From Natronomonas marina (GTDB taxonomy: Archaea; Halobacteriota; Halobacteria; Halobacteriales; Haloarculaceae), in contig NZ_CP101155.1 in the NCBI RefSeq assembly GCF_024298905.1, positions 83,278 through 147,277 on the forward strand: a DNA stretch of 64,000 nucleotides. The letters run 5' to 3'. Of this stretch, positions 1 to 64,000 are shown one piece after another. The translations under genes were made by a program, and so were the position numbers. Each line of letters starts with the position of its first letter. The first letter of the stretch is position 1. The notes under the pieces were generated by a model. It searched no databases. It saw only the letters and a program-made list of their open reading frames with translations, and was not told where the DNA came from.

Positions 1-2
1 GT

Positions 3-932
3 CGTTCGTTGGTCCCTGGCGAGGATCAAGAACTTCGTGATGCCGCTGACGGACTCAACGAATGGTTCACACCATCATCATGGATTCTGCCACCGTGGCT
101 CCCGACACCAGCACGGCATCGATTCAATCAATCCACGAAGCGCCTTCGTCAGGAGGTTCGAAGATTACTCGAAGAAGGAAGCGACCGAACAAGAATCTCA
201 GAAGACGAGACAGGTGGGTCCGAGGGCCAATCGAACTCTAAGCAGGGTGCTCACTCAAATACTCCAGACCTGCTCACACAGCTCCAAAAGGCGCGTAATA
301 GGGCGGATGGATCAGATCTTACAATCGAAGAGATCGAAGATCAATTGATCACTATGGTTTTTGCGGGGCACGAGACGACCGCCGCAGCTCTCGCATTTAC
401 TTGGTACGCGCTGGCGACGAACCCAGACCTCCAAGAGCAACTTCATACGGAACTGGTCACAGTTCTCGATGGAGACTCGCCCACTTACGACGACCTCCAA
501 GAGTTGGAGTTCACAGACCGAATAATTACTGAGGCGCTACGGCTCTACCCACCAGTTCATACGATTCCGCGCCGGACGCTCACTGATGTCGAAGTCGGTG
601 GATATCGGATTCCCGAGGACCACGAAATCCACCTATCGATAATCCATATCCATCGAGATGGACGGTTCTATGATGAACCTATGGCGTTACGCCCGGAACG
701 ATGGACTGATGAGTTTGAGGAAGAACTCCACGACTTTGCGTACGCCCCCTTTGGTGGTGGACGTCGAACTTGCATCGGTCGGGAGTTCGCTCTCTTAGAA
801 GCAAAAGTAGTCCTAGCAACGATCGGGCAGAAATTCCAATTTGATTGGGAGAACGACGAAGCAATTGAACTCGAACCACGGGTTACAACTCAATCAAAAG
901 AAGGCATCCCATTGCGAATTCGACACCGTTGA
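3..932 (+). CDS. Cytochrome P450, 5'-truncated by the window edge
   Basis: C-terminal two thirds of a cytochrome P450 monooxygenase. In the 307 residues that can be read, the I-helix oxygen-activation motif AGHETT lies at about residue 119. The K-helix ExxR (EALR) is at about 174, and the haem-thiolate loop FGGGRRTCIG, with the cysteine ligand, is at about 247-256. All three are intact, so the part seen should be functional. The frame is open to the first base of the window, so the true start lies upstream and the TTG at 9 is only the first permitted codon. The substrate cannot be told. It is separated from the next gene by about 330 bases and shows no link to the plasmid functions that follow. 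Confidence 0.95.
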   Translation, partial: RSLVPGEDQELRDAADGLNEWFTPSSWILPPWLPTPARHRFNQSTKRLRQEVRRLLEEGSDRTRISEDETGGSEGQSNSKQGAHSNTPDLLTQLQKARNRADGSDLTIEEIEDQLITMVFAGHETTAAALAFTWYALATNPDLQEQLHTELVTVLDGDSPTYDDLQELEFTDRIITEALRLYPPVHTIPRRTLTDVEVGGYRIPEDHEIHLSIIHIHRDGRFYDEPMALRPERWTDEFEEELHDFAYAPFGGGRRTCIGREFALLEAKVVLATIGQKFQFDWENDEAIELEPRVTTQSKEGIPLRIRHR

Positions 933-1263
933 GGGTACAATCTTACACCTGATCCGATACACATTCCCTTCGTAATCATCGATTAAAGCTCCGTCTTCTG
1001 TACCTGTGTATGTTCATACATTTTGACGGTGTAAACACGGGTGAGTATAACACACAATCCGGTAATATTCAAAAGCGTATCTCATGAACCGGAATTCAAT
1101 CGTCGATTTCCTACTCTTCCCATCTCTAAAGCAGTCATTACGGATCGATATCCGCCTGCCCGTTCCATCCGAATTAGATAATGTCAGCACACCACTAGTT
1201 CAAAACACACCACTCCGGAAGTACCGCCCTGCCAACCGCTCCCTGCAATAGTAGAATGCCCCC
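933..1263. other. Intergenic region with a small perfect palindrome
   Basis: No gene is supported in these 331 bases. A perfect dyad TGTATG-TT-CATACA lies at 1007-1020. It could be an operator or part of a transcript end, but nothing further can be said. The stretch is more AT-rich than the coding sequence around it. Confidence 0.5.
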
Positions 1264-1665
1264 ATGACGACCATCGTCATCACACTGAAAAACGGAAAGA
1301 TATCCACCGACGGAGGAATCGATGTTTCATCCAGCCAGTCGACGGCTCCGACCACTGATTCTCACAATATCAATCGTCACCTCGACCTCGACACAGTGGT
1401 CGACCTCATCGAACAAATGCCCGAAGATGAGATCTGCGCCCGACAGAGTACCAAATATCCAAACTGGTCCCGAGGTGACCCTTGCCCTATCTGTGAAAAC
1501 ACCGAACTCGCTATTATGGAACTTAGAGAAGCCACCTACACTTCCTCTGACGGCGAGTTCGACTTCAATCACTTTACAGATAACACAGGACCACAGCTCT
1601 CGATCGTCTGCAAAGAATGCCGGACACACCTCCTCCACATCCCCTATCACACACTAACTGAATAG
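1264..1665 (+). CDS. Small zinc-ribbon protein of unknown function
   Basis: A 133-residue acidic protein. Two CxxC knuckles (CPIC at about 76 and CKEC at about 117) are spaced as in a zinc ribbon. The N-terminal part is polar and threonine-rich with no membrane segment. The ATG follows an AT-poor leader with no clear Shine-Dalgarno sequence, which is usual for leaderless haloarchaeal mRNAs. It precedes the RdfA/SMC pair by about 185 bases and is probably a separate unit. I do not recognise the family. Confidence 0.7.
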   Translation: MTTIVITLKNGKISTDGGIDVSSSQSTAPTTDSHNINRHLDLDTVVDLIEQMPEDEICARQSTKYPNWSRGDPCPICENTELAIMELREATYTSSDGEFDFNHFTDNTGPQLSIVCKECRTHLLHIPYHTLTE

Positions 1666-1849
1666 GCCGGCAGCAACTCGCTCAGCGTTACGAAGCACAG
1701 ATATTGAGAACACATCTCCAAAGTACTCACCGCTCAATTAGGCACTCCTTGGACGAGAAACGGATATTTAGCACCAGTCTAACTGAATGTCGGGCGGTCT
1801 GAAGAACACTTCGCTTTTATTGATGTGGACATAGAATTCCTCCCCGGAG

Positions 1850-2680
1850 ATGTGCAAAGTCGACGATCTCATCGCAGAGTATGGGTTAACAGCCCCCGGA
1901 TCTGACTATGACTCTGTAGATGACTACCTCGCGAAACGGTGGACTGGAACTGACGGCCGCACTTCAGAAGGATATAAAAAACTCACAGACTGGTTCAACA
2001 AACGTGTTCTCAAGTCGATATATGAAAACTACGGGAGATCAACTGTTAGCATCCATCTGGACCGAGAATACGATGTTATTGTAAACGAAGATAACATCCA
2101 ACGCGCCGAGCTCGCGGCCGACCTCGAAGGCGACGGGATGGACATCGACGAACTCAAGAAAACTCTCGTCTCTCACGGTACAATCCGAAATCACCTCAAA
2201 AACTGTCTCGAAGTCGAAAAAGACACTCAGTCCACAGCCAATTCCACTACTACGACTCGAGAGAAAGCCATCGCGTCGGCGAAACGAATGGCTGCCTCAA
2301 AAACAGAAAACATCCTTCCAGAACTTGCCAAAGACGGCGTTGTTCCTTTTGCAGACCAAGCCACCGTCGACGTCGAAATCAGACTACAATGCCCCAAATG
2401 CGACACACGGGTCCCCATCGAAGATGCAATCAAGCGAGGATACGTCTGTAACGACCATATGACGGATCCAACTAATACAGACCCACCCAACAACTCAACT
2501 CCAGATCCGTCGGAGAATACCGAATCTGACGAAAACGATTCACACCACCAATCAGATACAACGATGAATTCTGTGCCCTCATCACAAACCTCTCTCCTGC
2601 TCTCTCTACTGGCGCTCGGAGCCACTTCGTTCTCGTCCCAATCGCCTATGCTAATAGATAGTATGCTCAACACCGCGTAA
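1850..2680 (+). CDS. rdfA: RdfA-type (rod-determining factor A family) protein
   Basis: The first 130 residues match the haloarchaeal family annotated as rod-determining factor RdfA: an opening CKVDDLIAEYGL, the motif SVDDYLAKRW, then GYKKLTDWFNKR. A C-x2-C...C-x2-H zinc-like set lies at about residues 181-203. The tail is rich in Ser, Thr and Asp. In Haloferax a member of this family influences rod versus disk cell shape; a plasmid copy may do something else. The stop is 2 bases before the ATG of the SMC-related gene, so the two are one operon. This pairing is typical of the family. The C-terminal hydrophobic patch (about 245-265) is odd but short. Confidence 0.75.
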   Translation: MCKVDDLIAEYGLTAPGSDYDSVDDYLAKRWTGTDGRTSEGYKKLTDWFNKRVLKSIYENYGRSTVSIHLDREYDVIVNEDNIQRAELAADLEGDGMDIDELKKTLVSHGTIRNHLKNCLEVEKDTQSTANSTTTTREKAIASAKRMAASKTENILPELAKDGVVPFADQATVDVEIRLQCPKCDTRVPIEDAIKRGYVCNDHMTDPTNTDPPNNSTPDPSENTESDENDSHHQSDTTMNSVPSSQTSLLLSLLALGATSFSSQSPMLIDSMLNTA

Positions 2681-2682
2681 CC

Positions 2683-4473
2683 ATGACCTGGAATCTAGAA
2701 ATCGAAAATATCGCAGGCATCCATCGAGGGGAGGCTACGATCGAATCCGGTGTGAACGCCGTCCGAGCGAGCAACTGGCAAGGAAAATCGAGCTTCCTCA
2801 CCGCAATTGAAACAGCCTTCGGGACTGAAACAAGCCTCACTGAAGGCCAAGATCACGGTCACGTTGAGCTCGAAATCGACGACACCACCTACGCTGTCGA
2901 TCTTGCCCGTACCAACGGCACGATTACACAATCCGGCAATCCATACCTCACCGATGATGTCGATCGTGTCTGTGCTGCCCTCTTTGCGTTCCTCGATGAG
3001 ACCAATGAGGTCCGGCAAGCCGTCCGTATGGGTGAAAACCTTGAGGACCTCCTCACACGTCCCCTCGATTTCGAGAACGTCGACGAGCAGATTGCCGACC
3101 TCAAAGCCGAACAGAAACAGGTCGAGGCCGAACTCGAGCGAGCCCAAAACGCTGCTAACCGCCTCCCGCGCCTCCAAGAGAAGGTCACAACGCTCGAATC
3201 CCAACTCGAAGACCTCCAAGAAGAGTGGAACGAGCTCGACAACGAAGCTTCTTCAGATAGTGACGCTCGAGACGAGCTGAGTAACCTCCGCGCCCAGCTC
3301 GAGAAGACCAAGACAGACATCAACCGGTACGAATCAACCGCAGATCGCGTCGGGGATGAACTTGAAGCAAAGAAAGAGGAACTTGAGATGTTGGATGTCC
3401 CAACACACGAGGAGCTCGAAGACGACCTCGAGGATCTCCAATCTGATCTCCACGAAATCGAACGCGATAAAGAACTCCTCCAGTCGATCTATGAGGTAAA
3501 TCAGCGCGTTCTCGAAGAAGACCGTCTCTCGCTTCTCACAGACGTCTCTCACGATATGCTCTCTGACCAGCTTGCGTGCTGGATTTGTGGGAACGACACC
3601 TCTAGTGAAGAGGTCGAGGCACAGTTAGACAGTATCTCTGACCGTCTTAACTCACTTCGCGACCAAGAGTCGACTCTCCGCAAGAAGGTAAACGAGCTTC
3701 AAGAAAAACAACGGACCGTACGGGACGCGGAGCGGAAAGAACGCGACCTTCGCGACCGCATCGGAGAGCTTGAATCCCAGCTTGATGACGCACAGACGAA
3801 TCTTGAATCGGCCAGAGAACGAAAAGCTTCCCTCGAAGCACAGATTGACGAACTCGAAGGTCTGGTCAGTGAGACGCAAGACCACGCGACTGACCTCCAG
3901 AGTGAGATCAAATACATGGAAGCCGAGCTTGAAGACGCTCGTGGCGAACTTGAGACAGTCAAGTCGGAAGCCTCGCAGCGTGATGTCCTCGAAGAGGAAC
4001 TCGAATCTCTCCGCTCTGAGGTCGAGGACCTCCGAACACGCAAAGAGCGTGTGAAGCGAAATACTCGGGACGCATTCGATTCGGCGCTCTCCGACATTCT
4101 CACGAGATTCGACGTTGGGTTCGAGACAGCACGCCTCACCAACAACTTCGACCTCATCGTCGCACGTGGAGGCCGCGAAGCTAGACTTGACGCTCTCAGT
4201 GAAGGCGAGCGGGAACTCCTCGGCATCATCGCTGCCCTTGCCGGCCACGAAGCATTCGATGTCGCTGACCGGGTTCCCGTTATGCTACTCGACGGGCATA
4301 CCGGTCTCGACGATACCAACATCCACCATCTCGTCGATTACCTCTCCGAACGCGTCGATGTCCTCGTCCTCTCCGCCTTCCCCGAGTACGACGCCTTCGA
4401 GGGTCACGAAGTCACTCCAACCAACTGGGAGACCATCTCCTACGGAGACGATGTTGAGGAAGTCGTAGGATAG
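2683..4473 (+). CDS. Archaea-specific SMC/Rad50-related ATPase
   Basis: A 596-residue ABC-type ATPase with the SMC/Rad50 plan. The N-terminal P-loop variant NWQGKSS is at about 31-37. Two long coiled coils flank a zinc-hook-like CWIC at about 299. A signature LSEGERELLG lies at about 505 and a Walker B strand VMLLDG at about 533, with a D-loop after it. The P-loop lacks the usual GxxGxGK spacing, which is also seen in the haloarchaeal family called archaea-specific SMC-related protein. It is translated directly after rdfA. Expected roles are DNA tethering or chromosome organisation. Its substrate is unknown. Confidence 0.85.
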   Translation: MTWNLEIENIAGIHRGEATIESGVNAVRASNWQGKSSFLTAIETAFGTETSLTEGQDHGHVELEIDDTTYAVDLARTNGTITQSGNPYLTDDVDRVCAALFAFLDETNEVRQAVRMGENLEDLLTRPLDFENVDEQIADLKAEQKQVEAELERAQNAANRLPRLQEKVTTLESQLEDLQEEWNELDNEASSDSDARDELSNLRAQLEKTKTDINRYESTADRVGDELEAKKEELEMLDVPTHEELEDDLEDLQSDLHEIERDKELLQSIYEVNQRVLEEDRLSLLTDVSHDMLSDQLACWICGNDTSSEEVEAQLDSISDRLNSLRDQESTLRKKVNELQEKQRTVRDAERKERDLRDRIGELESQLDDAQTNLESARERKASLEAQIDELEGLVSETQDHATDLQSEIKYMEAELEDARGELETVKSEASQRDVLEEELESLRSEVEDLRTRKERVKRNTRDAFDSALSDILTRFDVGFETARLTNNFDLIVARGGREARLDALSEGERELLGIIAALAGHEAFDVADRVPVMLLDGHTGLDDTNIHHLVDYLSERVDVLVLSAFPEYDAFEGHEVTPTNWETISYGDDVEEVVG

Positions 4474-4493
4474 CTCTCGCTGCTCACTATTGA

Positions 4494-4513
4494 TTTTATA
4501 CCCCCGCGGGGGG
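4494..4513 (+). promoter_or_regulatory. CCCCCGCGGGGG palindrome behind an AT box
   Basis: TTTTATA is followed at once by CCCCCGCGGGGGG. The same layout recurs at 4761 and 30544, each time with an AT box directly before the GC palindrome. No gene start lies within 200 bases downstream here, so its target is unclear. It could be an operator, or the promoter of an untranslated RNA running towards 4750. Confidence 0.45.
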
Positions 4514-4749
4514 TTAATCTCTCAACGACTTTTTGCGAAGACGCGACTTCTGGCTCCCATATACGACTCTGTCCGACCGCCCTGGCGTTCACTCATCACG
4601 CCCACGAGTAGCTGCTCTACTGTTTCCCAATCGCGGAAAACACTTTGTCGCCGGACCACATATTCGCAGGTAAGTTCGCCCCCTATGCGGCCAGTAGCAC
4701 TCGAAGCTACCATCATCCGGGTTACTATCCAGTCCCGGAGTGGTGATGT

Positions 4750-6870
4750 ATGACCTCCCGGTTTGATACCCCCGCGGGGGATCAAGACAACCCCCGCCCA
4801 TCCGACGAGCCTTCGGTGACTATCACTAGGGCTACACCTCGGCAGTTTTCCAGCCTCTTCGTCGCCTTCCTTCTCCTTTCGAGTGTCTGCTTCTCCACGA
4901 TTGCGGTAGTCGCGACCAACGAATCCAACTCTACCGCGCAACCGCCGGTTGACGGGAATGCTCGTGTATTTGTCGCGAGTGACCGCGATACGGAGGCTCT
5001 CGGCATTCCGGGTGGCGGTCGTGGTGGCATTCTCCTCCAGTATGTTGTGGAGGCCAACGCGTCGACTGAAAATCTCTCTCGTGCTGTCGACACCTACACG
5101 CTTACGACCAATCCAGAGACGCGCGTCCGTATTGATGGCTCACCCCGGACACTGCAGGAGTATCGACTTGACCAGTTGGCGAGAGTTGAACGAACAAACT
5201 CAACGAGTCGGTGGCCGGCAAGCGCACCGGACCGGGAGGATAGCATATTCATCAAAGACGGCTTCATCGCGTATATGGGTGCGACCAGCGCTGCCGAAGT
5301 GAACGCCCCAGGAGCGGAAACAAACGGCACTTATCTAATGGGGCCAGACGGGCGTGTCCTTGAGTACGTCGACTACCGCGTCGCCCTCCCAGAACCAAAT
5401 ACGACTACCCGCTATGTCCGCGAAACAAAGGATGTCACCCTCAACATCCCTGCGCCGGAGGATAACTCGTCGGACGACGTACAGACCGTCACCAAGACAG
5501 TTGAGTTCGAGACGCTCGACGGTCACACTATCACGCGTACCGTCAGCGCCACCGGTCGTGGCCCGCTAACCGTAAATCGCTCTGTGACGGCCGTCGTCGG
5601 CGGCTATCGCACTAACACCACATACGATCTCGCCTCACAACGGGTTGAGCGTAACCTCAGCATCGACGATCAGACGTGGTCGAAACACACGACACCAGAA
5701 ACATCGGCACGAGAGGCCCGGTATATCGACTACGCAAACGCTCCCCCTTCGGATGGTGAGAGGCAACGTCTAGAGCTTCAGGCGACGATCAACGTCACCG
5801 CGGAAGTCACCACTGATCACTATTTCTACCATCCGCACAACGATACGTGGACGTACACTCACACGGAAGTCAATGCCACCTATGATGAGCTCACCGTTAC
5901 CGACGATCGGCCAGCCCACGTTGTCCCACCAGACAGCGTCTCGATTTCCCAGCGCGTAATTGAGGAACCACACGACCGCCGCTCCATCGTCCTCTCTATC
6001 GAGGGCCCGGAGCATCTCTCTGAACGGGCACTTTGGAGTTGGGCCGCCCTCAACGTAGAAGGAGACTCGAATGCTAGTGCCCAACGCCTAACGAACGTCT
6101 GGCAGGTCTACGGTGTCCGTCAGTACCGCTGGGGCGAAACAACGTCGAACTGGGACACAGACCCACAACGTACGGAGTTCCCACCAACACTTGCCCTCCG
6201 ACTCACTGCTCGACAACCGTCCCCAAGTGTTGAGGCCGTCGGAGAAACGGATGTGTATCGTCACGGACGGGTGACGGATCTCCGCCAGCGCACTGTTCCT
6301 GGCGTCTCGAAGCGGGCGACCCTGGCGGAAAATGTGAATCTCACTACGGCGACCGCCAACCAGACCTCGAGAATTGTCATCAGGGATGCCCCCGGTCAGA
6401 TCACCTCAGTAACGTCGGTCTTCGGGGATGAAATACCCGTCTCGACAACAGAGGTCACCTCGATGGAGGATTCGTCGCTCACCTACACAGTGATTCCGCC
6501 GGCAGAAGGGGAAGAAAACGAGCCGCCGGAACTCAGACTCCGTCTTACTGGCCCAGACGGAACTCCACTCCCGGATCGGAAACTGATCTTGACCGGGGCG
6601 GTCGAATCCTCAGTCACTACAAACGACAACGGTGTCGCCTACGCTACGTTCGATAGTGTGACGATCACCGCGCGCTTCCCTGGTGACCCATACACAGAGA
6701 ATCACGACATCTACTACTCGTCCAGCCACACAACCGCGATCTCTCCCGGAAACGGGAGCCTGATTGTTGATCTCTGGACGTTCTTTTTACAGCCAGTACA
6801 GGCCGCTCTCCTCTCGCTGGCTGTGAGCGTAGGCTTGCTCGTCGGGGTCGGCTGGTATACCATCAAGTAG
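4750..6870 (+). CDS. Secreted, C-terminally membrane-anchored protein of the secretion block
   Basis: 706 residues. A signal-peptide-like hydrophobic run lies at about 36-55. It is followed by a long extracellular-type region rich in Asn-X-Ser/Thr sequons and beta-strand-like sequence. One transmembrane segment sits near the C-terminus (about 682-702), leaving a very short cytosolic tail. A PGD/transthyretin-like stretch (about 595-645) resembles extracellular beta-sandwich domains. It is the first gene of the T4SS-like block and may be a surface component for mating contact. The ATG at 4750 runs through a GC palindrome (4771-4780), so a downstream GTG at 4816 is a real alternative start. No catalytic motif was seen. 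Confidence 0.7.
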   Translation: MTSRFDTPAGDQDNPRPSDEPSVTITRATPRQFSSLFVAFLLLSSVCFSTIAVVATNESNSTAQPPVDGNARVFVASDRDTEALGIPGGGRGGILLQYVVEANASTENLSRAVDTYTLTTNPETRVRIDGSPRTLQEYRLDQLARVERTNSTSRWPASAPDREDSIFIKDGFIAYMGATSAAEVNAPGAETNGTYLMGPDGRVLEYVDYRVALPEPNTTTRYVRETKDVTLNIPAPEDNSSDDVQTVTKTVEFETLDGHTITRTVSATGRGPLTVNRSVTAVVGGYRTNTTYDLASQRVERNLSIDDQTWSKHTTPETSAREARYIDYANAPPSDGERQRLELQATINVTAEVTTDHYFYHPHNDTWTYTHTEVNATYDELTVTDDRPAHVVPPDSVSISQRVIEEPHDRRSIVLSIEGPEHLSERALWSWAALNVEGDSNASAQRLTNVWQVYGVRQYRWGETTSNWDTDPQRTEFPPTLALRLTARQPSPSVEAVGETDVYRHGRVTDLRQRTVPGVSKRATLAENVNLTTATANQTSRIVIRDAPGQITSVTSVFGDEIPVSTTEVTSMEDSSLTYTVIPPAEGEENEPPELRLRLTGPDGTPLPDRKLILTGAVESSVTTNDNGVAYATFDSVTITARFPGDPYTENHDIYYSSSHTTAISPGNGSLIVDLWTFFLQPVQAALLSLAVSVGLLVGVGWYTIK
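4761..4786 (+). promoter_or_regulatory. Near-perfect palindrome around CCCCCGCGGGGG at the gene start
   Basis: TTGAT-A-CCCCCGCGGGGG-ATCAA is a long dyad overlapping the first codons of the 4750 gene. It is a sister of the motifs at 4494 and 30544. Its place suggests that the real promoter lies here and that translation starts at GTG 4816. It could equally be an operator inside the gene. Confidence 0.45.
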
Positions 6871-6984
6871 CCATCCCTCGCAATATTCTCTCAAGATTGA
6901 CGACACCCACTTCTTCGTCATTCAGCCGGCCTTGCGAACTTCAGTTGACGATGAGATCGTAGCGCGACTCACTGTCCTCGGTCA

Positions 6985-9054
6985 ATGGCTATCTCCGATT
7001 GGTTCGGGGATAGAAGTTATAGGTATTGGACAACGTATTCTGACACAGCGATTCACATGGAGCGCTCTCCAACCACCCTTAGTAGGTGGCTCTACCGTGT
7101 CGGTCGCCGTCTTCGCCACCGAAAGTCTAGGGACTCAACAGAAACCTCCGCAATGGAACCGTCGACGTCATCCAGCATCCTCTCGGCCAAAATTCAAGAC
7201 CGTCTCTTAGGTATCGCACCTACAGCTCAACAAACCGTTTCCTCCACTGCGGCGATGGCTGCCCTCCCGATCATTCCGCTATTTAATCCCCTTGACCCAG
7301 AGGATTGGTTCGAGGGGATCGTCAACACGCTCGCGACCGGCTTGACGAACGTCCTGGGCGAGGTTTTCGTGGGAATGGTCCAGGAGTTTCTCGTTATCGA
7401 CCCGTTGTACTACCAGGAAGGAGCGAATGCAACTTTTATACAGAATCTCCAGTACTCGCTGATTCTCTTTCCGACCGTCATCGTCCTCGGAACGATCGCG
7501 GCACTCTTTTCGGAAGCCCCAGAGGGCTCCTATTTACGGCAGGGAATCCGTATTGTTAAAGCCCTCTTCGCACTCGCTCTCATCCGTCCATTCCTCCACG
7601 TCGCTGTCGTCTTCACGAATAGCGTTACGAAGCTCGTGATGCCCGAGACTTACGCGGTCTCCCTCGCCGGCCCCGCCCTCAACAACGCCATCGGCGATTT
7701 GATGGGCTCGGCTATCGCCGCTGTGCTCGTTTACCTCGCCGCCGGTACAATCTCTCTCATCGCTATCGCTCTCGTTGTGATGATCCTCTTCCTCCGCATC
7801 TTTATGATCCATCTCGTCTACACCGCTTTCCCGATTCTGCTTGTTATGTGGTACACCGACTGGGGACCACTCCGGTACGCGAACGACGTCGCTATGTTTG
7901 TCTTCAAGGTCACAGCGTATCTCCTCCTCGCGGGGCCGCTCATCGCGCTCGCTCTTCAGACCGGCTGTAGTATGTCTGCCCCGGACATCTGTGTGGCTAA
8001 CGCGAGCGGGGCTCACGGCCCGGAAGCACTCACTGCCGGAATTGACCCATCGCAGAATAAGCTCGTCCTTTGGAAGCGGTTCCTCGGCTGGCTTTCCGGC
8101 CTCGGTCTCGCCGGTTTCGTCGGGATCCAGGCCCTGTCGATGGGTGGGAGTTCCGCCGGTCATCTTCTCGGGTTTAGTGGCCTGAGTGCGTTACGCGGCG
8201 GTGGCAGCGGTAGTCCGTCTTCGTCCGGAGGTAGTGGTGGAGGAGGTGGCGGTGGACCGACTCCGTCCGGTGGCGGTGGCGCCGGACAGCACACCCTCCG
8301 AAACTTCGGCGGCGGTAGCGGAACCGGCCCAAAGGCGTATGGAGCGACTGGCTCAGCAAAACCCGAATTCCACCCCCGACAGGCAGCTAGTTCGGCGAAA
8401 ACTAATCTGAAACAACGTGTCTCATCGGCACGGGATACTGCACGGAGTAACGCGCAGCGCGCCTACCGTGGCGTAAAATCACGGAAAGAATGGATGAGTC
8501 AGGCTACGTGGGGACAGGGCGCTCGAGCTGGGGCCGGATTAGCTGGCGGTGGCGTGGCGCTCGGTGCTCGCGAGGCAAAAGCGGGTGTGAGCCACGTGAA
8601 AAATAATCTCAACGAGCCGATTGCGAATTGGCCCGGCCACGCCTATCGGCGGGCGAAGAACGGCAATTGGAACCCACCGAATGACGATCTGGGTGCAAGT
8701 ACGGAAAGCGAAGTCACAGCGGATAATGAAGTGTTGGCACTACCTGAGGGGGATCCGCCTCTCCCAGAGGGTGAGACTCTGACCCCAGAGTATGAAGACA
8801 GAGCACTCGATCCCAAGGAAGCTCAAGCGGTTGCTGGCGGGTCCGACATCGAAGACGCGAATCCGCATTCGGTCAACGAATCAGTCCAAGCTTGGTACGA
8901 CCGCGTGAAGGCAAAGGACCAGCAAAAAGTGGAGGCGATGCGCCCTGACCTCATCAATCGAGATGTCTCCCCGCCTTCCTCCTCACCATCGGAGGAACAA
9001 ATCCAGGAGTCCGTCGACGACTACGTCGATAGAACCCGCAACACAGACTCATAA
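6985..9054 (+). CDS. Polytopic membrane protein, VirB6/TrbL-like
   Basis: 689 residues with about six to seven hydrophobic helices between about 90 and 390. A glycine-rich linker follows (about 405-435) and then a charged cytosolic tail of about 240 residues. This plan (membrane core, Gly/Ser-rich hinge, polar tail) is that of VirB6/TrbL/TraG-N inner-membrane channel subunits, and it sits between other T4SS genes. The start is uncertain: the first 56 residues are basic and not hydrophobic, and the internal ATG at 7153 (EPSTSSS) is a good alternative. It would form the DNA or protein passage with the VirB3 and VirB4 homologues downstream. Confidence 0.65.
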   Translation: MAISDWFGDRSYRYWTTYSDTAIHMERSPTTLSRWLYRVGRRLRHRKSRDSTETSAMEPSTSSSILSAKIQDRLLGIAPTAQQTVSSTAAMAALPIIPLFNPLDPEDWFEGIVNTLATGLTNVLGEVFVGMVQEFLVIDPLYYQEGANATFIQNLQYSLILFPTVIVLGTIAALFSEAPEGSYLRQGIRIVKALFALALIRPFLHVAVVFTNSVTKLVMPETYAVSLAGPALNNAIGDLMGSAIAAVLVYLAAGTISLIAIALVVMILFLRIFMIHLVYTAFPILLVMWYTDWGPLRYANDVAMFVFKVTAYLLLAGPLIALALQTGCSMSAPDICVANASGAHGPEALTAGIDPSQNKLVLWKRFLGWLSGLGLAGFVGIQALSMGGSSAGHLLGFSGLSALRGGGSGSPSSSGGSGGGGGGGPTPSGGGGAGQHTLRNFGGGSGTGPKAYGATGSAKPEFHPRQAASSAKTNLKQRVSSARDTARSNAQRAYRGVKSRKEWMSQATWGQGARAGAGLAGGGVALGAREAKAGVSHVKNNLNEPIANWPGHAYRRAKNGNWNPPNDDLGASTESEVTADNEVLALPEGDPPLPEGETLTPEYEDRALDPKEAQAVAGGSDIEDANPHSVNESVQAWYDRVKAKDQQKVEAMRPDLINRDVSPPSSSPSEEQIQESVDDYVDRTRNTDS

Positions 9055-9161
9055 CGATTCAACCTGAATCCCTCCACTGGTACCGAGTCCCCTCCAGGAC
9101 CACATTAGAACCAGTAATTGACCCTTCTATGCTGTTGCTCGAGGGGCTTATTCCCGGCTGA

Positions 9162-9171
9162 TATTTTAAAT
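9162..9171 (+). promoter_or_regulatory. TATA-box promoter for the 9209 gene
   Basis: TATTTTAAAT is a good archaeal TATA box. It lies about 40 bases before the ATG at 9209, in an otherwise gene-free 154-base gap, so a new transcription unit probably begins here. Confidence 0.55.
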
Positions 9172-9208
9172 AGCAGAACGCGGTAGATTAGTACAGAAAC
9201 ACAAACAC

Positions 9209-10387
9209 ATGGGTTCCGAAACGACCACCGCCCGTCGCGTGCTGGCGACTCTCCCTAGGCACCCACTCTCGATCTCGGATTTCATCAGCCTCCAAGCACC
9301 CGATAGTTTCGAATCCACCTCCACCTTGGACGGAACCGACATTCACACCCGAGTCGACAACTCCAACATTCAAAATCTGGGCGGCGTCGTCGCTATCGGT
9401 GATGACTGGGTCGACCGTGAGGGCATCGTTGGCTTCCGCTTCATCGCCGGAGACACTTGGTTCGGTGTCGGCTTCGAACCAGAGACTGGCTGGACCATCC
9501 TCACCGAGGATTCCATCGACGAGAAGTTCTCGCAGGCTATCGATGATCGTATCGCGACTTGGGCAACCACCTTCTACGAGGAGGAAACCGTCCGGCCGTC
9601 GTTCTATGATACTTTCGCGGCCGCCTGTGTGTCCCAGCTTCCACCGCGCCCGCTCCAGCACGGTGAACTCGGGGAGATACTCACTCCTGGGGGGATTTAC
9701 CAGGAGTCCTTCGTTGAGGTGGTTCCCGTTCCCATCATCCAGATCGAACACACCGACAAGGTCATCGCCTTTTTGATGAAGGTTACTGCCCCTGATCGGT
9801 CCGGTCACGTCGTTGAGTATGGGTACCGCCTCCACACCGACGGCGTCTGGCGCAAGGCATGGGCTGACATCATCCCCGGCGAAGAGACCGAGGAAGTCGG
9901 TCTTCGTGATCGGCCAGTCGCCACTCTCATCGATGACGCCAATCAGGATTACTTGAATGAGATCGACTTACTCGTGGAGCCTCCGACCGATCACATCCAG
10001 ATCGAGGTCTACATCGATGTGATGTCACCAGAGCCAGCACCCGGTGGTATGTGGACTGCGGCATCTGACTGGTTCCCATCCATCGAGTACGGTGCTCCTA
10101 TCGTGGGCCTAAATACTGATGAGAATCCGGGCGAATTGACCGTCGTCGGCTACCTCGAGGGAACGGAGACCGCCGTTTATGTCGGTCTCAACCGCCAGGA
10201 TGACACGTGGGAGGAGATCATTTCTTTCGACCGCCCCGCCGACAAACGACAGGACACGGAAGTTGTCAATGCTATCGACGGCTGGCTTCAGAGCCAGTAC
10301 GGCGCTCTCGTTGGGCCGTCGCACCACCCGCTCATCCAGCTCACCGACTGGGAGTCGAAGGTTCCCGACCTTTTTGCTTCCAAGTAA
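9209..10387 (+). CDS. Conserved-type hypothetical protein in the secretion block
   Basis: 392 acidic residues with no signal peptide and no membrane helix. Predicted strand-rich with many Trp and Gly turns (for example GFRFIAGDTWFGVGF, then a similar EVYI/VGLNRQDDTWEEI stretch near the C-terminus). The two Trp-containing segments suggest a repeated beta domain. I do not recognise a family. It has its own promoter and is followed 68 bases later by the VirB3-like gene, so a soluble accessory role in the secretion apparatus is the natural guess from context only. Confidence 0.65.
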   Translation: MGSETTTARRVLATLPRHPLSISDFISLQAPDSFESTSTLDGTDIHTRVDNSNIQNLGGVVAIGDDWVDREGIVGFRFIAGDTWFGVGFEPETGWTILTEDSIDEKFSQAIDDRIATWATTFYEEETVRPSFYDTFAAACVSQLPPRPLQHGELGEILTPGGIYQESFVEVVPVPIIQIEHTDKVIAFLMKVTAPDRSGHVVEYGYRLHTDGVWRKAWADIIPGEETEEVGLRDRPVATLIDDANQDYLNEIDLLVEPPTDHIQIEVYIDVMSPEPAPGGMWTAASDWFPSIEYGAPIVGLNTDENPGELTVVGYLEGTETAVYVGLNRQDDTWEEIISFDRPADKRQDTEVVNAIDGWLQSQYGALVGPSHHPLIQLTDWESKVPDLFASK

Positions 10388-10455
10388 TCGACCTCGATGT
10401 CAATCGGGGAGAGAATTTTTAGGCATTCACGACACGTATTCACACGAGACGTCCC

Positions 10456-11733
10456 ATGAAACGGTACCCAGTAGCCGGCCAGTTACTCGAGCATCGCCTC
10501 TTCTTCGGACTCAGCGTCAGCGATCTCGAAGTCGGCGTAATCCCACTCGCCGCTATCATCCTTGCGTCCGGTATCAACAACGTCTTCGAGCCCTCGTTCA
10601 GTGGGCTACTTACTATCGGAAGCGGGATTCTCGGCCTCCTCGTCGGCTTGTACGTTCTCTGGCGAACACCTGCCGGTCAGACCCCTCGCGAGTGGCTCTT
10701 CGGGGCTGCAAAACACATCGTGGGCCCGGATCGCTATCTCTGGCAACCCGTCGAACGCGGTCTCGTTTCTGGACAGCACCTTGACGACATCCGTACTCTA
10801 CATTCTGAGGATTCCGAAACCTCCGACGACAACAGCGATCCGGACCCAGAATCCTCGTCCTCGAGTGGCCCCCAGCAGTCCGCCTCAGATGATAACAGCG
10901 GTCAGCAAATCGTAACTGACGGCGGGCAGATGCACTCTCGCGAACGCCCACAGCGTGACCCGAGCCAGTACTACCACCAGCTCACGCAGGAGGAAACAAC
11001 AACGCAGGCGCAACTAGCTTTCGAGTATGTTCGCGAAGACGGCATTCTAGTCACGGAGAGCGACAACGAGGAACCTGCGTACGTCGGCCTTGTTCACATC
11101 ACCCCGACGAGTTGGCTTTCCCTCGACGATGAAGGACGCCAGTCTACGATCAACGCGTACGCTGACGTTCTCCGTGGAATCTCCTACCCCTTCCAAGTGC
11201 TCGCCCTTCCTCGTGAATTTGATCTGACGACGCACTTCGAGGAGATCGAACGTGCAGCCTACGAGGCCGAGGATCCGCCAGACATTATGCAGCTTGGTCG
11301 GTCGACGTACATCGACTGGCTCAATGAGTCGGTCGGTACCCGGCGAGTCAAAGTTCGTGATTTCTACATCGCCGTTAGGGTCGAGAGTTCGCACGTCCGA
11401 GAACAGTCCTATGGACACTCTACAGACGTTGTTTCGGGATCTCTCTTCCAGCGAATCGTCGGCTGTGTCAATTCTGTCACCTCCTCAGTTCGTTCTCGGA
11501 TTGGCTCGAATACCGACGACGACGTCATCGAACGACAGTGTATTTCTGAAGTTAGAAGTCGGCAACACGAGTTTGCCGAAGCACTCCCCAGGACCGGTGT
11601 TCAGACCGAAGTGATGGACGACCGGGCAGACGTTCTGGACGTCCTCTACCGCTACTACAACCACGCTGACTCACCACTCGACGAGTATTCTCCCAAATCC
11701 TACGCGGAAGTTCTCCCAGCTCGCCGGTCGTAG
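10456..11733 (+). CDS. VirB3/PrgI-like membrane protein with a VirB4-N-like cytosolic domain
   Basis: 425 residues. Two adjacent transmembrane helices (about 25-45 and 52-72) are followed by a conserved-looking RTPAGQTPREWL turn, as in PrgI/VirB3 proteins. An acidic Ser/Asp linker lies at about 115-165. The remaining 250 residues are soluble and resemble the N-terminal lobe found in front of VirB4/TraC ATPases (an opening strand for self, YADVLRGISYPFQVL, then a long helical stretch). It is directly upstream of the VirB4 gene. The arrangement suggests that the VirB4 N-lobe has been moved onto the membrane subunit, or duplicated there. Confidence 0.65.
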   Translation: MKRYPVAGQLLEHRLFFGLSVSDLEVGVIPLAAIILASGINNVFEPSFSGLLTIGSGILGLLVGLYVLWRTPAGQTPREWLFGAAKHIVGPDRYLWQPVERGLVSGQHLDDIRTLHSEDSETSDDNSDPDPESSSSSGPQQSASDDNSGQQIVTDGGQMHSRERPQRDPSQYYHQLTQEETTTQAQLAFEYVREDGILVTESDNEEPAYVGLVHITPTSWLSLDDEGRQSTINAYADVLRGISYPFQVLALPREFDLTTHFEEIERAAYEAEDPPDIMQLGRSTYIDWLNESVGTRRVKVRDFYIAVRVESSHVREQSYGHSTDVVSGSLFQRIVGCVNSVTSSVRSRIGSNTDDDVIERQCISEVRSRQHEFAEALPRTGVQTEVMDDRADVLDVLYRYYNHADSPLDEYSPKSYAEVLPARRS

Positions 11734-11953
11734 TGATTCCCGACCATCTCAGCATTTCTTCCTCCATCTTCTCGACTGTTCCTGCGGCGCTTGAGGTATC
11801 ACCACTGCCAGCGTTACCCCACGAGTGAATTATCTCCGCACTTTGTGGGGTAACTCGCTGTCCTCCCTCAACCCACTTGCCGAAACGTCTACTTTGTGGA
11901 AAGCTATCAACGGGCGAAACCATTTACCGAGGCACTACGTATCCCACGATAGC

Positions 11954-14593
11954 ATGAGTAGCGTCCCAGTAGCCTGGGTACTCGGAATAGCATCCGCTAC
12001 CGGGCAAGTGCAACAGATCATTCAGACGATCCAACGAGCGATTCAAGGCGGCCCGAACGCCCCGTCACCATTCATTCTTATCGGCGTCGCCGTCGGCGTC
12101 GCCCTCCTCCTCGGTCTTGGTATTCTTGCGTCACGCCGACTTGTCGGTTCGAGCCAACATCCATCTACAAACGCAACGAACGGCGCACCTGAGACGGAGG
12201 TCGACAGCGGCCGTCTGAATCGTCTTCTCTCTTGGCTTCCCGGTGGTTCTGGATCTATCCCTGGTGCCGGTACCTCCGCCCGAACAGATCCAGCCAACGT
12301 CAACCTCGAGAAAATCGACGACGAAACCTTCGACCGCGCCGTCAGCATCCTCGAACAGGAAGGCCGAGAGACGAGTCGGGCAAACATCCGTGAACAGGTT
12401 GCTCGCCTCATCGACTTTGAGGCCGCAGACCCCGACGAATTCCGCCTTGGACTCATCCAAGACGCCGACAGCCAAGCCCAGATCGACCAAGCGAGCGTCG
12501 CCCCACCAAGTATCGTCCCCGAAGATCCAACCACTCTCTACCGGAACGGCGAATTCGTCCGTATCCTCACTCCCGCAAGCGCTCCTGAGAGTGTCTTCGG
12601 TGGCTGGCTTATCAACCTCACCACGACCAATCTTGATGTCCGCGTCAGCTATCATCACACTCCCCGCGACCCCACGACGATTCGTGGTGCCCTCCAGGAC
12701 CGTCTCACTGAACTCCAGATCGCCCTTTCTCGGAAGGAGGAAAAGGGCGCGACAGACTATCACGAAGACCTCAACCGCCGGGAAGAACTCGATCGTCTCC
12801 TTCGTCGCCTCACCGAAGGGACGACTCGACTCTACGACATCGGTATCTACATCGAAGTCGCTGGCAGTACCCGCGATGAACTCGAAGAGACCGCTCGGAA
12901 GGTCCAGCAACTCGTGGCTGACCGAGACGTCGAACTCGTTCCCCTTGAATTTCGCCAACTTGAATCCCAAGACGCGATCGCACCTGTCGTCTCCGACCCC
13001 ATCCAGAACACGGACCTTATGGAACACGACGCGGCGGCCACCCTCTTCGGCTTCGTCGAGCCCGCCATCGCTCACGAGGACGGTGTCCTCTATGGCTTCG
13101 ATGAGACTGGAAACCCTGTCATCGTCGACCGATACAGCCTCTCCGGCTTCTCTAAAGTCATCACTGGGAAGATCGGGTCCGGAAAAACGTTCGCCGCGAA
13201 ACTTTCTCTCTGGCGCCGTCTCCTCATCGACCCTGAATTCACGGCTATTGCATTCGACCCCACCGGTGACGACTTTGTCGACTTCTTCGAGACCCTCGGT
13301 GGCGATGTCGTCACCTTCGGTGGCGACGTCACCATCAACCCGCTCGAAATCCACCGCGGTACGGGTGAGGCTGAAGACCCCTACAAGGACAAACTCCGTT
13401 CCTTGACGGGGATGGTGCGGACGTTCTACGATCAGAGCGGCGACAGCCTGAGCGCCGAACGTGCTGGTCTCATTCAGCAGGTCTTCCACCTTGCATACCT
13501 TATGTACGGTATCACTTCCGAACCCCGCACTCACGAACGCGAAAACCCCACTATGGAAGACGTCCTCGACATCCTCAAGGCTCTTGCTGATGGTGAGGAC
13601 CCACTTGAATTCGTCAGCTACCAAGGAGACGCTACCGAACTTCACCGTGAGGAACGCGACGAGCTCGATGAACGCGTCGACGAAGTCACCTCCCGACTTC
13701 AGTCGAAGGACGATAGCAACCTCAAGTCCGAAGCTAACAGCCTCCTCCGCTCGCTCGAAGCCTTCCAGCCAGGTGGCGTCGCTGCGAACCTCTCTGGGAA
13801 GACGACCGTCGACCTCGAGGACGAGCGGCTCATCGTCTTCGATATGAGTGCCTTCCAGGATACCAATCAAGCCCCTCTCCTTCAACACGTTATGCTTGAT
13901 TGGAGCTACCAGCGGGCTCGCGAGAACTCCCGCCGGATGGAGGTCATCTTCGAGGAGGTTCACTACCTGCTCAGTCAGAAATCTGCCCGCTCGCTCATCG
14001 GCCTGTTCACCCGCCATTCCCGACACTTCAACGCTGGCTTGACGCTCATCTCCCAGACTGCAGAAGAATTCATGCAGGAGACCGACGATGTCCACTCACC
14101 ACGCGCGATCTACGACCAGTGCGACATCAAGCAGCTGTTTTACCAGGAATCAATTTCAGACGAGGTGATCGACTACTACGACCTCTCCCCAGCTGATGTC
14201 GAGGCCATCCAGAGCTTTGCACGTGGACAGGAGTCCGAGTTCAGTGAATGTCTCCTGAGCGTCACCGGAATCGCGCGTCGACACCTCGAAATCCACGCGA
14301 GCGAGCTCACGGTTGATCTCCTTACTGAACCTGAGACGGCCGCCGCAACCGCTCAGTTGGTTGAACAGCGTCGCCAACAGGCTGCCACCGCCCGCAGTGA
14401 ACAGACTACCACCCAACCAGAGGAGAACGCCGAGACTGCCGGTGGTTTGGGCGAAGAAGCTGCTGAGAAGGAAACTACTGACTCCAGTACGACACCCAGC
14501 GAAACGAGTGAGCCACCAACTGACCCCATCACAGACGGAAGTGGGGGCTCATCCTCCTCTGGGGACACTGCTGACGACACTAATTCCGAATAA
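11954..14593 (+). CDS. VirB4/TraC/HerA-type secretion ATPase
   Basis: 879 residues from ATG 11954. I prefer this start because the 43 codons before it from GTG 11825 lack coding character. One transmembrane helix lies near residue 37-55. Walker A GKIGSGKT is at about 405-412. A Walker B strand LIVFDMSAF is near 626, and a second acidic strand EVIFEEVHYLL near 662 is followed by a HerA-like sensor region ending LISQTAEEF. The C-terminal 110 residues are a disordered Gln, Glu, Ser and Thr tail. The ATPase would power the T4SS-like channel. It is flanked by the VirB3-like and the VirB2-like genes, a classical order. Confidence 0.88.
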   Translation: MSSVPVAWVLGIASATGQVQQIIQTIQRAIQGGPNAPSPFILIGVAVGVALLLGLGILASRRLVGSSQHPSTNATNGAPETEVDSGRLNRLLSWLPGGSGSIPGAGTSARTDPANVNLEKIDDETFDRAVSILEQEGRETSRANIREQVARLIDFEAADPDEFRLGLIQDADSQAQIDQASVAPPSIVPEDPTTLYRNGEFVRILTPASAPESVFGGWLINLTTTNLDVRVSYHHTPRDPTTIRGALQDRLTELQIALSRKEEKGATDYHEDLNRREELDRLLRRLTEGTTRLYDIGIYIEVAGSTRDELEETARKVQQLVADRDVELVPLEFRQLESQDAIAPVVSDPIQNTDLMEHDAAATLFGFVEPAIAHEDGVLYGFDETGNPVIVDRYSLSGFSKVITGKIGSGKTFAAKLSLWRRLLIDPEFTAIAFDPTGDDFVDFFETLGGDVVTFGGDVTINPLEIHRGTGEAEDPYKDKLRSLTGMVRTFYDQSGDSLSAERAGLIQQVFHLAYLMYGITSEPRTHERENPTMEDVLDILKALADGEDPLEFVSYQGDATELHREERDELDERVDEVTSRLQSKDDSNLKSEANSLLRSLEAFQPGGVAANLSGKTTVDLEDERLIVFDMSAFQDTNQAPLLQHVMLDWSYQRARENSRRMEVIFEEVHYLLSQKSARSLIGLFTRHSRHFNAGLTLISQTAEEFMQETDDVHSPRAIYDQCDIKQLFYQESISDEVIDYYDLSPADVEAIQSFARGQESEFSECLLSVTGIARRHLEIHASELTVDLLTEPETAAATAQLVEQRRQQAATARSEQTTTQPEENAETAGGLGEEAAEKETTDSSTTPSETSEPPTDPITDGSGGSSSSGDTADDTNSE

Positions 14594-14725
14594 TACCCTT
14601 CCCTTCTCTTCTCGCTCCGTCTACCTTGCCTCTCGTCATTTCACACCTTCCCTGTAGTCCACCAGTACAATCGGAGAGAGCGGGTTTTCGCCTGTACCCC
14701 CGGTGGAGTTAAGTGTTAGACCAGC

Positions 14726-15211
14726 ATGGTTCAAACTAACCGGGAGACAGATATGACCAGCGTACTCCTCGGTGTCCAGCTCGCAGCTTTTGCCATCGCG
14801 GATGCCCTCCCTGGTGGCCTACGCGGGCTTGGACTCCTCACGGCTGCCCGCGCACAGTTCGCGACCATAAAAGCCGACCTGATGGCTCAGGCCGCGCCGA
14901 TTTGGACTCGGCAGATGAGTGTGATCTTGCAGGCAGACTGTCCAGATGGGACTGAGGTTAGCTCAAATGAAGTCATCCAGTCCATCCACAACATCAACGA
15001 CTTCATCTTCCTCCTTGGATGGACGCTCGTGCCCGGAGGATTCGTCCTCGGAGGTATCCTCTACTTCTACGGCTGGAACCAGTCTTGGAAAAAGCGGGGC
15101 CTCCGGCTGATGGTTGGCGCGGTCGCGATCGCCGGCGTCATCCTTCTTTGGGGCGCTATCGCTAACCTCATCCAGTGGGCGACCGGCGGCACTTGTGCGC
15201 CCACCACGTAA
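14726..15211 (+). CDS. Small membrane protein, VirB2/TrbC-like pilin candidate
   Basis: 161 residues. An N-terminal hydrophobic stretch (about 12-45) and two strong helices (about 93-115 and 128-152) are separated by a short basic loop, YGWNQSWKKRGLR. A helix-basic-loop-helix hairpin after a removable N-terminal part is the usual plan of VirB2/TrbC pilins. A cysteine occurs before and after the hairpin. The alternative start at ATG 14753 removes nine polar residues. It follows the VirB4 gene after 132 bases. No sequence identity to a named pilin can be claimed, so the call rests on topology and position. Confidence 0.5.
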   Translation: MVQTNRETDMTSVLLGVQLAAFAIADALPGGLRGLGLLTAARAQFATIKADLMAQAAPIWTRQMSVILQADCPDGTEVSSNEVIQSIHNINDFIFLLGWTLVPGGFVLGGILYFYGWNQSWKKRGLRLMVGAVAIAGVILLWGAIANLIQWATGGTCAPTT

Positions 15212-15307
15212 CGGCGTTGAGTCGATTATTGGCGCTGGCAGACTGCCGCCTTGCCGTCCCCATCTTCTCGGCATCATCAGTAACTACAACCTGTGACCAC
15301 GCTCTTG

Positions 15308-16756
15308 TTAAGGCGAGCTGTCACACCCCTGTCGCTCTCGGAGTACCGCAATCCTGTCCTCGACTGAGGGGTGCACTCGAAGGAACCACTCGATAACAAA
15401 CGGAGCCCCCCATGGAAGGGACGACGTCTCCGTCTTTTTCGAACTCTCCCTCGCTCGGAGATCGGCAACCGACTGCAATGCGGTTATCGCGGTCTCACTT
15501 CCCACCCGTTGTCGTTCGTATTCGTCGGCAGCCAACTCAGCTCGGCGAACCCACCGTACGAGGCCGAACCGGAACCCGAACGCGAGAATGCCCATCACCA
15601 CACCGAGTGTCTGCATCGATGGCGAAACAACCGCGAGTATCCCACCGACACCACCGAAGAAAATCAATCCGGCCCCAGCAGCGAGGCGAAGATGTCCAAG
15701 AACGTGATGCCCGTGCTCGTGGTGGAGGATTGCGCGGAGTGATTCTGGCGAAATACTGTCATCTTCGAGGAGGGTCTCGCCAACGAAGACCCGGCGAAAG
15801 GGCCAGATACCCGCCGCCATCGCCGTCGAACGAAGCCCCACCGTGGCAACCCAAATCGACGTGTGGGGGTCAGCATCGATCTCCTCTGGTACGATCGCTG
15901 CGTATTCTTCAGGTGTGAGCGGCCGCGCCATATTCAGAAACGGCAAGAGCGTGATTGCGAAGAACAGGTAGGTGAACGTGAGCGCCCAGGTCACCGGCAT
16001 TCTGAGCTCAGATGGAATCGGCAGCGCCGTCCACGGTGCTACAACTAATATAAAGAGTCCACCAACGACCAACGCAACCCGGAGAGCGTGATCGTGGCGC
16101 GCCTCCGGCGTCTCAAGATGACTTGTCGTCTCCCTCCAAAACATCGAGATGAACGGCGCACCTGTCACCGCCAAACACCCGAAATAGCTCGCAAGGATGA
16201 GCATCGGAAAGAGTCCTTTGACGACGACATTCGGTGAGGGCATCGGATATTCTGGCGTTAGTCTAACAAAGAACACCCAGACCAGAGTGGTGAATCCACC
16301 ACTGACGATAGACCCCCCTAAGAACAGCACGAAGAAGTTGTTCAAGTGATGTGGAAGCCAAGAGACCCACCGAAAGCCTTCGGACACTTCATATTCTTCC
16401 GAGGCGGTTTGATCCGTGTTTTCCGATGATTCCGTCGACGCCGATGCCTCTTCGCGGTTCAACCTATACTCATCGTAACGGTTTACCGCAGCACCGATCT
16501 GCCAGCCAAGTGCCACTGCGATAAGCATCGGGACCGTCACCCCGACGAAGAGCAGCGCCGTCGCCGATGTAACCCCAAACACGAATCTGACCAGAACATA
16601 ACTGAAGCCCGCCACTATAGGGGCAGTAAGAAATACACCCAACCCCCACCAGACCAACGTATCGACCGGCGAAGGTAGCCACGCAAGCGACGAACGAGCC
16701 TCGGATAGGACTCGTCGCCACCGTGGACAGGGGCTTGAGTCGCCATTCGAGGGCAT
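15308..16756 (-). CDS. M48 family membrane zinc metalloprotease (HtpX/Ste24-like)
   Basis: 482 residues with about eight hydrophobic segments. The zinc site HHEHGHHVLG (HExxH) is at about 345-352, with a third-ligand motif AELAADEYE about 85 residues later, as in M48 proteases. The protein belongs to the membrane, with the active site on the cytosolic face. It is encoded on the strand opposite to the secretion genes, convergent with the pilin candidate and divergent from the giant VirD4-like gene. Inside a conjugation block it could process pilin or membrane subunits, or it may simply be a quality-control enzyme carried along. Confidence 0.88.
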   Translation of the reverse strand: MPSNGDSSPCPRWRRVLSEARSSLAWLPSPVDTLVWWGLGVFLTAPIVAGFSYVLVRFVFGVTSATALLFVGVTVPMLIAVALGWQIGAAVNRYDEYRLNREEASASTESSENTDQTASEEYEVSEGFRWVSWLPHHLNNFFVLFLGGSIVSGGFTTLVWVFFVRLTPEYPMPSPNVVVKGLFPMLILASYFGCLAVTGAPFISMFWRETTSHLETPEARHDHALRVALVVGGLFILVVAPWTALPIPSELRMPVTWALTFTYLFFAITLLPFLNMARPLTPEEYAAIVPEEIDADPHTSIWVATVGLRSTAMAAGIWPFRRVFVGETLLEDDSISPESLRAILHHEHGHHVLGHLRLAAGAGLIFFGGVGGILAVVSPSMQTLGVVMGILAFGFRFGLVRWVRRAELAADEYERQRVGSETAITALQSVADLRARESSKKTETSSLPWGAPFVIEWFLRVHPSVEDRIAVLRERQGCDSSP

Positions 16757-16949
16757 CTTTTACCGTAGATCATGCTATCTGAACCCAAAAATTGTCCGGG
16801 GGAACTCCAGTCCCTCGACCCACTGGCTATGAAAACGATTGCTTAGGAGACATCAGCGCATCGACTGAGCGAGCAATCGACCGGCCCCAAACTCCCGAAT
16901 AGTATTTTACGCTGAGCAGATGAAATATCTGTAGAGGTCACTACTGGCT

Positions 16950-19900
16950 ATGCCGACGCTCCCAGCCTTCACTCGAGCTTGGCTCTCGCCGGCCCCGCTC
17001 ACCGATGACCATACCCAGTCGCCGCCCGATGCAAGGACAGATCGTACTTCGCATTCGTCGCGGTCGGTAGAGCCGACCCAGACGTCTCGATCCACTCGCT
17101 TAGGCCGCCCGAGGAATCGCCGTCCCCTGTACGGTGTTCTGTTGACCCTGAGCGTCATCGGTATCCTACTCACGGCGGCCACTGGCCCAGCTCTCGCAGC
17201 ACACCCCGCTGACTCCACGAGTACCACAGAGAGCCAGGACCTCTCTTCTACTTCGCTGCAATCCACGAATACAACCTCGCCGTGCCAAACTCAGAACAAT
17301 AACTCGTACGGATGGACGGAACACTACGCGTGTATCCAAGTTCATCTCTACCAGCAGGATCAGGATCTCTCGATCTTCCCAGAAGACGCAACACAGGCCC
17401 GGGAAGCTGCGAAGAACGGAGAGTCGGCTGAAACCATCGAGGATTGGCTCTTCCGATACTATCGTACGGAGCAATACCCCGACTGGTGGATGCCGTCAGA
17501 GGAACAGATTGAGCAAACCCCGAAGCTCAAGCTCTACCCACTCACGAACGAAACAGTTCACGAGTACGAGACCACTCAATCTCTCTCCGTGTTTCCGGAG
17601 GAAGCTCGCGCCGTCCGATTCGCGGCAACTCATAACGCAACGGTGAACGAACTCCGGATGGCCCTCCTCAACTACTACGCCGTTCAGTGGGATCAGGGCT
17701 GGCGCCCGGACTCAGAATCATCCACGACCACCACAACCAACACAACTGCAGGAGGCGGCTCAAACGGAGGAGACTCGGAGGCTACGGCCAAGCCGAGTTC
17801 AAGCCCCGCTTGGTATGCTCCGTATCTTAGTGGGATCGTCGACGCCGTAAATCAATTTCGTGGATGGATGAGTGGAGTGCAGGAGTTCATCGGTGGGCTC
17901 CTCATTTGGAGCTTCAAGAATCCCATTATCGCAGGGATTGTCATCTTCACGTCTCTCGTCGTGTTCCTCCTTCTCGGAGTCGCACGGCGGATGCGGCGGA
18001 CGTGGACGGCGATGCTTGCGGTCTGGTCTCGATTCGTCCGCGCGATCGTCTGGGTGGCCGACACTATTGGCATCGGAACGATCCGGCGAACACAAATCAA
18101 ATTCTTCCGATTCCGTCGCACCCTCAACGTCTATGCTCACGCGTTCGCAGCGATGACTGGCTGGGCAATCCGCGAAGGGTTTCACCGTGTCGACCGTACG
18201 ATCACAGACTACGTCACCGACGAAGACTCCAGCACGTGGTCGTATATCGCACCACCCGCTCACGCACGCGCCAGTAGCGCAGCTGATGCCGCCGTCTCGG
18301 AGACAACGTATGCGAAGAGCAAGCGCCTCCTTGATCCTCTCGATGCACCAGCCGTGTACGAACTCGATGAGGATGAACCACCGCGACCAGGAGACGACCT
18401 CTGGTACCGCATTACGGCCTCCGATCAACCGGCCTCACCGGAGACAATCACTAAACAGATCGAAGGTCTACCCAATCTCACTGACGGGCTGGAAGTCATC
18501 ATCCGATCGGCACCTCATGACCCCGAGATCGGAGGAGAAGAAAGCGAGCTTCAAACTACTGAAGGCGATGGCACCCGACTCGCAATCGAGGTTCTAATCC
18601 ACTTCATCGAGGACGGCCAGACGAGCACGCTCGACCGGACGAAGCACAACTGGGTACGACAAGCCTTCGGTGGTCCCGACTACGACGTCACGCCCGTCTC
18701 GACGACGCTCCAGCGACTCCTCCGCGCCCGGCCGTACCGGCGGTGCAAGCATCTTCTCGGGAATGATGCGCCCCCATCAGCGACGTTCCCTTGGAGTAAC
18801 GCGCAATCATCGGACGCCGCGACAGACGGTGGGCGGACTATCGGCGAGGACACGCCCACACCGAGCGAACGCGCAGCTGCAGCCGAGGCGATTCCTCAAC
18901 GGTACTTCCGAGAGCATCTTGAGGATCAGTTCACTGCGGTCTGCCCGGAAGCGCCCGTGAGCTATCCACTCGGCTCCCGAGGAACCCGCCGCTGGGACTT
19001 CCTCCAGCGACTCAACGTCTTCGACGAAACCGCTGCCGAAGAAGCCCCTCCGATGGAAGCCGCTCTCGATGCCCTCCTTGAGACCGACGAACCCGCACTT
19101 CTCCGTGCCCGAATTACATCCGTAGGCGACCTTAGTGATCTCATTCGGCAGAAACTCGACGTCATCGAGGGTGAGGAAAGTACCCAGTTCGACAAACGAA
19201 CGAATCGCCGTGGGCGTAGCCGTGCGACACCAAGCTCAGGAGAGAATACCACCGAGGAAGACCGGGCTGCTGCTCGAGAACGAGAGAGTAGTCGGGTCCG
19301 TGGGGAAGTCGCGAGCGCGGAAGGGACACGGAACGAAGAACTCCAGAATAAGGGTGTAACTCGGAGTTTCAAAGTCACGATGGATGTCTTCACCCAACCC
19401 ACACCCTTCTTGAACGATGCTCTCGAAGAGACTGCTGGAGGGTCAGTTGAACCCTCCTCAGAGGCCCACCCCGTCCCCTCCCCCCTCTTCCATTCAGATG
19501 GGGACTCCACCTCTGCCTCGACAAATACGGCGAGTGACGGGGGCGTCTTCACCGAAGAACAGCCCGACCTCAACGAGATAGACAGTACTGCCGATCTATC
19601 TGGCTCCGACGCCGACATTGAGACCTTAGCGAGTCGTGGTGACACTCTTCGAGTGACTCCCGAGACGCTTGCCGAAGCCGCAGCCAGCCAGCGGACTACG
19701 GCTCGCGACGACGCCTGGCGGCTCGCAAAAACGTGGGCGACTGCTGCTGACGGCGAGTTCAACAAGCTCACTGAACCACCAGAGAACAGCCGCCTCGCAA
19801 AGTGGGCACGGCAGTTTGGATGGCGGAGACATACGCTCGGACAGCTCCGTGACTCGTACCGTTTCCACCGCGCTCAGGAGTATGCTGGTAGGGCACCCAC

Positions 19901-22900
19901 ATTCGGCCTACACTACTCTCTCCGTCGCCGCTGGCCGATCGTCCTCGCCGCCGCCGACGAACTCCCTTCGTTCACAGCACTCCCGAGTACCAGCGCTGTC
20001 TCGGACGACCTCGCAGCCCATATGGAACGCCAACTCTCCCACACAGCCCCACTCTCTGAACTCTCTCCTGCCGAGGACAACGAAATCATCGGTACGGACA
20101 TTGACGGGGCCACGCTCGGCTATGCGTTCGATCGTCTCCACACTCGCGACCTCGCTCGTCCCGTCAAACATCGCACGGACTATATGGACCGGTCGATCCT
20201 CCACCAAGGGCTCCCCGGCTCCGGGAAGTCTGTCGACCAAGCTCACGAGATCGTCGAGCGTCGGAAGGCCACGAACGGCCCCATCATCATCTACGCCGGC
20301 CCTGGCGCAAACGTCGGTGAACTCGCTGTGCGCGGTCTCTTGGATGAATTCGGCGAAGACTGGGTGCGCGAGCACGTCCACTGGTTCGATATGCCCGAGG
20401 TCCTCCCCGGACTAACGGTCTTCGACACACGACCCGCCCAACAGGCTGACGACGCCCACGGCAACCCCGAGGCCGCAGAGAGCGTCGCGACCGAAAACAT
20501 CTCTCCCCAGCGCCCTGATATCGCTTCCAACGACACCAGGTGGGAGACACACGGCTCACAGGTTATGCAGACTGTCCGGAAGATAGCCGAACTTCTGATG
20601 GGTGAGAGCGACTTCCAGAACGCCCGCGTGTCCCGTGATGTCCTTCGAGCCCTTGGAACAGCCGGTTTCTCACCGCACACATACCCGACAGGCGTCGACG
20701 GCACGCCTGCGTACCAGCGGAACGGTAGCGACACCAGCAGTAACACACTCCCAACTGCTGACGACCTCGTGAGCGGCGAAAGTCACTCCAATGATGGAAA
20801 TGAGGACGATTCAAGATCGCGCCAACCGACTGTGATGCCGTTCCGCTGGGGATACGACGCCAGCCCGTACGTCTACCCTCTCTGGCAGCTCCAAGAGCAG
20901 ACCCAGCAGGTCACCGAACTGACGAGGTTGATGGACCCGGACATCCCGATCAACCCCAAGGAAATACTGCCTGATCCGGGCTCGCACGCAATCAAGCGGA
21001 ATATGGAGACGCCGTTTAACAACCAACAGCACACCGCCCAGCAGATCCTCGGCGGTGTCACTAACCGTCTGAACGCGCTTACGACGGACGCCCGTCTCGC
21101 ACCCCTCTTCAATAACACGACCCGGCGGTTCTCCTTCGCCGACTTCCTTTCTGGCGACCGCCAGAACGACGTCCTCGTTTTCGACGTCGAGGACCTTGAC
21201 CCGGATGCCCAGCGTGACTTCGTCCTTACACACGAACTCCTAATGCAGTACGAACTCGAACTCTACAAGTCCTTCCTCAAAGAGGAGGCAACTGCGGACG
21301 ATTACTACGTCAGCGTCTTCATCGACGAGGCCGGCCGCCTCGTCGAGCCGGATGACCTTGCAAAGATGATCGCCGTCGCCCGCAACCACTCTGTCTCCCT
21401 CTCACTTGCCGTCCAGACGCCCGACCAGCTCTTCGACGCCGACACCGACAACAGTGTTGGTGACGACCCGACGTACGCCGAGATCATCGGTAATATTCAG
21501 ACGACCGTCGTGCGTGCCGGTGAAATCACGCGTCAGCAGGCAAAGGCGCTTTGTCCGGCCGACCTCGAGGTCGAGGACTTCATGGATCACGTCCGCGATC
21601 TCCCCGTCGACCACCGGCTCGTCCAGTATCCGACACCTTCCGAAGGAACACGGTCTCAGACCATCGAAATCGCCCGCATTCCCCTTCCGAACTGGCATCA
21701 GGATGCCGAGGAAGCCCCCGAAGGATACGATTCTCGCGAAGATTTCGAGGAGGCCTTCCGAGAGGTTCGCGCCGATGTCATCGACCAGACGAACGAAGAG
21801 TACGGAATCCCCGACGACGAGTCAGAATCGGCTGTCCGTAACCGGGCGATTCTCAACATCCCCGAACTCGCCCACCATCTCACAATAGACGACCCACTCC
21901 TCCCGGTTGTCCTCGCGTGGGCGACTTGGATAGTCGCTCGTGACCCACCCAACGGGCCCGGTGAAGAAACTCTGCACAGCGTCTCCAACACCGACAGCAA
22001 GCTCCCTGACCTCGAAGACCCAGTTGAACCAAATAATGATTCGACGATAGAGGACTCCCCGGCTGAGGAAGTCAGCGCGATAGATGTCCTATCGGACGAT
22101 GCAGGACCCGATGAATACACAGCTGAATCGGTATCTACCAGTCGCGAGAACGATTCTCCATCCACTACGAGCGAGCAGCCAGATACGCTGTTCGACTCAG
22201 GTGGGTGGGCTCGCGACCAGTGGGATGAGGCGAAGACCGAGCTCACCCAATCCAATACCGAGCGCCAGACTCCTCCCTCGGCCGCTGAGAGCTCAGGCCC
22301 TGCGTCCAGTCTTCATCACGTCCTGAAGGGCAGTATGACGACTGACGAGTGGGAGGAGCTTACCGACCTCCTCGAGAAGGGGAAGTCGCTTTCCCCAGAA
22401 GAATGGGCGATTCACACCGACCTCCCGACGTACCGGAAAGACGAGGAATCCATCCAAGCCCGTGCGCTCAACAGCCGTGTCGCGACTCTCCTCAACCAAG
22501 GTATCCTCACCGAGGATGAAGTGGCCCGGATTCAGGAACTCATCGATCTCGCACGGGATACCGGGAACTGGCCACCGACTGCGGTTCGTGATCGTCTCGA
22601 CACGGAGTCCGAAACTGCGCCAGCAGACAAATCGTCTCCCGAACAGCAAAGCGCAACTGTGGATAACGAGAGTGTGTCCGCGGCGATCGAACGCCGCCGG
22701 ACCAGTGAGAGAAATTCTGTTGGGATCGACCCGTTCGATGGGGAGGAACCACGACCCGGAACGTACCGCTGGGTGCGCCTTGACGAGATGTACCGCCGGC
22801 TTCGCCTCGAAGTCGAGAAAGTCCTCGCCACAGAGGGCCTCAACGAGGGAGAACGTAATCGTCGCCGCGATGCCCTCCCCTCGCTCAAGGCGTGCGCCGA

Positions 22901-24986
22901 TGAGATCGAGGCGTTAGGCACCATTATGACCCATCGGGGCGTCGCTGGCGACACTCCCATCCCGGAAACAGACGGTATCTTCGAGATTGAACTCGCGAAG
23001 CACCGTGACGACGTCCCCGGCGACGAGGGCTACGCCATTCGGTTGACTCCCGAGGGTGCTCGTCTCCTTCTCGAAAACGTGTTTTCGACTGGCTGGGTCG
23101 CAACCGCTGGGACCGATACTCACGATACCGGCCTTCGAGACGCTATGACGGCACTCGAAGACGCAGTCCCCACCCGAGTCAGTGGCCGGATCATCGACCA
23201 AGACACCGGGGACATCCCGGACGCCGTCCTCACAGTCTTCGCCAGCGAGCCTACGGAGTGCTTCGCTGACGACATCATCTCATGCACAGTCGAAGAGGAG
23301 ACCGACCCACGTCGACACCCCACGAAGAAACTCCGTAACCTCAAGAAGGCGCTTAACACTACTACGAAGAGTGGCGAATGTCGCCTCCCCATCTTCGTCG
23401 CCGAAACGCCGTGGGACGAAGACGCGGGGTGCCCCGACCTTGGACCTGCAACCGCATTATCGAACATCCTCCGTGATCCGATGAACACTCAGTGGTCGGG
23501 TCGCCGGTTCTACTCGCAATCGAACACGCCAATCGAATTCGACGGCGGCGCCCGCGACGGCGGTGTCACCGCTGTCGTCCCCCGATCGATCGAAGAGGGC
23601 GCAGGCACGTCAATCTGGATTCGCGACCCGGACCCCGACTCGAACGATTGCCTCCTCGTCGACCCGACTGCCGACGACATCGGCCACCCCGACGACGAGG
23701 ATATTCACCTCCGTATCGCCCCCGGTGACTTCCAGAACCTCACTCCTTCGAGCATCCCGTACCGGGCTACCTGTCCCCCGGGAAGTGCAAACGAGTCAGC
23801 TCGCTACATCGTTGAGACTCCGGGAAGCGAGCAGACGTACAAGTACGAGACGGAAGAGCGGTTCCGTGAGGATTGGGTCCGCGTCAACAAGCCATTCGTA
23901 CCCGACATCAAGTTCCGGCACCCGGACTATCCGGAAACCGCATATGCCATCCTCGTCCGATACGAGCTGCCCCGCGCCGGCGACGACGCACAGGCACGTA
24001 TTGCCTGGTTCGATCATCGGACCTCGGGCGACGAGGAGATGGGGACGCTTCGGCCCGTCGAGGACCTCATCGAAGCGATTCAGACGGGCGAACTCAAGCC
24101 GGCGTCTGCTGGCCCTGGAACGGCACCCGAGAGGACTCACGAAGACGAAGTCTCGACCGACGAAGCACAAGACTCTGAAGTGGATGAGGAAGACACTGGC
24201 GCGTCATCATCGACGGACGAGGCACCAGACGAATCCACTCCCGAGCCATCCGACAACAAGGACGAAGAGCTTGACGGCGATGATACTGACACAACGCAGT
24301 CCGAGGAGGGAGAGACAGACGATACTTCCGAACCACTCCAGGATGAGGGGAAAGCAGCTACCGCCGCGTTCATCGCGGCTTACCTCCGTCCTGCACCGAA
24401 CAACGTCGTGGACGTGGATATCGCCTTCGACCGTTGTCAGGAATTCGCGAGCACGCACAACCTCGTCTCACCAGAATCAGAGGACGAGTTCGCAGAAACG
24501 ATCGATTCCCTCTTCGATGCGTTCGACACGGACACCGGAATCGACGGAGACCTCTTCGACATCGATCGCGACGTCATCAGTGCCCTCGAAGAGGGATTCA
24601 ATATTGTCTCAACGTCAGGTGGAAACGAAGACAGCACTCGAACCGTTATATTGGGTGTGAAGATGGTTGATCCCACAGAAGAAGACACGTCGTTCTTGAC
24701 GGAAGCAGCGCCCGAGCAGTCGGCAGGTGGTGCGGCGTTCATTGCGAACCAGCTCACGTCCGACCCTGACGGAGCGCTTCCGAGTTCGGAAACCTATGAC
24801 GAATACGTCGACACCGTCACCGACTGGGGATTCGAGTCTCTCCCTGACCGAGGTTCGAGTGTGACGTTCAAACGGTTCCTCCAAATCTGGGGTGCGGTGC
24901 TGTTCGGCGTCTCGGTCGAACGGAAACGCCGGCGGATCGACGGGTCGCCTACGCGGTGCTATACGCACCTCGAGTGGCGCGAGTAG
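16950..24986 (+). CDS. Giant membrane protein with a VirD4/TraD-like coupling ATPase domain
   Basis: 2678 residues. A signal or anchor segment at about 50-75 is followed by an exported-type region with Asn-X-Ser/Thr sites. Two hydrophobic segments lie at about 305-345. Then a long cytosolic part: about 350-1080 polar and low-complexity; Walker A GLPGSGKS at about 1087-1094; Walker B VFIDEAGRL near 1457; and a Gln-containing sensor strand SLAVQTPDQLF just after. This order is that of VirD4/TraD coupling proteins. After residue 1600 the sequence alternates acidic linkers with small domains (a VSGRIIDQDTGDIPDAVLTVF beta segment near 2070) and ends in a helical domain. The usual coupling protein has 500-1000 residues, so this is a very large fusion. 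A TATTTTA box lies about 45 bases upstream of the ATG. Confidence 0.8.
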   Translation: MPTLPAFTRAWLSPAPLTDDHTQSPPDARTDRTSHSSRSVEPTQTSRSTRLGRPRNRRPLYGVLLTLSVIGILLTAATGPALAAHPADSTSTTESQDLSSTSLQSTNTTSPCQTQNNNSYGWTEHYACIQVHLYQQDQDLSIFPEDATQAREAAKNGESAETIEDWLFRYYRTEQYPDWWMPSEEQIEQTPKLKLYPLTNETVHEYETTQSLSVFPEEARAVRFAATHNATVNELRMALLNYYAVQWDQGWRPDSESSTTTTTNTTAGGGSNGGDSEATAKPSSSPAWYAPYLSGIVDAVNQFRGWMSGVQEFIGGLLIWSFKNPIIAGIVIFTSLVVFLLLGVARRMRRTWTAMLAVWSRFVRAIVWVADTIGIGTIRRTQIKFFRFRRTLNVYAHAFAAMTGWAIREGFHRVDRTITDYVTDEDSSTWSYIAPPAHARASSAADAAVSETTYAKSKRLLDPLDAPAVYELDEDEPPRPGDDLWYRITASDQPASPETITKQIEGLPNLTDGLEVIIRSAPHDPEIGGEESELQTTEGDGTRLAIEVLIHFIEDGQTSTLDRTKHNWVRQAFGGPDYDVTPVSTTLQRLLRARPYRRCKHLLGNDAPPSATFPWSNAQSSDAATDGGRTIGEDTPTPSERAAAAEAIPQRYFREHLEDQFTAVCPEAPVSYPLGSRGTRRWDFLQRLNVFDETAAEEAPPMEAALDALLETDEPALLRARITSVGDLSDLIRQKLDVIEGEESTQFDKRTNRRGRSRATPSSGENTTEEDRAAARERESSRVRGEVASAEGTRNEELQNKGVTRSFKVTMDVFTQPTPFLNDALEETAGGSVEPSSEAHPVPSPLFHSDGDSTSASTNTASDGGVFTEEQPDLNEIDSTADLSGSDADIETLASRGDTLRVTPETLAEAAASQRTTARDDAWRLAKTWATAADGEFNKLTEPPENSRLAKWARQFGWRRHTLGQLRDSYRFHRAQEYAGRAPTFGLHYSLRRRWPIVLAAADELPSFTALPSTSAVSDDLAAHMERQLSHTAPLSELSPAEDNEIIGTDIDGATLGYAFDRLHTRDLARPVKHRTDYMDRSILHQGLPGSGKSVDQAHEIVERRKATNGPIIIYAGPGANVGELAVRGLLDEFGEDWVREHVHWFDMPEVLPGLTVFDTRPAQQADDAHGNPEAAESVATENISPQRPDIASNDTRWETHGSQVMQTVRKIAELLMGESDFQNARVSRDVLRALGTAGFSPHTYPTGVDGTPAYQRNGSDTSSNTLPTADDLVSGESHSNDGNEDDSRSRQPTVMPFRWGYDASPYVYPLWQLQEQTQQVTELTRLMDPDIPINPKEILPDPGSHAIKRNMETPFNNQQHTAQQILGGVTNRLNALTTDARLAPLFNNTTRRFSFADFLSGDRQNDVLVFDVEDLDPDAQRDFVLTHELLMQYELELYKSFLKEEATADDYYVSVFIDEAGRLVEPDDLAKMIAVARNHSVSLSLAVQTPDQLFDADTDNSVGDDPTYAEIIGNIQTTVVRAGEITRQQAKALCPADLEVEDFMDHVRDLPVDHRLVQYPTPSEGTRSQTIEIARIPLPNWHQDAEEAPEGYDSREDFEEAFREVRADVIDQTNEEYGIPDDESESAVRNRAILNIPELAHHLTIDDPLLPVVLAWATWIVARDPPNGPGEETLHSVSNTDSKLPDLEDPVEPNNDSTIEDSPAEEVSAIDVLSDDAGPDEYTAESVSTSRENDSPSTTSEQPDTLFDSGGWARDQWDEAKTELTQSNTERQTPPSAAESSGPASSLHHVLKGSMTTDEWEELTDLLEKGKSLSPEEWAIHTDLPTYRKDEESIQARALNSRVATLLNQGILTEDEVARIQELIDLARDTGNWPPTAVRDRLDTESETAPADKSSPEQQSATVDNESVSAAIERRRTSERNSVGIDPFDGEEPRPGTYRWVRLDEMYRRLRLEVEKVLATEGLNEGERNRRRDALPSLKACADEIEALGTIMTHRGVAGDTPIPETDGIFEIELAKHRDDVPGDEGYAIRLTPEGARLLLENVFSTGWVATAGTDTHDTGLRDAMTALEDAVPTRVSGRIIDQDTGDIPDAVLTVFASEPTECFADDIISCTVEEETDPRRHPTKKLRNLKKALNTTTKSGECRLPIFVAETPWDEDAGCPDLGPATALSNILRDPMNTQWSGRRFYSQSNTPIEFDGGARDGGVTAVVPRSIEEGAGTSIWIRDPDPDSNDCLLVDPTADDIGHPDDEDIHLRIAPGDFQNLTPSSIPYRATCPPGSANESARYIVETPGSEQTYKYETEERFREDWVRVNKPFVPDIKFRHPDYPETAYAILVRYELPRAGDDAQARIAWFDHRTSGDEEMGTLRPVEDLIEAIQTGELKPASAGPGTAPERTHEDEVSTDEAQDSEVDEEDTGASSSTDEAPDESTPEPSDNKDEELDGDDTDTTQSEEGETDDTSEPLQDEGKAATAAFIAAYLRPAPNNVVDVDIAFDRCQEFASTHNLVSPESEDEFAETIDSLFDAFDTDTGIDGDLFDIDRDVISALEEGFNIVSTSGGNEDSTRTVILGVKMVDPTEEDTSFLTEAAPEQSAGGAAFIANQLTSDPDGALPSSETYDEYVDTVTDWGFESLPDRGSSVTFKRFLQIWGAVLFGVSVERKRRRIDGSPTRCYTHLEWRE

Positions 24987-25227
24987 CCTCTTGATTTTCT
25001 CTCTCAGTCTACCGCCTCGATCTCCCGTCTAATACTATGAACTCAAACTGATATTTCCGATAATTTCCCTTCTGACGGTGTCCCTTAATCCTCGATTTTC
25101 TAGAACTATTACTGAATAGCATATTTTGGATAAACCACCGGACGGAACGGTAATACAATACTGGAACGGTAAATCGGAACGCGAATCTCTGAGGACTCAC
25201 AAAATCACCATATAGCGTCGGGATGGT

Positions 25228-25505
25228 AAACTGGAACGTCAATCATTAGCATACACTCCCGAAAGGACCGGATCCTTTTGCAAACTGGAACACCGTGCAG
25301 TCTTGCGGTTTTCACCGGAAACCTGGACACATCTACGCACCACCACACACCAGCATCTCGATAAACTGGAACTCCGCGCAGTCTTGCGATTTCGGGCCTA
25401 TAGTCAACTCCGTGCTCAGAACACCCTTCGAGCGACTCTCCGCACTCTCGAAACTGGAACGCTACGCAGTCTAGTGATTATCCCCGGCTATTGAGAAACT
25501 GGAAC
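25228..25505 (+). repeat. Iteron-like array of AAACTGGAAC
   Basis: Five exact copies of AAACTGGAAC start at 25228, 25282, 25363, 25451 and 25496. Degenerate copies lie at about 25143, 25158, 25174 and 25319. Three of the exact copies (25282, 25363, 25451) continue into a longer shared unit ending in GCAGTCTTGCG or a close variant. All are in one orientation in a gene-free region. Direct repeats of this sort are typical of plasmid origins, partition sites or transfer origins. No initiator or ParB-like gene is adjacent, so the role cannot be fixed. Confidence 0.6.
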
Positions 25506-25506
25506 A

Positions 25507-25553
25507 CCCCCTTTCCCACTAGTATAGAGGGGGCAGATTCGTGTGAAAGGGGG
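25507..25553. repeat. Inverted repeat CCCCCTTTC / GAAAGGGGG at the end of the iterons
   Basis: CCCCCTTTC at 25507-25515 is matched by GAAAGGGGG at 25545-25553. They flank a short segment with ACTAGTATAGA. The left arm touches the last iteron. G-run arms facing each other across a short AT-containing segment recall archaeal origin recognition boxes, but the match is weak and no Orc1/Cdc6 gene is in the window. Confidence 0.45.
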
Positions 25554-26246
25554 GTACCGATGTGTTCCGGCGAGCGGGTACCCTGGCAGCGGGTACAGGC
25601 TGGCCCCCTGGGCGGTCGTCGAAGACGAGTGTCTGATGCGTATCAGATTGTGGAGAAGTCGGTAGCCGAAGCCGAGGTGAATAGCCGTTGTGTGTCGCGT
25701 GGAGAGCGCGGCCTGTCGTAACGTAGGAGCTGGTGGGTGGCGTCGAGGTGTAGCATCGAGCGCGCGTGGGGAACATACGGCTTTGCGTACGAGCGAGTGG
25801 GAGTGGATGGTCGTGTCGCGGTGGTGCCTACACTAGGGTCTGCTGGCTATCGCACGGGGGCGTCAGGGTGCGTATCTCAAACAGGCTAGGGACGTGCTGC
25901 GTATCGCGGCTCTCGCCTCGTGGTTCGTTCTCAGCGTGAGGATTGGGCACGGTGACGTCGACTTCGCGAGGGGCTGTCGGCTGTACTCGAGGCGGGGGGG
26001 TCGCGCCGTCGTGAGACGCCGTGGGCTGTCGATAGAGCATAGTGGTGTGGCCTCGGCGGCCGAGTGGTCGCTGTCGCCACCGCGTTCCGGCGTGACGGCC
26101 GTCGGCTCGCTGCTCTGGCGCGTATGGATGCCCAATCGGTGTGTCTCGAGAAGGGTGCCGCGCGCGTCGGGGTCGCGCGCGCTTTGGATCGAGACCGCCG
26201 CGACGAGCAGAGCTCGTCGGACGGTCTCCGTGGGTGAATTAGGACC
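25554..26246. other. GC-rich gene-free stretch
   Basis: About 690 bases with open frames on both strands caused by high GC. The reading frames give arginine- and proline-rich translations unlike the acidic proteins of the window, so I call no gene. Nothing repeated was seen apart from short local GC hairpins. Confidence 0.5.
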
Positions 26247-26289
26247 GCGTCGTAGCGGCGGCTGATTTCCGGGACCTGCTCCACACGCT

Positions 26290-26363
26290 CTGGCCGCTGA
26301 CGGCGGGCCACGATTTCGGGGAATCGCGTAGCTTTCCCCGAAATCGGCCGCCTCACCGGCCAG
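26290..26363. repeat. Hairpin unit A
   Basis: A perfect 13-bp stem (26311-26323 with 26334-26346, CGATTTCGGGGAA) encloses a 10-base loop. An outer arm CTGGCCGCTGA (26290-26300) pairs with 26353-26363 at 10 of 11 positions. This unit lacks the inner ACCCGC stem. Weaker symmetry continues to about 26247 and 26400. Confidence 0.7.
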
Positions 26364-26391
26364 TCCGTGGGAGCCGATGTCGTCCACTCAC

Positions 26392-26527
26392 CCGCCGAAG
26401 TCCGCGGATTGCGCGGTCACGAGACACCGACGCGAACCGGACCCTACCCGCGAGCGCAACCCGCTCGCGGGTCCCTTCCAGTCCGCGACGGCGCCTCGTA
26501 ACACCGCTCATCGAGCGGATTCGGCGG
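26392..26527. repeat. Hairpin unit B
   Basis: Inner stem of 11 bp (26446-26456 with 26462-26472), loop CAACC. Outer CGCG arms with two mismatches. A far outer arm from CCGCCGAA (26392-26399) pairs with TTCGGCGG (26520-26527) and much of the sequence between. The left arm overlaps the right end of unit A. Confidence 0.7.
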
Positions 26528-26614
26528 CCTCGGGAGACATCGGGTCGTGCTACGACCAGGTTTCCTCACTCGGTCGCCCCCCTTGCGCTGGCGCGTGCAG
26601 TAGCGCGCGCCGCG

Positions 26615-26730
26615 CACTCACCGGGAGGGGCCGCCGGAGCCACCAGCGATTTCCGCGGACCCTACCCGCCCCCACCGGGGCGGGTCCCTTCCACGGAAAT
26701 CGGGCGCCTCTGTCGGCCTCCCGGCGAGTC
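26615..26730. repeat. Hairpin unit C
   Basis: Core CGATTTCCG (from 26647) with CGGAAATCG (to 26702). The inner stem ACCCGCCCC pairs with GGGGCGGGT across a CACC loop. An outer arm CACTCACCGGGAGG pairs with a CCTCCCGGCGAGT segment, with small bulges. Confidence 0.7.
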
Positions 26731-26798
26731 GGGGCGAAGCCGGGCACGGGGCCTGCCGAGCCGAAGGCACGGGAGATCGCGTCGCTCACTCCGTTCGC

Positions 26799-26934
26799 CT
26801 GAGTCATACGTCGCCAGCACGCTGAACCGGACCGGGTCACGATTTCGCGCGGATACCTTCCCGCGCTCGCAAGCTCGCGCGGGCCCCTTCCACACGAAAT
26901 CGACCGGTTCAGCGCGCGGCGACGCACGACTCAG
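26799..26934. repeat. Hairpin unit D
   Basis: Three nested arms. CTGAGTC-N-T-N-CGTCGCC pairs with its complement at the right end (15 of 17). GCTGAACCGG (26821-26830) pairs perfectly with CCGGTTCAGC. The core CGATTTCG (26840-26847) pairs with CGAAATCG (26895-26902). The inner stem is CCCGCGC with GCGCGGG. Confidence 0.75.
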
Positions 26935-26943
26935 CCCGGCCAT

Positions 26944-27075
26944 ATGCGGCCGATTCATCTGCGTTCACCGACCCGCACCCGGACCTCGATTCCGGCAGAC
27001 ACTACCCGCCTTCGGCGGGTCCCTTCTCCCGGAATCGGCCGTGCGCGGCTGGTTCACGTTGTTCATCGGCCGCAT
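26944..27075. repeat. Hairpin unit E
   Basis: Outer arms ATGCGGCCGAT (26944-26954) and ATCGGCCGCAT (27065-27075) are perfect. Core CGATTCCGG (26987-26995) pairs with CCGGAATCG (27029-27037). Inner stem ACCCGCC (27004-27010) pairs with GGCGGGT (27014-27020) around a TTC loop. Confidence 0.75.
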
Positions 27076-27206
27076 CTGCCGGGTTCGCGACTCCCGTACC
27101 TCGGCGGGCAGGGCCCCGCACCGGGCTTCGTTCTGGCGGTACGGGCCACCCGCCAGAAGCCGCCGAGCAAAAATTAATTTCTTTCCTCTTAAGCGTCCAC
27201 GGGACG

Positions 27207-27334
27207 GGCGGGGGAAGCCGCCGTGCCGTTCCTGACCTGGCACGATCTCAGCGGACCCTACCCGCGCTCACACGTTCGCGCGGGTCCCTTCCACTGACAT
27301 CGGCCAGCTCACGACGGCAGCCGGCTCCCCTGCC
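27207..27334. repeat. Hairpin unit F
   Basis: The core at 27243-27302 pairs CGAT-C-TCAG with CTGA-C-ATCG. The inner stem ACCCGCGC pairs with GCGCGGGT. Outer arms GGCGGGGG...GCC and GGC...CCCCTGCC pair with gaps. The TCAG/CTGA change relative to other units keeps pairing on both sides. Confidence 0.7.
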
Positions 27335-27340
27335 GGTACC

Positions 27341-27380
27341 CGACGGCGCTCGCGCTATCACACACGCGCGAGCGCCGTCG
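27341..27380. repeat. Perfect 14-bp hairpin between units F and G
   Basis: CGACGGCGCTCGCG (27341-27354) pairs without mismatch with CGCGAGCGCCGTCG (27367-27380) over a 12-base loop. It differs from the array core and stands near the middle of the 27182-27515 segment. Confidence 0.7.
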
Positions 27381-27497
27381 TTCCGACAAACTCGAGGCCC
27401 TGACGCGGGCCGCGATTCCGCGGAGATACTTCCCGCGCTTCGCGCGGGCCCCTTCTCCACGGAATCGGCCGCCTCAGTACCTCTCGCCGTGTCGGAA
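27381..27497. repeat. Hairpin unit G
   Basis: Outer arms TTCCGACA (27381-27388) and TGTCGGAA (27490-27497) are perfect. A middle arm GAGG-CCCTGA-GCGG pairs with its partner. Core CGATTCCG (from 27413) pairs with CGGAATCG (to 27467). The inner stem CCCGCGC pairs with GCGCGGG over TTC. Confidence 0.75.
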
Positions 27498-27560
27498 GGA
27501 ACGCTTAAGAGGAAACCATCCCCCCCACTTGTCGGATATGAACTGCACGTCTTGGGGAGA

Positions 27561-27699
27561 CCACTTGCCGGATGCCTCTGGCGCGTGCATTCCCCTGATC
27601 GCGGCCGCCTTCGGCAGACACTACCCGCCTTCGGCGGGTCCCTTCTCCCGAACGCGCCCGCGTCAGGGGTGCACCCGCCGGACGCCTTCCAGCTTGTGG
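27561..27699. repeat. Hairpin unit H
   Basis: The inner stem ACCCGCC (27623-27629) pairs with GGCGGGT (27633-27639) over TTC. The core arm CCTGATCGCGG...TTCGG pairs with CCGAA...CCGCGTCAGG at most positions. Further arms (GGCGCGTGCA, GGATGCC) also pair with their right-hand counterparts. Confidence 0.7.
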
Positions 27700-27800
27700 C
27701 GCTGGGCGCGGGCCTCGATTCCGGCAGACACTACCCGCGGCGCATCCGGTCGGTGCGCCGCGGGTCCCTTCTCCCGAAATCGGCCGCGCCAGCGGCCAAG
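27693..27800. repeat. Hairpin unit I
   Basis: Core CGATTCCGG (27716-27724) pairs with CCGAAATCG (27774-27782), one mismatch. The inner stem of 11 bp (27733-27743 with 27755-27765, ACCCGCGGCGC) is perfect. The outer arm from 27693 pairs with the segment ending 27800. Its left arm overlaps the right arm of unit H. Confidence 0.7.
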
Positions 27801-27938
27801 ACGCACAGTCCCTTCCAACTGTTGAGGGGGATTGAAATCATAGAGTCAGGTAGCCCGTGACAGGGCGTCGGGCCGTCGGCAGGCGGCGCCGGGCGGTCGG
27901 CGTGCGGAACGTCGGCCGCTCCGGCGCGCCCCGCGGTG

Positions 27939-27967
27939 GGTTTGTTCGCCCCTCCGCGGGGTGAAGG
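27939..27967 (+). promoter_or_regulatory. Promoter-proximal motif before the OB-fold gene
   Basis: GGTTTGTTCGCCCC is followed by GCGGGGTGAAGG, so the C-run can pair with the G-run. It has the same layout as the motifs at 29706, 30544, 30652, 32632, 36475 and 44802. Here the first credible ATG is about 85 bases downstream, which would leave a leader. Confidence 0.45.
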
Positions 27968-28052
27968 GTGTACGAATACACCCGTCGGTCGGCGGTCAGA
28001 AGACGGGCGCGATGGAGCGCGCCCGACAGGGGATCACTCCCCGGATACAGCA

Positions 28053-29483
28053 ATGTCTAGTTTCAACTCAGGGCAAAAAAGCCCATCGGCGGTTGGACAG
28101 CCTGACAAGTACGACGAACTCGAGATGGATCTGCTCTACAGCAGTCCCCATCTGGAGAACGGCGATAACGTGGTCGGTGTGGACATCGACAAACGGCCCC
28201 CGACCCCGAACGACGAACCGGTCGAGGACAGCCAGGGGCAGGAACTTGTCCCCGGAAACTACGCGCGAGAACGCTCGGCGCGGATGGACGCGCAATACCG
28301 GGCGGCTGCCTCACAGCACGAAACGTCGGACAAGGACGACCAAGCTGACGAGACGGGGCTCCCCCACAGGCGCGAGATGACCGGCCGCGCAGGTGGCACC
28401 TACGCTGACGTTCAGGCAGTGATGCACGGCCAGCAGTTGGGCGACGTCGTCGAGGGCGATGTCGGCGAGTTGGTGCGTGGTGTCTCCACTGGGGTCTACT
28501 GGGAGCAGGCACTCGCGGAAATGGACGTCCCCGAGCCTCGACGCGACCTGCAAGCGCCGTTCGCGGAGGTGTCCCCAGAACACTACACGCTGGCGACTGA
28601 AGAGCGAATGCGCGGGGAGTTCGAGGCCGATGAGCGGAACCGCGCGAAGGCGATCGCGGCAGAGGTGGCGGGCATCAACCGGGCAGCGCGGTCGCGGGAC
28701 GATATGCGGACGCGGCAGCCGATTCGCCACTCCGTCTCAGAGAGTGACGACCCGTGGGAGGGCCCGCCGGCAGAGACGGTCGGCGTCAAGCGGGTCGACC
28801 CGGCAGACGACGAACCGGTCACGACGACGTCCGTGAGTGACGCCCCTGACCCACGGGCGTCACTCGACCAGGAGACGCTCGCTCAGGTGAACAAGGGTGC
28901 CGCGCGACTGGCCGAGCACTTCCAAGGCGAAGCAGCGATGTCCAGAGCGACGTTCGGGAAGTGCATCGCCCGGCACATCCAGGACGGGTCGGACGTGATG
29001 AACGCGACGATCGCCGTCAAGGAGACACTCGAGCGGATGTTCGAGATCAAGCAGCCCATCGGGTCGATCGATCCCTACGAGCAGTGGGAGACGACGGTCG
29101 AGGCGGAGGTGACCACGCTGTGGACGCCGAAGCATCGGTCGCAGTACCAGGTGGGACTGGTGCAAGACGAGGCCGGCGACACGGCGAAGTTCACGGTCTG
29201 GTTCGCGGCGGGTGACAAGCCGACGCTCGCGGTGGGCGACCGGATTCGGGCGGAGCGGGTGCGTGTCAACGCCTACAAGGGTGATGCGACCCTGGCAGTC
29301 GTCGGTGATACGGACCTCACCATCCTCGACCGGGGTGACGGCCCGATGACGCGGCGGAAGCGGCAGTCGGATGATCCGACAATCGCTCCGTGGTCGGCCG
29401 ATAGCGACCAGCACGCGTGGATCAACCACATCGATATGGAGCGGGCGATCGAGGTCACGCTCGGACGGCGGGACGACGAGTAG
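28053..29483 (+). CDS. OB-fold ssDNA-binding protein, RPA-like
   Basis: 476 residues from ATG 28053 (MSSFNSG). The 39 codons upstream in frame run over the promoter motif and look non-coding. The C-terminal part (about 330-440) is an OB-fold: WETTVEAEVTTLW, then KFTVWFAAGDKPTLAVGDRI and a closing strand, as in single-stranded DNA-binding proteins and RPA. The N-terminal 300 residues are charged and helical with no motif I know. It is the first gene after the hairpin array and opens a run of replication genes. A role in coating ssDNA produced at the array is a reasonable inference. Confidence 0.75.
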   Translation: MSSFNSGQKSPSAVGQPDKYDELEMDLLYSSPHLENGDNVVGVDIDKRPPTPNDEPVEDSQGQELVPGNYARERSARMDAQYRAAASQHETSDKDDQADETGLPHRREMTGRAGGTYADVQAVMHGQQLGDVVEGDVGELVRGVSTGVYWEQALAEMDVPEPRRDLQAPFAEVSPEHYTLATEERMRGEFEADERNRAKAIAAEVAGINRAARSRDDMRTRQPIRHSVSESDDPWEGPPAETVGVKRVDPADDEPVTTTSVSDAPDPRASLDQETLAQVNKGAARLAEHFQGEAAMSRATFGKCIARHIQDGSDVMNATIAVKETLERMFEIKQPIGSIDPYEQWETTVEAEVTTLWTPKHRSQYQVGLVQDEAGDTAKFTVWFAAGDKPTLAVGDRIRAERVRVNAYKGDATLAVVGDTDLTILDRGDGPMTRRKRQSDDPTIAPWSADSDQHAWINHIDMERAIEVTLGRRDDE

Positions 29484-29487
29484 GCCA

Positions 29488-29505
29488 TCGCTCGGCCGCT
29501 TTTTT
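29488..29505 (+). terminator. T-run transcript end after the OB-fold gene
   Basis: Six consecutive T at 29500-29505 follow a GC-rich segment directly after the stop at 29483. T-runs are usual archaeal termination signals. The remaining stretch to 29743 holds a short GC hairpin and no gene. Confidence 0.45.
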
Positions 29506-29743
29506 GCGTGTGCCGCGAGTAGTCCTCAGGTAGGCATCGCAACCGGCTGGTTAGTGTGTGGCTCCCGGCACCCACTACCCACCGCCCCGCCCACCGCTCC
29601 GTGCTCGCGACGCGAGCGTCGCTGCGCGCGCAGCCACAACCTCGACAGCACCGCGTGGCCCGTGGGGGCGCTCGGCGACGCCATCACCCGTGGCGACCGA
29701 CGTGAGTTTGTCCCTCCCAACAGGGGGTGAGGTGACTTCACAG

Positions 29744-29896
29744 ATGTCCAGCGCAGCAGCTCCCCGTGAGCGATCGCGACCGCGTCAAGCACAGCTGTCC
29801 GACTTCCGTCGGCGACCCCGCGAACCGGGGCTCTACGAGCCACCGACGATCGAGGACGACGACTGGTGGCCTGGGAAGGCAGGTGAAGATCGATGA
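29744..29896 (+). CDS. 50-residue protein coupled to the next gene
   Basis: Short frame starting MSSAAAP and ending in EDDDWWPGKAGEDR. The start has the upstream GGTGAGGTGA Shine-Dalgarno-like sequence. Its stop overlaps the next start in ATGA, so the two are translationally coupled. The N-terminal half is Arg-rich and the C-terminal half acidic with two Trp. This charge split and the shared operon with RPA-type genes suggest a binding peptide for the neighbouring protein. The family is not recognised. Confidence 0.6.
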   Translation: MSSAAAPRERSRPRQAQLSDFRRRPREPGLYEPPTIEDDDWWPGKAGEDR

Positions 29897-30519
29897 CCGA
29901 ATGGACGCTTCGCATCGAACGGGCGGTCAACGAGCTGATGAACGACCTTCCAGCTGACGTCGCGTCCGAGGACATCGTCGACCAGCATATGCAGCGACTC
30001 GTCGCGGACTACGGCCTCTCTGTAGATCGTGCACAGACAGCCACTCGGCAGTACCTCACTGCGTCCCGCGAGGGAGTGGCGGAGTACCTCGTCACCCATT
30101 TCGCTCGGACGACTGAGCCGCCGCCGACCCGTGACGCGGTCGTCGAGGATCTCGAATTCCTCGCCAACTGGAGTGTCCCTCTTGAGGACGCCTCTGCTGT
30201 CGTCCGCCGGAAGTACGACCCCGCGGACCCGGCCGATCCCGACTCTGGCCTCGACTCGGCAACGGGCGTTCCAACGGGTGCAACCGATGCTGAGGTCGCG
30301 GCCGCGATCCCCAGTCTTGACGACCACGAGTGGTCGTCCACATCCGACCGCGCCCACCCTGGCCCCGACGACTCAGATATCCTTGACGCCGATTCGCGGG
30401 AGACAGATGACGGCACCGCCGCCTCTACCTACAGACGCATTTGGAGGACACGGATTGTCGCCCGTCTCGCCTCGACGATCCGCACCGCTCGCCGGAGGCT
30501 GGCCGAGCATCGCCTCTGA
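29893..30519 (+). CDS. Protein with an RPA N-terminal-like helical domain, no OB-fold
   Basis: 208 residues. The first 75 (ASEDIVDQHMQRLVADYGL, then a VDRAQTATRQYL helix) match the N-terminal helical domain of the RPA encoded just downstream, which has ERFSMLVDEYRVPKDEAVRTT. The protein has no OB-fold. A second, similar helical copy may lie at about 70-115. The rest is an acidic linker and a basic Arg-rich tail (LASTIRTARRRLAEHR). Standing between the 50-residue gene and RPA, it is probably an RPA partner or regulator that uses the same contact surface. Confidence 0.65.
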   Translation: MTEWTLRIERAVNELMNDLPADVASEDIVDQHMQRLVADYGLSVDRAQTATRQYLTASREGVAEYLVTHFARTTEPPPTRDAVVEDLEFLANWSVPLEDASAVVRRKYDPADPADPDSGLDSATGVPTGATDAEVAAAIPSLDDHEWSSTSDRAHPGPDDSDILDADSRETDDGTAASTYRRIWRTRIVARLASTIRTARRRLAEHRL

Positions 30520-30543
30520 CCAACGACCGAACGCACCGCACGC

Positions 30544-30570
30544 GGTTTATCCCCCCGCGGGGGGTGAAGG
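30544..30570 (+). promoter_or_regulatory. First of two promoter-proximal motifs upstream of RPA
   Basis: GGTTTAT is followed by the palindrome CCCCCCGCGGGGGG and by TGAAGG. It is a near copy of 4494 and 4761. It lies 13 bases before a short ATG frame that I do not call a gene. Confidence 0.5.
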
Positions 30571-30651
30571 GGGACTCACGACTATGCAGGTAATGAGCCG
30601 AATCCCGGCGCGCGTGGCGACACCCACCACCCGCGTTCCCGTCGCAACGGC

Positions 30652-30680
30652 GGTTTATTTCCCCCGGATTGGGGTGCAGG
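30652..30680 (+). promoter_or_regulatory. Second promoter-proximal motif upstream of RPA
   Basis: GGTTTATTTCCCCC, then GGATT and GGGGTGCAGGGG, repeats the motif of 30544 at a distance of 108 bases. Two tandem copies before rpa suggest that this promoter is the most strongly controlled in the region. Confidence 0.45.
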
Positions 30681-30767
30681 GGCGTGAGCAGGAAGGCGCG
30701 CAGGGCGTCGACCTGACTCGAGACGTCCCACAAGCCGATTCCAGAATGCGAATCGGAGTGACCAACG

Positions 30768-32333
30768 ATGGCAGTAGCTAATTCCATTCCCGACGAAGCG
30801 GCAGAGCTCGCTGACCAATTCCCGGACGAAGTCGACGTAGATGAAGCAGAGATCGCCGAGCGATTCTCGATGCTCGTCGACGAGTACCGCGTCCCGAAGG
30901 ACGAGGCCGTCCGCACCACGCGGAACTACTTCCTCGACGCGTACGGACTCGAGTACGACGATCTGGACGGCCAGAGCGGTTCTAGCGGTCCGGCCGACGA
31001 GCGCGAGATCGCGACCGTCGAGGGTCCGAACGAGTGGCTCTCGGTCACGGCGAAGGTCGTCCAGCTCTGGGACAACGACGTCGACTCCATCGCTCAGGTC
31101 GGCCTCATCGGTGACGAGACCGGCACCATCAAGGTGACCGTGTGGGAGTCCGCCGACGCACCGACCATCGAGGAAGATGGCGTGTACCGATTCGAGAACG
31201 TCGTCTCCGACGAGTACCAGGACCGACTCAGCGTCCAGGTCAACTCCGCGTCCGACATCGTTCCCGTCGACGACGAGGACGCCGCCGACCTCGACGTCGG
31301 CTCGACCGATGTCGAGGCCGCTGGCGCAGTCGTGGCTGTCCAACCCGGAAGCGGCCTCGTCAAGCGATGTCCCGGCGAGGACTGCACGCGCGTTCTCCAG
31401 AACGGGCGCTGCTCCGAACACGGCGAGGTCGACGGCGAGTTCGATCTCCGCGTGAAGGCGGTCATCGACGACGGCCAGACGGCCTACGACGTCCTCTTCA
31501 ATCAGGAAGCCACCGAGGATCTCACCGGCATCACCATCGAGGAGGCCAAGCAGATGGCGATGGACGCTCTCGACACGAGCGTCGTCGCCGATGCCGTCGA
31601 GGAGGAGATCCTCGGACATTCCTACACGGTCTCAGGGCCGGTCATCGGCAACTACCTCGTGGTCAACGACTGTGAGGCGGGCAACACTCTCTCCGAAGAC
31701 GCTGTCTCGCCCGGCAGCGCAGCGAATGGTGACCGCGAGGTCGCCAAGCGCGTCTTTGCCGAGGAGTTCAACAACGCAACAAGCACCTTCACCGAATCCG
31801 ACGAAGACCGTGCGCCCGTGTACTCGCTGCTGCCGTCGGGTGAGAAGGCCAATCGTGTCTTCGTGGTCGGAACGCTGACCGAGACGACGGACGTCGGCAA
31901 CGACTCCGAGTACTGGCAGGCCCGCATCGTGGGCCCGACCGGGACGTTCTTCGCCTATGCTGGGCAGTACCAGCCCGAGGCCGCCAGCGTCCTGCGGAAT
32001 GCGGAAGCCCCGGCGTACGTCGCAGTGGTCGGCAAGGCGCGCACCTACGAGACCGACGACGGTGACATCAACGTCTCCATCCGCCCCGAGTCGATCAACA
32101 TTGTCGACGGTGAGGCTCGGGACGCGTGGGTCGCGGAAACCGCCGAGCAGACGAAGGCACGGCTCGAGGCGTTCGACCCCGACGACCCCACCGAGAACGA
32201 CGACGAGCGCAACTACGATGCGATGGCGGTCGACCTCTACGACCCTGACATCGATGCCTACGAGGCGATGGTCAGCAACGCTCTCGACGACCTCGAGGCT
32301 GGCGAGATCAACGAAGGAGAGGACGACGAGTAG
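30768..32333 (+). CDS. rpa: Replication protein A (RPA), haloarchaeal single-subunit type
   Basis: 521 residues. A helical N-terminal domain (about 10-60) is followed by a first OB-fold (about 85-170: SVTAKVVQLWD, GTIKVTVWESAD). A zinc site lies at about 200-217 (C-x4-C, then C-x2-H) within a second OB-fold. A third OB-fold occupies about 365-450 (VGTLTETTDVG...FFAYAGQYQP). This is the layout of haloarchaeal RPA, which binds ssDNA in replication and repair. A chromosome normally has its own copies, so this is an element-borne version, preceded by two tandem regulatory motifs. Confidence 0.9.
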   Translation: MAVANSIPDEAAELADQFPDEVDVDEAEIAERFSMLVDEYRVPKDEAVRTTRNYFLDAYGLEYDDLDGQSGSSGPADEREIATVEGPNEWLSVTAKVVQLWDNDVDSIAQVGLIGDETGTIKVTVWESADAPTIEEDGVYRFENVVSDEYQDRLSVQVNSASDIVPVDDEDAADLDVGSTDVEAAGAVVAVQPGSGLVKRCPGEDCTRVLQNGRCSEHGEVDGEFDLRVKAVIDDGQTAYDVLFNQEATEDLTGITIEEAKQMAMDALDTSVVADAVEEEILGHSYTVSGPVIGNYLVVNDCEAGNTLSEDAVSPGSAANGDREVAKRVFAEEFNNATSTFTESDEDRAPVYSLLPSGEKANRVFVVGTLTETTDVGNDSEYWQARIVGPTGTFFAYAGQYQPEAASVLRNAEAPAYVAVVGKARTYETDDGDINVSIRPESINIVDGEARDAWVAETAEQTKARLEAFDPDDPTENDDERNYDAMAVDLYDPDIDAYEAMVSNALDDLEAGEINEGEDDE

Positions 32334-32666
32334 GGCGGCGCACTCCCCGCTGACGCTGTCTCTCCCTCCGTCGTTCGACTCGTCTCACGCACTTCCATAT
32401 CCACGCTTCGGGGGGTTTCTCCCCGGCAAGATTTTTTCGCAAACGCTCCCGACCCACCCCGAGCTCGGTCACGATGTAGAAGCGGCTGTCGACGCCGCGA
32501 ACAACTGGCTCATCGACGAAGCGCAGTCCCTCGCATCTGTCGACGAAAAAGAATCGACCGTGGACTACTCAATCTCCGTCGAGTACCTCTACTCCTCTAG
32601 AGCCGTCCGCTCGCGTATCGGACAGGCAGTAGTTTGTTCTCCCCTGCCGAGAGTGAGGGATTTCCT
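32334..32666 (+). other. Gap with a possible gene remnant and a promoter motif
   Basis: No intact gene. From about 32430 to 32600 one frame reads like acidic coding sequence (VEAAVDAANNWLIDEAQSL, then SISVEYLYSS) but has no start and runs on into non-coding sequence, so it may be a decayed reading frame. At 32632-32659 the recurring motif GTTTGTTCTCCCC...GAGTGAGGG precedes the next gene. Confidence 0.4.
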
Positions 32667-33041
32667 ATGACCGACAATCGTGACGGACAGTCTCCGAACC
32701 AGCACTCGGATAACTCCGTGCTCGCCGATGAGGAGTACGACCCCCTCGCGGAGTACAAACCGTACGCCGTCACTTCGCCGAGCTCGAATGGCATTGCTCA
32801 TCACGTGCATACGAGTCGCCGTCCGGACTGGAAGCCGGGGCAGCCGTGCCCGCACTGTGGATCGAGACTGATCGTGTCCTCCTTCATCGGGACGGAAATT
32901 GCGCGGCATCGTGGCGGCAAAGTCACGCGGCTCGGCGGAGGTGACCGGCTCGGCGCCGTCGAGTATCAGTGCGCGGACTGCGAGACTGTCCTCTACAAGG
33001 ACGCCGCATTCGATCTCTGGACGACCCTCCACTTGGACTGA
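32667..33041 (+). CDS. Small zinc-ribbon protein in the replication operon region
   Basis: 124 residues from ATG 32667, eight bases after the motif at 32632. CPHC at about 62-65 and CADC at about 103-106 form a zinc ribbon, with a RHRGGKVTRLGGGDRLG loop between. The N-terminal 50 residues are polar and probably unfolded. It is similar in plan to the small zinc proteins at 36071 and 44265. Function unknown. Location between rpa and pcna suggests a nucleic-acid or protein adaptor. Confidence 0.7.
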   Translation: MTDNRDGQSPNQHSDNSVLADEEYDPLAEYKPYAVTSPSSNGIAHHVHTSRRPDWKPGQPCPHCGSRLIVSSFIGTEIARHRGGKVTRLGGGDRLGAVEYQCADCETVLYKDAAFDLWTTLHLD

Positions 33042-33216
33042 CCGTCGAGACTACGATGCCTCCACCAAGGACTCACAGGTCCGTCCAGTACGGCCGTTTT
33101 TCGCACTCCACGAGAGATGTAAGCTCGAGTGAGACGTCCCACACCACCCTCGAGAACAGTCTACTCGCGTCTACCGACAATCACGACGATCCCAACGATC
33201 ACAATCCATCACACCT

Positions 33217-34176
33217 ATGGCAGAATCCACACCCGAATCACCCAACGGTACCGACACCGACCCAAATGAAGAGCCCGACATCGACGTCGAGGCCGATACT
33301 GAGGTTGACGCCTCTGACACGGAGGCCGAAGCCCCCGACGCTGACGGGACGGAAGTCGAGAAAGCAGATGACGCAGAGACCGATAGTGACGGCAGCGATG
33401 AGGAGTCGCCGTCCGACTCCCGCCCACCCCAGGCGTTCTCGGCGATCATCGAGGCTGACCGCCTCGACCAGACGATCACCACGCTTAGCGTCCTCGTCGA
33501 CGAGTCTCGCGTCCACCTGAACGATCTCGGCCTTCGCCTCGCCGCTGTCGATCCCGCGAACGTCGCGATGGACGAGACGAACATCACCGAAACCGCCTTC
33601 GAGTCTTACCAAGCCGATGGTGGCGTCCTCGGCGTCGACCTCACCAAGCTCGCCGACGTCGTCGGTATGGCTGACAACGACGACCTCATCCAGATGTCGC
33701 TCGACCCGGAGACCCGCAAGCTCCTCATCGAGTTCGGCGGTCTCGAGTACACGCTCGCACTCCTCGACCCCGACACGATCCGCCAAGAGCCCGACATCCC
33801 CGACCTCGACCTCCCAGCACGTGTCGTCCTCGAAGGTCGCGACATCGACCGTGCTGTTCGGGCCGCCGATATGGTCTCCGACCACGTCGAACTCATCGTC
33901 GATCCCGACGACGAGGCCTTCCGCGTCCACGCCGAAGGCGATACCGACGATGTCGACCTCGAACTCGGTCGCGACGACCTCATCGACCTCGAGGTCGGCG
34001 CTGCCGACTCGCTCTTCTCGCTGGACTACCTCAAGGATCTCAACAAGGCGATCCCGAAGGACGCCGAAGTCGAAATCCTCCTCGGCGAGGACTTCCCCGC
34101 GAAGTTCAACTACGAGTACGCCGACGGCGCCGCCACTGTCACCCAGATGCTCGCCCCCCGGATTCAAAGTGACTGA
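33217..34176 (+). CDS. pcn: PCNA sliding clamp with an acidic N-terminal extension
   Basis: 319 residues. From about residue 72 the sequence is a complete archaeal [21 protein letters not shown], the [20 protein letters not shown] segment, an interdomain connector, and a C-terminal LAPRIQSD end. Ring-forming clamps tether DNA polymerase and other proteins to DNA. The first 70 residues are almost wholly Asp, Glu, Ser, Thr and Ala and are absent from usual archaeal PCNA (about 247 residues). They may tune interactions or DNA contact. It is element-borne, in a row with rpa. Confidence 0.92.
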
Positions 34177-34193
34177 GATCGATAGGCCCACCC

Positions 34194-35782
34194 AAACCAT
34201 CTACCCTCTTCAGCCGGTTTATGAGTCCTGTGCCACCTGCACAGCAGTCTTTAACACACCACCGTGTGATGGTTTAGAAGGATGAGACGCGTCAATACAT
34301 TCGATGTCTGTCCTCACTCCCGTAGGGACAAGCTTGCACTCATTGAGCTGTTGGACGCGTCCACCGCGTGCTGGAACCAAGTCCAGTATGCTCGCCGTCA
34401 AGCCTTCCTCAATAGGAAAGAATCAGAGGGCAACGCAACTGTCTCACAGCTTAAACAGGCCGTCAAGAAGACCGCTACCCAAGAAGAATACCGTCAGAAG
34501 TACATTCAGCAACTCTCCTCAAGCATCCCCCAGCAACTTGTCCAGAAGAATTGGCAGACGTGGGACGGCTTCTTCGAACTCTTGAAAAAATACCGTAACC
34601 CGGAGGATGACAGCGTGACAGACCGTCCCGGCCTACCGGGATACTGGAAGGAGGACGGCGTCCGAACGCTCCATACGCTCCTCCGCAACGATACATATAC
34701 GCTTTCGCTAGGCAAGCGTTCGCGACTGCGAATTCCACTGGGAAAGGAGCTCAAGGAGAAGTACGGCATCGGATACCACGAAAAACTCACACTCGAAGTT
34801 CGTGGCCGCCCGCACTGGGAGGGCAAGCAGGGCCGTCTTGAACTCGTCTACGACCGTGAAACCGAATCGTTCACCGCACATCAGTCCGTTGGCGATGACA
34901 CGCATACACCGTCGAGACGGACCTCTACTCACTCCCACTTACTGGCCACTACGGACGGCGAGGACGTGGTGGCAGCGGTGGACATCGGTGCGAACACCCT
35001 CGCTGCCTGTACGACGAGTCGAGGTGACCACTGCTTGTTCCACGGGCGCCCATGCTTCGAAGACTTCCACGCATACACCCGAGAAATCAGTCGTCTACAA
35101 GCTATGCTCCCCGATGGCCGGTACTCAAGCAAGCGTATTCGGGAAGTGTACCGGAAGCGTAGCGTGAAACGCGATCACGCGATGGATGCACTCATCCAGC
35201 ACCTCGCGGAGTGGTTGGCAGAACACAATGTTACCGAGTTGATTGTCGGCGATCTCTCAGATGTCCTCAAAACGCACTGGTCGGCGCGGGTGAACGAGAA
35301 AAATCACTTGTTTTGGGCACATGGGCGATTTCGTCGCCGGTTACACGAGGTCGTAGAGGCTGAGTACGGGATTATGGTGCATGAAAAGTCCGAGGCAAAC
35401 ACGTCCTCGCGGTGTCCTCACTGTGGAGCTGAGAACGTTCATCGAAGCGGTGATCTCTTGCAGTGTCGAACGTGCGGCGTGGAAGCGCACGCAGATGTAG
35501 CGGGAAGTATGAATTTCCTCGTCACTGAAACCGCAGTAGAGTATCGTGATTTGAATCAAGGTGGGTCGATGGCTCGGCCCGCGGCTTCCGGTCAGAACAG
35601 GCTGGGAGACGCAGTTGCGTGCTTCGAGTGGGACGATCACTGCTGGCGACAGCGTGATCACTCGACCAAAGAGGAACCCGCAAACCACACCCGTCAGGGG
35701 AAATTTCCCTCCGGTGACCCAGGCACGGCCTGATTCACTCACGCGGAGGATTCCACGGCATGACCGCCGTGGAGGAAGTCAA
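34194..35782 (+). mobile_element. IS200/IS605-type TnpB-only element
   Basis: Carries tnpB alone without a TnpA Y1 transposase. The left end has an 8-bp inverted repeat AAACCATC (34194-34201) with GATGGTTT (34268-34275) and a CACAC/GTGTG hairpin (34255-34268). The right end has a 7-bp stem CCACGGC/GCCGTGG (35753-35772) followed by AGGAAGTCAA, as in haloarchaeal IS1341-type elements. It is inserted just downstream of pcn and just before the 35800 gene. Exact ends are my estimate. Confidence 0.65.
34282..35733 (+). CDS. tnpB: TnpB-family RNA-guided nuclease homologue, RuvC-II Glu position altered
   Basis: 483 residues. RuvC-I Asp is in AAVDIGANTLA (about 234). The zinc ribbon is CPHC...CRTC (about 378-398). 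RuvC-III Asp is in HADVAGSMNFL (about 404). At the RuvC-II strand, where TnpB usually has a catalytic Glu (pattern VEDL), this protein reads LIVGDLSDVL, so Gly stands in the Glu position and Asp follows. Related haloarchaeal proteins often look the same, so this may be a family with a moved catalytic residue, or a dead nuclease. The 3' part and the downstream hairpin would encode the guide RNA. Longer than the usual 400 residues. Confidence 0.85.
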   Translation: MRRVNTFDVCPHSRRDKLALIELLDASTACWNQVQYARRQAFLNRKESEGNATVSQLKQAVKKTATQEEYRQKYIQQLSSSIPQQLVQKNWQTWDGFFELLKKYRNPEDDSVTDRPGLPGYWKEDGVRTLHTLLRNDTYTLSLGKRSRLRIPLGKELKEKYGIGYHEKLTLEVRGRPHWEGKQGRLELVYDRETESFTAHQSVGDDTHTPSRRTSTHSHLLATTDGEDVVAAVDIGANTLAACTTSRGDHCLFHGRPCFEDFHAYTREISRLQAMLPDGRYSSKRIREVYRKRSVKRDHAMDALIQHLAEWLAEHNVTELIVGDLSDVLKTHWSARVNEKNHLFWAHGRFRRRLHEVVEAEYGIMVHEKSEANTSSRCPHCGAENVHRSGDLLQCRTCGVEAHADVAGSMNFLVTETAVEYRDLNQGGSMARPAASGQNRLGDAVACFEWDDHCWRQRDHSTKEEPANHTRQGKFPSGDPGTA

Positions 35783-35799
35783 TGATGTCTCTAGAATCC

Positions 35800-35991
35800 A
35801 TGACGTCCGATTCGACTCCACCACTCGATCCTGAACTCGAAACGAGCGCCGAACAGACTGGCCTCGATGATTCCCAGCTCGTCGAGGGTGAAGCCATCGT
35901 CGACCTCAACATCCCCGACGACGTTGCCTACGATGTCGACGATCTCGGCAACGGCCGCCTCGCCATCCAGTACTGGGAAGTCGATCCCTGA
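35800..35991 (+). CDS. Short acidic protein next to the IS right end
   Basis: 63 residues from ATG 35800 (MTSDSTPPL). An earlier in-frame ATG at 35782 overlaps the IS end and is not needed. Strongly acidic with a final strand GRLAIQYWEVDP. The IS insertion just upstream has probably removed or replaced its original promoter. Function unknown. Confidence 0.55.
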   Translation: MTSDSTPPLDPELETSAEQTGLDDSQLVEGEAIVDLNIPDDVAYDVDDLGNGRLAIQYWEVDP

Positions 35992-36070
35992 TCCCCGCTC
36001 TCGTACCGCCCGGCCCCGGCTGCACCCCTGAGGTTAAACGTCCGGGCAACGCACTTTCGATTGATTGCCC

Positions 36071-36403
36071 GTGAAACCCTCTGCTGCTGCCCCCGCTGGT
36101 CAGATCCTCGCGTACAGCTGCCCCCGTTGCGAGCACAAGGGGATCTACTACTACACCGATCTCGCCCTCTACGACAACGACCGCGATCCTGGTGAGGACA
36201 GCATCCTCCCTGAGCACGCGCCCGCCGTCCCCGGCAGCGCGATCGACGCCGACGCCGATGCCATCGTCTGTCCGAACGAATCGTGTGGGCTCGTGCAGTT
36301 CCGCCATGTTGCGTTCGAACTCCTTCCCTCGACGGCTGTCCGCGCACGTCGCTCGACATCGGCGGACGACGGGACGAGCGCGCTCGTTGAGACTACTCCG
36401 TAG
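36071..36403 (+). CDS. Small zinc-finger protein
   Basis: 110 residues if GTG 36071 is the start (a TTG at 36065 is in the same frame). CPRC near residue 18 and CPNESC near 69 form a possible zinc ribbon with an acidic loop between. The tail is Ser/Thr-rich. It stands between the IS element and the helicase. One of at least four small zinc proteins in the replication part of the window. Confidence 0.6.
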   Translation: MKPSAAAPAGQILAYSCPRCEHKGIYYYTDLALYDNDRDPGEDSILPEHAPAVPGSAIDADADAIVCPNESCGLVQFRHVAFELLPSTAVRARRSTSADDGTSALVETTP

Positions 36404-36474
36404 TCGGCCTCGGGAACACCTCACTCCGCTCGTCGAAGCACCGTCATCCACGGCTCTCTGAGGTCTCGCACGGC

Positions 36475-36502
36475 ATTTCTCTCCCTCCACTGGAGGTGAA
36501 GG
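36475..36502 (+). promoter_or_regulatory. Promoter-proximal hairpin motif before the helicase
   Basis: ATTTCTCTCCCTCC, ACT, GGAGGTGAAGG: the CCTCC can pair with the GGAGG that would also act as a Shine-Dalgarno sequence. The ATG follows at 36508. It is the clearest case of the motif in which the possible ribosome-binding site is inside the dyad. Confidence 0.5.
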
Positions 36503-36507
36503 AAGTT

Positions 36508-39126
36508 ATGACGAAGGAGTCACCACCGTCAGAGTCGGACGTGTCGCGTGCCGGCTCGAAGAGTCGCTCAAAGACGAACGCCGACGCGGCTGTCTCTCAG
36601 AATGTGGAGCTCGAAGCGGGGACACGCGCCTTCGATGAATCGGCCGGCGAACGCCCCTCGATCCACGATACTGTCGACTGGCTTGCCGAGAACGAGGCCA
36701 CCGTCGGTGGAAGCCTCGTGAACCACCGCGTGATGACCGGGCAATCCGCGCAGACTACGGATGTCCCCCTGCGCCCGGAGCTCTCCGAGGCGATCCGCGA
36801 GAAGGGCATCGATCAAGTCTACGACCATCAGGCGGAAGCGATTCGGCACGCTCGACTCCGCAAACACGTCACCCTCGCGACCCCGACCGGGTCGGGGAAA
36901 TCACTCCCGTATTCGATTCTCGCCGCCGAGCGCGCCCTCGTCGACGACGCCCGTACTCTCTATATCGCACCGACGCGCGCTCTCATCAACAACCAAGCCG
37001 ACGATCTCTACGACTTCCTCCAGAACGTCGACTCCAGTCTTGACGCAGGGCGCTACACGGGCGGACTCTCTCGACACCAGAAACGTCGCGTCCGCGAGCG
37101 GCAACCGCACGTTCTCGCGACGACGCCTGATATGATCAACTACTCCATCCTCCCGTTCGCCCACAAACTCTGGGGCTGGTTCCTCTCCAACTTGGACCTG
37201 ATCGTCATCGACGAACAGCATCAGTACCGTGGCGTCTTTGGTAGTCACGTCGGCGTCGTCCTTCGACGACTCCGTCGGGTCGCGAAAACCTTCGACGCTG
37301 ACCCGACAATCGTCGCCTGCTCAGCCACCATCGACAACCCTCGCCAGCACACTGTCCAGCTGACTGGCGTCGACCCAGCCGACGTTCACGTCGTCGACCA
37401 GGACACAAGTGCTGGCGGCTCAACGCACTGGCTCTTCTGGCAACCGCCCCGCGGCCAGCAGGGGCAAGCTCGATCGACACACCGGACAACTGCACGTCTC
37501 GCAGCGGCGCTCGTCGAACGCGGTCTCCAGACCATCGTCTTCACGCGAAGCCGACAAGCGGCCGAACAGTACGCTCAGGTCACCGCTCGCCGCCTCCAGC
37601 GTGACGGTTATCCCAGCCTCGCCGACGACGTGGCCGCGTATCAAGCCGCACTCTCGGACGAGCGGCGAGAAGAACTTGAAGCCGGGCTGCACTCCGGCGA
37701 CATCCGCGTCGTCTGGAGCACGAACGCCCTCGAGGTCGGGATCAACATCGGGAACCTCGACGCCGTCCTCGTCGACGGCTATCCGGGAACACGGATGGAA
37801 CTCTTCCAACAAGCCGGCCGTGCCGGCCGGGGGACCGACCCGAGCATTGTCGGCCTCGTCGGCGGCGCAGATCCGCTCGACCAATACGCACTCGACCATC
37901 CGGACGATCTCCTTGACGGCAGCGTCGAATCCGTTGAATGCAACCCCCAGAACCCACGTGTCCTTACCGAACACCTTCCGGCAGCCGCCGCCGAAGCCCC
38001 CCTCTCCACCGACGACAACACTTGGTTTGGCGACGACCTCCCGAAGTACGTCTCAGCACTCACCAATGCCGGCGTCCTCGACCGCTCGCTCACATCGACA
38101 GATCTCACATGGACGTACGTCCCCGACGGGGGACCGCCGCCGAGCCAGCACGTTTCCCTCCGGTCGATCAACTCGCGCTCGCTCCGTATCGTTGTGACAC
38201 CGGACGACCAGTCCTCCCCGGATATCCCCGCGAGTAACGAGCTCGACGTCCTCGGTGAACTTCCACTCGCCTCCGGTCTTCGTGATGCCCACCCCGGCGC
38301 GATCTACTTCCATCAAGGCCAGCGATACCGCGTCATCGACGTCGATCTCGATCCGGAAAACTCGCCGGGAGCATCCGGTTCTGCTTCGCCAATCGCGTGG
38401 GTCGAGCCTACAAACGCGACCTACACGACTAGCGCGGTCACAGACCGCACGCTCACGCTCCAAGACGCCGACGAGTCACGCGGCCTTCCCGGCACAGCCG
38501 ACCCTGAGGTTGCGACTGACGGCGGTGACGCAAGCGCCGACACAGCACCTCCCGCCGTTCAGCTCACCGAGTTGACCGTCAGCGAAACCGTCGTTAGCTA
38601 CTACACCCACCAGTCCGGGAGTTCGAATGGACCTGTTCCCATCGAGACCGACCTTCCGGAAACCGAACTCTCCTCGGATGGTCTCGTCATCAGCATCCCG
38701 CCCACCATTCGGGATGCCTTCACCGAGGAGCATCCCAACGCGGATGACCCTGACGCGCCATCGCCGTCCTTCGAGGGGAGCCTCTACGCCCTCACGAACG
38801 CACTGCTGGGCGTCCTTCCAGCAACCGTCCTCTGCGACCGCAGCGATATGCGCGGGCTCGCAATCTCGCGTCTCGACACAACCGGCCACCCTACGATTGT
38901 CCTCTACGACGACCATCCTGGTGGTGTCGGCCTCGCTCGTCGCGTCTTCCAGCACCTCGAGGATGCCCTCGAATTCGCACAGACTCGCGTTGCCGACTGC
39001 GAATGTGATGAGGGATGCCCGGCCTGTATCCACCACCCTCACGACGCCTCGAGCAACCAGACGCTCGACAAGGTCGGCGCGCGTCTCCTTGCGGATCTCC
39101 TCCTCGACGATACGCACGCGGCCTGA
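36508..39126 (+). CDS. DExH helicase with DUF1998/MZB C-terminal domain (MrfA/Hrq1-like)
   Basis: 872 residues from ATG 36508. Motif I TPTGSGKS is at about 128. Motif II reads DEQH (in VIDEQHQYRGVFGSHV). Motif III is CSATI, and motif VI is QAGRAGRG. The C-terminal DUF1998 domain has the four-cysteine cluster CECDEGCPACIHHP near residue 835. This is the plan of MrfA/Hrq1 family 3'-5' helicases, which act in DNA repair. The change of Ala to Gln in motif II is mild. In this place it could process replication or transfer intermediates. About 80 bases separate it from the first PrimPol-type gene. Confidence 0.9.
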   Translation: MTKESPPSESDVSRAGSKSRSKTNADAAVSQNVELEAGTRAFDESAGERPSIHDTVDWLAENEATVGGSLVNHRVMTGQSAQTTDVPLRPELSEAIREKGIDQVYDHQAEAIRHARLRKHVTLATPTGSGKSLPYSILAAERALVDDARTLYIAPTRALINNQADDLYDFLQNVDSSLDAGRYTGGLSRHQKRRVRERQPHVLATTPDMINYSILPFAHKLWGWFLSNLDLIVIDEQHQYRGVFGSHVGVVLRRLRRVAKTFDADPTIVACSATIDNPRQHTVQLTGVDPADVHVVDQDTSAGGSTHWLFWQPPRGQQGQARSTHRTTARLAAALVERGLQTIVFTRSRQAAEQYAQVTARRLQRDGYPSLADDVAAYQAALSDERREELEAGLHSGDIRVVWSTNALEVGINIGNLDAVLVDGYPGTRMELFQQAGRAGRGTDPSIVGLVGGADPLDQYALDHPDDLLDGSVESVECNPQNPRVLTEHLPAAAAEAPLSTDDNTWFGDDLPKYVSALTNAGVLDRSLTSTDLTWTYVPDGGPPPSQHVSLRSINSRSLRIVVTPDDQSSPDIPASNELDVLGELPLASGLRDAHPGAIYFHQGQRYRVIDVDLDPENSPGASGSASPIAWVEPTNATYTTSAVTDRTLTLQDADESRGLPGTADPEVATDGGDASADTAPPAVQLTELTVSETVVSYYTHQSGSSNGPVPIETDLPETELSSDGLVISIPPTIRDAFTEEHPNADDPDAPSPSFEGSLYALTNALLGVLPATVLCDRSDMRGLAISRLDTTGHPTIVLYDDHPGGVGLARRVFQHLEDALEFAQTRVADCECDEGCPACIHHPHDASSNQTLDKVGARLLADLLLDDTHAA

Positions 39127-39208
39127 CCACTGCATCATCTCCCCTTCGCGACACCCTCCCATGGACTAAAGTCAGAGAACTGCATATATTCTGGCGAGTT
39201 GACTACTC

Positions 39209-40756
39209 ATGGCGAGCGATCTCCCCGCCCCACCAACCGAGTCAGGCGTCTATCCCGAGGACCGTATGAAGGTCTCACGATGGCTGACCTGGAAGGAAGC
39301 CGATGACGGCCGCAAGATTCCCCGCGCACCCTACCACAACTCAAACCAGCCAGATCGGTACGTCTCCGCGCAGGACCCAACCATCTGGACGGACTTCGAG
39401 ACCGCAGCAGAGTGGGCGGATAAACTCCCTCATCACCAACTTGCGTACGTTATTCCCGACCGCAACGACTTCGAGACCGACCTCGTCGTCATCGACTACG
39501 ACGACGCCCGCGATCCCGAAACGGGTGAAATCCATCCCCTCGTCCATGATCATCTTGCTGACGCCGATTCCTACGCCGATGTCTCTCCGTCTGGAACAGG
39601 TGTTCACATCCTCTGCCGCGGTCAGCTCCCCGAGCGCGTCAAGACCATCTCTGACGACCTCTCCGAACACGAGGCCCTTCCCGAGGCGTCGATCGAGGTC
39701 TACGAGTCCGCGCGTTTCATCACGATGACCGGCAGACACATCGCCGGTACACCCACCGAGACGCGCGACTGCCGGACCTTCCTTGATGGGCTCGTCGAGG
39801 ACTATGCGACCGTCTCCGCAGCGACCCCCGATGAAGTCGCCTTTGAACCGGATACTACTCGCGAGGACATCGAAGACGTCGAGACCACGAGTGACATTCA
39901 GGATGTTTTCGACGCCATCCAGCACGTCCGACCGAGAGACATCAGCCTCCGCTCGACTGTCACTGAGGAGCGCGCTGACGGTACGCAGTCACTGGATCCA
40001 TCCTGGGCGAACTCTTCGTCTGGCACGCGCCTCGCCCAGCTCGATGAAGGCTGGGTGTACCGCGATGGTCTCATCGGCCTCGACGCTCTCCAAGTCGTCG
40101 CCCTTGAGGAAGGCATCATTACTGGCGAACGAGATTATCCCTCTGGGGAGGACTTCTGGGAGGCCGTCGACGAGCTTCGTGCTCGCGGCGCGCACATCCC
40201 CGAGTACGAGGAGGACAAGTCGGAGGCCGCCCCATCGGCAAGCGACTGGTCGCCTGCTCCTGACTACACCCCTGACCGCGATGCCGACGCCCCGGCGACG
40301 GGCAGTTCATCACCGTCCGATCTGGGGTCATCCCACAGTAGCGGTCGGACGCGTGGCCGCGATTCTCCCCGACGCGGCGAGGGCGCAGAATCACTCTACA
40401 AGGCAGAAATCGACCGTCTTGAAGCCGAACTCGAAGCTCGAGAGGAGCGGATAGACGAACTCGAAGCCGAACTTGATGAGCGAACAAAGAAACTTCGGCG
40501 TATCCACGTCCGTAACTCCCAACTCGAAGACGCCCTCGAGAACGACGCCGAAGTCCAAGTCCGTGCCCTCGATACTGACATGCTCGTCGACATCCTGGAT
40601 GACCAAACGCTCGTTGCGATCGTTGAGTATGTCGCCGACACCCACGCTGACGACGATGGCAATCTCGAGCTCTCCACAGCCGACGACTCAGGTGGGCGTC
40701 TCGACCGTCTCAAGTCCTTCCTTCGCTCGGACTCCTCGTCCTCAACTTCCCGCTGA
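39209..40756 (+). CDS. PrimPol-type primase-polymerase domain protein, copy 1
   Basis: 515 residues. The N-terminal 200 residues have the archaeo-eukaryotic primase/PrimPol marks: WTDF and LAYVIP lead-in, the metal-binding DYDD at about 97-100, SPSGTGVHIL at about 126-135, and ARFITMTGRH at about 168-177. A middle region (about 265-340) has RDGLIGLDALQVVALEEG and a FWEAVDELRARGAHIPEYE helix shared with the 42941 protein. A Ser-rich linker leads to a coiled coil (about 390-445) and an acidic C-terminus. Similar proteins start DNA synthesis on plasmids and viruses. No helicase domain is fused. Confidence 0.8.
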   Translation: MASDLPAPPTESGVYPEDRMKVSRWLTWKEADDGRKIPRAPYHNSNQPDRYVSAQDPTIWTDFETAAEWADKLPHHQLAYVIPDRNDFETDLVVIDYDDARDPETGEIHPLVHDHLADADSYADVSPSGTGVHILCRGQLPERVKTISDDLSEHEALPEASIEVYESARFITMTGRHIAGTPTETRDCRTFLDGLVEDYATVSAATPDEVAFEPDTTREDIEDVETTSDIQDVFDAIQHVRPRDISLRSTVTEERADGTQSLDPSWANSSSGTRLAQLDEGWVYRDGLIGLDALQVVALEEGIITGERDYPSGEDFWEAVDELRARGAHIPEYEEDKSEAAPSASDWSPAPDYTPDRDADAPATGSSSPSDLGSSHSSGRTRGRDSPRRGEGAESLYKAEIDRLEAELEAREERIDELEAELDERTKKLRRIHVRNSQLEDALENDAEVQVRALDTDMLVDILDDQTLVAIVEYVADTHADDDGNLELSTADDSGGRLDRLKSFLRSDSSSSTSR

Positions 40757-40897
40757 ACACCTGGTGATTTTCACTCGGTATCAGGGGTGTCCTCCCTATC
40801 TTAGAGCCGCATCCACCGTCTTACCTCCCGGTTCCTGTTTTTCTTCCCCAGACGTGAGGTGGCGGGAGTCATCACCGATCCCTCTCCGTCCCTCACT

Positions 40898-41929
40898 ATG
40901 ACCGAGAACGATTCATCCACTCCCGATAGCAACCGGGTTCGGACTCGCAAGATACCCGACTCGGAACGTACGACTGGACCATCCGAGACCACTGACGCCG
41001 CCGTCGCTGCTAGGACCGCTACGTGTCCCGAGTGCGACGGAGATCTTCACGTCGACCACGTTCATGGAGAAACCCGGTGTGCTGACTGTGGACTCGTCGT
41101 CACGGAGAATGCTATCGACCGCGGCCCCGACTGGCAGGCCTTCTCTGCGGACGAACGGGAACAGAAGTCCCACACAGGGAGTCCACTCACGCCAACCCAG
41201 CACGACTTTGGCCTCAGAACCGAGATCGACTGGCGCAACAAGGATGCCCACGGGAACACCATCTCCTCACAACGGCGAGCGCAGCTGACCCGACTTCGCA
41301 CGTGGCAACAACGGTCCCGGACTGGGAACTCGAAGGAACGCGGCCTCAAGGCGATGCTTTCAGAAATCCAGCGTATGGCCGCTGCTCTCGATCTCCCCGA
41401 CGATGACCACGACATCGCCGCCGTCATCTGCCGCCGGGCCAGTGATCAGGACCTCCTTCCCGGTCGGAGTTACGAAGGCGTCGCGACTGCCGCCGTCTAC
41501 GCCGCAATCCGGCAAGCTGGCCTCCCACAGGATCTCGAAGCCCTCACGCAGGTCAGTCGAATCGACGATAAAATCCGTATCAAGCGCACCTACCGATATC
41601 TCGTCCGCGAACTCGAGCTCGAAGTCCCGCCGCCCGATCCACGAGACTATCTCTCCCGCCTCTGTTCGGAACTCGATCTCAGTCAAGAGACCAAGCGGTT
41701 TACGATGGAACTCCTCAAGGACGTTATGGAGGCAGGCATCCACTCCGGGAAGCATCCCGTCGGTATCGCCGCCGCTGCCCTCTATGTCGCCACGCACCAC
41801 TCAGATTCTCCTTCCAGTGACTCGTGTACGCAATCCGAACTTGCGGAGGCCGCGAACGTGAGTGTGGTCACGATTCGCAACCGCTACCACGACATCCAGG
41901 ATACGTGTTTCCCGATGGTCGAAGCCTGA
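40898..41929 (+). CDS. tfb: Transcription initiation factor TFB
   Basis: 343 residues from ATG 40898. The N-terminal zinc ribbon is CPEC...CADC at about 44-65. A B-reader/linker segment (DRGPDWQAFSADE) follows, then two cyclin-like repeats (about 150-240 and 250-335). Each repeat has the family pattern (AAAVYAAIRQAGLP; AAALYVATHH), and the protein ends in a recognition helix, SVVTIRNRY. TFB bridges RNA polymerase and TBP-bound promoters. Haloarchaea have several TFBs. Together with the TBP at 60162, this element has its own pair. A degenerate form of the recurring leader motif lies at about 40836. Confidence 0.93.
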   Translation: MTENDSSTPDSNRVRTRKIPDSERTTGPSETTDAAVAARTATCPECDGDLHVDHVHGETRCADCGLVVTENAIDRGPDWQAFSADEREQKSHTGSPLTPTQHDFGLRTEIDWRNKDAHGNTISSQRRAQLTRLRTWQQRSRTGNSKERGLKAMLSEIQRMAAALDLPDDDHDIAAVICRRASDQDLLPGRSYEGVATAAVYAAIRQAGLPQDLEALTQVSRIDDKIRIKRTYRYLVRELELEVPPPDPRDYLSRLCSELDLSQETKRFTMELLKDVMEAGIHSGKHPVGIAAAALYVATHHSDSPSSDSCTQSELAEAANVSVVTIRNRYHDIQDTCFPMVEA

Positions 41930-42031
41930 CTTCTCGAACGTGGCCGACCACATTTTGACGACCGACAAATTCAACCAGAGGATATCGAATTACGCACCAA
42001 TCTTTATGAAGTCATATTCTGAATTTCAGCT

Positions 42032-42670
42032 ATGCCGACAGTTGAGGTGTGGTCACTGTGGCTGCACATTGCTGCAGGCATAGCCGCTCTGTTCGCTGGC
42101 CTCGGCGCACTCGTGACCAAAAAGGGAGGAATGAGACATCGTCAAGCCGGGAAGGTCTTTCTCGTATCGATGGGCGTTGTTGTTGCCACAGTGTTCGTCC
42201 TAGTAGCTATCGACCCTGTGGCGTTCCGTATCATCCTCACCCTCGTTGCGATCTTTAGTGGATACCTTGCGTTCTCAGGATACCGTGTACTCTCTCGAAA
42301 ACGCCCGACCAGTACTGCCCATATGGTCGACTGGGGAGCTGCTGGGAGCGTCGTTCTTGCGTGTGCTGGACTTGGTCTGTGGGGCATCAACTGGTTTCTT
42401 GATGGGAATTCTTTCGGGGTTGTGATGATCGTCTTCGGTGGAATCGGCATTGCGTTCGGAACACTGGATATTCATTCATTCTATGGTGAGAATTCTGGGG
42501 AATGGATGGTCAGCCACCTCCAACGGATGATTGGTGCGTTTATTGCTACGGTTAGTGCCGTTTCAGCTGTCAACCTCACGTCCGAACTGGGAATTATAGC
42601 GTGGTTGTTGCCTACTCTCCTCGGCGTTCCCCTCATCGCATACTGGTCAAATAAGTACAGTTCTCCCTGA
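42032..42670 (+). CDS. Polytopic membrane protein, DUF2306-like
   Basis: 212 residues with about six hydrophobic helices. It starts with LWLHIAAGIAALFAGLGAL, then a basic loop with GGMRHRQAGKVF, as in DUF2306-type proteins. No catalytic motif. It is lower in GC than its neighbours and has a normal AT-rich promoter stretch. It interrupts the replication genes and may be a cargo gene. Confidence 0.7.
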   Translation: MPTVEVWSLWLHIAAGIAALFAGLGALVTKKGGMRHRQAGKVFLVSMGVVVATVFVLVAIDPVAFRIILTLVAIFSGYLAFSGYRVLSRKRPTSTAHMVDWGAAGSVVLACAGLGLWGINWFLDGNSFGVVMIVFGGIGIAFGTLDIHSFYGENSGEWMVSHLQRMIGAFIATVSAVSAVNLTSELGIIAWLLPTLLGVPLIAYWSNKYSSP

Positions 42671-42940
42671 ATATGGGTGCTTCTGAATCTAATTTCAAGC
42701 CGACCACATCGATTTCAAACAATCAAGAAGATGGATCATTTCAAAATATACAGCCGTAGGCTAATCCACACGACTGCCGACGCAATGATTTTCTCCTCTA
42801 GGCCACCGCGTTAGGTTGTCCGACGGCAATCACTGAACCGTTGCCCCTGTAGATCCTCGTCGATTCATTTACTGGTTTCTCCTGCGCGATCGGGATAGAC
42901 GCGCAGATAACATCGTCACCTCCCTTCCTCATATCCCACT

Positions 42941-44167
42941 ATGCCATTCACGAGTCCCCCGACCCCTGCGCTTGAGACGGCCACTTATCCAGCAGACTGT
43001 CGTGACCACGACCAGTGGTTGACCTGGAAGCCAACCGACAACGACCGAAAGGTCCCACGAGCGCCCTATGCCTATCCGGACTGGCCCAAGCGGTATGTCG
43101 ATGCTCAGAACCCCACGGTCTGGACGGACTTCGAGTCCGCCCAAGACTGGGTCGAGAAGCTCTCCGCCGGTTTCGCCCTTGCGTACGTCATCCGCAACCG
43201 TGACGAGTACTCCGACGAAGACCTCGTTGTCGTCGATTACGACGATGCTCGTGATCCGGGAACTGGCGCTATCCATCCTGTCGTTCACGAGCACTTGCAG
43301 ACTGCAGACTCGTACGCCGACGTCTCCCCCTCTGGAACAGGCGTACACATCCTCTGCCGCGGTCAGCTCCCCGATGACGTCACGACTGTTGCCGACGATC
43401 TTCCCACCCACGACACCTTTCCGGACGCCTCTATCGAAGTCTACGACTCCGCCCGCTTCGTCGCGATGTCCGGCCAACATCTCGTCGGGACGCCCACCGA
43501 AACGCAGCCGGCGCAGGCGTTCATCGACGACGTTGTCGACGTGTTCACGACCCCGCAGCCACAGGCAGATACCTCATTTGAGGTTTCAGAGTCGCCCATG
43601 GACGCGTTGCCTGAGGCCCCCTCGCCGTCTCCATCTCAACGGTCACCGCCAACATCCACGACCAACATCGAAGACGTCTACCGGGCGGTCGAGACGACGC
43701 GACCGTCCGAAATCCGCCTCGACTCGCCAATTACGGAAACTCGTAGTGACGGCACGAAATCACGGAACCCCTGTTGGACGAACTCGGACTCGGGGACGCG
43801 CCTCGCCGAGATGGACGACGGCTGGATCTATCGGAACGGCCTCATCGTTCTCGATGCCCTCCAGATTGTTGCCCTCGAAGAAGGCATCGTCACAACTACC
43901 GGCGAGTATCCCTCTGGAAAGGACTTCTGGGAGGCTGTCGAGGAACTCCGCGCTCGCGGTGCCGACATACCTGAGTACGAAGCCAGCTCCGACCGTAAGG
44001 AAGCGTCCGACCAACCCACGCCGCCCCCATCCCCGACAGCTGGCCGGTCGCTGCGGGACCTCCACCGCAAACTCAGAGTGAAAACCATCGAGCGAAACCA
44101 GCTCAGAGACGAACTCGTCACTCTTCGTCGAGAACTTGCCGCTCGAATCCGTGACGTCCGCTCGTAA
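42941..44167 (+). CDS. PrimPol-type primase-polymerase domain protein, copy 2
   Basis: 408 residues, a paralogue of the 39209 protein. WLTWKP, YVDAQNPTVWTDFES, DYDD (about 99-102), SPSGTGVHILCRG (about 127) and ARFVAMSGQH are all kept, and the FWEAVEELRARGADIPEYE block recurs. It is shorter: the coiled coil is only about 40 residues and the acidic end is absent. All the metal-binding residues seen in copy 1 are present, so both copies could be active. It is followed by two small genes. Confidence 0.8.
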   Translation: MPFTSPPTPALETATYPADCRDHDQWLTWKPTDNDRKVPRAPYAYPDWPKRYVDAQNPTVWTDFESAQDWVEKLSAGFALAYVIRNRDEYSDEDLVVVDYDDARDPGTGAIHPVVHEHLQTADSYADVSPSGTGVHILCRGQLPDDVTTVADDLPTHDTFPDASIEVYDSARFVAMSGQHLVGTPTETQPAQAFIDDVVDVFTTPQPQADTSFEVSESPMDALPEAPSPSPSQRSPPTSTTNIEDVYRAVETTRPSEIRLDSPITETRSDGTKSRNPCWTNSDSGTRLAEMDDGWIYRNGLIVLDALQIVALEEGIVTTTGEYPSGKDFWEAVEELRARGADIPEYEASSDRKEASDQPTPPPSPTAGRSLRDLHRKLRVKTIERNQLRDELVTLRRELAARIRDVRS

Positions 44168-44264
44168 CCCGGCGTCCTCCCCGTGAGTGATCCCAACGAG
44201 AACTCCCCATCACTCGATCGGGTTTCTCTCCGGCCGTTACAGGTGACCCGCGAGGAGACTCATT

Positions 44265-44732
44265 ATGGCCAACACCAGCCCACGTACCTTCACAGCATTG
44301 ACCGAGCACCCGCTCCCGCTCGACGAAGACGAGGTCGCGGCGTTCGCCGAAGACCATTCCCAGCTCGACCCGGACACCCACGTCGACGCACTCCACGAGG
44401 ACTATATCACCCTGCTCGCGGAGACCGCCCAGTGGCGCGTCTTCACCATCGATCTCTACGGTTTTGATGGTCGCGTCTACCTCTGGAACGGCGCTCTCGG
44501 CGAAGGTCTCGCCCTCCCCACGAACGAGTGGGCAGCAGGGAACCTCGCCGAAGCCTTCTCACTCTACCGGCAGGCCATCGCCGACAATGTCAGTCGCGAC
44601 GACCTCCCCGTCACGCTCGACGAAGACGCCGAGTGTCCCTATTGCGGAGGCGAACTCTCCCCCTCGACGACGCCATCCGGTTCGATCGACCAACGCTGCA
44701 CGGGTTGCGGCGAACATCGAAGCATCGGGTGA
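44265..44732 (+). CDS. Small protein with C-terminal zinc ribbon
   Basis: 155 residues. A folded N-terminal part (WRVFTIDLYGFDGRVYLWNG) is followed by CPYC...CTGC at about 125-148 with a PSTTPSGSIDQR loop, a zinc ribbon. A weak copy of the shared promoter motif (GTTTCTCTCC...AGGTGA) lies about 40 bases upstream. The protein is acidic and has no membrane segment. Function unknown; it belongs to the set of small zinc proteins in this region. Confidence 0.65.
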   Translation: MANTSPRTFTALTEHPLPLDEDEVAAFAEDHSQLDPDTHVDALHEDYITLLAETAQWRVFTIDLYGFDGRVYLWNGALGEGLALPTNEWAAGNLAEAFSLYRQAIADNVSRDDLPVTLDEDAECPYCGGELSPSTTPSGSIDQRCTGCGEHRSIG

Positions 44733-44801
44733 CTCGGCTTACCGTCCTGACTACGAAAACATCGAGCCGCCTGCTGATCGAGATCGGACCTCTCACCCCG
44801 G

Positions 44802-44828
44802 CTTTCTTTCCACCTACGGGAGGTGAGG
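44802..44828 (+). promoter_or_regulatory. Promoter-proximal motif before the 44840 gene
   Basis: CTTTCTTTCCACCT, ACGG, GAGGTGAGG: CACCT can pair with AGGTG. The ATG is 12 bases downstream. It fits the pattern of 29706 and 36475. Confidence 0.45.
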
Positions 44829-44839
44829 CGTATTCAAAT

Positions 44840-45136
44840 ATGTACTACAGAGTCCGATTCCCCGACGTCGGCGCAGGCGCGACGCGGCTTGCGTGCTTTA
44901 TCGAAGGCGAGAGCGAAGCCGCGGTTCGCGAGCTGGCAGCCGACCACCCGCACTTCCGAGGCTGGGACGCTTCGAAGGGGAGCGTCCGGAAGACGAATCT
45001 CGCGAACCGGAAGTCACTCGAGAACCGAATTATGGATGTCAGCAATCCGAATGCGGCCGTCCTCGAGGACGGCACCGTGCTTTGTCGGTCCCTGAAGCGC
45101 GACGAGGTCGTCGAGCACCACCCCGAACGGACGTAG
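44840..45136 (+). CDS. Small basic/acidic protein of unknown function
   Basis: 98 residues from ATG 44840 (MYYRVRFPDVG). The first 50 residues look like a compact alpha/beta fold (ACFIEGESEAAVRELAADH). The rest contains a VLEDGTVLCRSLKRDEV strand pair. The start is supported by the motif directly upstream; the longer frame from 44528 only reads through the preceding gene out of phase. Confidence 0.6.
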   Translation: MYYRVRFPDVGAGATRLACFIEGESEAAVRELAADHPHFRGWDASKGSVRKTNLANRKSLENRIMDVSNPNAAVLEDGTVLCRSLKRDEVVEHHPERT

Positions 45137-45303
45137 GCGCTCCACGACCGACCGAACCCCCACCGCCCCCCGCACAGCACCGCACGGCGTAGGCGGATTT
45201 CTTCCTCCCATCGAGTGGTAGAGGGCGGTGAAAACGCCCCTCAGCGCACACTAGGCGGACGACAATCCTCCCACGTCAAACTCAATCCTAGAGGTTATTC
45301 ACG

Positions 45304-46827
45304 ATGTCAGCTGAAAATCAGCCCAGTTCAGAGCACCGCGATGCGCCACGAAGTGACCGTGATTTCGCGGTCGACGAGAGTATCGATGTCCGATCACTTA
45401 TTGCGAAGGAACAGACGCTTCCCTTCCTCGGGCTCACTCCCGCGGACGCAACAACCGTCGACTATCCGGACGGTATCGAGCCTGCTGGCCGCCGCTTCCT
45501 CAACGCGGACGCGAGTGAAGCCCGCTCACTCAAAGCCATCATCAAGGCGCTTCCGCAGGCCAGCAGCGGCGAACTCCGCGCTGTCAACGAGTTTGTCGAT
45601 CCAGCGGACGAGACGATCGACCCTGAGGAGATTCGTGACGTCGACGGCCTCAACGCCGATCTTCTCGAAGCCGCAACTGGCCAGTCCGTCGAAGAGCTCG
45701 CCGCGAACGCACCAAGTGACCGTCTCCTTGATGTCACCGATCACCAGGACATCATCGACCGCCGTCGTCTCGCTCTCGCGGCACTCGGCTACCCTGTCAA
45801 GTTCCGCTGGCAGATCGCGACCTCCAGGTACTCGATCATCAACCCTGAAGAGGCCTACCTTCCGCTAATGGGTGCGCTCCAAAAGCACGGTGCCGACGAG
45901 GCGTTCGGATGGGCGGATATGCGGGACTGGGGTGGCGTTGCGAAGCTCACTGTCATCCTCCCGGGCTTCCGCCGCGAACTCGATATGAGCCAGTCGGATG
46001 GCTCAACGAAGGCCGCTATTCGCGAATACGATGCGCTCGCCGACGTCGACCCCACGATGAGCGACAGGAGTGACGAGGACGATAGAGATGACGAGACGGG
46101 GACTATGACGGTCTACGGTGGTATCCAGACCGGCTACGACTTCCGTGGCTCCCAGACGATGTGGGCGAAACCCCTCCTCTTCTTCCCGGGATCGGGGACG
46201 GTTATGTACGGTGTCGGCCAGCGGTACTCACGGCGACACGTCGGCGATGTCACGAACGCTGCTCACGAACGCGCGCATGACCGCGTCCCCATCATGGAGT
46301 GGTGGGGAAACATCTATGACGATCTCGACGCGCGAACGACCACCGTCGACGATGTCCTCGTTCGCGCCCGCTCGGTCGCGATCGACTTTGAGGAACTCCC
46401 CTTCGACGTCGACGACTTCTACGTTTATCTCGGAATTCCCAGCACGTACGCCGAGAGCGCGAGTACTCGAGCTACGCGCATCGCGATGCCAGATTCCTGT
46501 CCCACACTCTGGAACCTCCAGTTGTCACTTCTCGTTGCCCTCGGCGAGTTCGAGGGCTCGCGAGCCTCCGACACCTTCCAAGCCTACAACGAGGTCGCCC
46601 GTGACATCCTCTTCTCACCCGGGAAATCTATACAGCTTGCCGCCCGCGAGCACGACCTTCAGGCCGATGACGACGAATCGAGTATCGCGCCCGACCAGCA
46701 GACGCTTAGCGATGCTCTCGGTGAGGCATTCGCTATTCCCGGCGTCGAAGCCGCCTCTGAGCGCGACCTCTCAGATACTGACGCCCAGCGCGTCCAGAAC
46801 ACCATCCAAGAATCTCTTAATCAGTAG
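45304..46827 (+). CDS. Conserved-type plasmid hypothetical protein (507 residues)
   Basis: An acidic N-terminal 70 residues lead to an alpha/beta protein with long conserved-looking blocks: FRWQIATSRYSIINPEEAYLP, then GTMTVYGGIQTGYDFRGSQT and GTVMYGVGQRYSRRHVGDV. This is loosely like phage and plasmid proteins of the DUF932 type, but I would not assign it. No catalytic motif was seen. It stands between the small zinc proteins and the MoxR/VWA pair. The C-terminal 60 residues are polar. Confidence 0.6.
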   Translation: MSAENQPSSEHRDAPRSDRDFAVDESIDVRSLIAKEQTLPFLGLTPADATTVDYPDGIEPAGRRFLNADASEARSLKAIIKALPQASSGELRAVNEFVDPADETIDPEEIRDVDGLNADLLEAATGQSVEELAANAPSDRLLDVTDHQDIIDRRRLALAALGYPVKFRWQIATSRYSIINPEEAYLPLMGALQKHGADEAFGWADMRDWGGVAKLTVILPGFRRELDMSQSDGSTKAAIREYDALADVDPTMSDRSDEDDRDDETGTMTVYGGIQTGYDFRGSQTMWAKPLLFFPGSGTVMYGVGQRYSRRHVGDVTNAAHERAHDRVPIMEWWGNIYDDLDARTTTVDDVLVRARSVAIDFEELPFDVDDFYVYLGIPSTYAESASTRATRIAMPDSCPTLWNLQLSLLVALGEFEGSRASDTFQAYNEVARDILFSPGKSIQLAAREHDLQADDDESSIAPDQQTLSDALGEAFAIPGVEAASERDLSDTDAQRVQNTIQESLNQ

Positions 46828-46977
46828 CCCGAGATACTCTCCCCAATCGAAATTAGCCCAAGTTCTCATGGTTTTCTTACGTAGCATGCCTTGGATGAGC
46901 TAAGATCGGCGTGACCGATACGGTGTACAAAGGGTGCTGCGAGACCACTCTTTCGGGTTGGGTCCACACAAGATACT

Positions 46978-46985
46978 TATTATAC
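46978..46985 (+). promoter_or_regulatory. TATA box of the AT-rich orphan gene
   Basis: TTATTATA lies about 20 bases before ATG 47004. This spacing fits a leaderless transcript. Confidence 0.5.
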
Positions 46986-47003
46986 CTTTCTCAACTAAAT
47001 GAT

Positions 47004-47843
47004 ATGCAAATAGAACTCGATGGGGAGTCTTATGCTGTTACCACTGGGGGGTACGAATCTCCAATCCCCTCGAATGCCATTCTTGATTTAGAGGAGGCAA
47101 AATACCAAACCCGGTCTTGGAAGGGTTCGTTCTCGTCTGATCAAGTTGATCTAGCAGACATATACTCATCCAATATTTGTCCGGACAGCCCGATGTTCAC
47201 TATCCAATTCGGCCGGTCGTCTGATGTAGATGAGGATCCAACGTACCAGGTTTTTGGAGAAGGAGTGGAATCCTTGACGCACGGGACAGAAAACATTCCA
47301 GAAATAGCATCAAAGGTTGAAGAAGTATTCCGAGACAGGGAGAACTTCTCACTCCATCGTCCATTCATTCGTGCACACTCCAGACTTGCTGATGGTTCAG
47401 TCTTGTATACCGGCGTCTATTATTATGGACGTAGTACTGACTCAGTGAAACGATTTGAATTACGAATATTCCATCCAGATATACCGTTTGGAGTGGACCG
47501 ATACGACGAGATCTTCGATTCAAGCCCGGTGAAGAAACCTCCCTATCTTGAGGAAGTGAACACAAAACGATATAGAGTGACAGATATTCCAGAACGAGCT
47601 ACAGAGGTTGTGAAACCTATTATTTCCATTAGTGATTCAAGTGTTGAGACCGTAGCAATTGAAAACCCCATCACCTCAAACAATGTTCCTGAAAATGCAT
47701 GGGGGGCGTTCAAATCTCCAAACCAGTTGTTTGCAAAATCATATCTGGTAGAGAACGAAGCTCAATCTGCGAAGATATCTGACTTCCGCGCGGTTTCTAT
47801 AGATGATTTAGAGCCAATCTTTTATGAAGCAGAAATTCAGTAA
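47004..47843 (+). CDS. Orphan protein in an AT-rich island
   Basis: 279 residues from ATG 47004 (MQIELDGES). An in-frame earlier start at 46911 would run over the TATA box, so I reject it. The gene is clearly richer in A and T, with codons (AAA, ATA, TTA) that its neighbours avoid, which marks recent transfer. The sequence is strand-rich with many aromatic residues (YTGVYYYGRSTDSVKRFELRI) and has no known motif or membrane helix. It sits between operons like a cargo gene. Confidence 0.65.
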   Translation: MQIELDGESYAVTTGGYESPIPSNAILDLEEAKYQTRSWKGSFSSDQVDLADIYSSNICPDSPMFTIQFGRSSDVDEDPTYQVFGEGVESLTHGTENIPEIASKVEEVFRDRENFSLHRPFIRAHSRLADGSVLYTGVYYYGRSTDSVKRFELRIFHPDIPFGVDRYDEIFDSSPVKKPPYLEEVNTKRYRVTDIPERATEVVKPIISISDSSVETVAIENPITSNNVPENAWGAFKSPNQLFAKSYLVENEAQSAKISDFRAVSIDDLEPIFYEAEIQ

Positions 47844-48061
47844 GCCTTTCTAAGGTGCTGTATTCGAGAAAATAGATTACTTGATGATTTTGACGTTTGA
47901 TTTTGTATACCACCTGAATCGGTTCTCTCCTACCTACCCACGCTCGTATGGCGGTGCTATCTGCGACTAGTGAGCGATCCATTCTCAACTCCACTTCCTA
48001 CTACGGCTTCACTGTAGTCCGTTTTTCCCGCACCTCAGTCCGTGAACGCGATTGACCAGTT

Positions 48062-49588
48062 ATGCCACAAGTAGCCCCACAGTCCATGAGTACCGACGAC
48101 CAGCAACGGTTCCTCAGCCACCTCGCTGCCGGCCTCATCAAAGAAACCGGCGGAGATCTCCCAATCGAGACACTTCACCTCCGCGCCAGCGATTATCTCG
48201 ACCTCGATGGCGACACCGTCACCCAGCTCGTCGAGGACGGGGCTAACAACGGAATCTACACGCTCGACCGCGACAGCGACGGCGGTCAGCGCATCACGAG
48301 CGTCACCCCAGAAGGCGACTGCCCGACCGAACTCGCCGCACACGTCGACGCTCTCACTGCCTCTGCCGACAGTATTGATTTCACCGTCTTGGACGGCGTC
48401 GGCGAGAGCGTCGAGCAGAACCTCATCGACACGGGGTACACCACGTTCGGCGAACTCCACCGTGCAGACCCCGAGGACCTCACGGATATCCCGACGCTCA
48501 CAGGGAGCAAAGCCCAACTCATCGTCCAGCAGGCCGGCCAGTACGTCCAGGTCGAGACAAAGATCGCCGAAGACGCCCTCGCTCGCTACCGTGAACGCCT
48601 CGGCGATGACACCTCCGGCTCGGCGACCGTCTACTCCATCACTGACGTCGATCAGGACGTCGGCGACCCGCTCGCAGTCGTCGACTCCTCGATGCCAGTC
48701 GAAGAGGCAACCTTCCACGGGCTCCCTATTCTCGAGGACAACGACCACCCACATATCGTCCGGAAGCGCGATATGCCCACGCGGGCCGATGAGGTAATCG
48801 CACCGAAGACAACGACGATGGAGGATGTCCAGCTCGACACGCTTGAAGCGACCGCGATGAAGCTCGCCCGCGGCAACCGCGGTCTCCGACTGGTCGGCCC
48901 CCACGGCGCCGGGAAGAACTACCTCCTCAAATACCTCCACTACAAGACGAATCGCGTCCTCGTCAGCGTCGACGCCGACGCCTCGATGCTCGCCCAGGAC
49001 CTCCTCGGTATCTCTACGGTCAACGAGGACCGCATCGTTGTCTTCCGCGACGGCATTCTCACGAAAGCGATGAAGCACGGCTACACGATCGTCATCAACG
49101 AGGTGAACGCCGCGCCGGCGGGTGTGATGATGGCCCTCCAGAAGGTCCTTAATCAGAACGTCCTCACCGTCAAGGAATCCGGCGAGGAGATCATCCCGCA
49201 CCCGGCCGCTCGAATCGTCGTCACGATGAACCCGCCAACGCGCGAATACCGAGGGAGCGAACCGATGAACGCCGCGACTCGTGACCGCTTCCAAACCATC
49301 TTCTTCGACTATATGGACCCCCAGGACGAGATCGACTTTCTCGATCAAAAGTACAACACGAGTCGCCAGCGCATCGACCGAGACAGCCTCCGTCGGATGG
49401 TCGAGTTCGCGAACGCCACCCGCGACAACGAAACGTGGCCGACGCTCTCCACCCGGAAGCTCGAAGACGCCATCGACTGGTACGATCTGGGGGCGAGCGT
49501 TCGCGGTGCCCTCAAACACGTCGTGAAGGCGAGCGCCGAACCCCACCAGAACCCCGACGATACCTACGACAAACTCGAAGACACCTGA
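48062..49588 (+). CDS. MoxR/CobS-like AAA+ ATPase with HhH segment and unusual Walker motifs
   Basis: 508 residues. A helix-hairpin-helix-like stretch (about 118-160: LDGVGESVEQNLIDTGY, LTDIPTLTGSKAQ) precedes an AAA+ domain. The P-loop reads GPHGAGKN (about 279-286), with Asn where Ser/Thr normally binds Mg. The Walker B strand reads TIVINEVNAAP (about 343), with Asn for the usual Asp. A sensor strand IVVTMNPP and an arginine-rich GAATRDRF region are kept. Such ATPases work with a VWA partner, which is the next gene. Either the site is adapted or catalysis is weak. The alternative ATG 48086 is eight residues later. Confidence 0.8.
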   Translation: MPQVAPQSMSTDDQQRFLSHLAAGLIKETGGDLPIETLHLRASDYLDLDGDTVTQLVEDGANNGIYTLDRDSDGGQRITSVTPEGDCPTELAAHVDALTASADSIDFTVLDGVGESVEQNLIDTGYTTFGELHRADPEDLTDIPTLTGSKAQLIVQQAGQYVQVETKIAEDALARYRERLGDDTSGSATVYSITDVDQDVGDPLAVVDSSMPVEEATFHGLPILEDNDHPHIVRKRDMPTRADEVIAPKTTTMEDVQLDTLEATAMKLARGNRGLRLVGPHGAGKNYLLKYLHYKTNRVLVSVDADASMLAQDLLGISTVNEDRIVVFRDGILTKAMKHGYTIVINEVNAAPAGVMMALQKVLNQNVLTVKESGEEIIPHPAARIVVTMNPPTREYRGSEPMNAATRDRFQTIFFDYMDPQDEIDFLDQKYNTSRQRIDRDSLRRMVEFANATRDNETWPTLSTRKLEDAIDWYDLGASVRGALKHVVKASAEPHQNPDDTYDKLEDT

Positions 49589-49677
49589 CTCCCCGGCCTG
49601 CTGTCGCCAGCAGGGGTTTCTCTCGCGCGACGGCACGTAGCCGCGTCCAACCGTCTTCATCAGAGGTGATTCCAGTT

Positions 49678-52600
49678 ATGCCATCACTCACAGCCGCGTC
49701 GAGCGGCGCCGACACCGCACGGTCCGTTCTTCCCGACCGTCCAGCGCAAGCCCGCCGCTCCCAACAGCGAACCCGACGGTTGACCGAGTACATCCAAGCC
49801 CATACCGGCGAAAACATCGAAGTCGTCCTCACATCACACGTCCAGACTGCGTGCGTTCTCCCGGCTGACGCCGATCGCCTAATCGACGCCGATGCGACCG
49901 ACTTCGACCAGCAGGCCGCCCAGCAGCTCGTCGATGCCGTCGACGGCGACTACCTCGTTCTCATCTCCACCAATCCGGCGAATCTCGATAACCTCCCGCT
50001 CGACGACCAGCTCACGGCCGACCGCGCCCAGCAGTTCGGCCTCTCACTACACGAACTTGGCCACATCCGCTACACGAACATCTCGACGGTCGCCGACCAC
50101 CTTGACGAGCGCGTCGACGAAGAGTATCAGGAGTTCGTCCACGGCCTCATCAACTACGCCGAGGACGCCGCGATCGAACACCAACTCCGAGCGGCACAAA
50201 GTCAGCTCGCCGCCGACCGCCTCGAGCTCGTCAACCGGAGTCTCACTCAGATGGCGAGCGATCTCCCCGACACTGCTACTATCACCTTCACCTACCGGGA
50301 CGCGATCCAGTCCTACCTCTACGACTACGGCATCTATGACTCTGGGAAGAGTGACGTCCTCATCGACCCAGACGACCCCCGGCTCACCTTCCAGTCCCAG
50401 GATGATGCGGCGGCATTCGCGCAGACACAAGACGCGCTCGACGACCTCCTCGCGACCGTCCTCAGTGAACCCGACTCCGTGAAGCGTGGGGATGCCGTGC
50501 TCGACTGCTGGGAACAGACTATCAAGCCGCTCCTCAACCAGATGGACGAGGACTACCACCAGAAGGGTCAAGAAGACGAAAACACCGCCGCAACGGGTGG
50601 CAGTAGTCCGAACACGCCCTCATCGCCCTCTCAGTCCGACTCGTCGATACCCGACGAGTGCGAACAGGGCGAGTCGATCGAACCGTCCGCTGACCCCGAC
50701 ACGGACGCAGAGGTACCCGATGAGTCACCGGAGGATGGATCCGGTGGGTACGGCGCCGCAGACGCCGACCCGAGTGACGTCTCGGAGTCGCCAACCGGCG
50801 ACAGTCCGGAGACGTCCGGAGATACTCCTAACGGCGAGCAGGGTGAGTCGCCAGCTGACCGCGACCCCTCGGAGGCATCGGGTGACGACGCTTCCGCGGA
50901 GCCGCCGGCGGACTTCGACCCAGAGAACGTCTCTCTCGAGCAGACTCAGGACGGGCACTCCACAGACGTCCTCGCCTACCCGGAAATCGGGACGGCAGAC
51001 ACCGCTGACGAGCTCGCTCCCGACGACGCCGGGGCCTCTGCACACGACGACGGAGCCTCGTCCGAGTCCGATGTGGAGTCCGATGCCGAGCCTAACGCCC
51101 AGCCCGAGTCGACGGACGCCTCGCCGGACGAGTCGGGGACGGGTGCTGGCAGTGCAAACTCCGTGGAAGGAGAACGTGACAGTGGTGTTGGAGAGTCCAG
51201 CGCCAAAGATCTTGAATCCACGTCCGACGAGATCGGAGGGTCGGCGGCCGAAGAGAGCGGCATTGAGGAGCAGGGAGACGGAGAGCCCACCGAGGGCGCC
51301 GCAGACAGTAGCGGAGCGTCCGATGCGTCGAGTGCCCCGTCGAACGGGCAGGCGTCGCTTTCGGACTTCCTCGGCGGTGACAGCGCCGGGCGCGACAGCG
51401 GTGAGGCCGCGAGTACCGACGAGGAGGCGACCTCAGACGGCTCAGATACCTCAGATACGTCCGACACGACCGGTGGAGACACGGATGGCGCAGGAGCGCC
51501 CGACGATCGCGCTGACGGCGTTCCATCTGAAAATGATGGAGAGGTCGGAGACGCGGCTGGCGGCACAGACGGCGGCGACACGGACGACACGGAGAACGAA
51601 AGCATCGGCACGACGGGTGAGGATGAAGCGGATATCGACTCAGACACGCTCGACGACCCCGCCGCTGACGGCACTGTCCAAGACGGCGAGACGGACAACA
51701 CCGGCAAGCCGGCCGAGGAAGCCGCAGCACCGCTCGCCGAGCCAGTGTACGATGATTCCATCGACGAACGAGCCGACGCACTCAGCGCGGACCACGACGC
51801 CGCTCACGAGGAAGCCAACCGCGCCACTCCCGATCAGGACGCGCTCGAACGCGACCTCGAAGAAACCGTAGCCGCCCTCGAAGATCTCGTGAGCGACGGC
51901 GACACCGACGAGAGCAGCGAGAGTCCCGACACGTCGACCGCACGGCACCGTGGCAGCACCGGCGCAGGAAAGGGAAGTATCGACTCGCTCTCGGTTCTCC
52001 CGCAGATCGGTGAGCAGGCACCTCCCGCGAGGTGGCAAGCTGCGACCGCGGGTGCAGACGCCGTCGGTGGCACTCTCCGGATGGCGCTCCGAGAGAGTCG
52101 TCGCGACCAGACCCGAAGCGGTGTCACCAGCGGGAGCTTCGACCGGCGCCGCGCTGGCGCTCTCGCCCGCGGCGACGTCGACGCCTTTAGCGTCCGCCAA
52201 CAGGGTGACGAGAAACAGTACGACCTCGTCCTCGTCCTCGACCGCTCCAGTTCTATGAGCAATCTCATCGACACCGCCGAAGACGCCGTTGCACGGTTCG
52301 CTCTGGCCTGCGAGGACCTCGGCATCAACGTCGCCATTATAGACTTCGTCCATGGGGACGCCCGCCTCATCAAACCATTCAGCGTCGAGACCGAACACGT
52401 CCAAGCGAGTCTGCTGAGCGGCAAGACGGGCGGCGGGACGCCTCTCACTGATGCTCTCGGACTCGCCCGCCGCCTCCTCGAGCAGCGCCGCGACTCCCCC
52501 CTTGTCCTCATCATCACCGACGGCAAGCCCGGCTCCCCTGGTGACTACCAAGAGGAACTCCAACAGACGTACACGCCTGTATGCGGGCTCACGCTTGCTC

Positions 52601-52737
52601 TCGATTTACCCCGCGGGCAGGCTCCAGAGCGCGCGAAGGACGTCGAGCAGTTCTACGATCGCCACCTCTACGTCCACGACGCCATCGACCTCGACCGCCG
52701 CCTCGACCAGTTCGCCGTGATGTTTGACGGGCTGTGA
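49678..52737 (+). CDS. CobT-like protein: N-terminal HExxH-type domain, acidic linker, VWA domain
   Basis: 1019 residues from ATG 49678, which has a GAGGTGA nine bases before it. The N-terminal domain has SLHELGHIRYTN (about 124-133), a zinc-peptidase-like HExxH. The middle (about 300-690) is a huge low-complexity Asp, Glu, Ser, Gly and Thr linker. The C-terminal VWA domain has the MIDAS motif DRSSS (about 856) and GGGTPLTDAL (about 918). MoxR-VWA pairs act as chelatase-like or chaperone machines, and the metal-site pair here hints at protein processing. The unusual length comes from the linker. It is about 90 bases after the MoxR gene, so one operon is likely. Confidence 0.85.
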   Translation: MPSLTAASSGADTARSVLPDRPAQARRSQQRTRRLTEYIQAHTGENIEVVLTSHVQTACVLPADADRLIDADATDFDQQAAQQLVDAVDGDYLVLISTNPANLDNLPLDDQLTADRAQQFGLSLHELGHIRYTNISTVADHLDERVDEEYQEFVHGLINYAEDAAIEHQLRAAQSQLAADRLELVNRSLTQMASDLPDTATITFTYRDAIQSYLYDYGIYDSGKSDVLIDPDDPRLTFQSQDDAAAFAQTQDALDDLLATVLSEPDSVKRGDAVLDCWEQTIKPLLNQMDEDYHQKGQEDENTAATGGSSPNTPSSPSQSDSSIPDECEQGESIEPSADPDTDAEVPDESPEDGSGGYGAADADPSDVSESPTGDSPETSGDTPNGEQGESPADRDPSEASGDDASAEPPADFDPENVSLEQTQDGHSTDVLAYPEIGTADTADELAPDDAGASAHDDGASSESDVESDAEPNAQPESTDASPDESGTGAGSANSVEGERDSGVGESSAKDLESTSDEIGGSAAEESGIEEQGDGEPTEGAADSSGASDASSAPSNGQASLSDFLGGDSAGRDSGEAASTDEEATSDGSDTSDTSDTTGGDTDGAGAPDDRADGVPSENDGEVGDAAGGTDGGDTDDTENESIGTTGEDEADIDSDTLDDPAADGTVQDGETDNTGKPAEEAAAPLAEPVYDDSIDERADALSADHDAAHEEANRATPDQDALERDLEETVAALEDLVSDGDTDESSESPDTSTARHRGSTGAGKGSIDSLSVLPQIGEQAPPARWQAATAGADAVGGTLRMALRESRRDQTRSGVTSGSFDRRRAGALARGDVDAFSVRQQGDEKQYDLVLVLDRSSSMSNLIDTAEDAVARFALACEDLGINVAIIDFVHGDARLIKPFSVETEHVQASLLSGKTGGGTPLTDALGLARRLLEQRRDSPLVLIITDGKPGSPGDYQEELQQTYTPVCGLTLALDLPRGQAPERAKDVEQFYDRHLYVHDAIDLDRRLDQFAVMFDGL

Positions 52738-52747
52738 GCTACCCCTG

Positions 52748-52870
52748 CTACTTGCTCGCTGACGCTCGCTCTTTGGGGCAGGGACTTCCTGTTTCAAGGA
52801 CGCGCTTTGCAGGCACAACCGCAGTGTCCGCAGGAAGCGCAGTCTTCACAGGCGTTAATTCGGAGTATTC
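52748..52870 (-). pseudogene. C-terminal remnant of a TnpB-type protein
   Basis: Reading the minus strand, one frame gives TPVKTALPADTAVVPAKR and then VLETGSPCPKE before a stop at 52748. Tails of this kind end many haloarchaeal IS1341/IS605 OrfB proteins. No zinc ribbon or RuvC part is upstream, so only the tail remains. It marks an old insertion at the left edge of the defence island. Confidence 0.5.
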
Positions 52871-52879
52871 AACTCCTAG

Positions 52880-53158
52880 GTTGTCTTCCACGACGCAATC
52901 GAGTATGGTCAGGACGACGTGACTGTGAGAGTTGACCGTACAAGAGACGGCTTCTACGTTGAGGACACTGGACCTGGTATTCCTGAAAATGAACGTGACG
53001 ATGTATTAGATAGCGGTTACACAACGAAACGAGAGGGAACCGGATTTGGACTCGCGATTGTCAAGCGGATCGTTGAGGCCCACGGCTGGGAGATCTATGT
53101 GACCGAAGGCAGTGACGGCGGTGCACGGTTCGAAATTATCGGTGTCGCCCAATCCTAA
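52880..53158 (+). pseudogene. Histidine kinase ATPase-domain remnant
   Basis: The frame reads FHDAIEYGQDDVTVRV, then YVEDTGPGIPENE (G1 box) and REGTGFGLAIVKRIVEAHGW (G2 box), to the stop. This is the C-terminal half of a HATPase_c domain. The N-box Asn is missing, a stop at 52877 precedes it, and no H-box or sensor is present. The GTG at 52919 could start a 79-residue piece, but it cannot be a working kinase. It is another scar next to the CBASS locus. Confidence 0.75.
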
Positions 53159-53430
53159 GCGCCACCAACGCCTTCATCGTCATCATCTCGCGAGAGAAGG
53201 AAGCCGACCCCACCACCTATTACCGCACCTATCGGTCCGCCAGCAGCGAACCCCATTGCAGCGCCACCACCAGTCCCAATGGCCTGGCGCTGGCCCTGTG
53301 TCATTTTTTCGTGCATCCCCAGGCTGACTGTCCCCGTGCCGTCGCACTTCGGACAGTCCCCAAAGCCTGTTTGCGGATCGGTCGTTGCGCCACTCCCGTT
53401 ACAGGAGGGGCACTTCTTCGTCTCGCCCAT
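53155..53430 (-). CDS. DnaJ-type zinc-finger plus glycine-zipper mini-protein, possible third CBASS operon gene
   Basis: 91 residues. Two CxxCxGxG repeats (CPSCNGSG, CPKCDGTG) as in the DnaJ zinc domain are followed by a Gly-rich hydrophobic segment (about 55-80: GGGAAMGFAAGGPIGAVIGG) of glycine-zipper type, and an acidic end. It starts 38 bases after the Cap15-like gene stop on the same strand, so it is probably the last gene of that operon. A metal-binding head on a membrane-inserting zipper would suit a membrane-acting accessory or chaperone. I know no described CBASS partner of this build. It overlaps the end of the kinase remnant on the other strand. Confidence 0.65.
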   Translation of the reverse strand: MGETKKCPSCNGSGATTDPQTGFGDCPKCDGTGTVSLGMHEKMTQGQRQAIGTGGGAAMGFAAGGPIGAVIGGGVGFLLSRDDDDEGVGGA

Positions 53431-53468
53431 GCACCATGATGGCCGTCAGAACGGCAAAGTTGTTCCGG

Positions 53469-54113
53469 TTACTCAACCCGCTCAAAATACATGTGCCCGT
53501 TGTTCTCACGGCCTGGGCCGGTGTAGTAGAGGCCTTCGAGTGTCTCTGTGTCTCCCTCGTCGCGGTACTCGAGAGAGGCGGTGCCGAAGTGCATGTCCAG
53601 GCCCTCGACCAGCGTGGAGCCCTCGTTCTCGTACTGGTAACTGATGCTCGGCCACTTTCCCTCCTCGGTCAGCATGGTCGCACCGTTACTGTCCGAGCGC
53701 GACTGTGTGGTCCTGAAGTGGACGTTGATCTTACGCCACGTCTGGTCGATGTCGAGCCACGCCTTCAGTTTCTGGCCGTCCTCGCTGGGATTGTCGTCGG
53801 AATGGAGCGCCTCATCGTCGATGTCTCCCTCATACGACGTGACGATCCAGCCCTCCCACTCCCCGTTGAGGTTCGGAACACGAGTGATGCCCAGCGCTCG
53901 CGCAGGCCAGGTCTTCCAGAACCACCCGACATGGGCTTTCCAGACGACGGCGAAGGCGAGACCCCACGAGACAACGAATCCAGCCGCAAACGGAAGAACA
54001 GTCGAAAGCTCCGAGGTCATAACCTCGACGAGGATCGTGAGCCCGTATGCGAGCAGTGCCAGGACGCCGTAGACCTTCGGGCGGAGGTCGTTGTCCGTGG
54101 AGTACGTGTGCAT
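53469..54113 (-). CDS. cap15: Cap15-like CBASS effector (2TM plus beta-barrel), operon 1
   Basis: 214 residues. Two transmembrane helices (about 13-33 and 40-60) are followed by a beta-rich cytosolic domain beginning VPNLNGEWEGWIVTS, then DIDQTWRKINVHFRTTQSRS and LEGLYYTGPGR. This is the plan of S-2TM-beta effectors (Cap15), which bind a cyclic nucleotide and then disrupt the inner membrane to stop phage spread. The start is 3 bases after the CD-NTase stop, so coupling is tight. The paralogue at 56020 shares all these blocks. Confidence 0.82.
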   Translation of the reverse strand: MHTYSTDNDLRPKVYGVLALLAYGLTILVEVMTSELSTVLPFAAGFVVSWGLAFAVVWKAHVGWFWKTWPARALGITRVPNLNGEWEGWIVTSYEGDIDDEALHSDDNPSEDGQKLKAWLDIDQTWRKINVHFRTTQSRSDSNGATMLTEEGKWPSISYQYENEGSTLVEGLDMHFGTASLEYRDEGDTETLEGLYYTGPGRENNGHMYFERVE

Positions 54114-54116
54114 GGC

Positions 54117-54992
54117 TTACCAATTGTCCCAAAGGTTGATCATCGCGTCGACGTACTGGTCCGCGTACCGGGTGTTCCACTCGGCAGGTCCCGAGCCGAA
54201 TATGTCGGTGATGCCGTTCTGGCAGGTCCAGTCGCTGTAGTCGGTCTCGTTCAGGTAGCGGATAATCTTCAACACCCGATCCTGCTTGTCGTACGTGTAG
54301 CGCCCATCCGGGACGTTGTACAGCAGATTCTCGATGAAGTACGACGGGACGTTCTCCTTGTCCAGCGTGTTGTTGTCGACGAGGTAGTTTCGGGCTCGCT
54401 TGAAGATCCGGACGGTCTCCTTGAAGCGGTTGTTCGTGCTCGACTGCTTGGTGCTCCCCTTGTCGATGTGCTGCTTGGGGTAGTTGACGATCTTCGTATT
54501 GCTGAGGTCGAAGAACGCGATCCCCGAGTGGTAGCCGTTCGGGTAGTGATAGTAGTCCCGGTGGTTCGCGCAGACGAGCACGTCGGCGTTGAAATTGCTC
54601 GTGTTGACCTCGATGGCCTTCCCGACCGGGTCGATAGCCGCGGAGCCGAATCGGGACTCCAGCACGTCGACGACATCGGTGCGGAACTCGTTCCAGCTGT
54701 AGTCCGGGTCGCCGGAGGTTCGTCGCCATCTGTCTCGCTCGTCTGGACTGAGCGCAGATACATCGGCATAGTACATGTCCGTGAGCTGGACAACGATGTC
54801 CACGTCGCTGCTCGCCCGCACGATGGTGTAGTTCGCGTAGGAGCCCTGCAGATACGTGTCAAAATCCGGGTCGGCGAGCGTATCACTCGACTGTAGCTCG
54901 TTCTGAATTCGGTTCTGAGTGCGTTTCGCCGATTCGATGGGGCCGTTATCGTATTGGGACCACGATTCGAGCGTCCCTGGGTCGATAGCCAT
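54117..54992 (-). CDS. CD-NTase (CBASS cyclic-oligonucleotide synthase), operon 1
   Basis: 291 residues from the ATG at 54992. The paralogue starts with the same MAID..TLESW, which fixes this start over the longer frame to 55028. The nucleotidyltransferase signature GS (YLQGSYAN) is at about 48-55, with D-x-D in SSDVDIVV (about 61-68) and a third acidic residue in NADVLVC. All catalytic acids are present. A conserved RFKETVRIFKRAR helix and a PSYFIENLLYNVP core follow. On phage infection such enzymes make a cyclic di- or trinucleotide that switches on the effector. No Cap2/Cap3 genes are near, so this is a type I system. Confidence 0.9.
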   Translation of the reverse strand: MAIDPGTLESWSQYDNGPIESAKRTQNRIQNELQSSDTLADPDFDTYLQGSYANYTIVRASSDVDIVVQLTDMYYADVSALSPDERDRWRRTSGDPDYSWNEFRTDVVDVLESRFGSAAIDPVGKAIEVNTSNFNADVLVCANHRDYYHYPNGYHSGIAFFDLSNTKIVNYPKQHIDKGSTKQSSTNNRFKETVRIFKRARNYLVDNNTLDKENVPSYFIENLLYNVPDGRYTYDKQDRVLKIIRYLNETDYSDWTCQNGITDIFGSGPAEWNTRYADQYVDAMINLWDNW

Positions 54993-55127
54993 AGGTCGGA
55001 TATGGGTATCTTCCCCGTGGACGGGCAAAGACTTCCCGGTAACACTTTCACCCCGCTGTGCGAATCATTAAAAGTCGGTAAGCATTACCTACGTGTATGA
55101 ACGACACGCTTTCTCTCAGAGGCTCCC
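54993..55127. promoter_or_regulatory. Shared divergent promoter region of the two CBASS operons
   Basis: 135 bases between two divergent starts. The only AT-rich element is ATTAAAAG at about 55068-55075, which can serve as TATA on either strand (TTTTAAT in the reverse sense). A single switch region for both systems is therefore possible. Confidence 0.5.
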
Positions 55128-56042
55128 ATGGCCATTGATGAGGACACCCTCGAAAGCTGGACGGACCCGAAACGAGCCGCCCTCCAGTCCGCGCAGGACA
55201 CCCACACCAAGATCCGGAACGCGCTCAACGACAGCGATACGTTAGACGACATCGACTTCCACGACTTCCTCCAGGGCTCGTATGCGAACAACACGATCAT
55301 CCGCGACTCAAGCGACGTCGATATCGTCGTTCGGCTCGACGAGTTCGAGTACTTCAATCTCCACGACCTTGACCCGGAAGATCAGGAGGACGTGGACGTC
55401 GAGGATTTCGACTACGGCTACGACGAGTTCCGCGACGACGTGCTGAGCGTTCTACAGGATACATATCCCGAGGGGACGTTCGACCCGTCCGGGAATGCGA
55501 TAGAGGTCTCCGCGCCGGGGCTCCCACTCGACGCCGACGTCGTGGTCTGCGCCCAGTACAAGCACTACTACAACTATCCGCAGGGTTACTACGAGGGGAT
55601 CGTCTTCTGGCCGACCGACTCGATCTCCTCGGTCGTGAACTACCCGACGCGCCACCGAGACCACGGGTCGGACAAGCAGGACGACACTGACGACCGGTTC
55701 AAGGAGACGGTGCGGATGTTCAAGAACGCCCGCAAGGAGATCGTCGCGGACGGCTACATCACTGACGATATCGTTGCGTCCTATTTCATCGAGTGTCTCC
55801 TCTACAGAGTGCCACCGGGCCGGTACGTCGACGACCTCCAGGAACGGTATCTCAAGATCGCCTCCTACCTGCAGGAGACCGACTACTCCGACTGGCGGTG
55901 CCAGAACGGCGTGACCGATCTCTTCGGCAACGGGTCGACGAAGTGGGACACCTGGCACGCCAAGCTGTTCATCGACGCTCTGGAAACGTACTGGGAGAAC
56001 GCCGAGTCCAATAGCATGAATGCACGTCTATTCCAGCGATAA
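55128..56042 (+). CDS. CD-NTase (CBASS cyclic-oligonucleotide synthase), operon 2
   Basis: 304 residues. FLQGSYANNT and DSSDVDIVVRLD give the GS and D-x-D sites. The third acid is in LDADVVVC. The ending DYSDWRCQNGVTDLFGNG is shared with the operon 1 enzyme. By eye about half of the positions are identical, so the two are old paralogues, not a recent copy. The region after the catalytic site (SKPTR..., the base-contacting part) differs more, which may mean a different product. The gene overlaps the effector by 23 bases. Confidence 0.9.
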   Translation: MAIDEDTLESWTDPKRAALQSAQDTHTKIRNALNDSDTLDDIDFHDFLQGSYANNTIIRDSSDVDIVVRLDEFEYFNLHDLDPEDQEDVDVEDFDYGYDEFRDDVLSVLQDTYPEGTFDPSGNAIEVSAPGLPLDADVVVCAQYKHYYNYPQGYYEGIVFWPTDSISSVVNYPTRHRDHGSDKQDDTDDRFKETVRMFKNARKEIVADGYITDDIVASYFIECLLYRVPPGRYVDDLQERYLKIASYLQETDYSDWRCQNGVTDLFGNGSTKWDTWHAKLFIDALETYWENAESNSMNARLFQR

Positions 56043-56706
56043 CGAGTTCCGGTCGACGTTCCTGGCGATCCTGGGCGTGATCGCGTTCGTCATCGTGTTT
56101 GTATTGAACGTCTATGTCTTCCCGTGGCTCTACCAGCAGGTTCCGTTCGAGATCCCGCCGCTGATCGTTCCGGGGCTGGCCTTCGGAGTCGTACTTGGGC
56201 TGATCCATCGAGTGTTCGACCGGCGGTTATGGAACAAGCCCTGGATGCCCGATCTCATCGTCGCCGTTCCCGATCTGACCGGTCACTGGGAGGGCGAGAT
56301 CAAATCCAGCTACGATGGCGAGATTCCGGACGACTACCTCGCTGACGGCGGGCACCAGCCGATGTCGGCAACCCTGGATATCGAGCAGACATGGAGCAAG
56401 ATCATTGTTCACTTCGAAACCGAGCGGTCACCCTCGGTCAGCACGGGTGCCAGTTTCCAGACCGACGGAACGCTACACACAAAACTCGCCTATCTATTCG
56501 AAAACGAAGGTGCAGACGTCGATGAGCAGGCGGAAGATGAAGGGCCATACGACGGAACGGCGCGACTCACATACCGGGAGTCAGAGGACCGGTTGGCGGG
56601 TTACTATTACACTGGCCCTGCCCGTGCTTCTGAGCAGGGTGGTAGCCAGAAAACGACGTATGGCACGATGGTGTTCACTCGCGAGAGCGACGAACCCCGG
56701 AAGTGA
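56020..56706 (+). CDS. cap15: Cap15-like CBASS effector (2TM plus beta-barrel), operon 2
   Basis: 228 residues. It begins MHVYSSDNEFR, close to MHTYSTDNDLR of operon 1. Two transmembrane helices lie at about 13-35 and 45-62. The barrel has VPDLTGHWEGEIKSSY, DIEQTWSKIIVHFETERSPS and LAGYYYTGPAR. The start lies inside the CD-NTase gene, which supports co-translation. The effector is slightly longer because of an insert before the last strands. It should sense the product of the enzyme upstream. No third gene follows here. Confidence 0.82.
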   Translation: MHVYSSDNEFRSTFLAILGVIAFVIVFVLNVYVFPWLYQQVPFEIPPLIVPGLAFGVVLGLIHRVFDRRLWNKPWMPDLIVAVPDLTGHWEGEIKSSYDGEIPDDYLADGGHQPMSATLDIEQTWSKIIVHFETERSPSVSTGASFQTDGTLHTKLAYLFENEGADVDEQAEDEGPYDGTARLTYRESEDRLAGYYYTGPARASEQGGSQKTTYGTMVFTRESDEPRK

Positions 56707-56989
56707 AACCGATTATCCGGACTATCGGTCAGCCGCCGACGCGACAGCTCCGTCTTCGATCAGCGTTGCTCGACCGTTACCGACGACTCATCACAACAGA
56801 ACAGGTGGCTCAGGTCAGGCTAACTGGCGATGCCTTGTGAGGTACTGAGTTTCTTTCCCACAGCTGTCTTAATGACTAGGCCAAGAACCGCCCTATCCTC
56901 GTATTTCTCCTCGCCCACACTGAGTCGAACGGTGCGATCGAACTATGTCCACACACCTCCCGACGAAGATCTTCTGCCACTGGTCGACG

Positions 56990-57361
56990 ATGGTCGACAC
57001 TACGACCAACGTCGCCATCGACTCGAACGACCAGTCCCATCGCGTCGTCATCCGCGAATGGCCCGACCGCCTCCAAACCGACGTCGTCCACGAGCAGCGC
57101 GTTGGCGCAGGCGACGACTGGCAGGCCGCGGATCTCGAGGAAGTTCACCCACTCGTCCATCGAGGCGAAACCACGCTCTGTACGTGGACAAAAACGCGCT
57201 ACGACCGAGGGATCGCGATGGCGAGCCACCGGAACGACACCGAGCATCGCATCGTTATTCGTACTATTGAAGCCGACAACGGCTTCGAGGTTGTTCACGA
57301 GCGTCGCGGGTCCAGCGAGGACACCTGGACGGCTGTCGACGACCATCAGATCACAGCCTAG
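56990..57361 (+). CDS. Small protein with an internal duplication
   Basis: 123 residues from ATG 56990. Two related blocks of about 37 residues follow each other: SHRVVIREWPDRLQTDVVHE and EHRIVIRTIEADNGFEVVHE, each then ending in a GDDW/EDTW turn. This implies a two-fold beta-rich domain. An earlier ATG at 56945 would add 15 residues. It is 14 bases upstream of the next gene, so the two form an operon downstream of CBASS. Family unknown. Confidence 0.6.
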   Translation: MVDTTTNVAIDSNDQSHRVVIREWPDRLQTDVVHEQRVGAGDDWQAADLEEVHPLVHRGETTLCTWTKTRYDRGIAMASHRNDTEHRIVIRTIEADNGFEVVHERRGSSEDTWTAVDDHQITA

Positions 57362-57375
57362 CCACACCCAGACAG

Positions 57376-57732
57376 ATGCCACGAGACAGATTCATCGGCA
57401 ACAGCCCTGAGGACGCCCTCGAAGCGTTCATCGACGGGTGGTGTCGCGAGCACGAACGAGACAGCTACAGTTACGCGTACAAGCACAAGCGAATCACCGA
57501 GGATCCAGAGGACAAGCCGAACGCCGACGCGAAGTTCCGGTTCACGCGAACAGAGACGTTCTACTCACCGAGCTATCGAACGTACGAAGGCTACATCTAC
57601 GAAACACACGGCGGTCGGTACGCGGTCGAGCATTGGAACAGTCATGTCGATCGTAACACTCCGCCGCCGAAGCCGCCAGGAAAGACGCCGGGCCGCCTCC
57701 GAGGGCGGCGACCACGTGACACTCGATACTGA
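57376..57732 (+). CDS. Small aromatic- and proline-tailed hypothetical protein
   Basis: 118 residues. The core has SYSYAYKHKRI and a TFYSPSYRTYEGYIYETHGGRY stretch rich in Tyr. The tail is Pro, Gly, Lys and Arg-rich (PPPKPPGKTPGRLRGR) and probably binds nucleic acid or acidic partners. It follows the duplicated-domain gene by 14 bases. No recognised domain. Confidence 0.55.
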   Translation: MPRDRFIGNSPEDALEAFIDGWCREHERDSYSYAYKHKRITEDPEDKPNADAKFRFTRTETFYSPSYRTYEGYIYETHGGRYAVEHWNSHVDRNTPPPKPPGKTPGRLRGRRPRDTRY

Positions 57733-57770
57733 TCGAGTACGTCGAAATACCCATTTCTGTTGCGGTCTGA

Positions 57771-58127
57771 CTACAACACAAGACGATAGCCCCCGACCAC
57801 CACACCAACGCGGACGGGGGCGCTGAACTACGATCCCGACTGGCCCGTTCCCTCGCTACCAGCGGTTTCGAGGACGTCTTCGTCATCGAGCGAGCGACCG
57901 CCAAGAAGATCCTCACGGAGAAGTGCCAGCAACTCATCGCCCGCATCCGTGAAGGCGATATCGAGTCCGTCCGCGCCCTCGCCGATGACCTCGATCGCGA
58001 CGTCTCCGGTGTCAGTCGCGACCTCAATCTTCTCTTTGAGGCCGATATCATCGAGTTCGATACCGACGGCCAACGCAAAATCCCCTACCTCAAGCACGAC
58101 ACTGTCGTCGCCGAACCCATCGCGTAG
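57771..58127 (+). CDS. Winged-helix (HVO_A0114/MarR-like) protein with no standard start codon
   Basis: An open frame of 118 codons after a stop at 57768. It reads AKKILTEKCQQLIARIREGD, then SVRALADDLDRDVSGVSRDL, then IIEFDTDGQRKIPYLKHDTV. This is the helix-turn-helix and wing of haloarchaeal HVO_A0114-type regulators, which are often antitoxin-like. No ATG or GTG occurs before the conserved part. The first codons could start at a non-standard codon, or the gene has lost its 5' end. It ends 5 bases from the stop of the opposite-strand 58132 gene. Confidence 0.55.
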   Translation, partial: LQHKTIAPDHHTNADGGAELRSRLARSLATSGFEDVFVIERATAKKILTEKCQQLIARIREGDIESVRALADDLDRDVSGVSRDLNLLFEADIIEFDTDGQRKIPYLKHDTVVAEPIA

Positions 58128-58131
58128 CGAC

Positions 58132-58605
58132 CTACGGACTCGGGCGAACGCTGTCCGGGAGACTCGGGACACGGTCACGAAGCTCAGTGAGGCAAGTTTC
58201 GAGGATTGCCATCGGATTCGAGTCTGTGAAGGATGCAGACTCACGGTGCGGTGCTGGCCACGCTTCGTGGTCAACTTGGAAATGACTTGGGCCGAGCTTC
58301 TCGTGGGTTTTGTCTTGATGCCAGCCACATGACCACGGGGTCCCCGGTTCATTATACTGAATGCGGAACTCATCGCGCTTGGAATGGGGGCGCCACTCGA
58401 ATTCAAGTGTCGCGTCGCCAGCGTCCGTGTTCTGGTCAAAAAAGACCGCGCGATCGAGGGTCGCTACGAGACGGACTGGCCGCATCGGACTTGGTTTGGC
58501 TTCTACGGTCGTCACGCCAGCTTCCCGTTGAAGTCGATTTGTGACTCGTTTGTGGACCTCGTATCGGTGGAGATGCGTGTCTCCAGAAATCGGCGGATTT
58601 CCCAT
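58132..58605 (-). CDS. TumE-like toxin candidate, second gene of a TA-like pair
   Basis: 157 residues. LEFEWRPHSKRDEFRIQYNE, then GWHQDKTHEKLGPSHFQVDH and a helical end MAILETCLTELRDRV resemble proteins annotated as TumE-family toxins that pair with DUF7342-type winged-helix proteins. It follows the 58621 gene by 15 bases on the same strand. The N-terminal 60 residues are basic. I am moderately sure of the family and less sure of toxicity. Several conserved His could be catalytic. Confidence 0.5.
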   Translation of the reverse strand: MGNPPISGDTHLHRYEVHKRVTNRLQREAGVTTVEAKPSPMRPVRLVATLDRAVFFDQNTDAGDATLEFEWRPHSKRDEFRIQYNEPGTPWSCGWHQDKTHEKLGPSHFQVDHEAWPAPHRESASFTDSNPMAILETCLTELRDRVPSLPDSVRPSP

Positions 58606-58620
58606 TTTACTGTCACCGAG

Positions 58621-59139
58621 TCAGTTGGCGGAGGCAATACGACTCTCACGAGTCGCCTCAATCGTATCATAGAGCTGAATCGCCTGCTTGATGAGCATCG
58701 CTTGGTGCTCATAGTAGTCCCAATCCTCCGCGTCGTGGCGCCGCTGCTGGCGTTCGGATGCCGGGATATCATCACCGACGGTCGCCCGAAGTTCGTCAGC
58801 GGACTCCACATCGTACTCCTCTTTCCACTCGTCGATATCGTCCCGGATTGCATCTAGTTCAGCCGTGAGTTCGTCTTTTCGATGGTCGTTGACGAGGTCA
58901 CGGATCTGATCGAAATACTGGGTGACTGGATCTGGATAGTAGCGGGTCTCGCGGCCCCGCTGGATCGTCGCGAGTTTATCCGCTTCGACCAGTTGCGTGA
59001 GATACTTTTCAGCCGTGTTTCGGGCAACACCAGCAGCCTCAGCTATCTCTCCCGCATTTTTTGGTTCACGAACCGTCATCGCAACCTCCCGAATCCGGGC
59101 GACCTTTGCCGTGTGATCCGTGGTTCCAGAGTCGCTCAT
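58621..59139 (-). CDS. Winged-helix regulator/antitoxin candidate (DUF7342-like)
   Basis: 172 residues. The N-terminal winged helix (NAGEIAEAAGVARNTAEKYL, then LVEADKLATIQRGRETRYY) is TrmB/MarR-like. A long helical C-terminal part (about 85-150, DELTAELDAIRDDIDEWKEEY) probably dimerises. This is the usual build of the regulatory half of the pair with the gene 15 bases downstream. Divergent from the Cas4-like gene, with a 138-base gap. Confidence 0.65.
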   Translation of the reverse strand: MSDSGTTDHTAKVARIREVAMTVREPKNAGEIAEAAGVARNTAEKYLTQLVEADKLATIQRGRETRYYPDPVTQYFDQIRDLVNDHRKDELTAELDAIRDDIDEWKEEYDVESADELRATVGDDIPASERQQRRHDAEDWDYYEHQAMLIKQAIQLYDTIEATRESRIASAN

Positions 59140-59277
59140 ACACGTATTCGGATCTCCAGCACCATTACTGTTTTGAATCCTAGTTCAAAATATTGAATTA
59201 GTCTTGTTTTTCGCCCGCATACCGACGAACGGGCCTCGCATCCATCGCTGCGACGCCGTTCGAAGAGGAGATTCGCT

Positions 59278-60087
59278 ATGATCGACTTCGAGTCCGCAAT
59301 CCAGTCCACACTCATCCAGCTCAACAACGAGCATAGCCACACCGAGCTCGACCCCTACACCTTCCACCCGAGTCAGCTCGCGAAGTGCCCCCGCCAATGC
59401 TACAACTCAAAACTCGGTCTTCTCGACCATACCGACGCGCTTGGCACCTTCCATACGGGAACCACCATCCACGAGTTTATGGAAAACGAGGTCACCCCGG
59501 ACCTTGACGTCGAAACCCAGAGCGAAGTCGCAATCGAGATGGAGATGGATGGGCTCACGATTATCGGCCATGCCGACCTGTACGAGCCTGGCACCAACAC
59601 TGTCTACGACTACAAGTCGCGAGCAAACTGGTATCGGTTCAATCCACCCATCAAGCGCCATCTAGATCAGATCAATCTCTACATGAAGGCGCTTGGTGCG
59701 TCTTAGGGCCAGATCGTGTACCTCGCGAAGTCAGATCTCGAAGTTCGGACGTGGCCACCGGAGAGTGCCGGCATTGATGGCTTCGGTCCCGACCCGGGGC
59801 GCGTCCAGGACCTTCTCGAGAAAGGCAAGCACATCGCCGCCACAATTATCGACGAAGGCTACCCGACGAGCAAAGAAGATATTCCCTTTGAGAAGTGTGT
59901 CTGCTGGCTCTGCGAGAAGGAATCCCTTCGCTTCGATCATCTCCAAATGGATGCTGATTCGACCGAAGCGTGCAACGCACTCGGAGTAGAAGGCGACGAT
60001 ACAACGGACTTCGAATCGGCTGAGGAAGACAACAGTGGGGACGCCACAAGTAGTAGTGGCGTCTCCCAATCTCCTGCTGACGTCTGA
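59278..60087 (+). pseudogene. Cas4/RecB-like nuclease interrupted by an in-frame TAG
   Basis: Reading through the TAG at 59704-59706 restores 269 codons of one protein. Before the stop: KCPRQC (about 37-42), the GTTIHEFME helix (about 61-69), the GHADLYEPG and YDYKS acidic and lysine sites of a PD-(D/E)xK nuclease (about 97-115), and a DQINLYMKAL Q-motif (about 128). After it: GQIVYLAKSDLEVRTW and CVCWLC (about 207-212). One early Cys with three late Cys is the Cas4 iron-sulphur set. A single base change is enough to break it. No cas1, cas2 or CRISPR is near. Confidence 0.75.
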
Positions 60088-60161
60088 ACACTATCATCTA
60101 CCGCCCCCATTCTCATCTGTCTCCGGCCGACCACTTCGATGGATTCTATCGAGGAATCAGA

Positions 60162-60722
60162 TTAGCTCAGTAATCCAAGATCGTTGAGTCGATCTTCGAT
60201 GTTTACCAGGGCTTTTTCAGCGTCATCGAGTTGTGTTCCACCAGTGATGACGAGTTTCCCACTTCCAAAGAGGAGTGCGACCACGTCCGGGTCATCGAGT
60301 CGGTAGACAAGCCCCGGGAACTGTTCAGGTTCGTATTCGACGCTTTCGAGGCCCAGACCGATCGCGATGGCGTTCAAATTGAGGGTGTGGTCGAGATCCC
60401 CACTTGAGACAATATTCTGAATTTCAATCTCTGGCGAGGCTACGACATCGACCCCCAACTTGCGGAGTTCGTCGAAAACGTGGTTAAGCGCAGTCGTCAC
60501 GTCGTCAACGCTGTTTGCTCCCGTACAGACGACTTTTCCCGAGCGGAATATGAGTGCTGCAGCTTTGGGATCGTGCATCCGATAGACGAGTCCCGGGAAG
60601 TTATCGGGATCGTAGTCGGTCGCTCCTAAGTCTCCAGAGAGCGTTTCGAGGTCGAGTTCTTGACCGATATCGGATGAGGCAACGACGTTCTCGACTTGAA
60701 TTGACTCCGCTGTCATACTCAT
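60162..60722 (-). CDS. tbp: TATA-box-binding protein (TBP)
   Basis: 186 residues in two direct repeats of about 88, each with the family marks: NVVASSDIGQ, FPGLVYRM and SGKVVCTGANS in the first; NIVSSGDLDH, FPGLVYRL and SGKLVITGGTQ in the second. The saddle fold binds the TATA box and recruits TFB. The start may be ATG 60722 or 60716. Normally one or two TBPs come from the chromosome, so an element-borne TBP and TFB could set up a separate promoter class. Confidence 0.95.
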   Translation of the reverse strand: MSMTAESIQVENVVASSDIGQELDLETLSGDLGATDYDPDNFPGLVYRMHDPKAAALIFRSGKVVCTGANSVDDVTTALNHVFDELRKLGVDVVASPEIEIQNIVSSGDLDHTLNLNAIAIGLGLESVEYEPEQFPGLVYRLDDPDVVALLFGSGKLVITGGTQLDDAEKALVNIEDRLNDLGLLS

Positions 60723-60800
60723 AGAGATATCTACCAGTCACGAGTGTCTTAAAAACAGGTGGGTGAATTCGGGCAATGGGTGTAGTACTTTCCAGCCGAG

Positions 60801-60968
60801 CTAGAGGTCGCGGGGCTGGACAGTTTTCCGATCGTTTTCCTCGGCACGCCGGGCTGCATCTTCGAGCACTTCAGTTACTTCGTCGTCCAGTGCTTCGTAG
60901 AAATCCGCCGAGACGTTGTGGTCATTGAGCGCTTCTTTTACGGCCGATTTGACGATCAGGTCTGTCAT
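60801..60968 (-). CDS. DUF1931-type histone-fold mini-protein
   Basis: 55 residues from the ATG at 60968, read on the minus strand. The sequence MTDLIVKSAVKEAL, NVSADFYEALDDEV, EDAARRAEENDR, KTVQPRDL has the three-helix histone-fold pattern of the haloarchaeal DUF1931 family. It is short and easy to miss. It may compact DNA or help transcription complexes, in keeping with the TBP 78 bases downstream on the same strand. Confidence 0.8.
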   Translation of the reverse strand: MTDLIVKSAVKEALNDHNVSADFYEALDDEVTEVLEDAARRAEENDRKTVQPRDL

Positions 60969-61096
60969 ACGCAGCGGTATTTCTCACGTCCTCTGTATAA
61001 ACATACAGGTATCCGATTCGGCGCTTGCAGAGGTTTTACCGCCATCTGCAGGACAACAGACGTATGGGATAGCACTTCGTATCAGGGAGCGGGACG

Positions 61097-61390
61097 ATGC
61101 ACGACCTGACCGGATTCCAACGGGACCTCCTGTACGTGATTGCTGGCCTTGATGAGCCCCACGGCCTCGCCATCAAGGAGGAACTCGAAGACTACTACGA
61201 GAAAGAGATCCATCACGGCCGACTCTACCCGAACCTCGACACGCTTGTTGAGAAGGGACTCGTCGAGAAAGGCGAGAAAGACCGGCGAACGAACGTCTAT
61301 ACGCTCACCCGTCGTGGCCGTCGTGAAATTGAGGCTCGACGCGAGTGGGAGTACCAGTACGTCGAACCCGCAGAGTCCGCTCCTGCATAG
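61097..61390 (+). CDS. PadR-family winged-helix transcriptional regulator
   Basis: 97 residues. LTGFQRDLLYVIAGL, then a GLAIKEELEDYYEKEIHHGR recognition part and GRLYPNLDTLVEKGLVEKGE, followed by the wing RRTNVYTLTRRGRREI. This is a complete PadR-type dimer-forming regulator. It is divergent from the mini-histone with a 128-base gap, and its target may be the neighbouring genes. Confidence 0.9.
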   Translation: MHDLTGFQRDLLYVIAGLDEPHGLAIKEELEDYYEKEIHHGRLYPNLDTLVEKGLVEKGEKDRRTNVYTLTRRGRREIEARREWEYQYVEPAESAPA

Positions 61391-61458
61391 ATACGCTTAA
61401 ACAGTTAATCCAACCTATCGAACGAAGTTTACTCCCCTCCACCATTATATCCATTCAG

Positions 61459-62361
61459 ATGCACGACGAGGCGTTCTTCGAACAGCTACGGTCAATTTGT
61501 TCAGACGCTGTTGATGCGTACCGGAAGGAGTACCCGGACGCACCACCCCTAACCGATTCACTCCTACAGAGTTCCGATGGTCCTCTCGCAAGCGAGGCTG
61601 ACCTTCACGAACGCTTCGATGAACTCACGCGATTTTACGACGACCTTCTCGATGTCGATTCCACACCGTACCGCGAGATGTGGCGTGAACATCTTGTGTA
61701 CGACTGTTCGCGTAGGGAGCGTCTCGCACTTCTCACGAGCGATCTGCCGGCCTCATTAACGCTCGTGTTCATCGGCGGGCGATATTCCGCGCGGACGGGC
61801 AGAATCGGCGTGAGCCCAGGGCAGCTCCCCGAGACGACGGCGTACACGTATTTAGCGTCGGAGTTGTGCCACGCGTATCAGCACCAGTTCGACTCACCAA
61901 CGTGGAAACACCCGTACCTGCAGGAAGGTTTCGAGCAGGCAGTGTCAGTCCGTACGCAAGCACATTTCGCCACTGAGCTACAGTACGACTTCTTGACTCA
62001 TCTCGCGGAGAGACAGCATACGAAGACACTCTTGGAGGGCGTCCTTGCCCACGGAACGCGTCGAGGCGGGATCACACCGACGGCCGTTCGTGAACTCGGT
62101 GTTACCGACGAGGAGCTGGCTGCGCTTCGATCTCACCGTTTGTGGCGGCCTCTCGGATATCTTCGCCCGCGGTACTTGTGGAGTGATGTTGCATTCCTCC
62201 CCGAATACGCCCTTTTCGGCTCATTGCTCCTTGTGAGTGAGGCAGCGGACATCTCGGCTCCCTATGCCCGGGCGTTCCACGGCAACCACCCGTGGACATC
62301 AGTTATCGACGAAATCACTGCCTCAACACCCGGCTGGCTCTGGCGTCTCTATCATCAATAA
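61459..62361 (+). CDS. Protein with a degenerate zincin-like motif
   Basis: 300 residues from ATG 61459. The earlier frame overlaps PadR and is not used. A TATA-like TTATAT lies 10-15 bases upstream. The segment YLASELCHAYQHQF recalls HExxH zinc proteases (ELxHAxQH) but the first His is replaced by Ser-Glu, so the site looks incomplete. Downstream helices EGFEQAVSVRTQAHF fit the fold. It is probably cytosolic. Function unknown; protease activity is doubtful. Confidence 0.55.
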   Translation: MHDEAFFEQLRSICSDAVDAYRKEYPDAPPLTDSLLQSSDGPLASEADLHERFDELTRFYDDLLDVDSTPYREMWREHLVYDCSRRERLALLTSDLPASLTLVFIGGRYSARTGRIGVSPGQLPETTAYTYLASELCHAYQHQFDSPTWKHPYLQEGFEQAVSVRTQAHFATELQYDFLTHLAERQHTKTLLEGVLAHGTRRGGITPTAVRELGVTDEELAALRSHRLWRPLGYLRPRYLWSDVAFLPEYALFGSLLLVSEAADISAPYARAFHGNHPWTSVIDEITASTPGWLWRLYHQ

Positions 62362-62556
62362 CAACCATCCTGACGCACGAAGGCGAGTCTTCAGCTAGCT
62401 TATCGACCTGTTCAAGGTCCTACTCCTAGGGATCAGCGGCTGTCCTCAATAGGTTTCATCGTGGCGTAATTCCGATGGGGACCATGGCGTGACTGATCGA
62501 GAAACCAATTACAGGAGAGCAATTATGCTCGACTCGCTCTGTTACTGTGGATACTG

Positions 62557-63717
62557 TTATCGGTATGGATTCCACTCGTAGACAGTTTCACCATCATCTG
62601 TCTCGGAGGCTTGATAATTGACTGAGTGGTCCCAGCCACCATGTCGCCAGAGTTGATCGAACGTCTTCCGCATCACATCCGGGACATCGACATCTGGATT
62701 GTCGATTTGGACGCGATTCAACCGTATCTCGTCCTCGGTGAAAGGTCGCACATTGCTGGGGGGTCGGTTTGATCCACTTGGTCGGGAAAGTGTGTACCCC
62801 TCGGCACCCAGTATGCTGACGTACACATAGTAGGGCGGGTAGATGTCTGCTTCGTCAAACGTCCCGAGAGCAGTGTGGACGAAGTTCGCTATGAGTCGAT
62901 CAATAGATGTCCGGAGTTGGGGGTTGTCGCTGGGATACAGAGCTGTGAAGATACCTTCAGTCCACCCGTCCCGATGGATAGCAGTGTATCTCTCCCTCTC
63001 GGTGCCATCATGGAAGCGTCGATTATTTTCGGTGATCTTCACCTTCGGTCGTGTTACAGCGTATGCATCACGTTTTTCGAACTGAGGTGGGTGGGGGAGG
63101 TCGCCTGCATACCGGTCGTGATGGTCGTCAACGGCTTCCTGAGGAATGACATGGACGACAACCAAGGCTGGGTCCTCGACAATTGTCCCATCGGGAGCTT
63201 GTCGGCGCTTCACACGATCCAGCAAATCCTCATAGAGATCATCTACTTCTGACTCAATGTCTACGAACGGTCGATTGGGGTCGACACGGAGGTGTTCCCG
63301 GATCAGATCGTTGTTCTCACGATCGCCCACCAAGCTGTTCCGGATTTTCGAGAAGTCCCAAACCGTCGTGGGAATTCCCCATTCCTCGTGGAGCTCCTCT
63401 TCAACCCGATCCCGTTTGGTCGTACTGGGGTCTTGTGTTGTGGCGAAAATGTAGAAGTCAAAGTCACGATCGAAGTTCTCAACAGCTGTTTCGATGTCGT
63501 CGTGGGCTTTCCCGACCCAATTGTCTTTCTGCACGGAGCAATGAAGGATCCCGTCTCGGTCACCATCCACGAGGAAGGCGTCGCGACCGCCATCGGGACC
63601 GCTTGTCCCCGTTGGATCCACTGTGTATCCTTCCCGCTCCAATAAATCGTGCATCAACCGTTCAAACCGGTCACTGCCTACTGTTTGGAGAGCGACCTCA
63701 ATTCGGCTGTTCGACAT
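62557..63717 (-). CDS. Mrr-like PD-(D/E)xK endonuclease, stand-alone
   Basis: 386 residues. The N-terminal 130 residues match the Mrr catalytic domain: FERLMHDLLEREGY, GPDGGRDAFLVDGD with the catalytic Asp, then ILHCSVQKDNW with the lysine strand. A conserved WDFSKIRNSL helix follows. The C-terminal 200 residues are alpha/beta with no recognised domain and may be the sensor. No methylase is adjacent, so it is a lone type IV-like restriction or defence nuclease, or a repair enzyme. The gene begins close to the right edge; 283 bases of AT-rich leader lie upstream. Confidence 0.75.
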   Translation of the reverse strand: MSNSRIEVALQTVGSDRFERLMHDLLEREGYTVDPTGTSGPDGGRDAFLVDGDRDGILHCSVQKDNWVGKAHDDIETAVENFDRDFDFYIFATTQDPSTTKRDRVEEELHEEWGIPTTVWDFSKIRNSLVGDRENNDLIREHLRVDPNRPFVDIESEVDDLYEDLLDRVKRRQAPDGTIVEDPALVVVHVIPQEAVDDHHDRYAGDLPHPPQFEKRDAYAVTRPKVKITENNRRFHDGTERERYTAIHRDGWTEGIFTALYPSDNPQLRTSIDRLIANFVHTALGTFDEADIYPPYYVYVSILGAEGYTLSRPSGSNRPPSNVRPFTEDEIRLNRVQIDNPDVDVPDVMRKTFDQLWRHGGWDHSVNYQASETDDGETVYEWNPYR

Positions 63718-64000
63718 AGTTGTGTATACTCTTTGTTTTAGTTAGTTGTATTGACTTCTTTGAGGATATCGACTTGAACGCTGCTTTCGAGCTGAAGACG
63801 CCGTTATATCCTATTTGTGGGCCTATTGCACACACGGTATTCTCCTGCTGTAGCAACTCTTCTCGTTCAGTCATACGAGGATGCTAACTCGGGATTCACC
63901 TATTTGTTCCATCGGTGGAAAATCCCAACCAATTGGAATTTCCAACCCGACTATTATTCATACACTCCATTCTTCCCTCCTCAGATACATCAGATATCGC
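63718..64000. other. AT-rich gene-free end of the window
   Basis: No gene is supported. It is the upstream region of the minus-strand nuclease gene and contains several AT-rich segments (for example TTGTGTATACTC at 63720) that could hold its promoter. No repeat was seen. Confidence 0.5.

Follow-up and report, generated by a model that had tools for sequence, protein, structure and literature searches.

The folded block and its neighbouring genes

The window, a 64-kb stretch of a Natronomonas marina plasmid, holds a noncoding block flanked by plus-strand genes. Upstream are a VirB4-like ATPase gene (11825..14593; NF045971, 1e-42, under the curated cut-off) and a gene for a giant VirD4/TraG-like protein (16950..24986), both of whose matches are weak (TraG-D_C, 2.2e-4; NF045973, 1.2e-4). 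Directly downstream is a divergent OB-fold (RPA-like) gene (28053..29483, with a PGAP start at 28125), which matches NF005553 at 2.7e-10, under the curated cut-off, and PDB entry 2kbn at 1.7e-4. Its product has zero match in Pfam and likely binds ssDNA. Further genes downstream encode a second RPA (replication factor A; 30768..32333; NF005553, 1.3e-115), PCNA and primase-like proteins; the plasmid codes for two primase-like proteins and for its own TFB. The initial annotation had set an array of palindromes between a VirD4-like gene and a run of RPA, PCNA and PrimPol genes. These surroundings stand, with the VirD4-like match a weak one and the VirB4-like gene added upstream.

The block spans 26185..27845 on the minus strand, about 1.66 kb, and has sharp limits, which were placed by blast similarity in distant lineages: 26230 to 27845 in L037 and 26185 to 27799 in L039. 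The consensus fold and pair counts below refer to it. It is slightly longer than the range first assigned (26247..27800), which had the place right.

Repeated units were located with a covariance model, R2, made from 32 units of five lineages on a hand-set structure, and hence biased towards that structure; it supersedes an earlier model, R1, that held just 9 pairs. Within the window R2 finds exactly the nine units first described, all on the minus strand at E ≤ 0.01, and zero match at this threshold elsewhere. The units are: A (26308..26349, 30.6 bits), B (26425..26493, 48.1), C (26644..26705, 72.6), D (26837..26905, 66.5), E (26984..27040, 76.1), F (27240..27305, 74.8), G (27410..27470, 64.9), H (27605..27659, 62.7) and I (27713..27785, 67.1). 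Weak plus-strand shadows appear at units H and E (E 0.16 and 0.21). In the alignment, unit F is missing from L039 and G174.

As originally noted, the outer arms differ between units yet pair inside each unit. Of the common core described at the same time, unit A, a hairpin, lacks both the inner ACCCGC/GCGGGT stem and the CCCTT loop. This unit is helix 60 of the consensus, with both-side changes at 19 of its 40 pairs, and its apical sequence is almost invariant in four of five aligned lineages. In most units the supposedly unpaired CCCTT in fact forms half of a symmetric 4x4 internal loop, which reads CACT or CCCT versus CCCT on the plus strand and AGGG versus AGKG on the minus strand.

The units are arms of one conserved block, tied by long-range helices into branched domains. 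In Domain 1 (27518..27832, minus strand), units I and H are closed by long-range helices 1-3 (27832-27796 with 27555-27518), where both sides have changed at 11 of 32 pairs. Domain 2 (27182..27515, minus strand) is closed by helix 13 (27515-27499 with 27198-27182), which encloses units G and F and a hairpin at 27341-27380; here both-side changes affect 7 of 17 pairs and 96.1% of cells are paired. In the outer arms of unit E (26962..27058, minus strand), the alignment sets CGUGAACC (27058-27051) facing GGUGAACG (26969-26962), which by our own reading is a predicted tandem G.A motif; its flanking pairs vary between lineages. The 5' edge of the block is marked in the alignments by a conserved TATGAT (27837..27842, minus strand), present also in the diverged G001 array. 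Hairpins are gained and lost between aligned lineages, with frequent length differences; domain order is largely fixed and the junctions are conserved. Because this order is kept and long-range helices link the units, the first description as a tandem array, right about the units themselves, was too modest.

Pairing and the strand that folds

Conservation of the predicted fold was assessed in an alignment of nine copies from five lineages, with G001, KK48, Hmar, G138 and G283 left out. The consensus contains 63 helices, and 92.5% of cells are paired. The count took 598 of the 641 consensus pairs, leaving out 43 in the 5' flank. Both sides have changed with pairing kept at 202 of these 598, compared with 62.6 ± 6.0 in 500 shuffles and 43-52 for slid partners. 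Among cells in which both sides changed, 1475 of 2285 are Watson-Crick, versus only 24-26% for slid partners. The minus strand of the block carries a large, branched predicted fold that is kept by compensatory changes, and the selection for structure first proposed from this single array is borne out across lineages. By fold energy, the plus strand of an 800-nt array stretch (26647-27446) has a z of -14.5, whereas the DNA immediately before it scores +1.8 and the following gene -1.6 (12 shuffles each); for a 1400-nt array piece, z is -18.1 on the plus and -33.3 on the minus strand.

Two other origins of the pattern were set aside. Open reading frames called over the array were dropped as a coding explanation, because the changes maintain base pairing and lineages often differ in length there. 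Recent duplication of units, raised in the initial annotation as another source of the arms, is ruled out since orthologs of the individual units occur on other plasmids.

The folding strand was read from mismatches within stems. Counted without alignment in five lineages, plus-strand stems contain 67 A.C and 1 G.T mismatches, with an identical direction in every lineage; these sums leave out N. longum, a near-duplicate of N. breve (A.C 14, G.T 1). The background A.C:G.T ratio is 103:99 in random sequence and 71:50 in the remaining window. An A.C excess on the plus strand corresponds to G.T/U wobbles on the minus strand, which indicates that it is the minus strand that folds. When eight regions were first counted without alignment on folds from an energy model, the result was A.C 56 and G.T 9, and the minus strand folded by the same energy model gave G.T 40 and A.C 11. 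Counts made from alignments are weaker: the plus strand leans slightly over whole folds (A.C 754, G.T 611), and a MAFFT unit alignment, A3, is about equal on the minus strand (A.C 10, G.T 7). The alignment-free count is preferred because the outer stems of A3 are partly misaligned.

Energies were corrected by shuffling, since pieces of the window overall lean to the minus strand through composition. The corrected values favour the minus strand in five lineages (z -5.5, -3.0, -3.4, -5.0 and -4.5). In three unit-bearing relatives this bias is absent or opposite (KK48, z 0.2; G001, +2.8; G138, +1.0), and in G001 the mismatch ratio is also reversed (G.T 7, A.C 3). Together, the mismatches and energies support the minus strand as the strand under selection.

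Controls indicate how these measures are to be read. In plasmid F, two regions that we assign to Frpo2 and Frpo1 favour the template (minus) strand, with z of -2.1 and -1.9. At stem score 7 their A.C:G.T counts come to 4:1 and 4:2, with no A.C excess at stem score 9 (G.T 2, A.C 1). These regions share the geometry of the array, and their weak strand bias runs in the same direction. In 15 oriented haloarchaeal SRP RNAs, the stem-mismatch test gave GU 8 and AC 7 for stems of score 9, and 8:16 when the score was 7, so that it misses a known RNA whose helices are short and interrupted. The Rfam-annotated SRP pairs of two sequences contain GU 29 and AC 19, and the uncorrected energy comparison was correct in 14 of the 15. 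E. coli rRNA, tried as a control, has too few long stems.

The strand asymmetry also weighs against a double-stranded replication or partition origin, in which the palindromes would form cruciforms or serve as sites for a dimeric protein. Genes for RPA, PCNA and primase-like proteins adjoin the block, its inner stems are inverted repeats, and the falling cumulative GC skew levels off for a while at ~24 to 32 kb, all of which an origin could explain. However, the skew shows no reversal, and double-stranded DNA demands neither the A.C:G.T ratio of 67:1 nor the single orientation, relative to the next gene, that the units within each array share. An origin therefore appears improbable.

Distribution and movement of the module

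Arrays beside OB-fold genes do occur elsewhere: of 292 haloarchaeal genomes sampled, 10 carry the block, the source genome counted, with one array each. In 10 of 10, an OB-fold gene lies directly downstream on the opposite strand. For eight this follows from gene positions; the other two are G283 and G001, the latter with a match at 4e-11. Such a gene is next to the arrays of L037 and L039 too. KK48 is the exception, as the gene after its array is not an OB-fold relative. One match in L041 (Armatimonadetes) was taken as chance. A phage collection gave zero match and viral contigs 0 for two array patterns, and a viral origin of the array was set aside on these empty searches.

Imperfect palindromes that stand in arrays and vary in their arms are also typical of attC sites and REP palindromes. 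The block resembles them in this respect, and differs in that its orthologous units are largely fixed in order and that it is without dispersed copies among the best 150 candidates per genome. Mobile palindromes of REP/MITE type, piled up in a plasmid intergenic region, would account for like units in a row and for the gain and loss of hairpins between lineages. Against this, each genome has one array to which R2 matches at E ≤ 0.01 are confined, with no solitary copies (9 of 9 records, best 150 candidates per genome), and orthologous units covary with their order largely kept. A dispersed repeat was rejected for its matches falling only within the array, and an accumulation of mobile palindromes is very improbable.

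The block and the OB-fold gene lie within a stretch (25874..29649, 3.8 kb) that is 89% identical to Natribaculum plasmids of different backbone. The VirB4 proteins of these backbones are only 26.5-27.3% identical and their VirD4-like proteins 24.5-25.3% identical over 277 residues; zero further plasmid record has a VirB4 of at least 60% identity. As judged from these identities, the block and the OB-fold gene are shown to have travelled as one module between unlike backbones. In 200-bp steps against Natribaculum, the noncoding DNA is 90-97% identical and the OB-fold gene 70-93%.

In five plasmids without R2 matches, over-structured noncoding DNA also lies directly upstream of an OB-fold relative. 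Their energy z values all fall to the minus strand, three of them hardly (-2.1, -0.7, -0.4, -0.5 and -2.5), and the mismatch asymmetry is absent (G.T 8, A.C 7 at score 8). A Haloglomus region (z -1.2) was left uncounted, as it is not directly upstream of an OB-fold relative.

A VirB4-like match is present in 8 of 8 records and on the array's own contig in 7 of 8. Relaxase family PF03432, the one family searched in 12 records, occurs in three: two Haloarcula plasmids without R2 matches and a non-array contig of draft G401. Array-bearing contigs have zero match to it, and the three matching records are classed as non-mobilizable by MOB-suite. A VirB4-like ATPase need not mean conjugation, because haloarchaeal plasmids that spread in vesicles carry such ATPases too, according to PMC10818511.

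A possible folded transferred strand or giant RNA

No element of this type is described in the literature searched or in Rfam. In the window, Rfam returned zero gathering match and, below threshold up to E 1, just 6C (E 0.06) and VA (0.31), and a known RNA family was rejected on these searches. The first suggestion, single-stranded DNA structures or structured RNAs, is partly supported by the selection for structure and its assignment to the minus strand.

The nearest DNA counterparts are the Frpo/ssi sites. As PMC9849209 and PMC11541004 describe them, each is a noncoding folded region directly upstream of an ssDNA-binding gene, and the folded strand is the template, that is, the transferred, strand. 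The block is analogous to those of F and ColIb-P9 in that folded noncoding DNA precedes a predicted ssDNA-binding gene and the template strand folds. Here, one specific strand folds in five lineages (three relatives are without the energy bias), this strand is the template of the downstream predicted ssDNA-binding gene in 10 of 10 genomes, with KK48 as the exception, and the replicon encodes a conjugation-type, VirB4-like ATPase. Unlike Frpo sites, which are one stem-loop each, the block is archaeal, ~1.66 kb long, and built of several domains with nine repeated modules.

We tentatively favour, somewhat short of calling it probable, a transferred-strand ssDNA structure that would be the archaeal counterpart of Frpo/ssi leading-region sites. 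If so, the mechanism would involve: a minus strand that is the transferred (or displaced) strand and folds before complement synthesis; folded arms whose repeated purine internal loops may recruit a polymerase or primase; and RNA from the minus-strand template that could express the adjacent OB-fold protein, prime the second strand, or both. Quite conceivably, though we would put this more cautiously, the arriving minus strand adopts a multi-domain fold with nine modules, on which RNA synthesis started from ssDNA supplies an SSB-like protein before double-stranding. By eye, no archaeal promoter or TATA-like box is evident in the stems. Domain order is kept over 1.66 kb, beyond the apparent need of a promoter or primer site, which speaks against the ssDNA reading.

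A close rival is a giant structured minus-strand ncRNA, transcribed leftward from ~27.83 to 26.19 kb as a chain of branched domains. Its AGGG/AGKG loop modules may bind one protein in multiple copies, with the divergent OB-fold neighbour as a candidate, in an RNP, scaffold or sponge. Such an RNA is a serious possibility without being a likely one. It would accommodate the minus-strand polarity and wobble signal, the consensus of 63 helices in which 92.5% of cells pair, the sharp ends, the conserved junctions and the predicted tandem G.A motif. It would also fit the purine-rich unpaired letters of the minus strand (8 of 8 folded regions) and the closer identity to Natribaculum of the noncoding DNA than of the OB-fold gene. 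As in the ornate RNAs, the structure is large and branched with significant covariation. However, no TATA-like box is evident by eye upstream of helix 1. Transcription starts ~25 nt from a TATA box; were TATGAT (27837-27842) that box, the transcript would lack the 5' arm of helix 1, a covarying helix. Furthermore, no Rfam relative was found, and an RNA by itself leaves unexplained the structured DNA that precedes genes of this OB-fold family elsewhere. As the F control leans likewise, the strand signal may fail to tell RNA and ssDNA apart.

Large RNAs offer a further comparison. The genes of ROOL and GOLLD lie in phages and prophages (PMC12286853); OLE is given as 610 nt and GOLLD as often > 800 nt. 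The block shares with all three a large, covariation-backed, branched one-strand fold first found in sequence. In contrast to these bacterial and phage RNAs it is archaeal, plasmid-borne and longer, and is known from DNA sequence alone. Their Rfam models are unmatched in the window, which also holds no phage matches and 0 tRNA genes, unlike the phage context near tRNA genes of GOLLD and ROOL. A long ncRNA of a Lactobacillus salivarius megaplasmid, plasmid-borne like the block, lowered the megaplasmid/chromosome ratio when deleted; unlike the block it is 520 nt, bacterial and proven by RNA-seq (PMC5643018).

These two readings carry different meanings for haloarchaeal plasmids. The literature searched holds nothing on the movement or first steps of those with VirB4/VirD4-like genes, and we know of no account of how they move or of their first acts in a new host. 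The ssDNA reading predicts the entering strand, the location of the leading region and the first gene expressed; if true, no leading-region system would have been described in archaea before it, and among folded DNAs known it would perhaps be the most elaborate. If the block acts as a transcript, this fold would belong to a giant RNA of archaea, plasmid-borne and bigger than the ornate RNAs of bacteria. On both readings, the block offers a ready test case for the study of large folds in single strands.

Conservation of the block as one fold

The nine nested palindromes occupy a GC-rich noncoding stretch of a 147-kb contig (G000:C2), and plasmid unnamed2 of Halorarius halobius (NZ_CP101163.1) is identical to the window at the array. 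A giant gene with weak VirD4/TraG-like matches (16950-24986) ends before the stretch, and an OB-fold gene (28053-29483, plus strand) follows it, in agreement with the initial annotation, which had placed it between a VirD4-like gene and an RPA/PCNA/PrimPol gene run. The covariance model R2, built from 32 units of five lineages with a hand-set structure, returns exactly the nine units that annotation had described, all on the minus strand. Matches at E <= 0.01 are confined to the array in nine whole genomes or records, with at most the best 150 candidates scored per genome. On the own chromosome, seven copies of GCGGGTCACTTC recur at ~79 bp spacing (G000:C1:3445586-3446072, minus); this tandem repeat looks unrelated to the array.

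On the left, similarity to distant lineages ends between 26185 and 26250; on the right it reaches no further than 27845, making the block a discrete element of ~1.66 kb. Near the right edge, TATGAT is conserved at 27837-27842. The five-lineage consensus comprises 641 pairs, with compensatory change in 220. Pair statistics were calculated for nine sequences, representing five lineages rather than nine independent rows, and for the 598 pairs that fall within the block. Of the cells, 92.5% are paired, as compared to 85.3 +/- 0.2 in shuffles that ignore relatedness. Changes on both sides affect 202 pairs versus 62.6 +/- 6.0 shuffled, and none of 500 shuffles attains any of five pairing measures. 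Slid partners, a control that favours a structure derived from the same data, give 36-42% paired and 43-52 pairs changed on both sides. In single-sequence pairs, taken before any consensus, 1475 of 2285 both-side-changed cells are Watson-Crick, versus 24-26% when slid.

Long-range helices close units I and H, and likewise units G and F, into domains. The element is one fold, not nine repeats. Unit order is imperfectly fixed: unit F is missing from Halohasta litorea and genome G174, and these two and Halosimplex pelagicum carry an extra short hairpin. Inside domain 2, a perfect palindrome of 15 bp (27341-27380; helix 16), whose loop is conserved, has been maintained through changes on both sides of 6 of its 15 pairs.

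Relatives, neighbouring genes and mobility

Scanning genome contigs for a DNA pattern brought up arrays that are ~99% identical in Halobellus rufus, H. clavatus, Halorubrum sp. CSM-61 and Halosimplex salinum, 93% in Natribaculum breve, ~71-76% in Halohasta litorea and Halorubrum laminariae, and 72% in Halosimplex pelagicum, there in a record titled chromosome, and a single motif in Salinibaculum sp. KK48. The N. longum array came from the plasmid collection, and G174 holds a relative at 68%. A covariance-model search of the kind that the initial annotation suggested for haloarchaeal plasmids, run with strict filters under which weak matches drop out, finds R2 matches in 10 of 292 genomes of the class (own included) and 9 of 77 genera, with 6-8 units in six genomes and one unit in four. 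Halorientalis marina has two further weak R2 units upstream of its OB gene (E 0.004, 0.018).

In all ten R2-positive genomes of the 292, an OB-fold relative lies on the opposite strand, starting within ~1.2 kb of the array; placed matches and ORFs identify it in G000, G137, G138, G174, G227, G276, G282 and G284, and E values in G001 (4e-11) and G283 (5e-17). A relative likewise adjoins the arrays of Halosimplex pelagicum (36% identity) and Halohasta litorea (35%). KK48 is an exception to this pairing. Judging from its family, the OB-fold protein probably binds ssDNA.

All eight records tested carry a VirB4-like gene, and in seven it shares a contig with the array. In six of these it lies ~12-35 kb from the array; in Halohasta litorea it is at the far end of the 297-kb array contig. 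No PF03432 relaxase was found on array-bearing contigs. Plasmids of haloarchaea that spread in vesicles can carry VirB4-like ATPases too (PMC10818511), so such a gene need not point to conjugation. In Natribaculum plasmids, the block plus OB gene (25874-29649) is 89% identical to the window (noncoding part 90-97%, OB gene 70-93%), while VirB4 is 26.5-27.3% identical and VirD4 24.5-25.3% over a 277-residue part. Because VirB4 and VirD4 have diverged so much further, block and OB gene travel between transfer backbones as a single module. VirB4 matches occur in 239 plasmid records, and none of them exceeds 60% identity to the window's VirB4 except that of H. halobius, which is near-identical.

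Other features were also observed. Two primase-like proteins (39209-40756 and 42941-44167; PHROGs DNA primase) have a Natribaculum relative ~2.4 kb upstream of the array, and translation of locus L034 (5032-7499) reads as a primase-like gene pair that immediately follows a giant ORF and precedes G001's diverged array. A TnpB-like OrfB_IS605 gene (34282-35733) is flanked by PCNA and helicase genes. The 421 bp before the helicase gene (36029-36449) are 84-85% identical to two Natribaculum plasmids, most surroundings being without DNA-level similarity. The region of each Natribaculum plasmid also holds, at two sites, copies of 61097-61365 that are 71-80% similar. Defence-like genes span 49435-63717: a VWA protein (49435-52737), a SMODS nucleotidyltransferase (55128-56042) and an Mrr-type nuclease (62557-63717, minus).

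The folding strand and its meaning as ssDNA or RNA

Mismatches were counted in long, nearly perfect stems located without an energy model. Across five lineages, the plus strand has 67 A.C and 1 G.T mismatches (window 18:1, Natribaculum breve 10:0, Halosimplex pelagicum 12:0, Halohasta litorea 9:0, G174 18:0), which on the minus strand read as G.T or G.U wobbles. In the four lineages shown, they are spread over many different stems, although one position beside the inner module recurs. The A.C:G.T ratio is 103:99 in random sequence matched for dinucleotide composition and 71:50 in the rest of the window; base composition predicts ~1.1:1. Shuffle-corrected energies agree with the minus strand (minus-minus-plus z -5.5, -3.0, -3.4, -5.0, -4.5; 12 shuffles each). 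Unpaired letters are pyrimidine-rich on plus, hence purine-rich on minus. G.T:A.C counts match this direction in G283 (1:9), KK48 (2:7), Halorientalis marina (1:6) and G138 (4:7), and are reversed in G001 (7 G.T, 3 A.C). The energy bias is absent from G001 (+2.8), G138 (+1.0) and KK48 (0.2). With SRP RNA as positive control, the mismatch test failed.

An architecture of 1.66 kb whose junctions are conserved would be expected of an RNA, a reading we put at rather below even chances. The strand signal is as compatible with ssDNA as with RNA, since the Frpo regions of plasmid F lean the same way. Two such regions (L137) were chosen from annotation around ssb and from where we take ygeA to lie. 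They share the same stems and lean to minus in energy (z -2.1, -1.9; 20 shuffles) and, at score 7, in A.C:G.T (4:1, 4:2), with only 0:0 and 1:2 at score 9. Upstream of ssb and the presumed ygeA, noncoding stem arms GCGGGTCCCTGC and GCGGGTGCCTGC are close to the units' GCGGGTCCCTTC, probably by chance. Their geometry is that of the block: in F, too, structured noncoding DNA immediately precedes plus-strand genes, ssb among them, and the minus strand is the template (Frpo biology from PMC9849209 and PMC11541004).

Five haloarchaeal plasmids without R2 matches likewise have over-structured DNA immediately before the OB-fold relative (z -2.6 to -6.5, depending on the strand). All five lean weakly to minus (z -2.1, -0.7, -0.4, -0.5, -2.5), and neither mismatch type prevails in their stems (G.T 8, A.C 7). 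Structure that keeps its position ahead of an SSB-like gene while its sequence changes would be as expected of a leading-region ssDNA function. The block may act as an ssDNA structure, to which we assign a likelihood somewhat short of even, slightly above that of an RNA.

No element of this type is present in Rfam or in a literature search limited to open-licence PMC. The nearest known kind are the Frpo/ssi structures, which are similar to the block in geometry and differ from it in both sequence and size. Should the block turn out to be transcribed, it would represent a new large RNA class.
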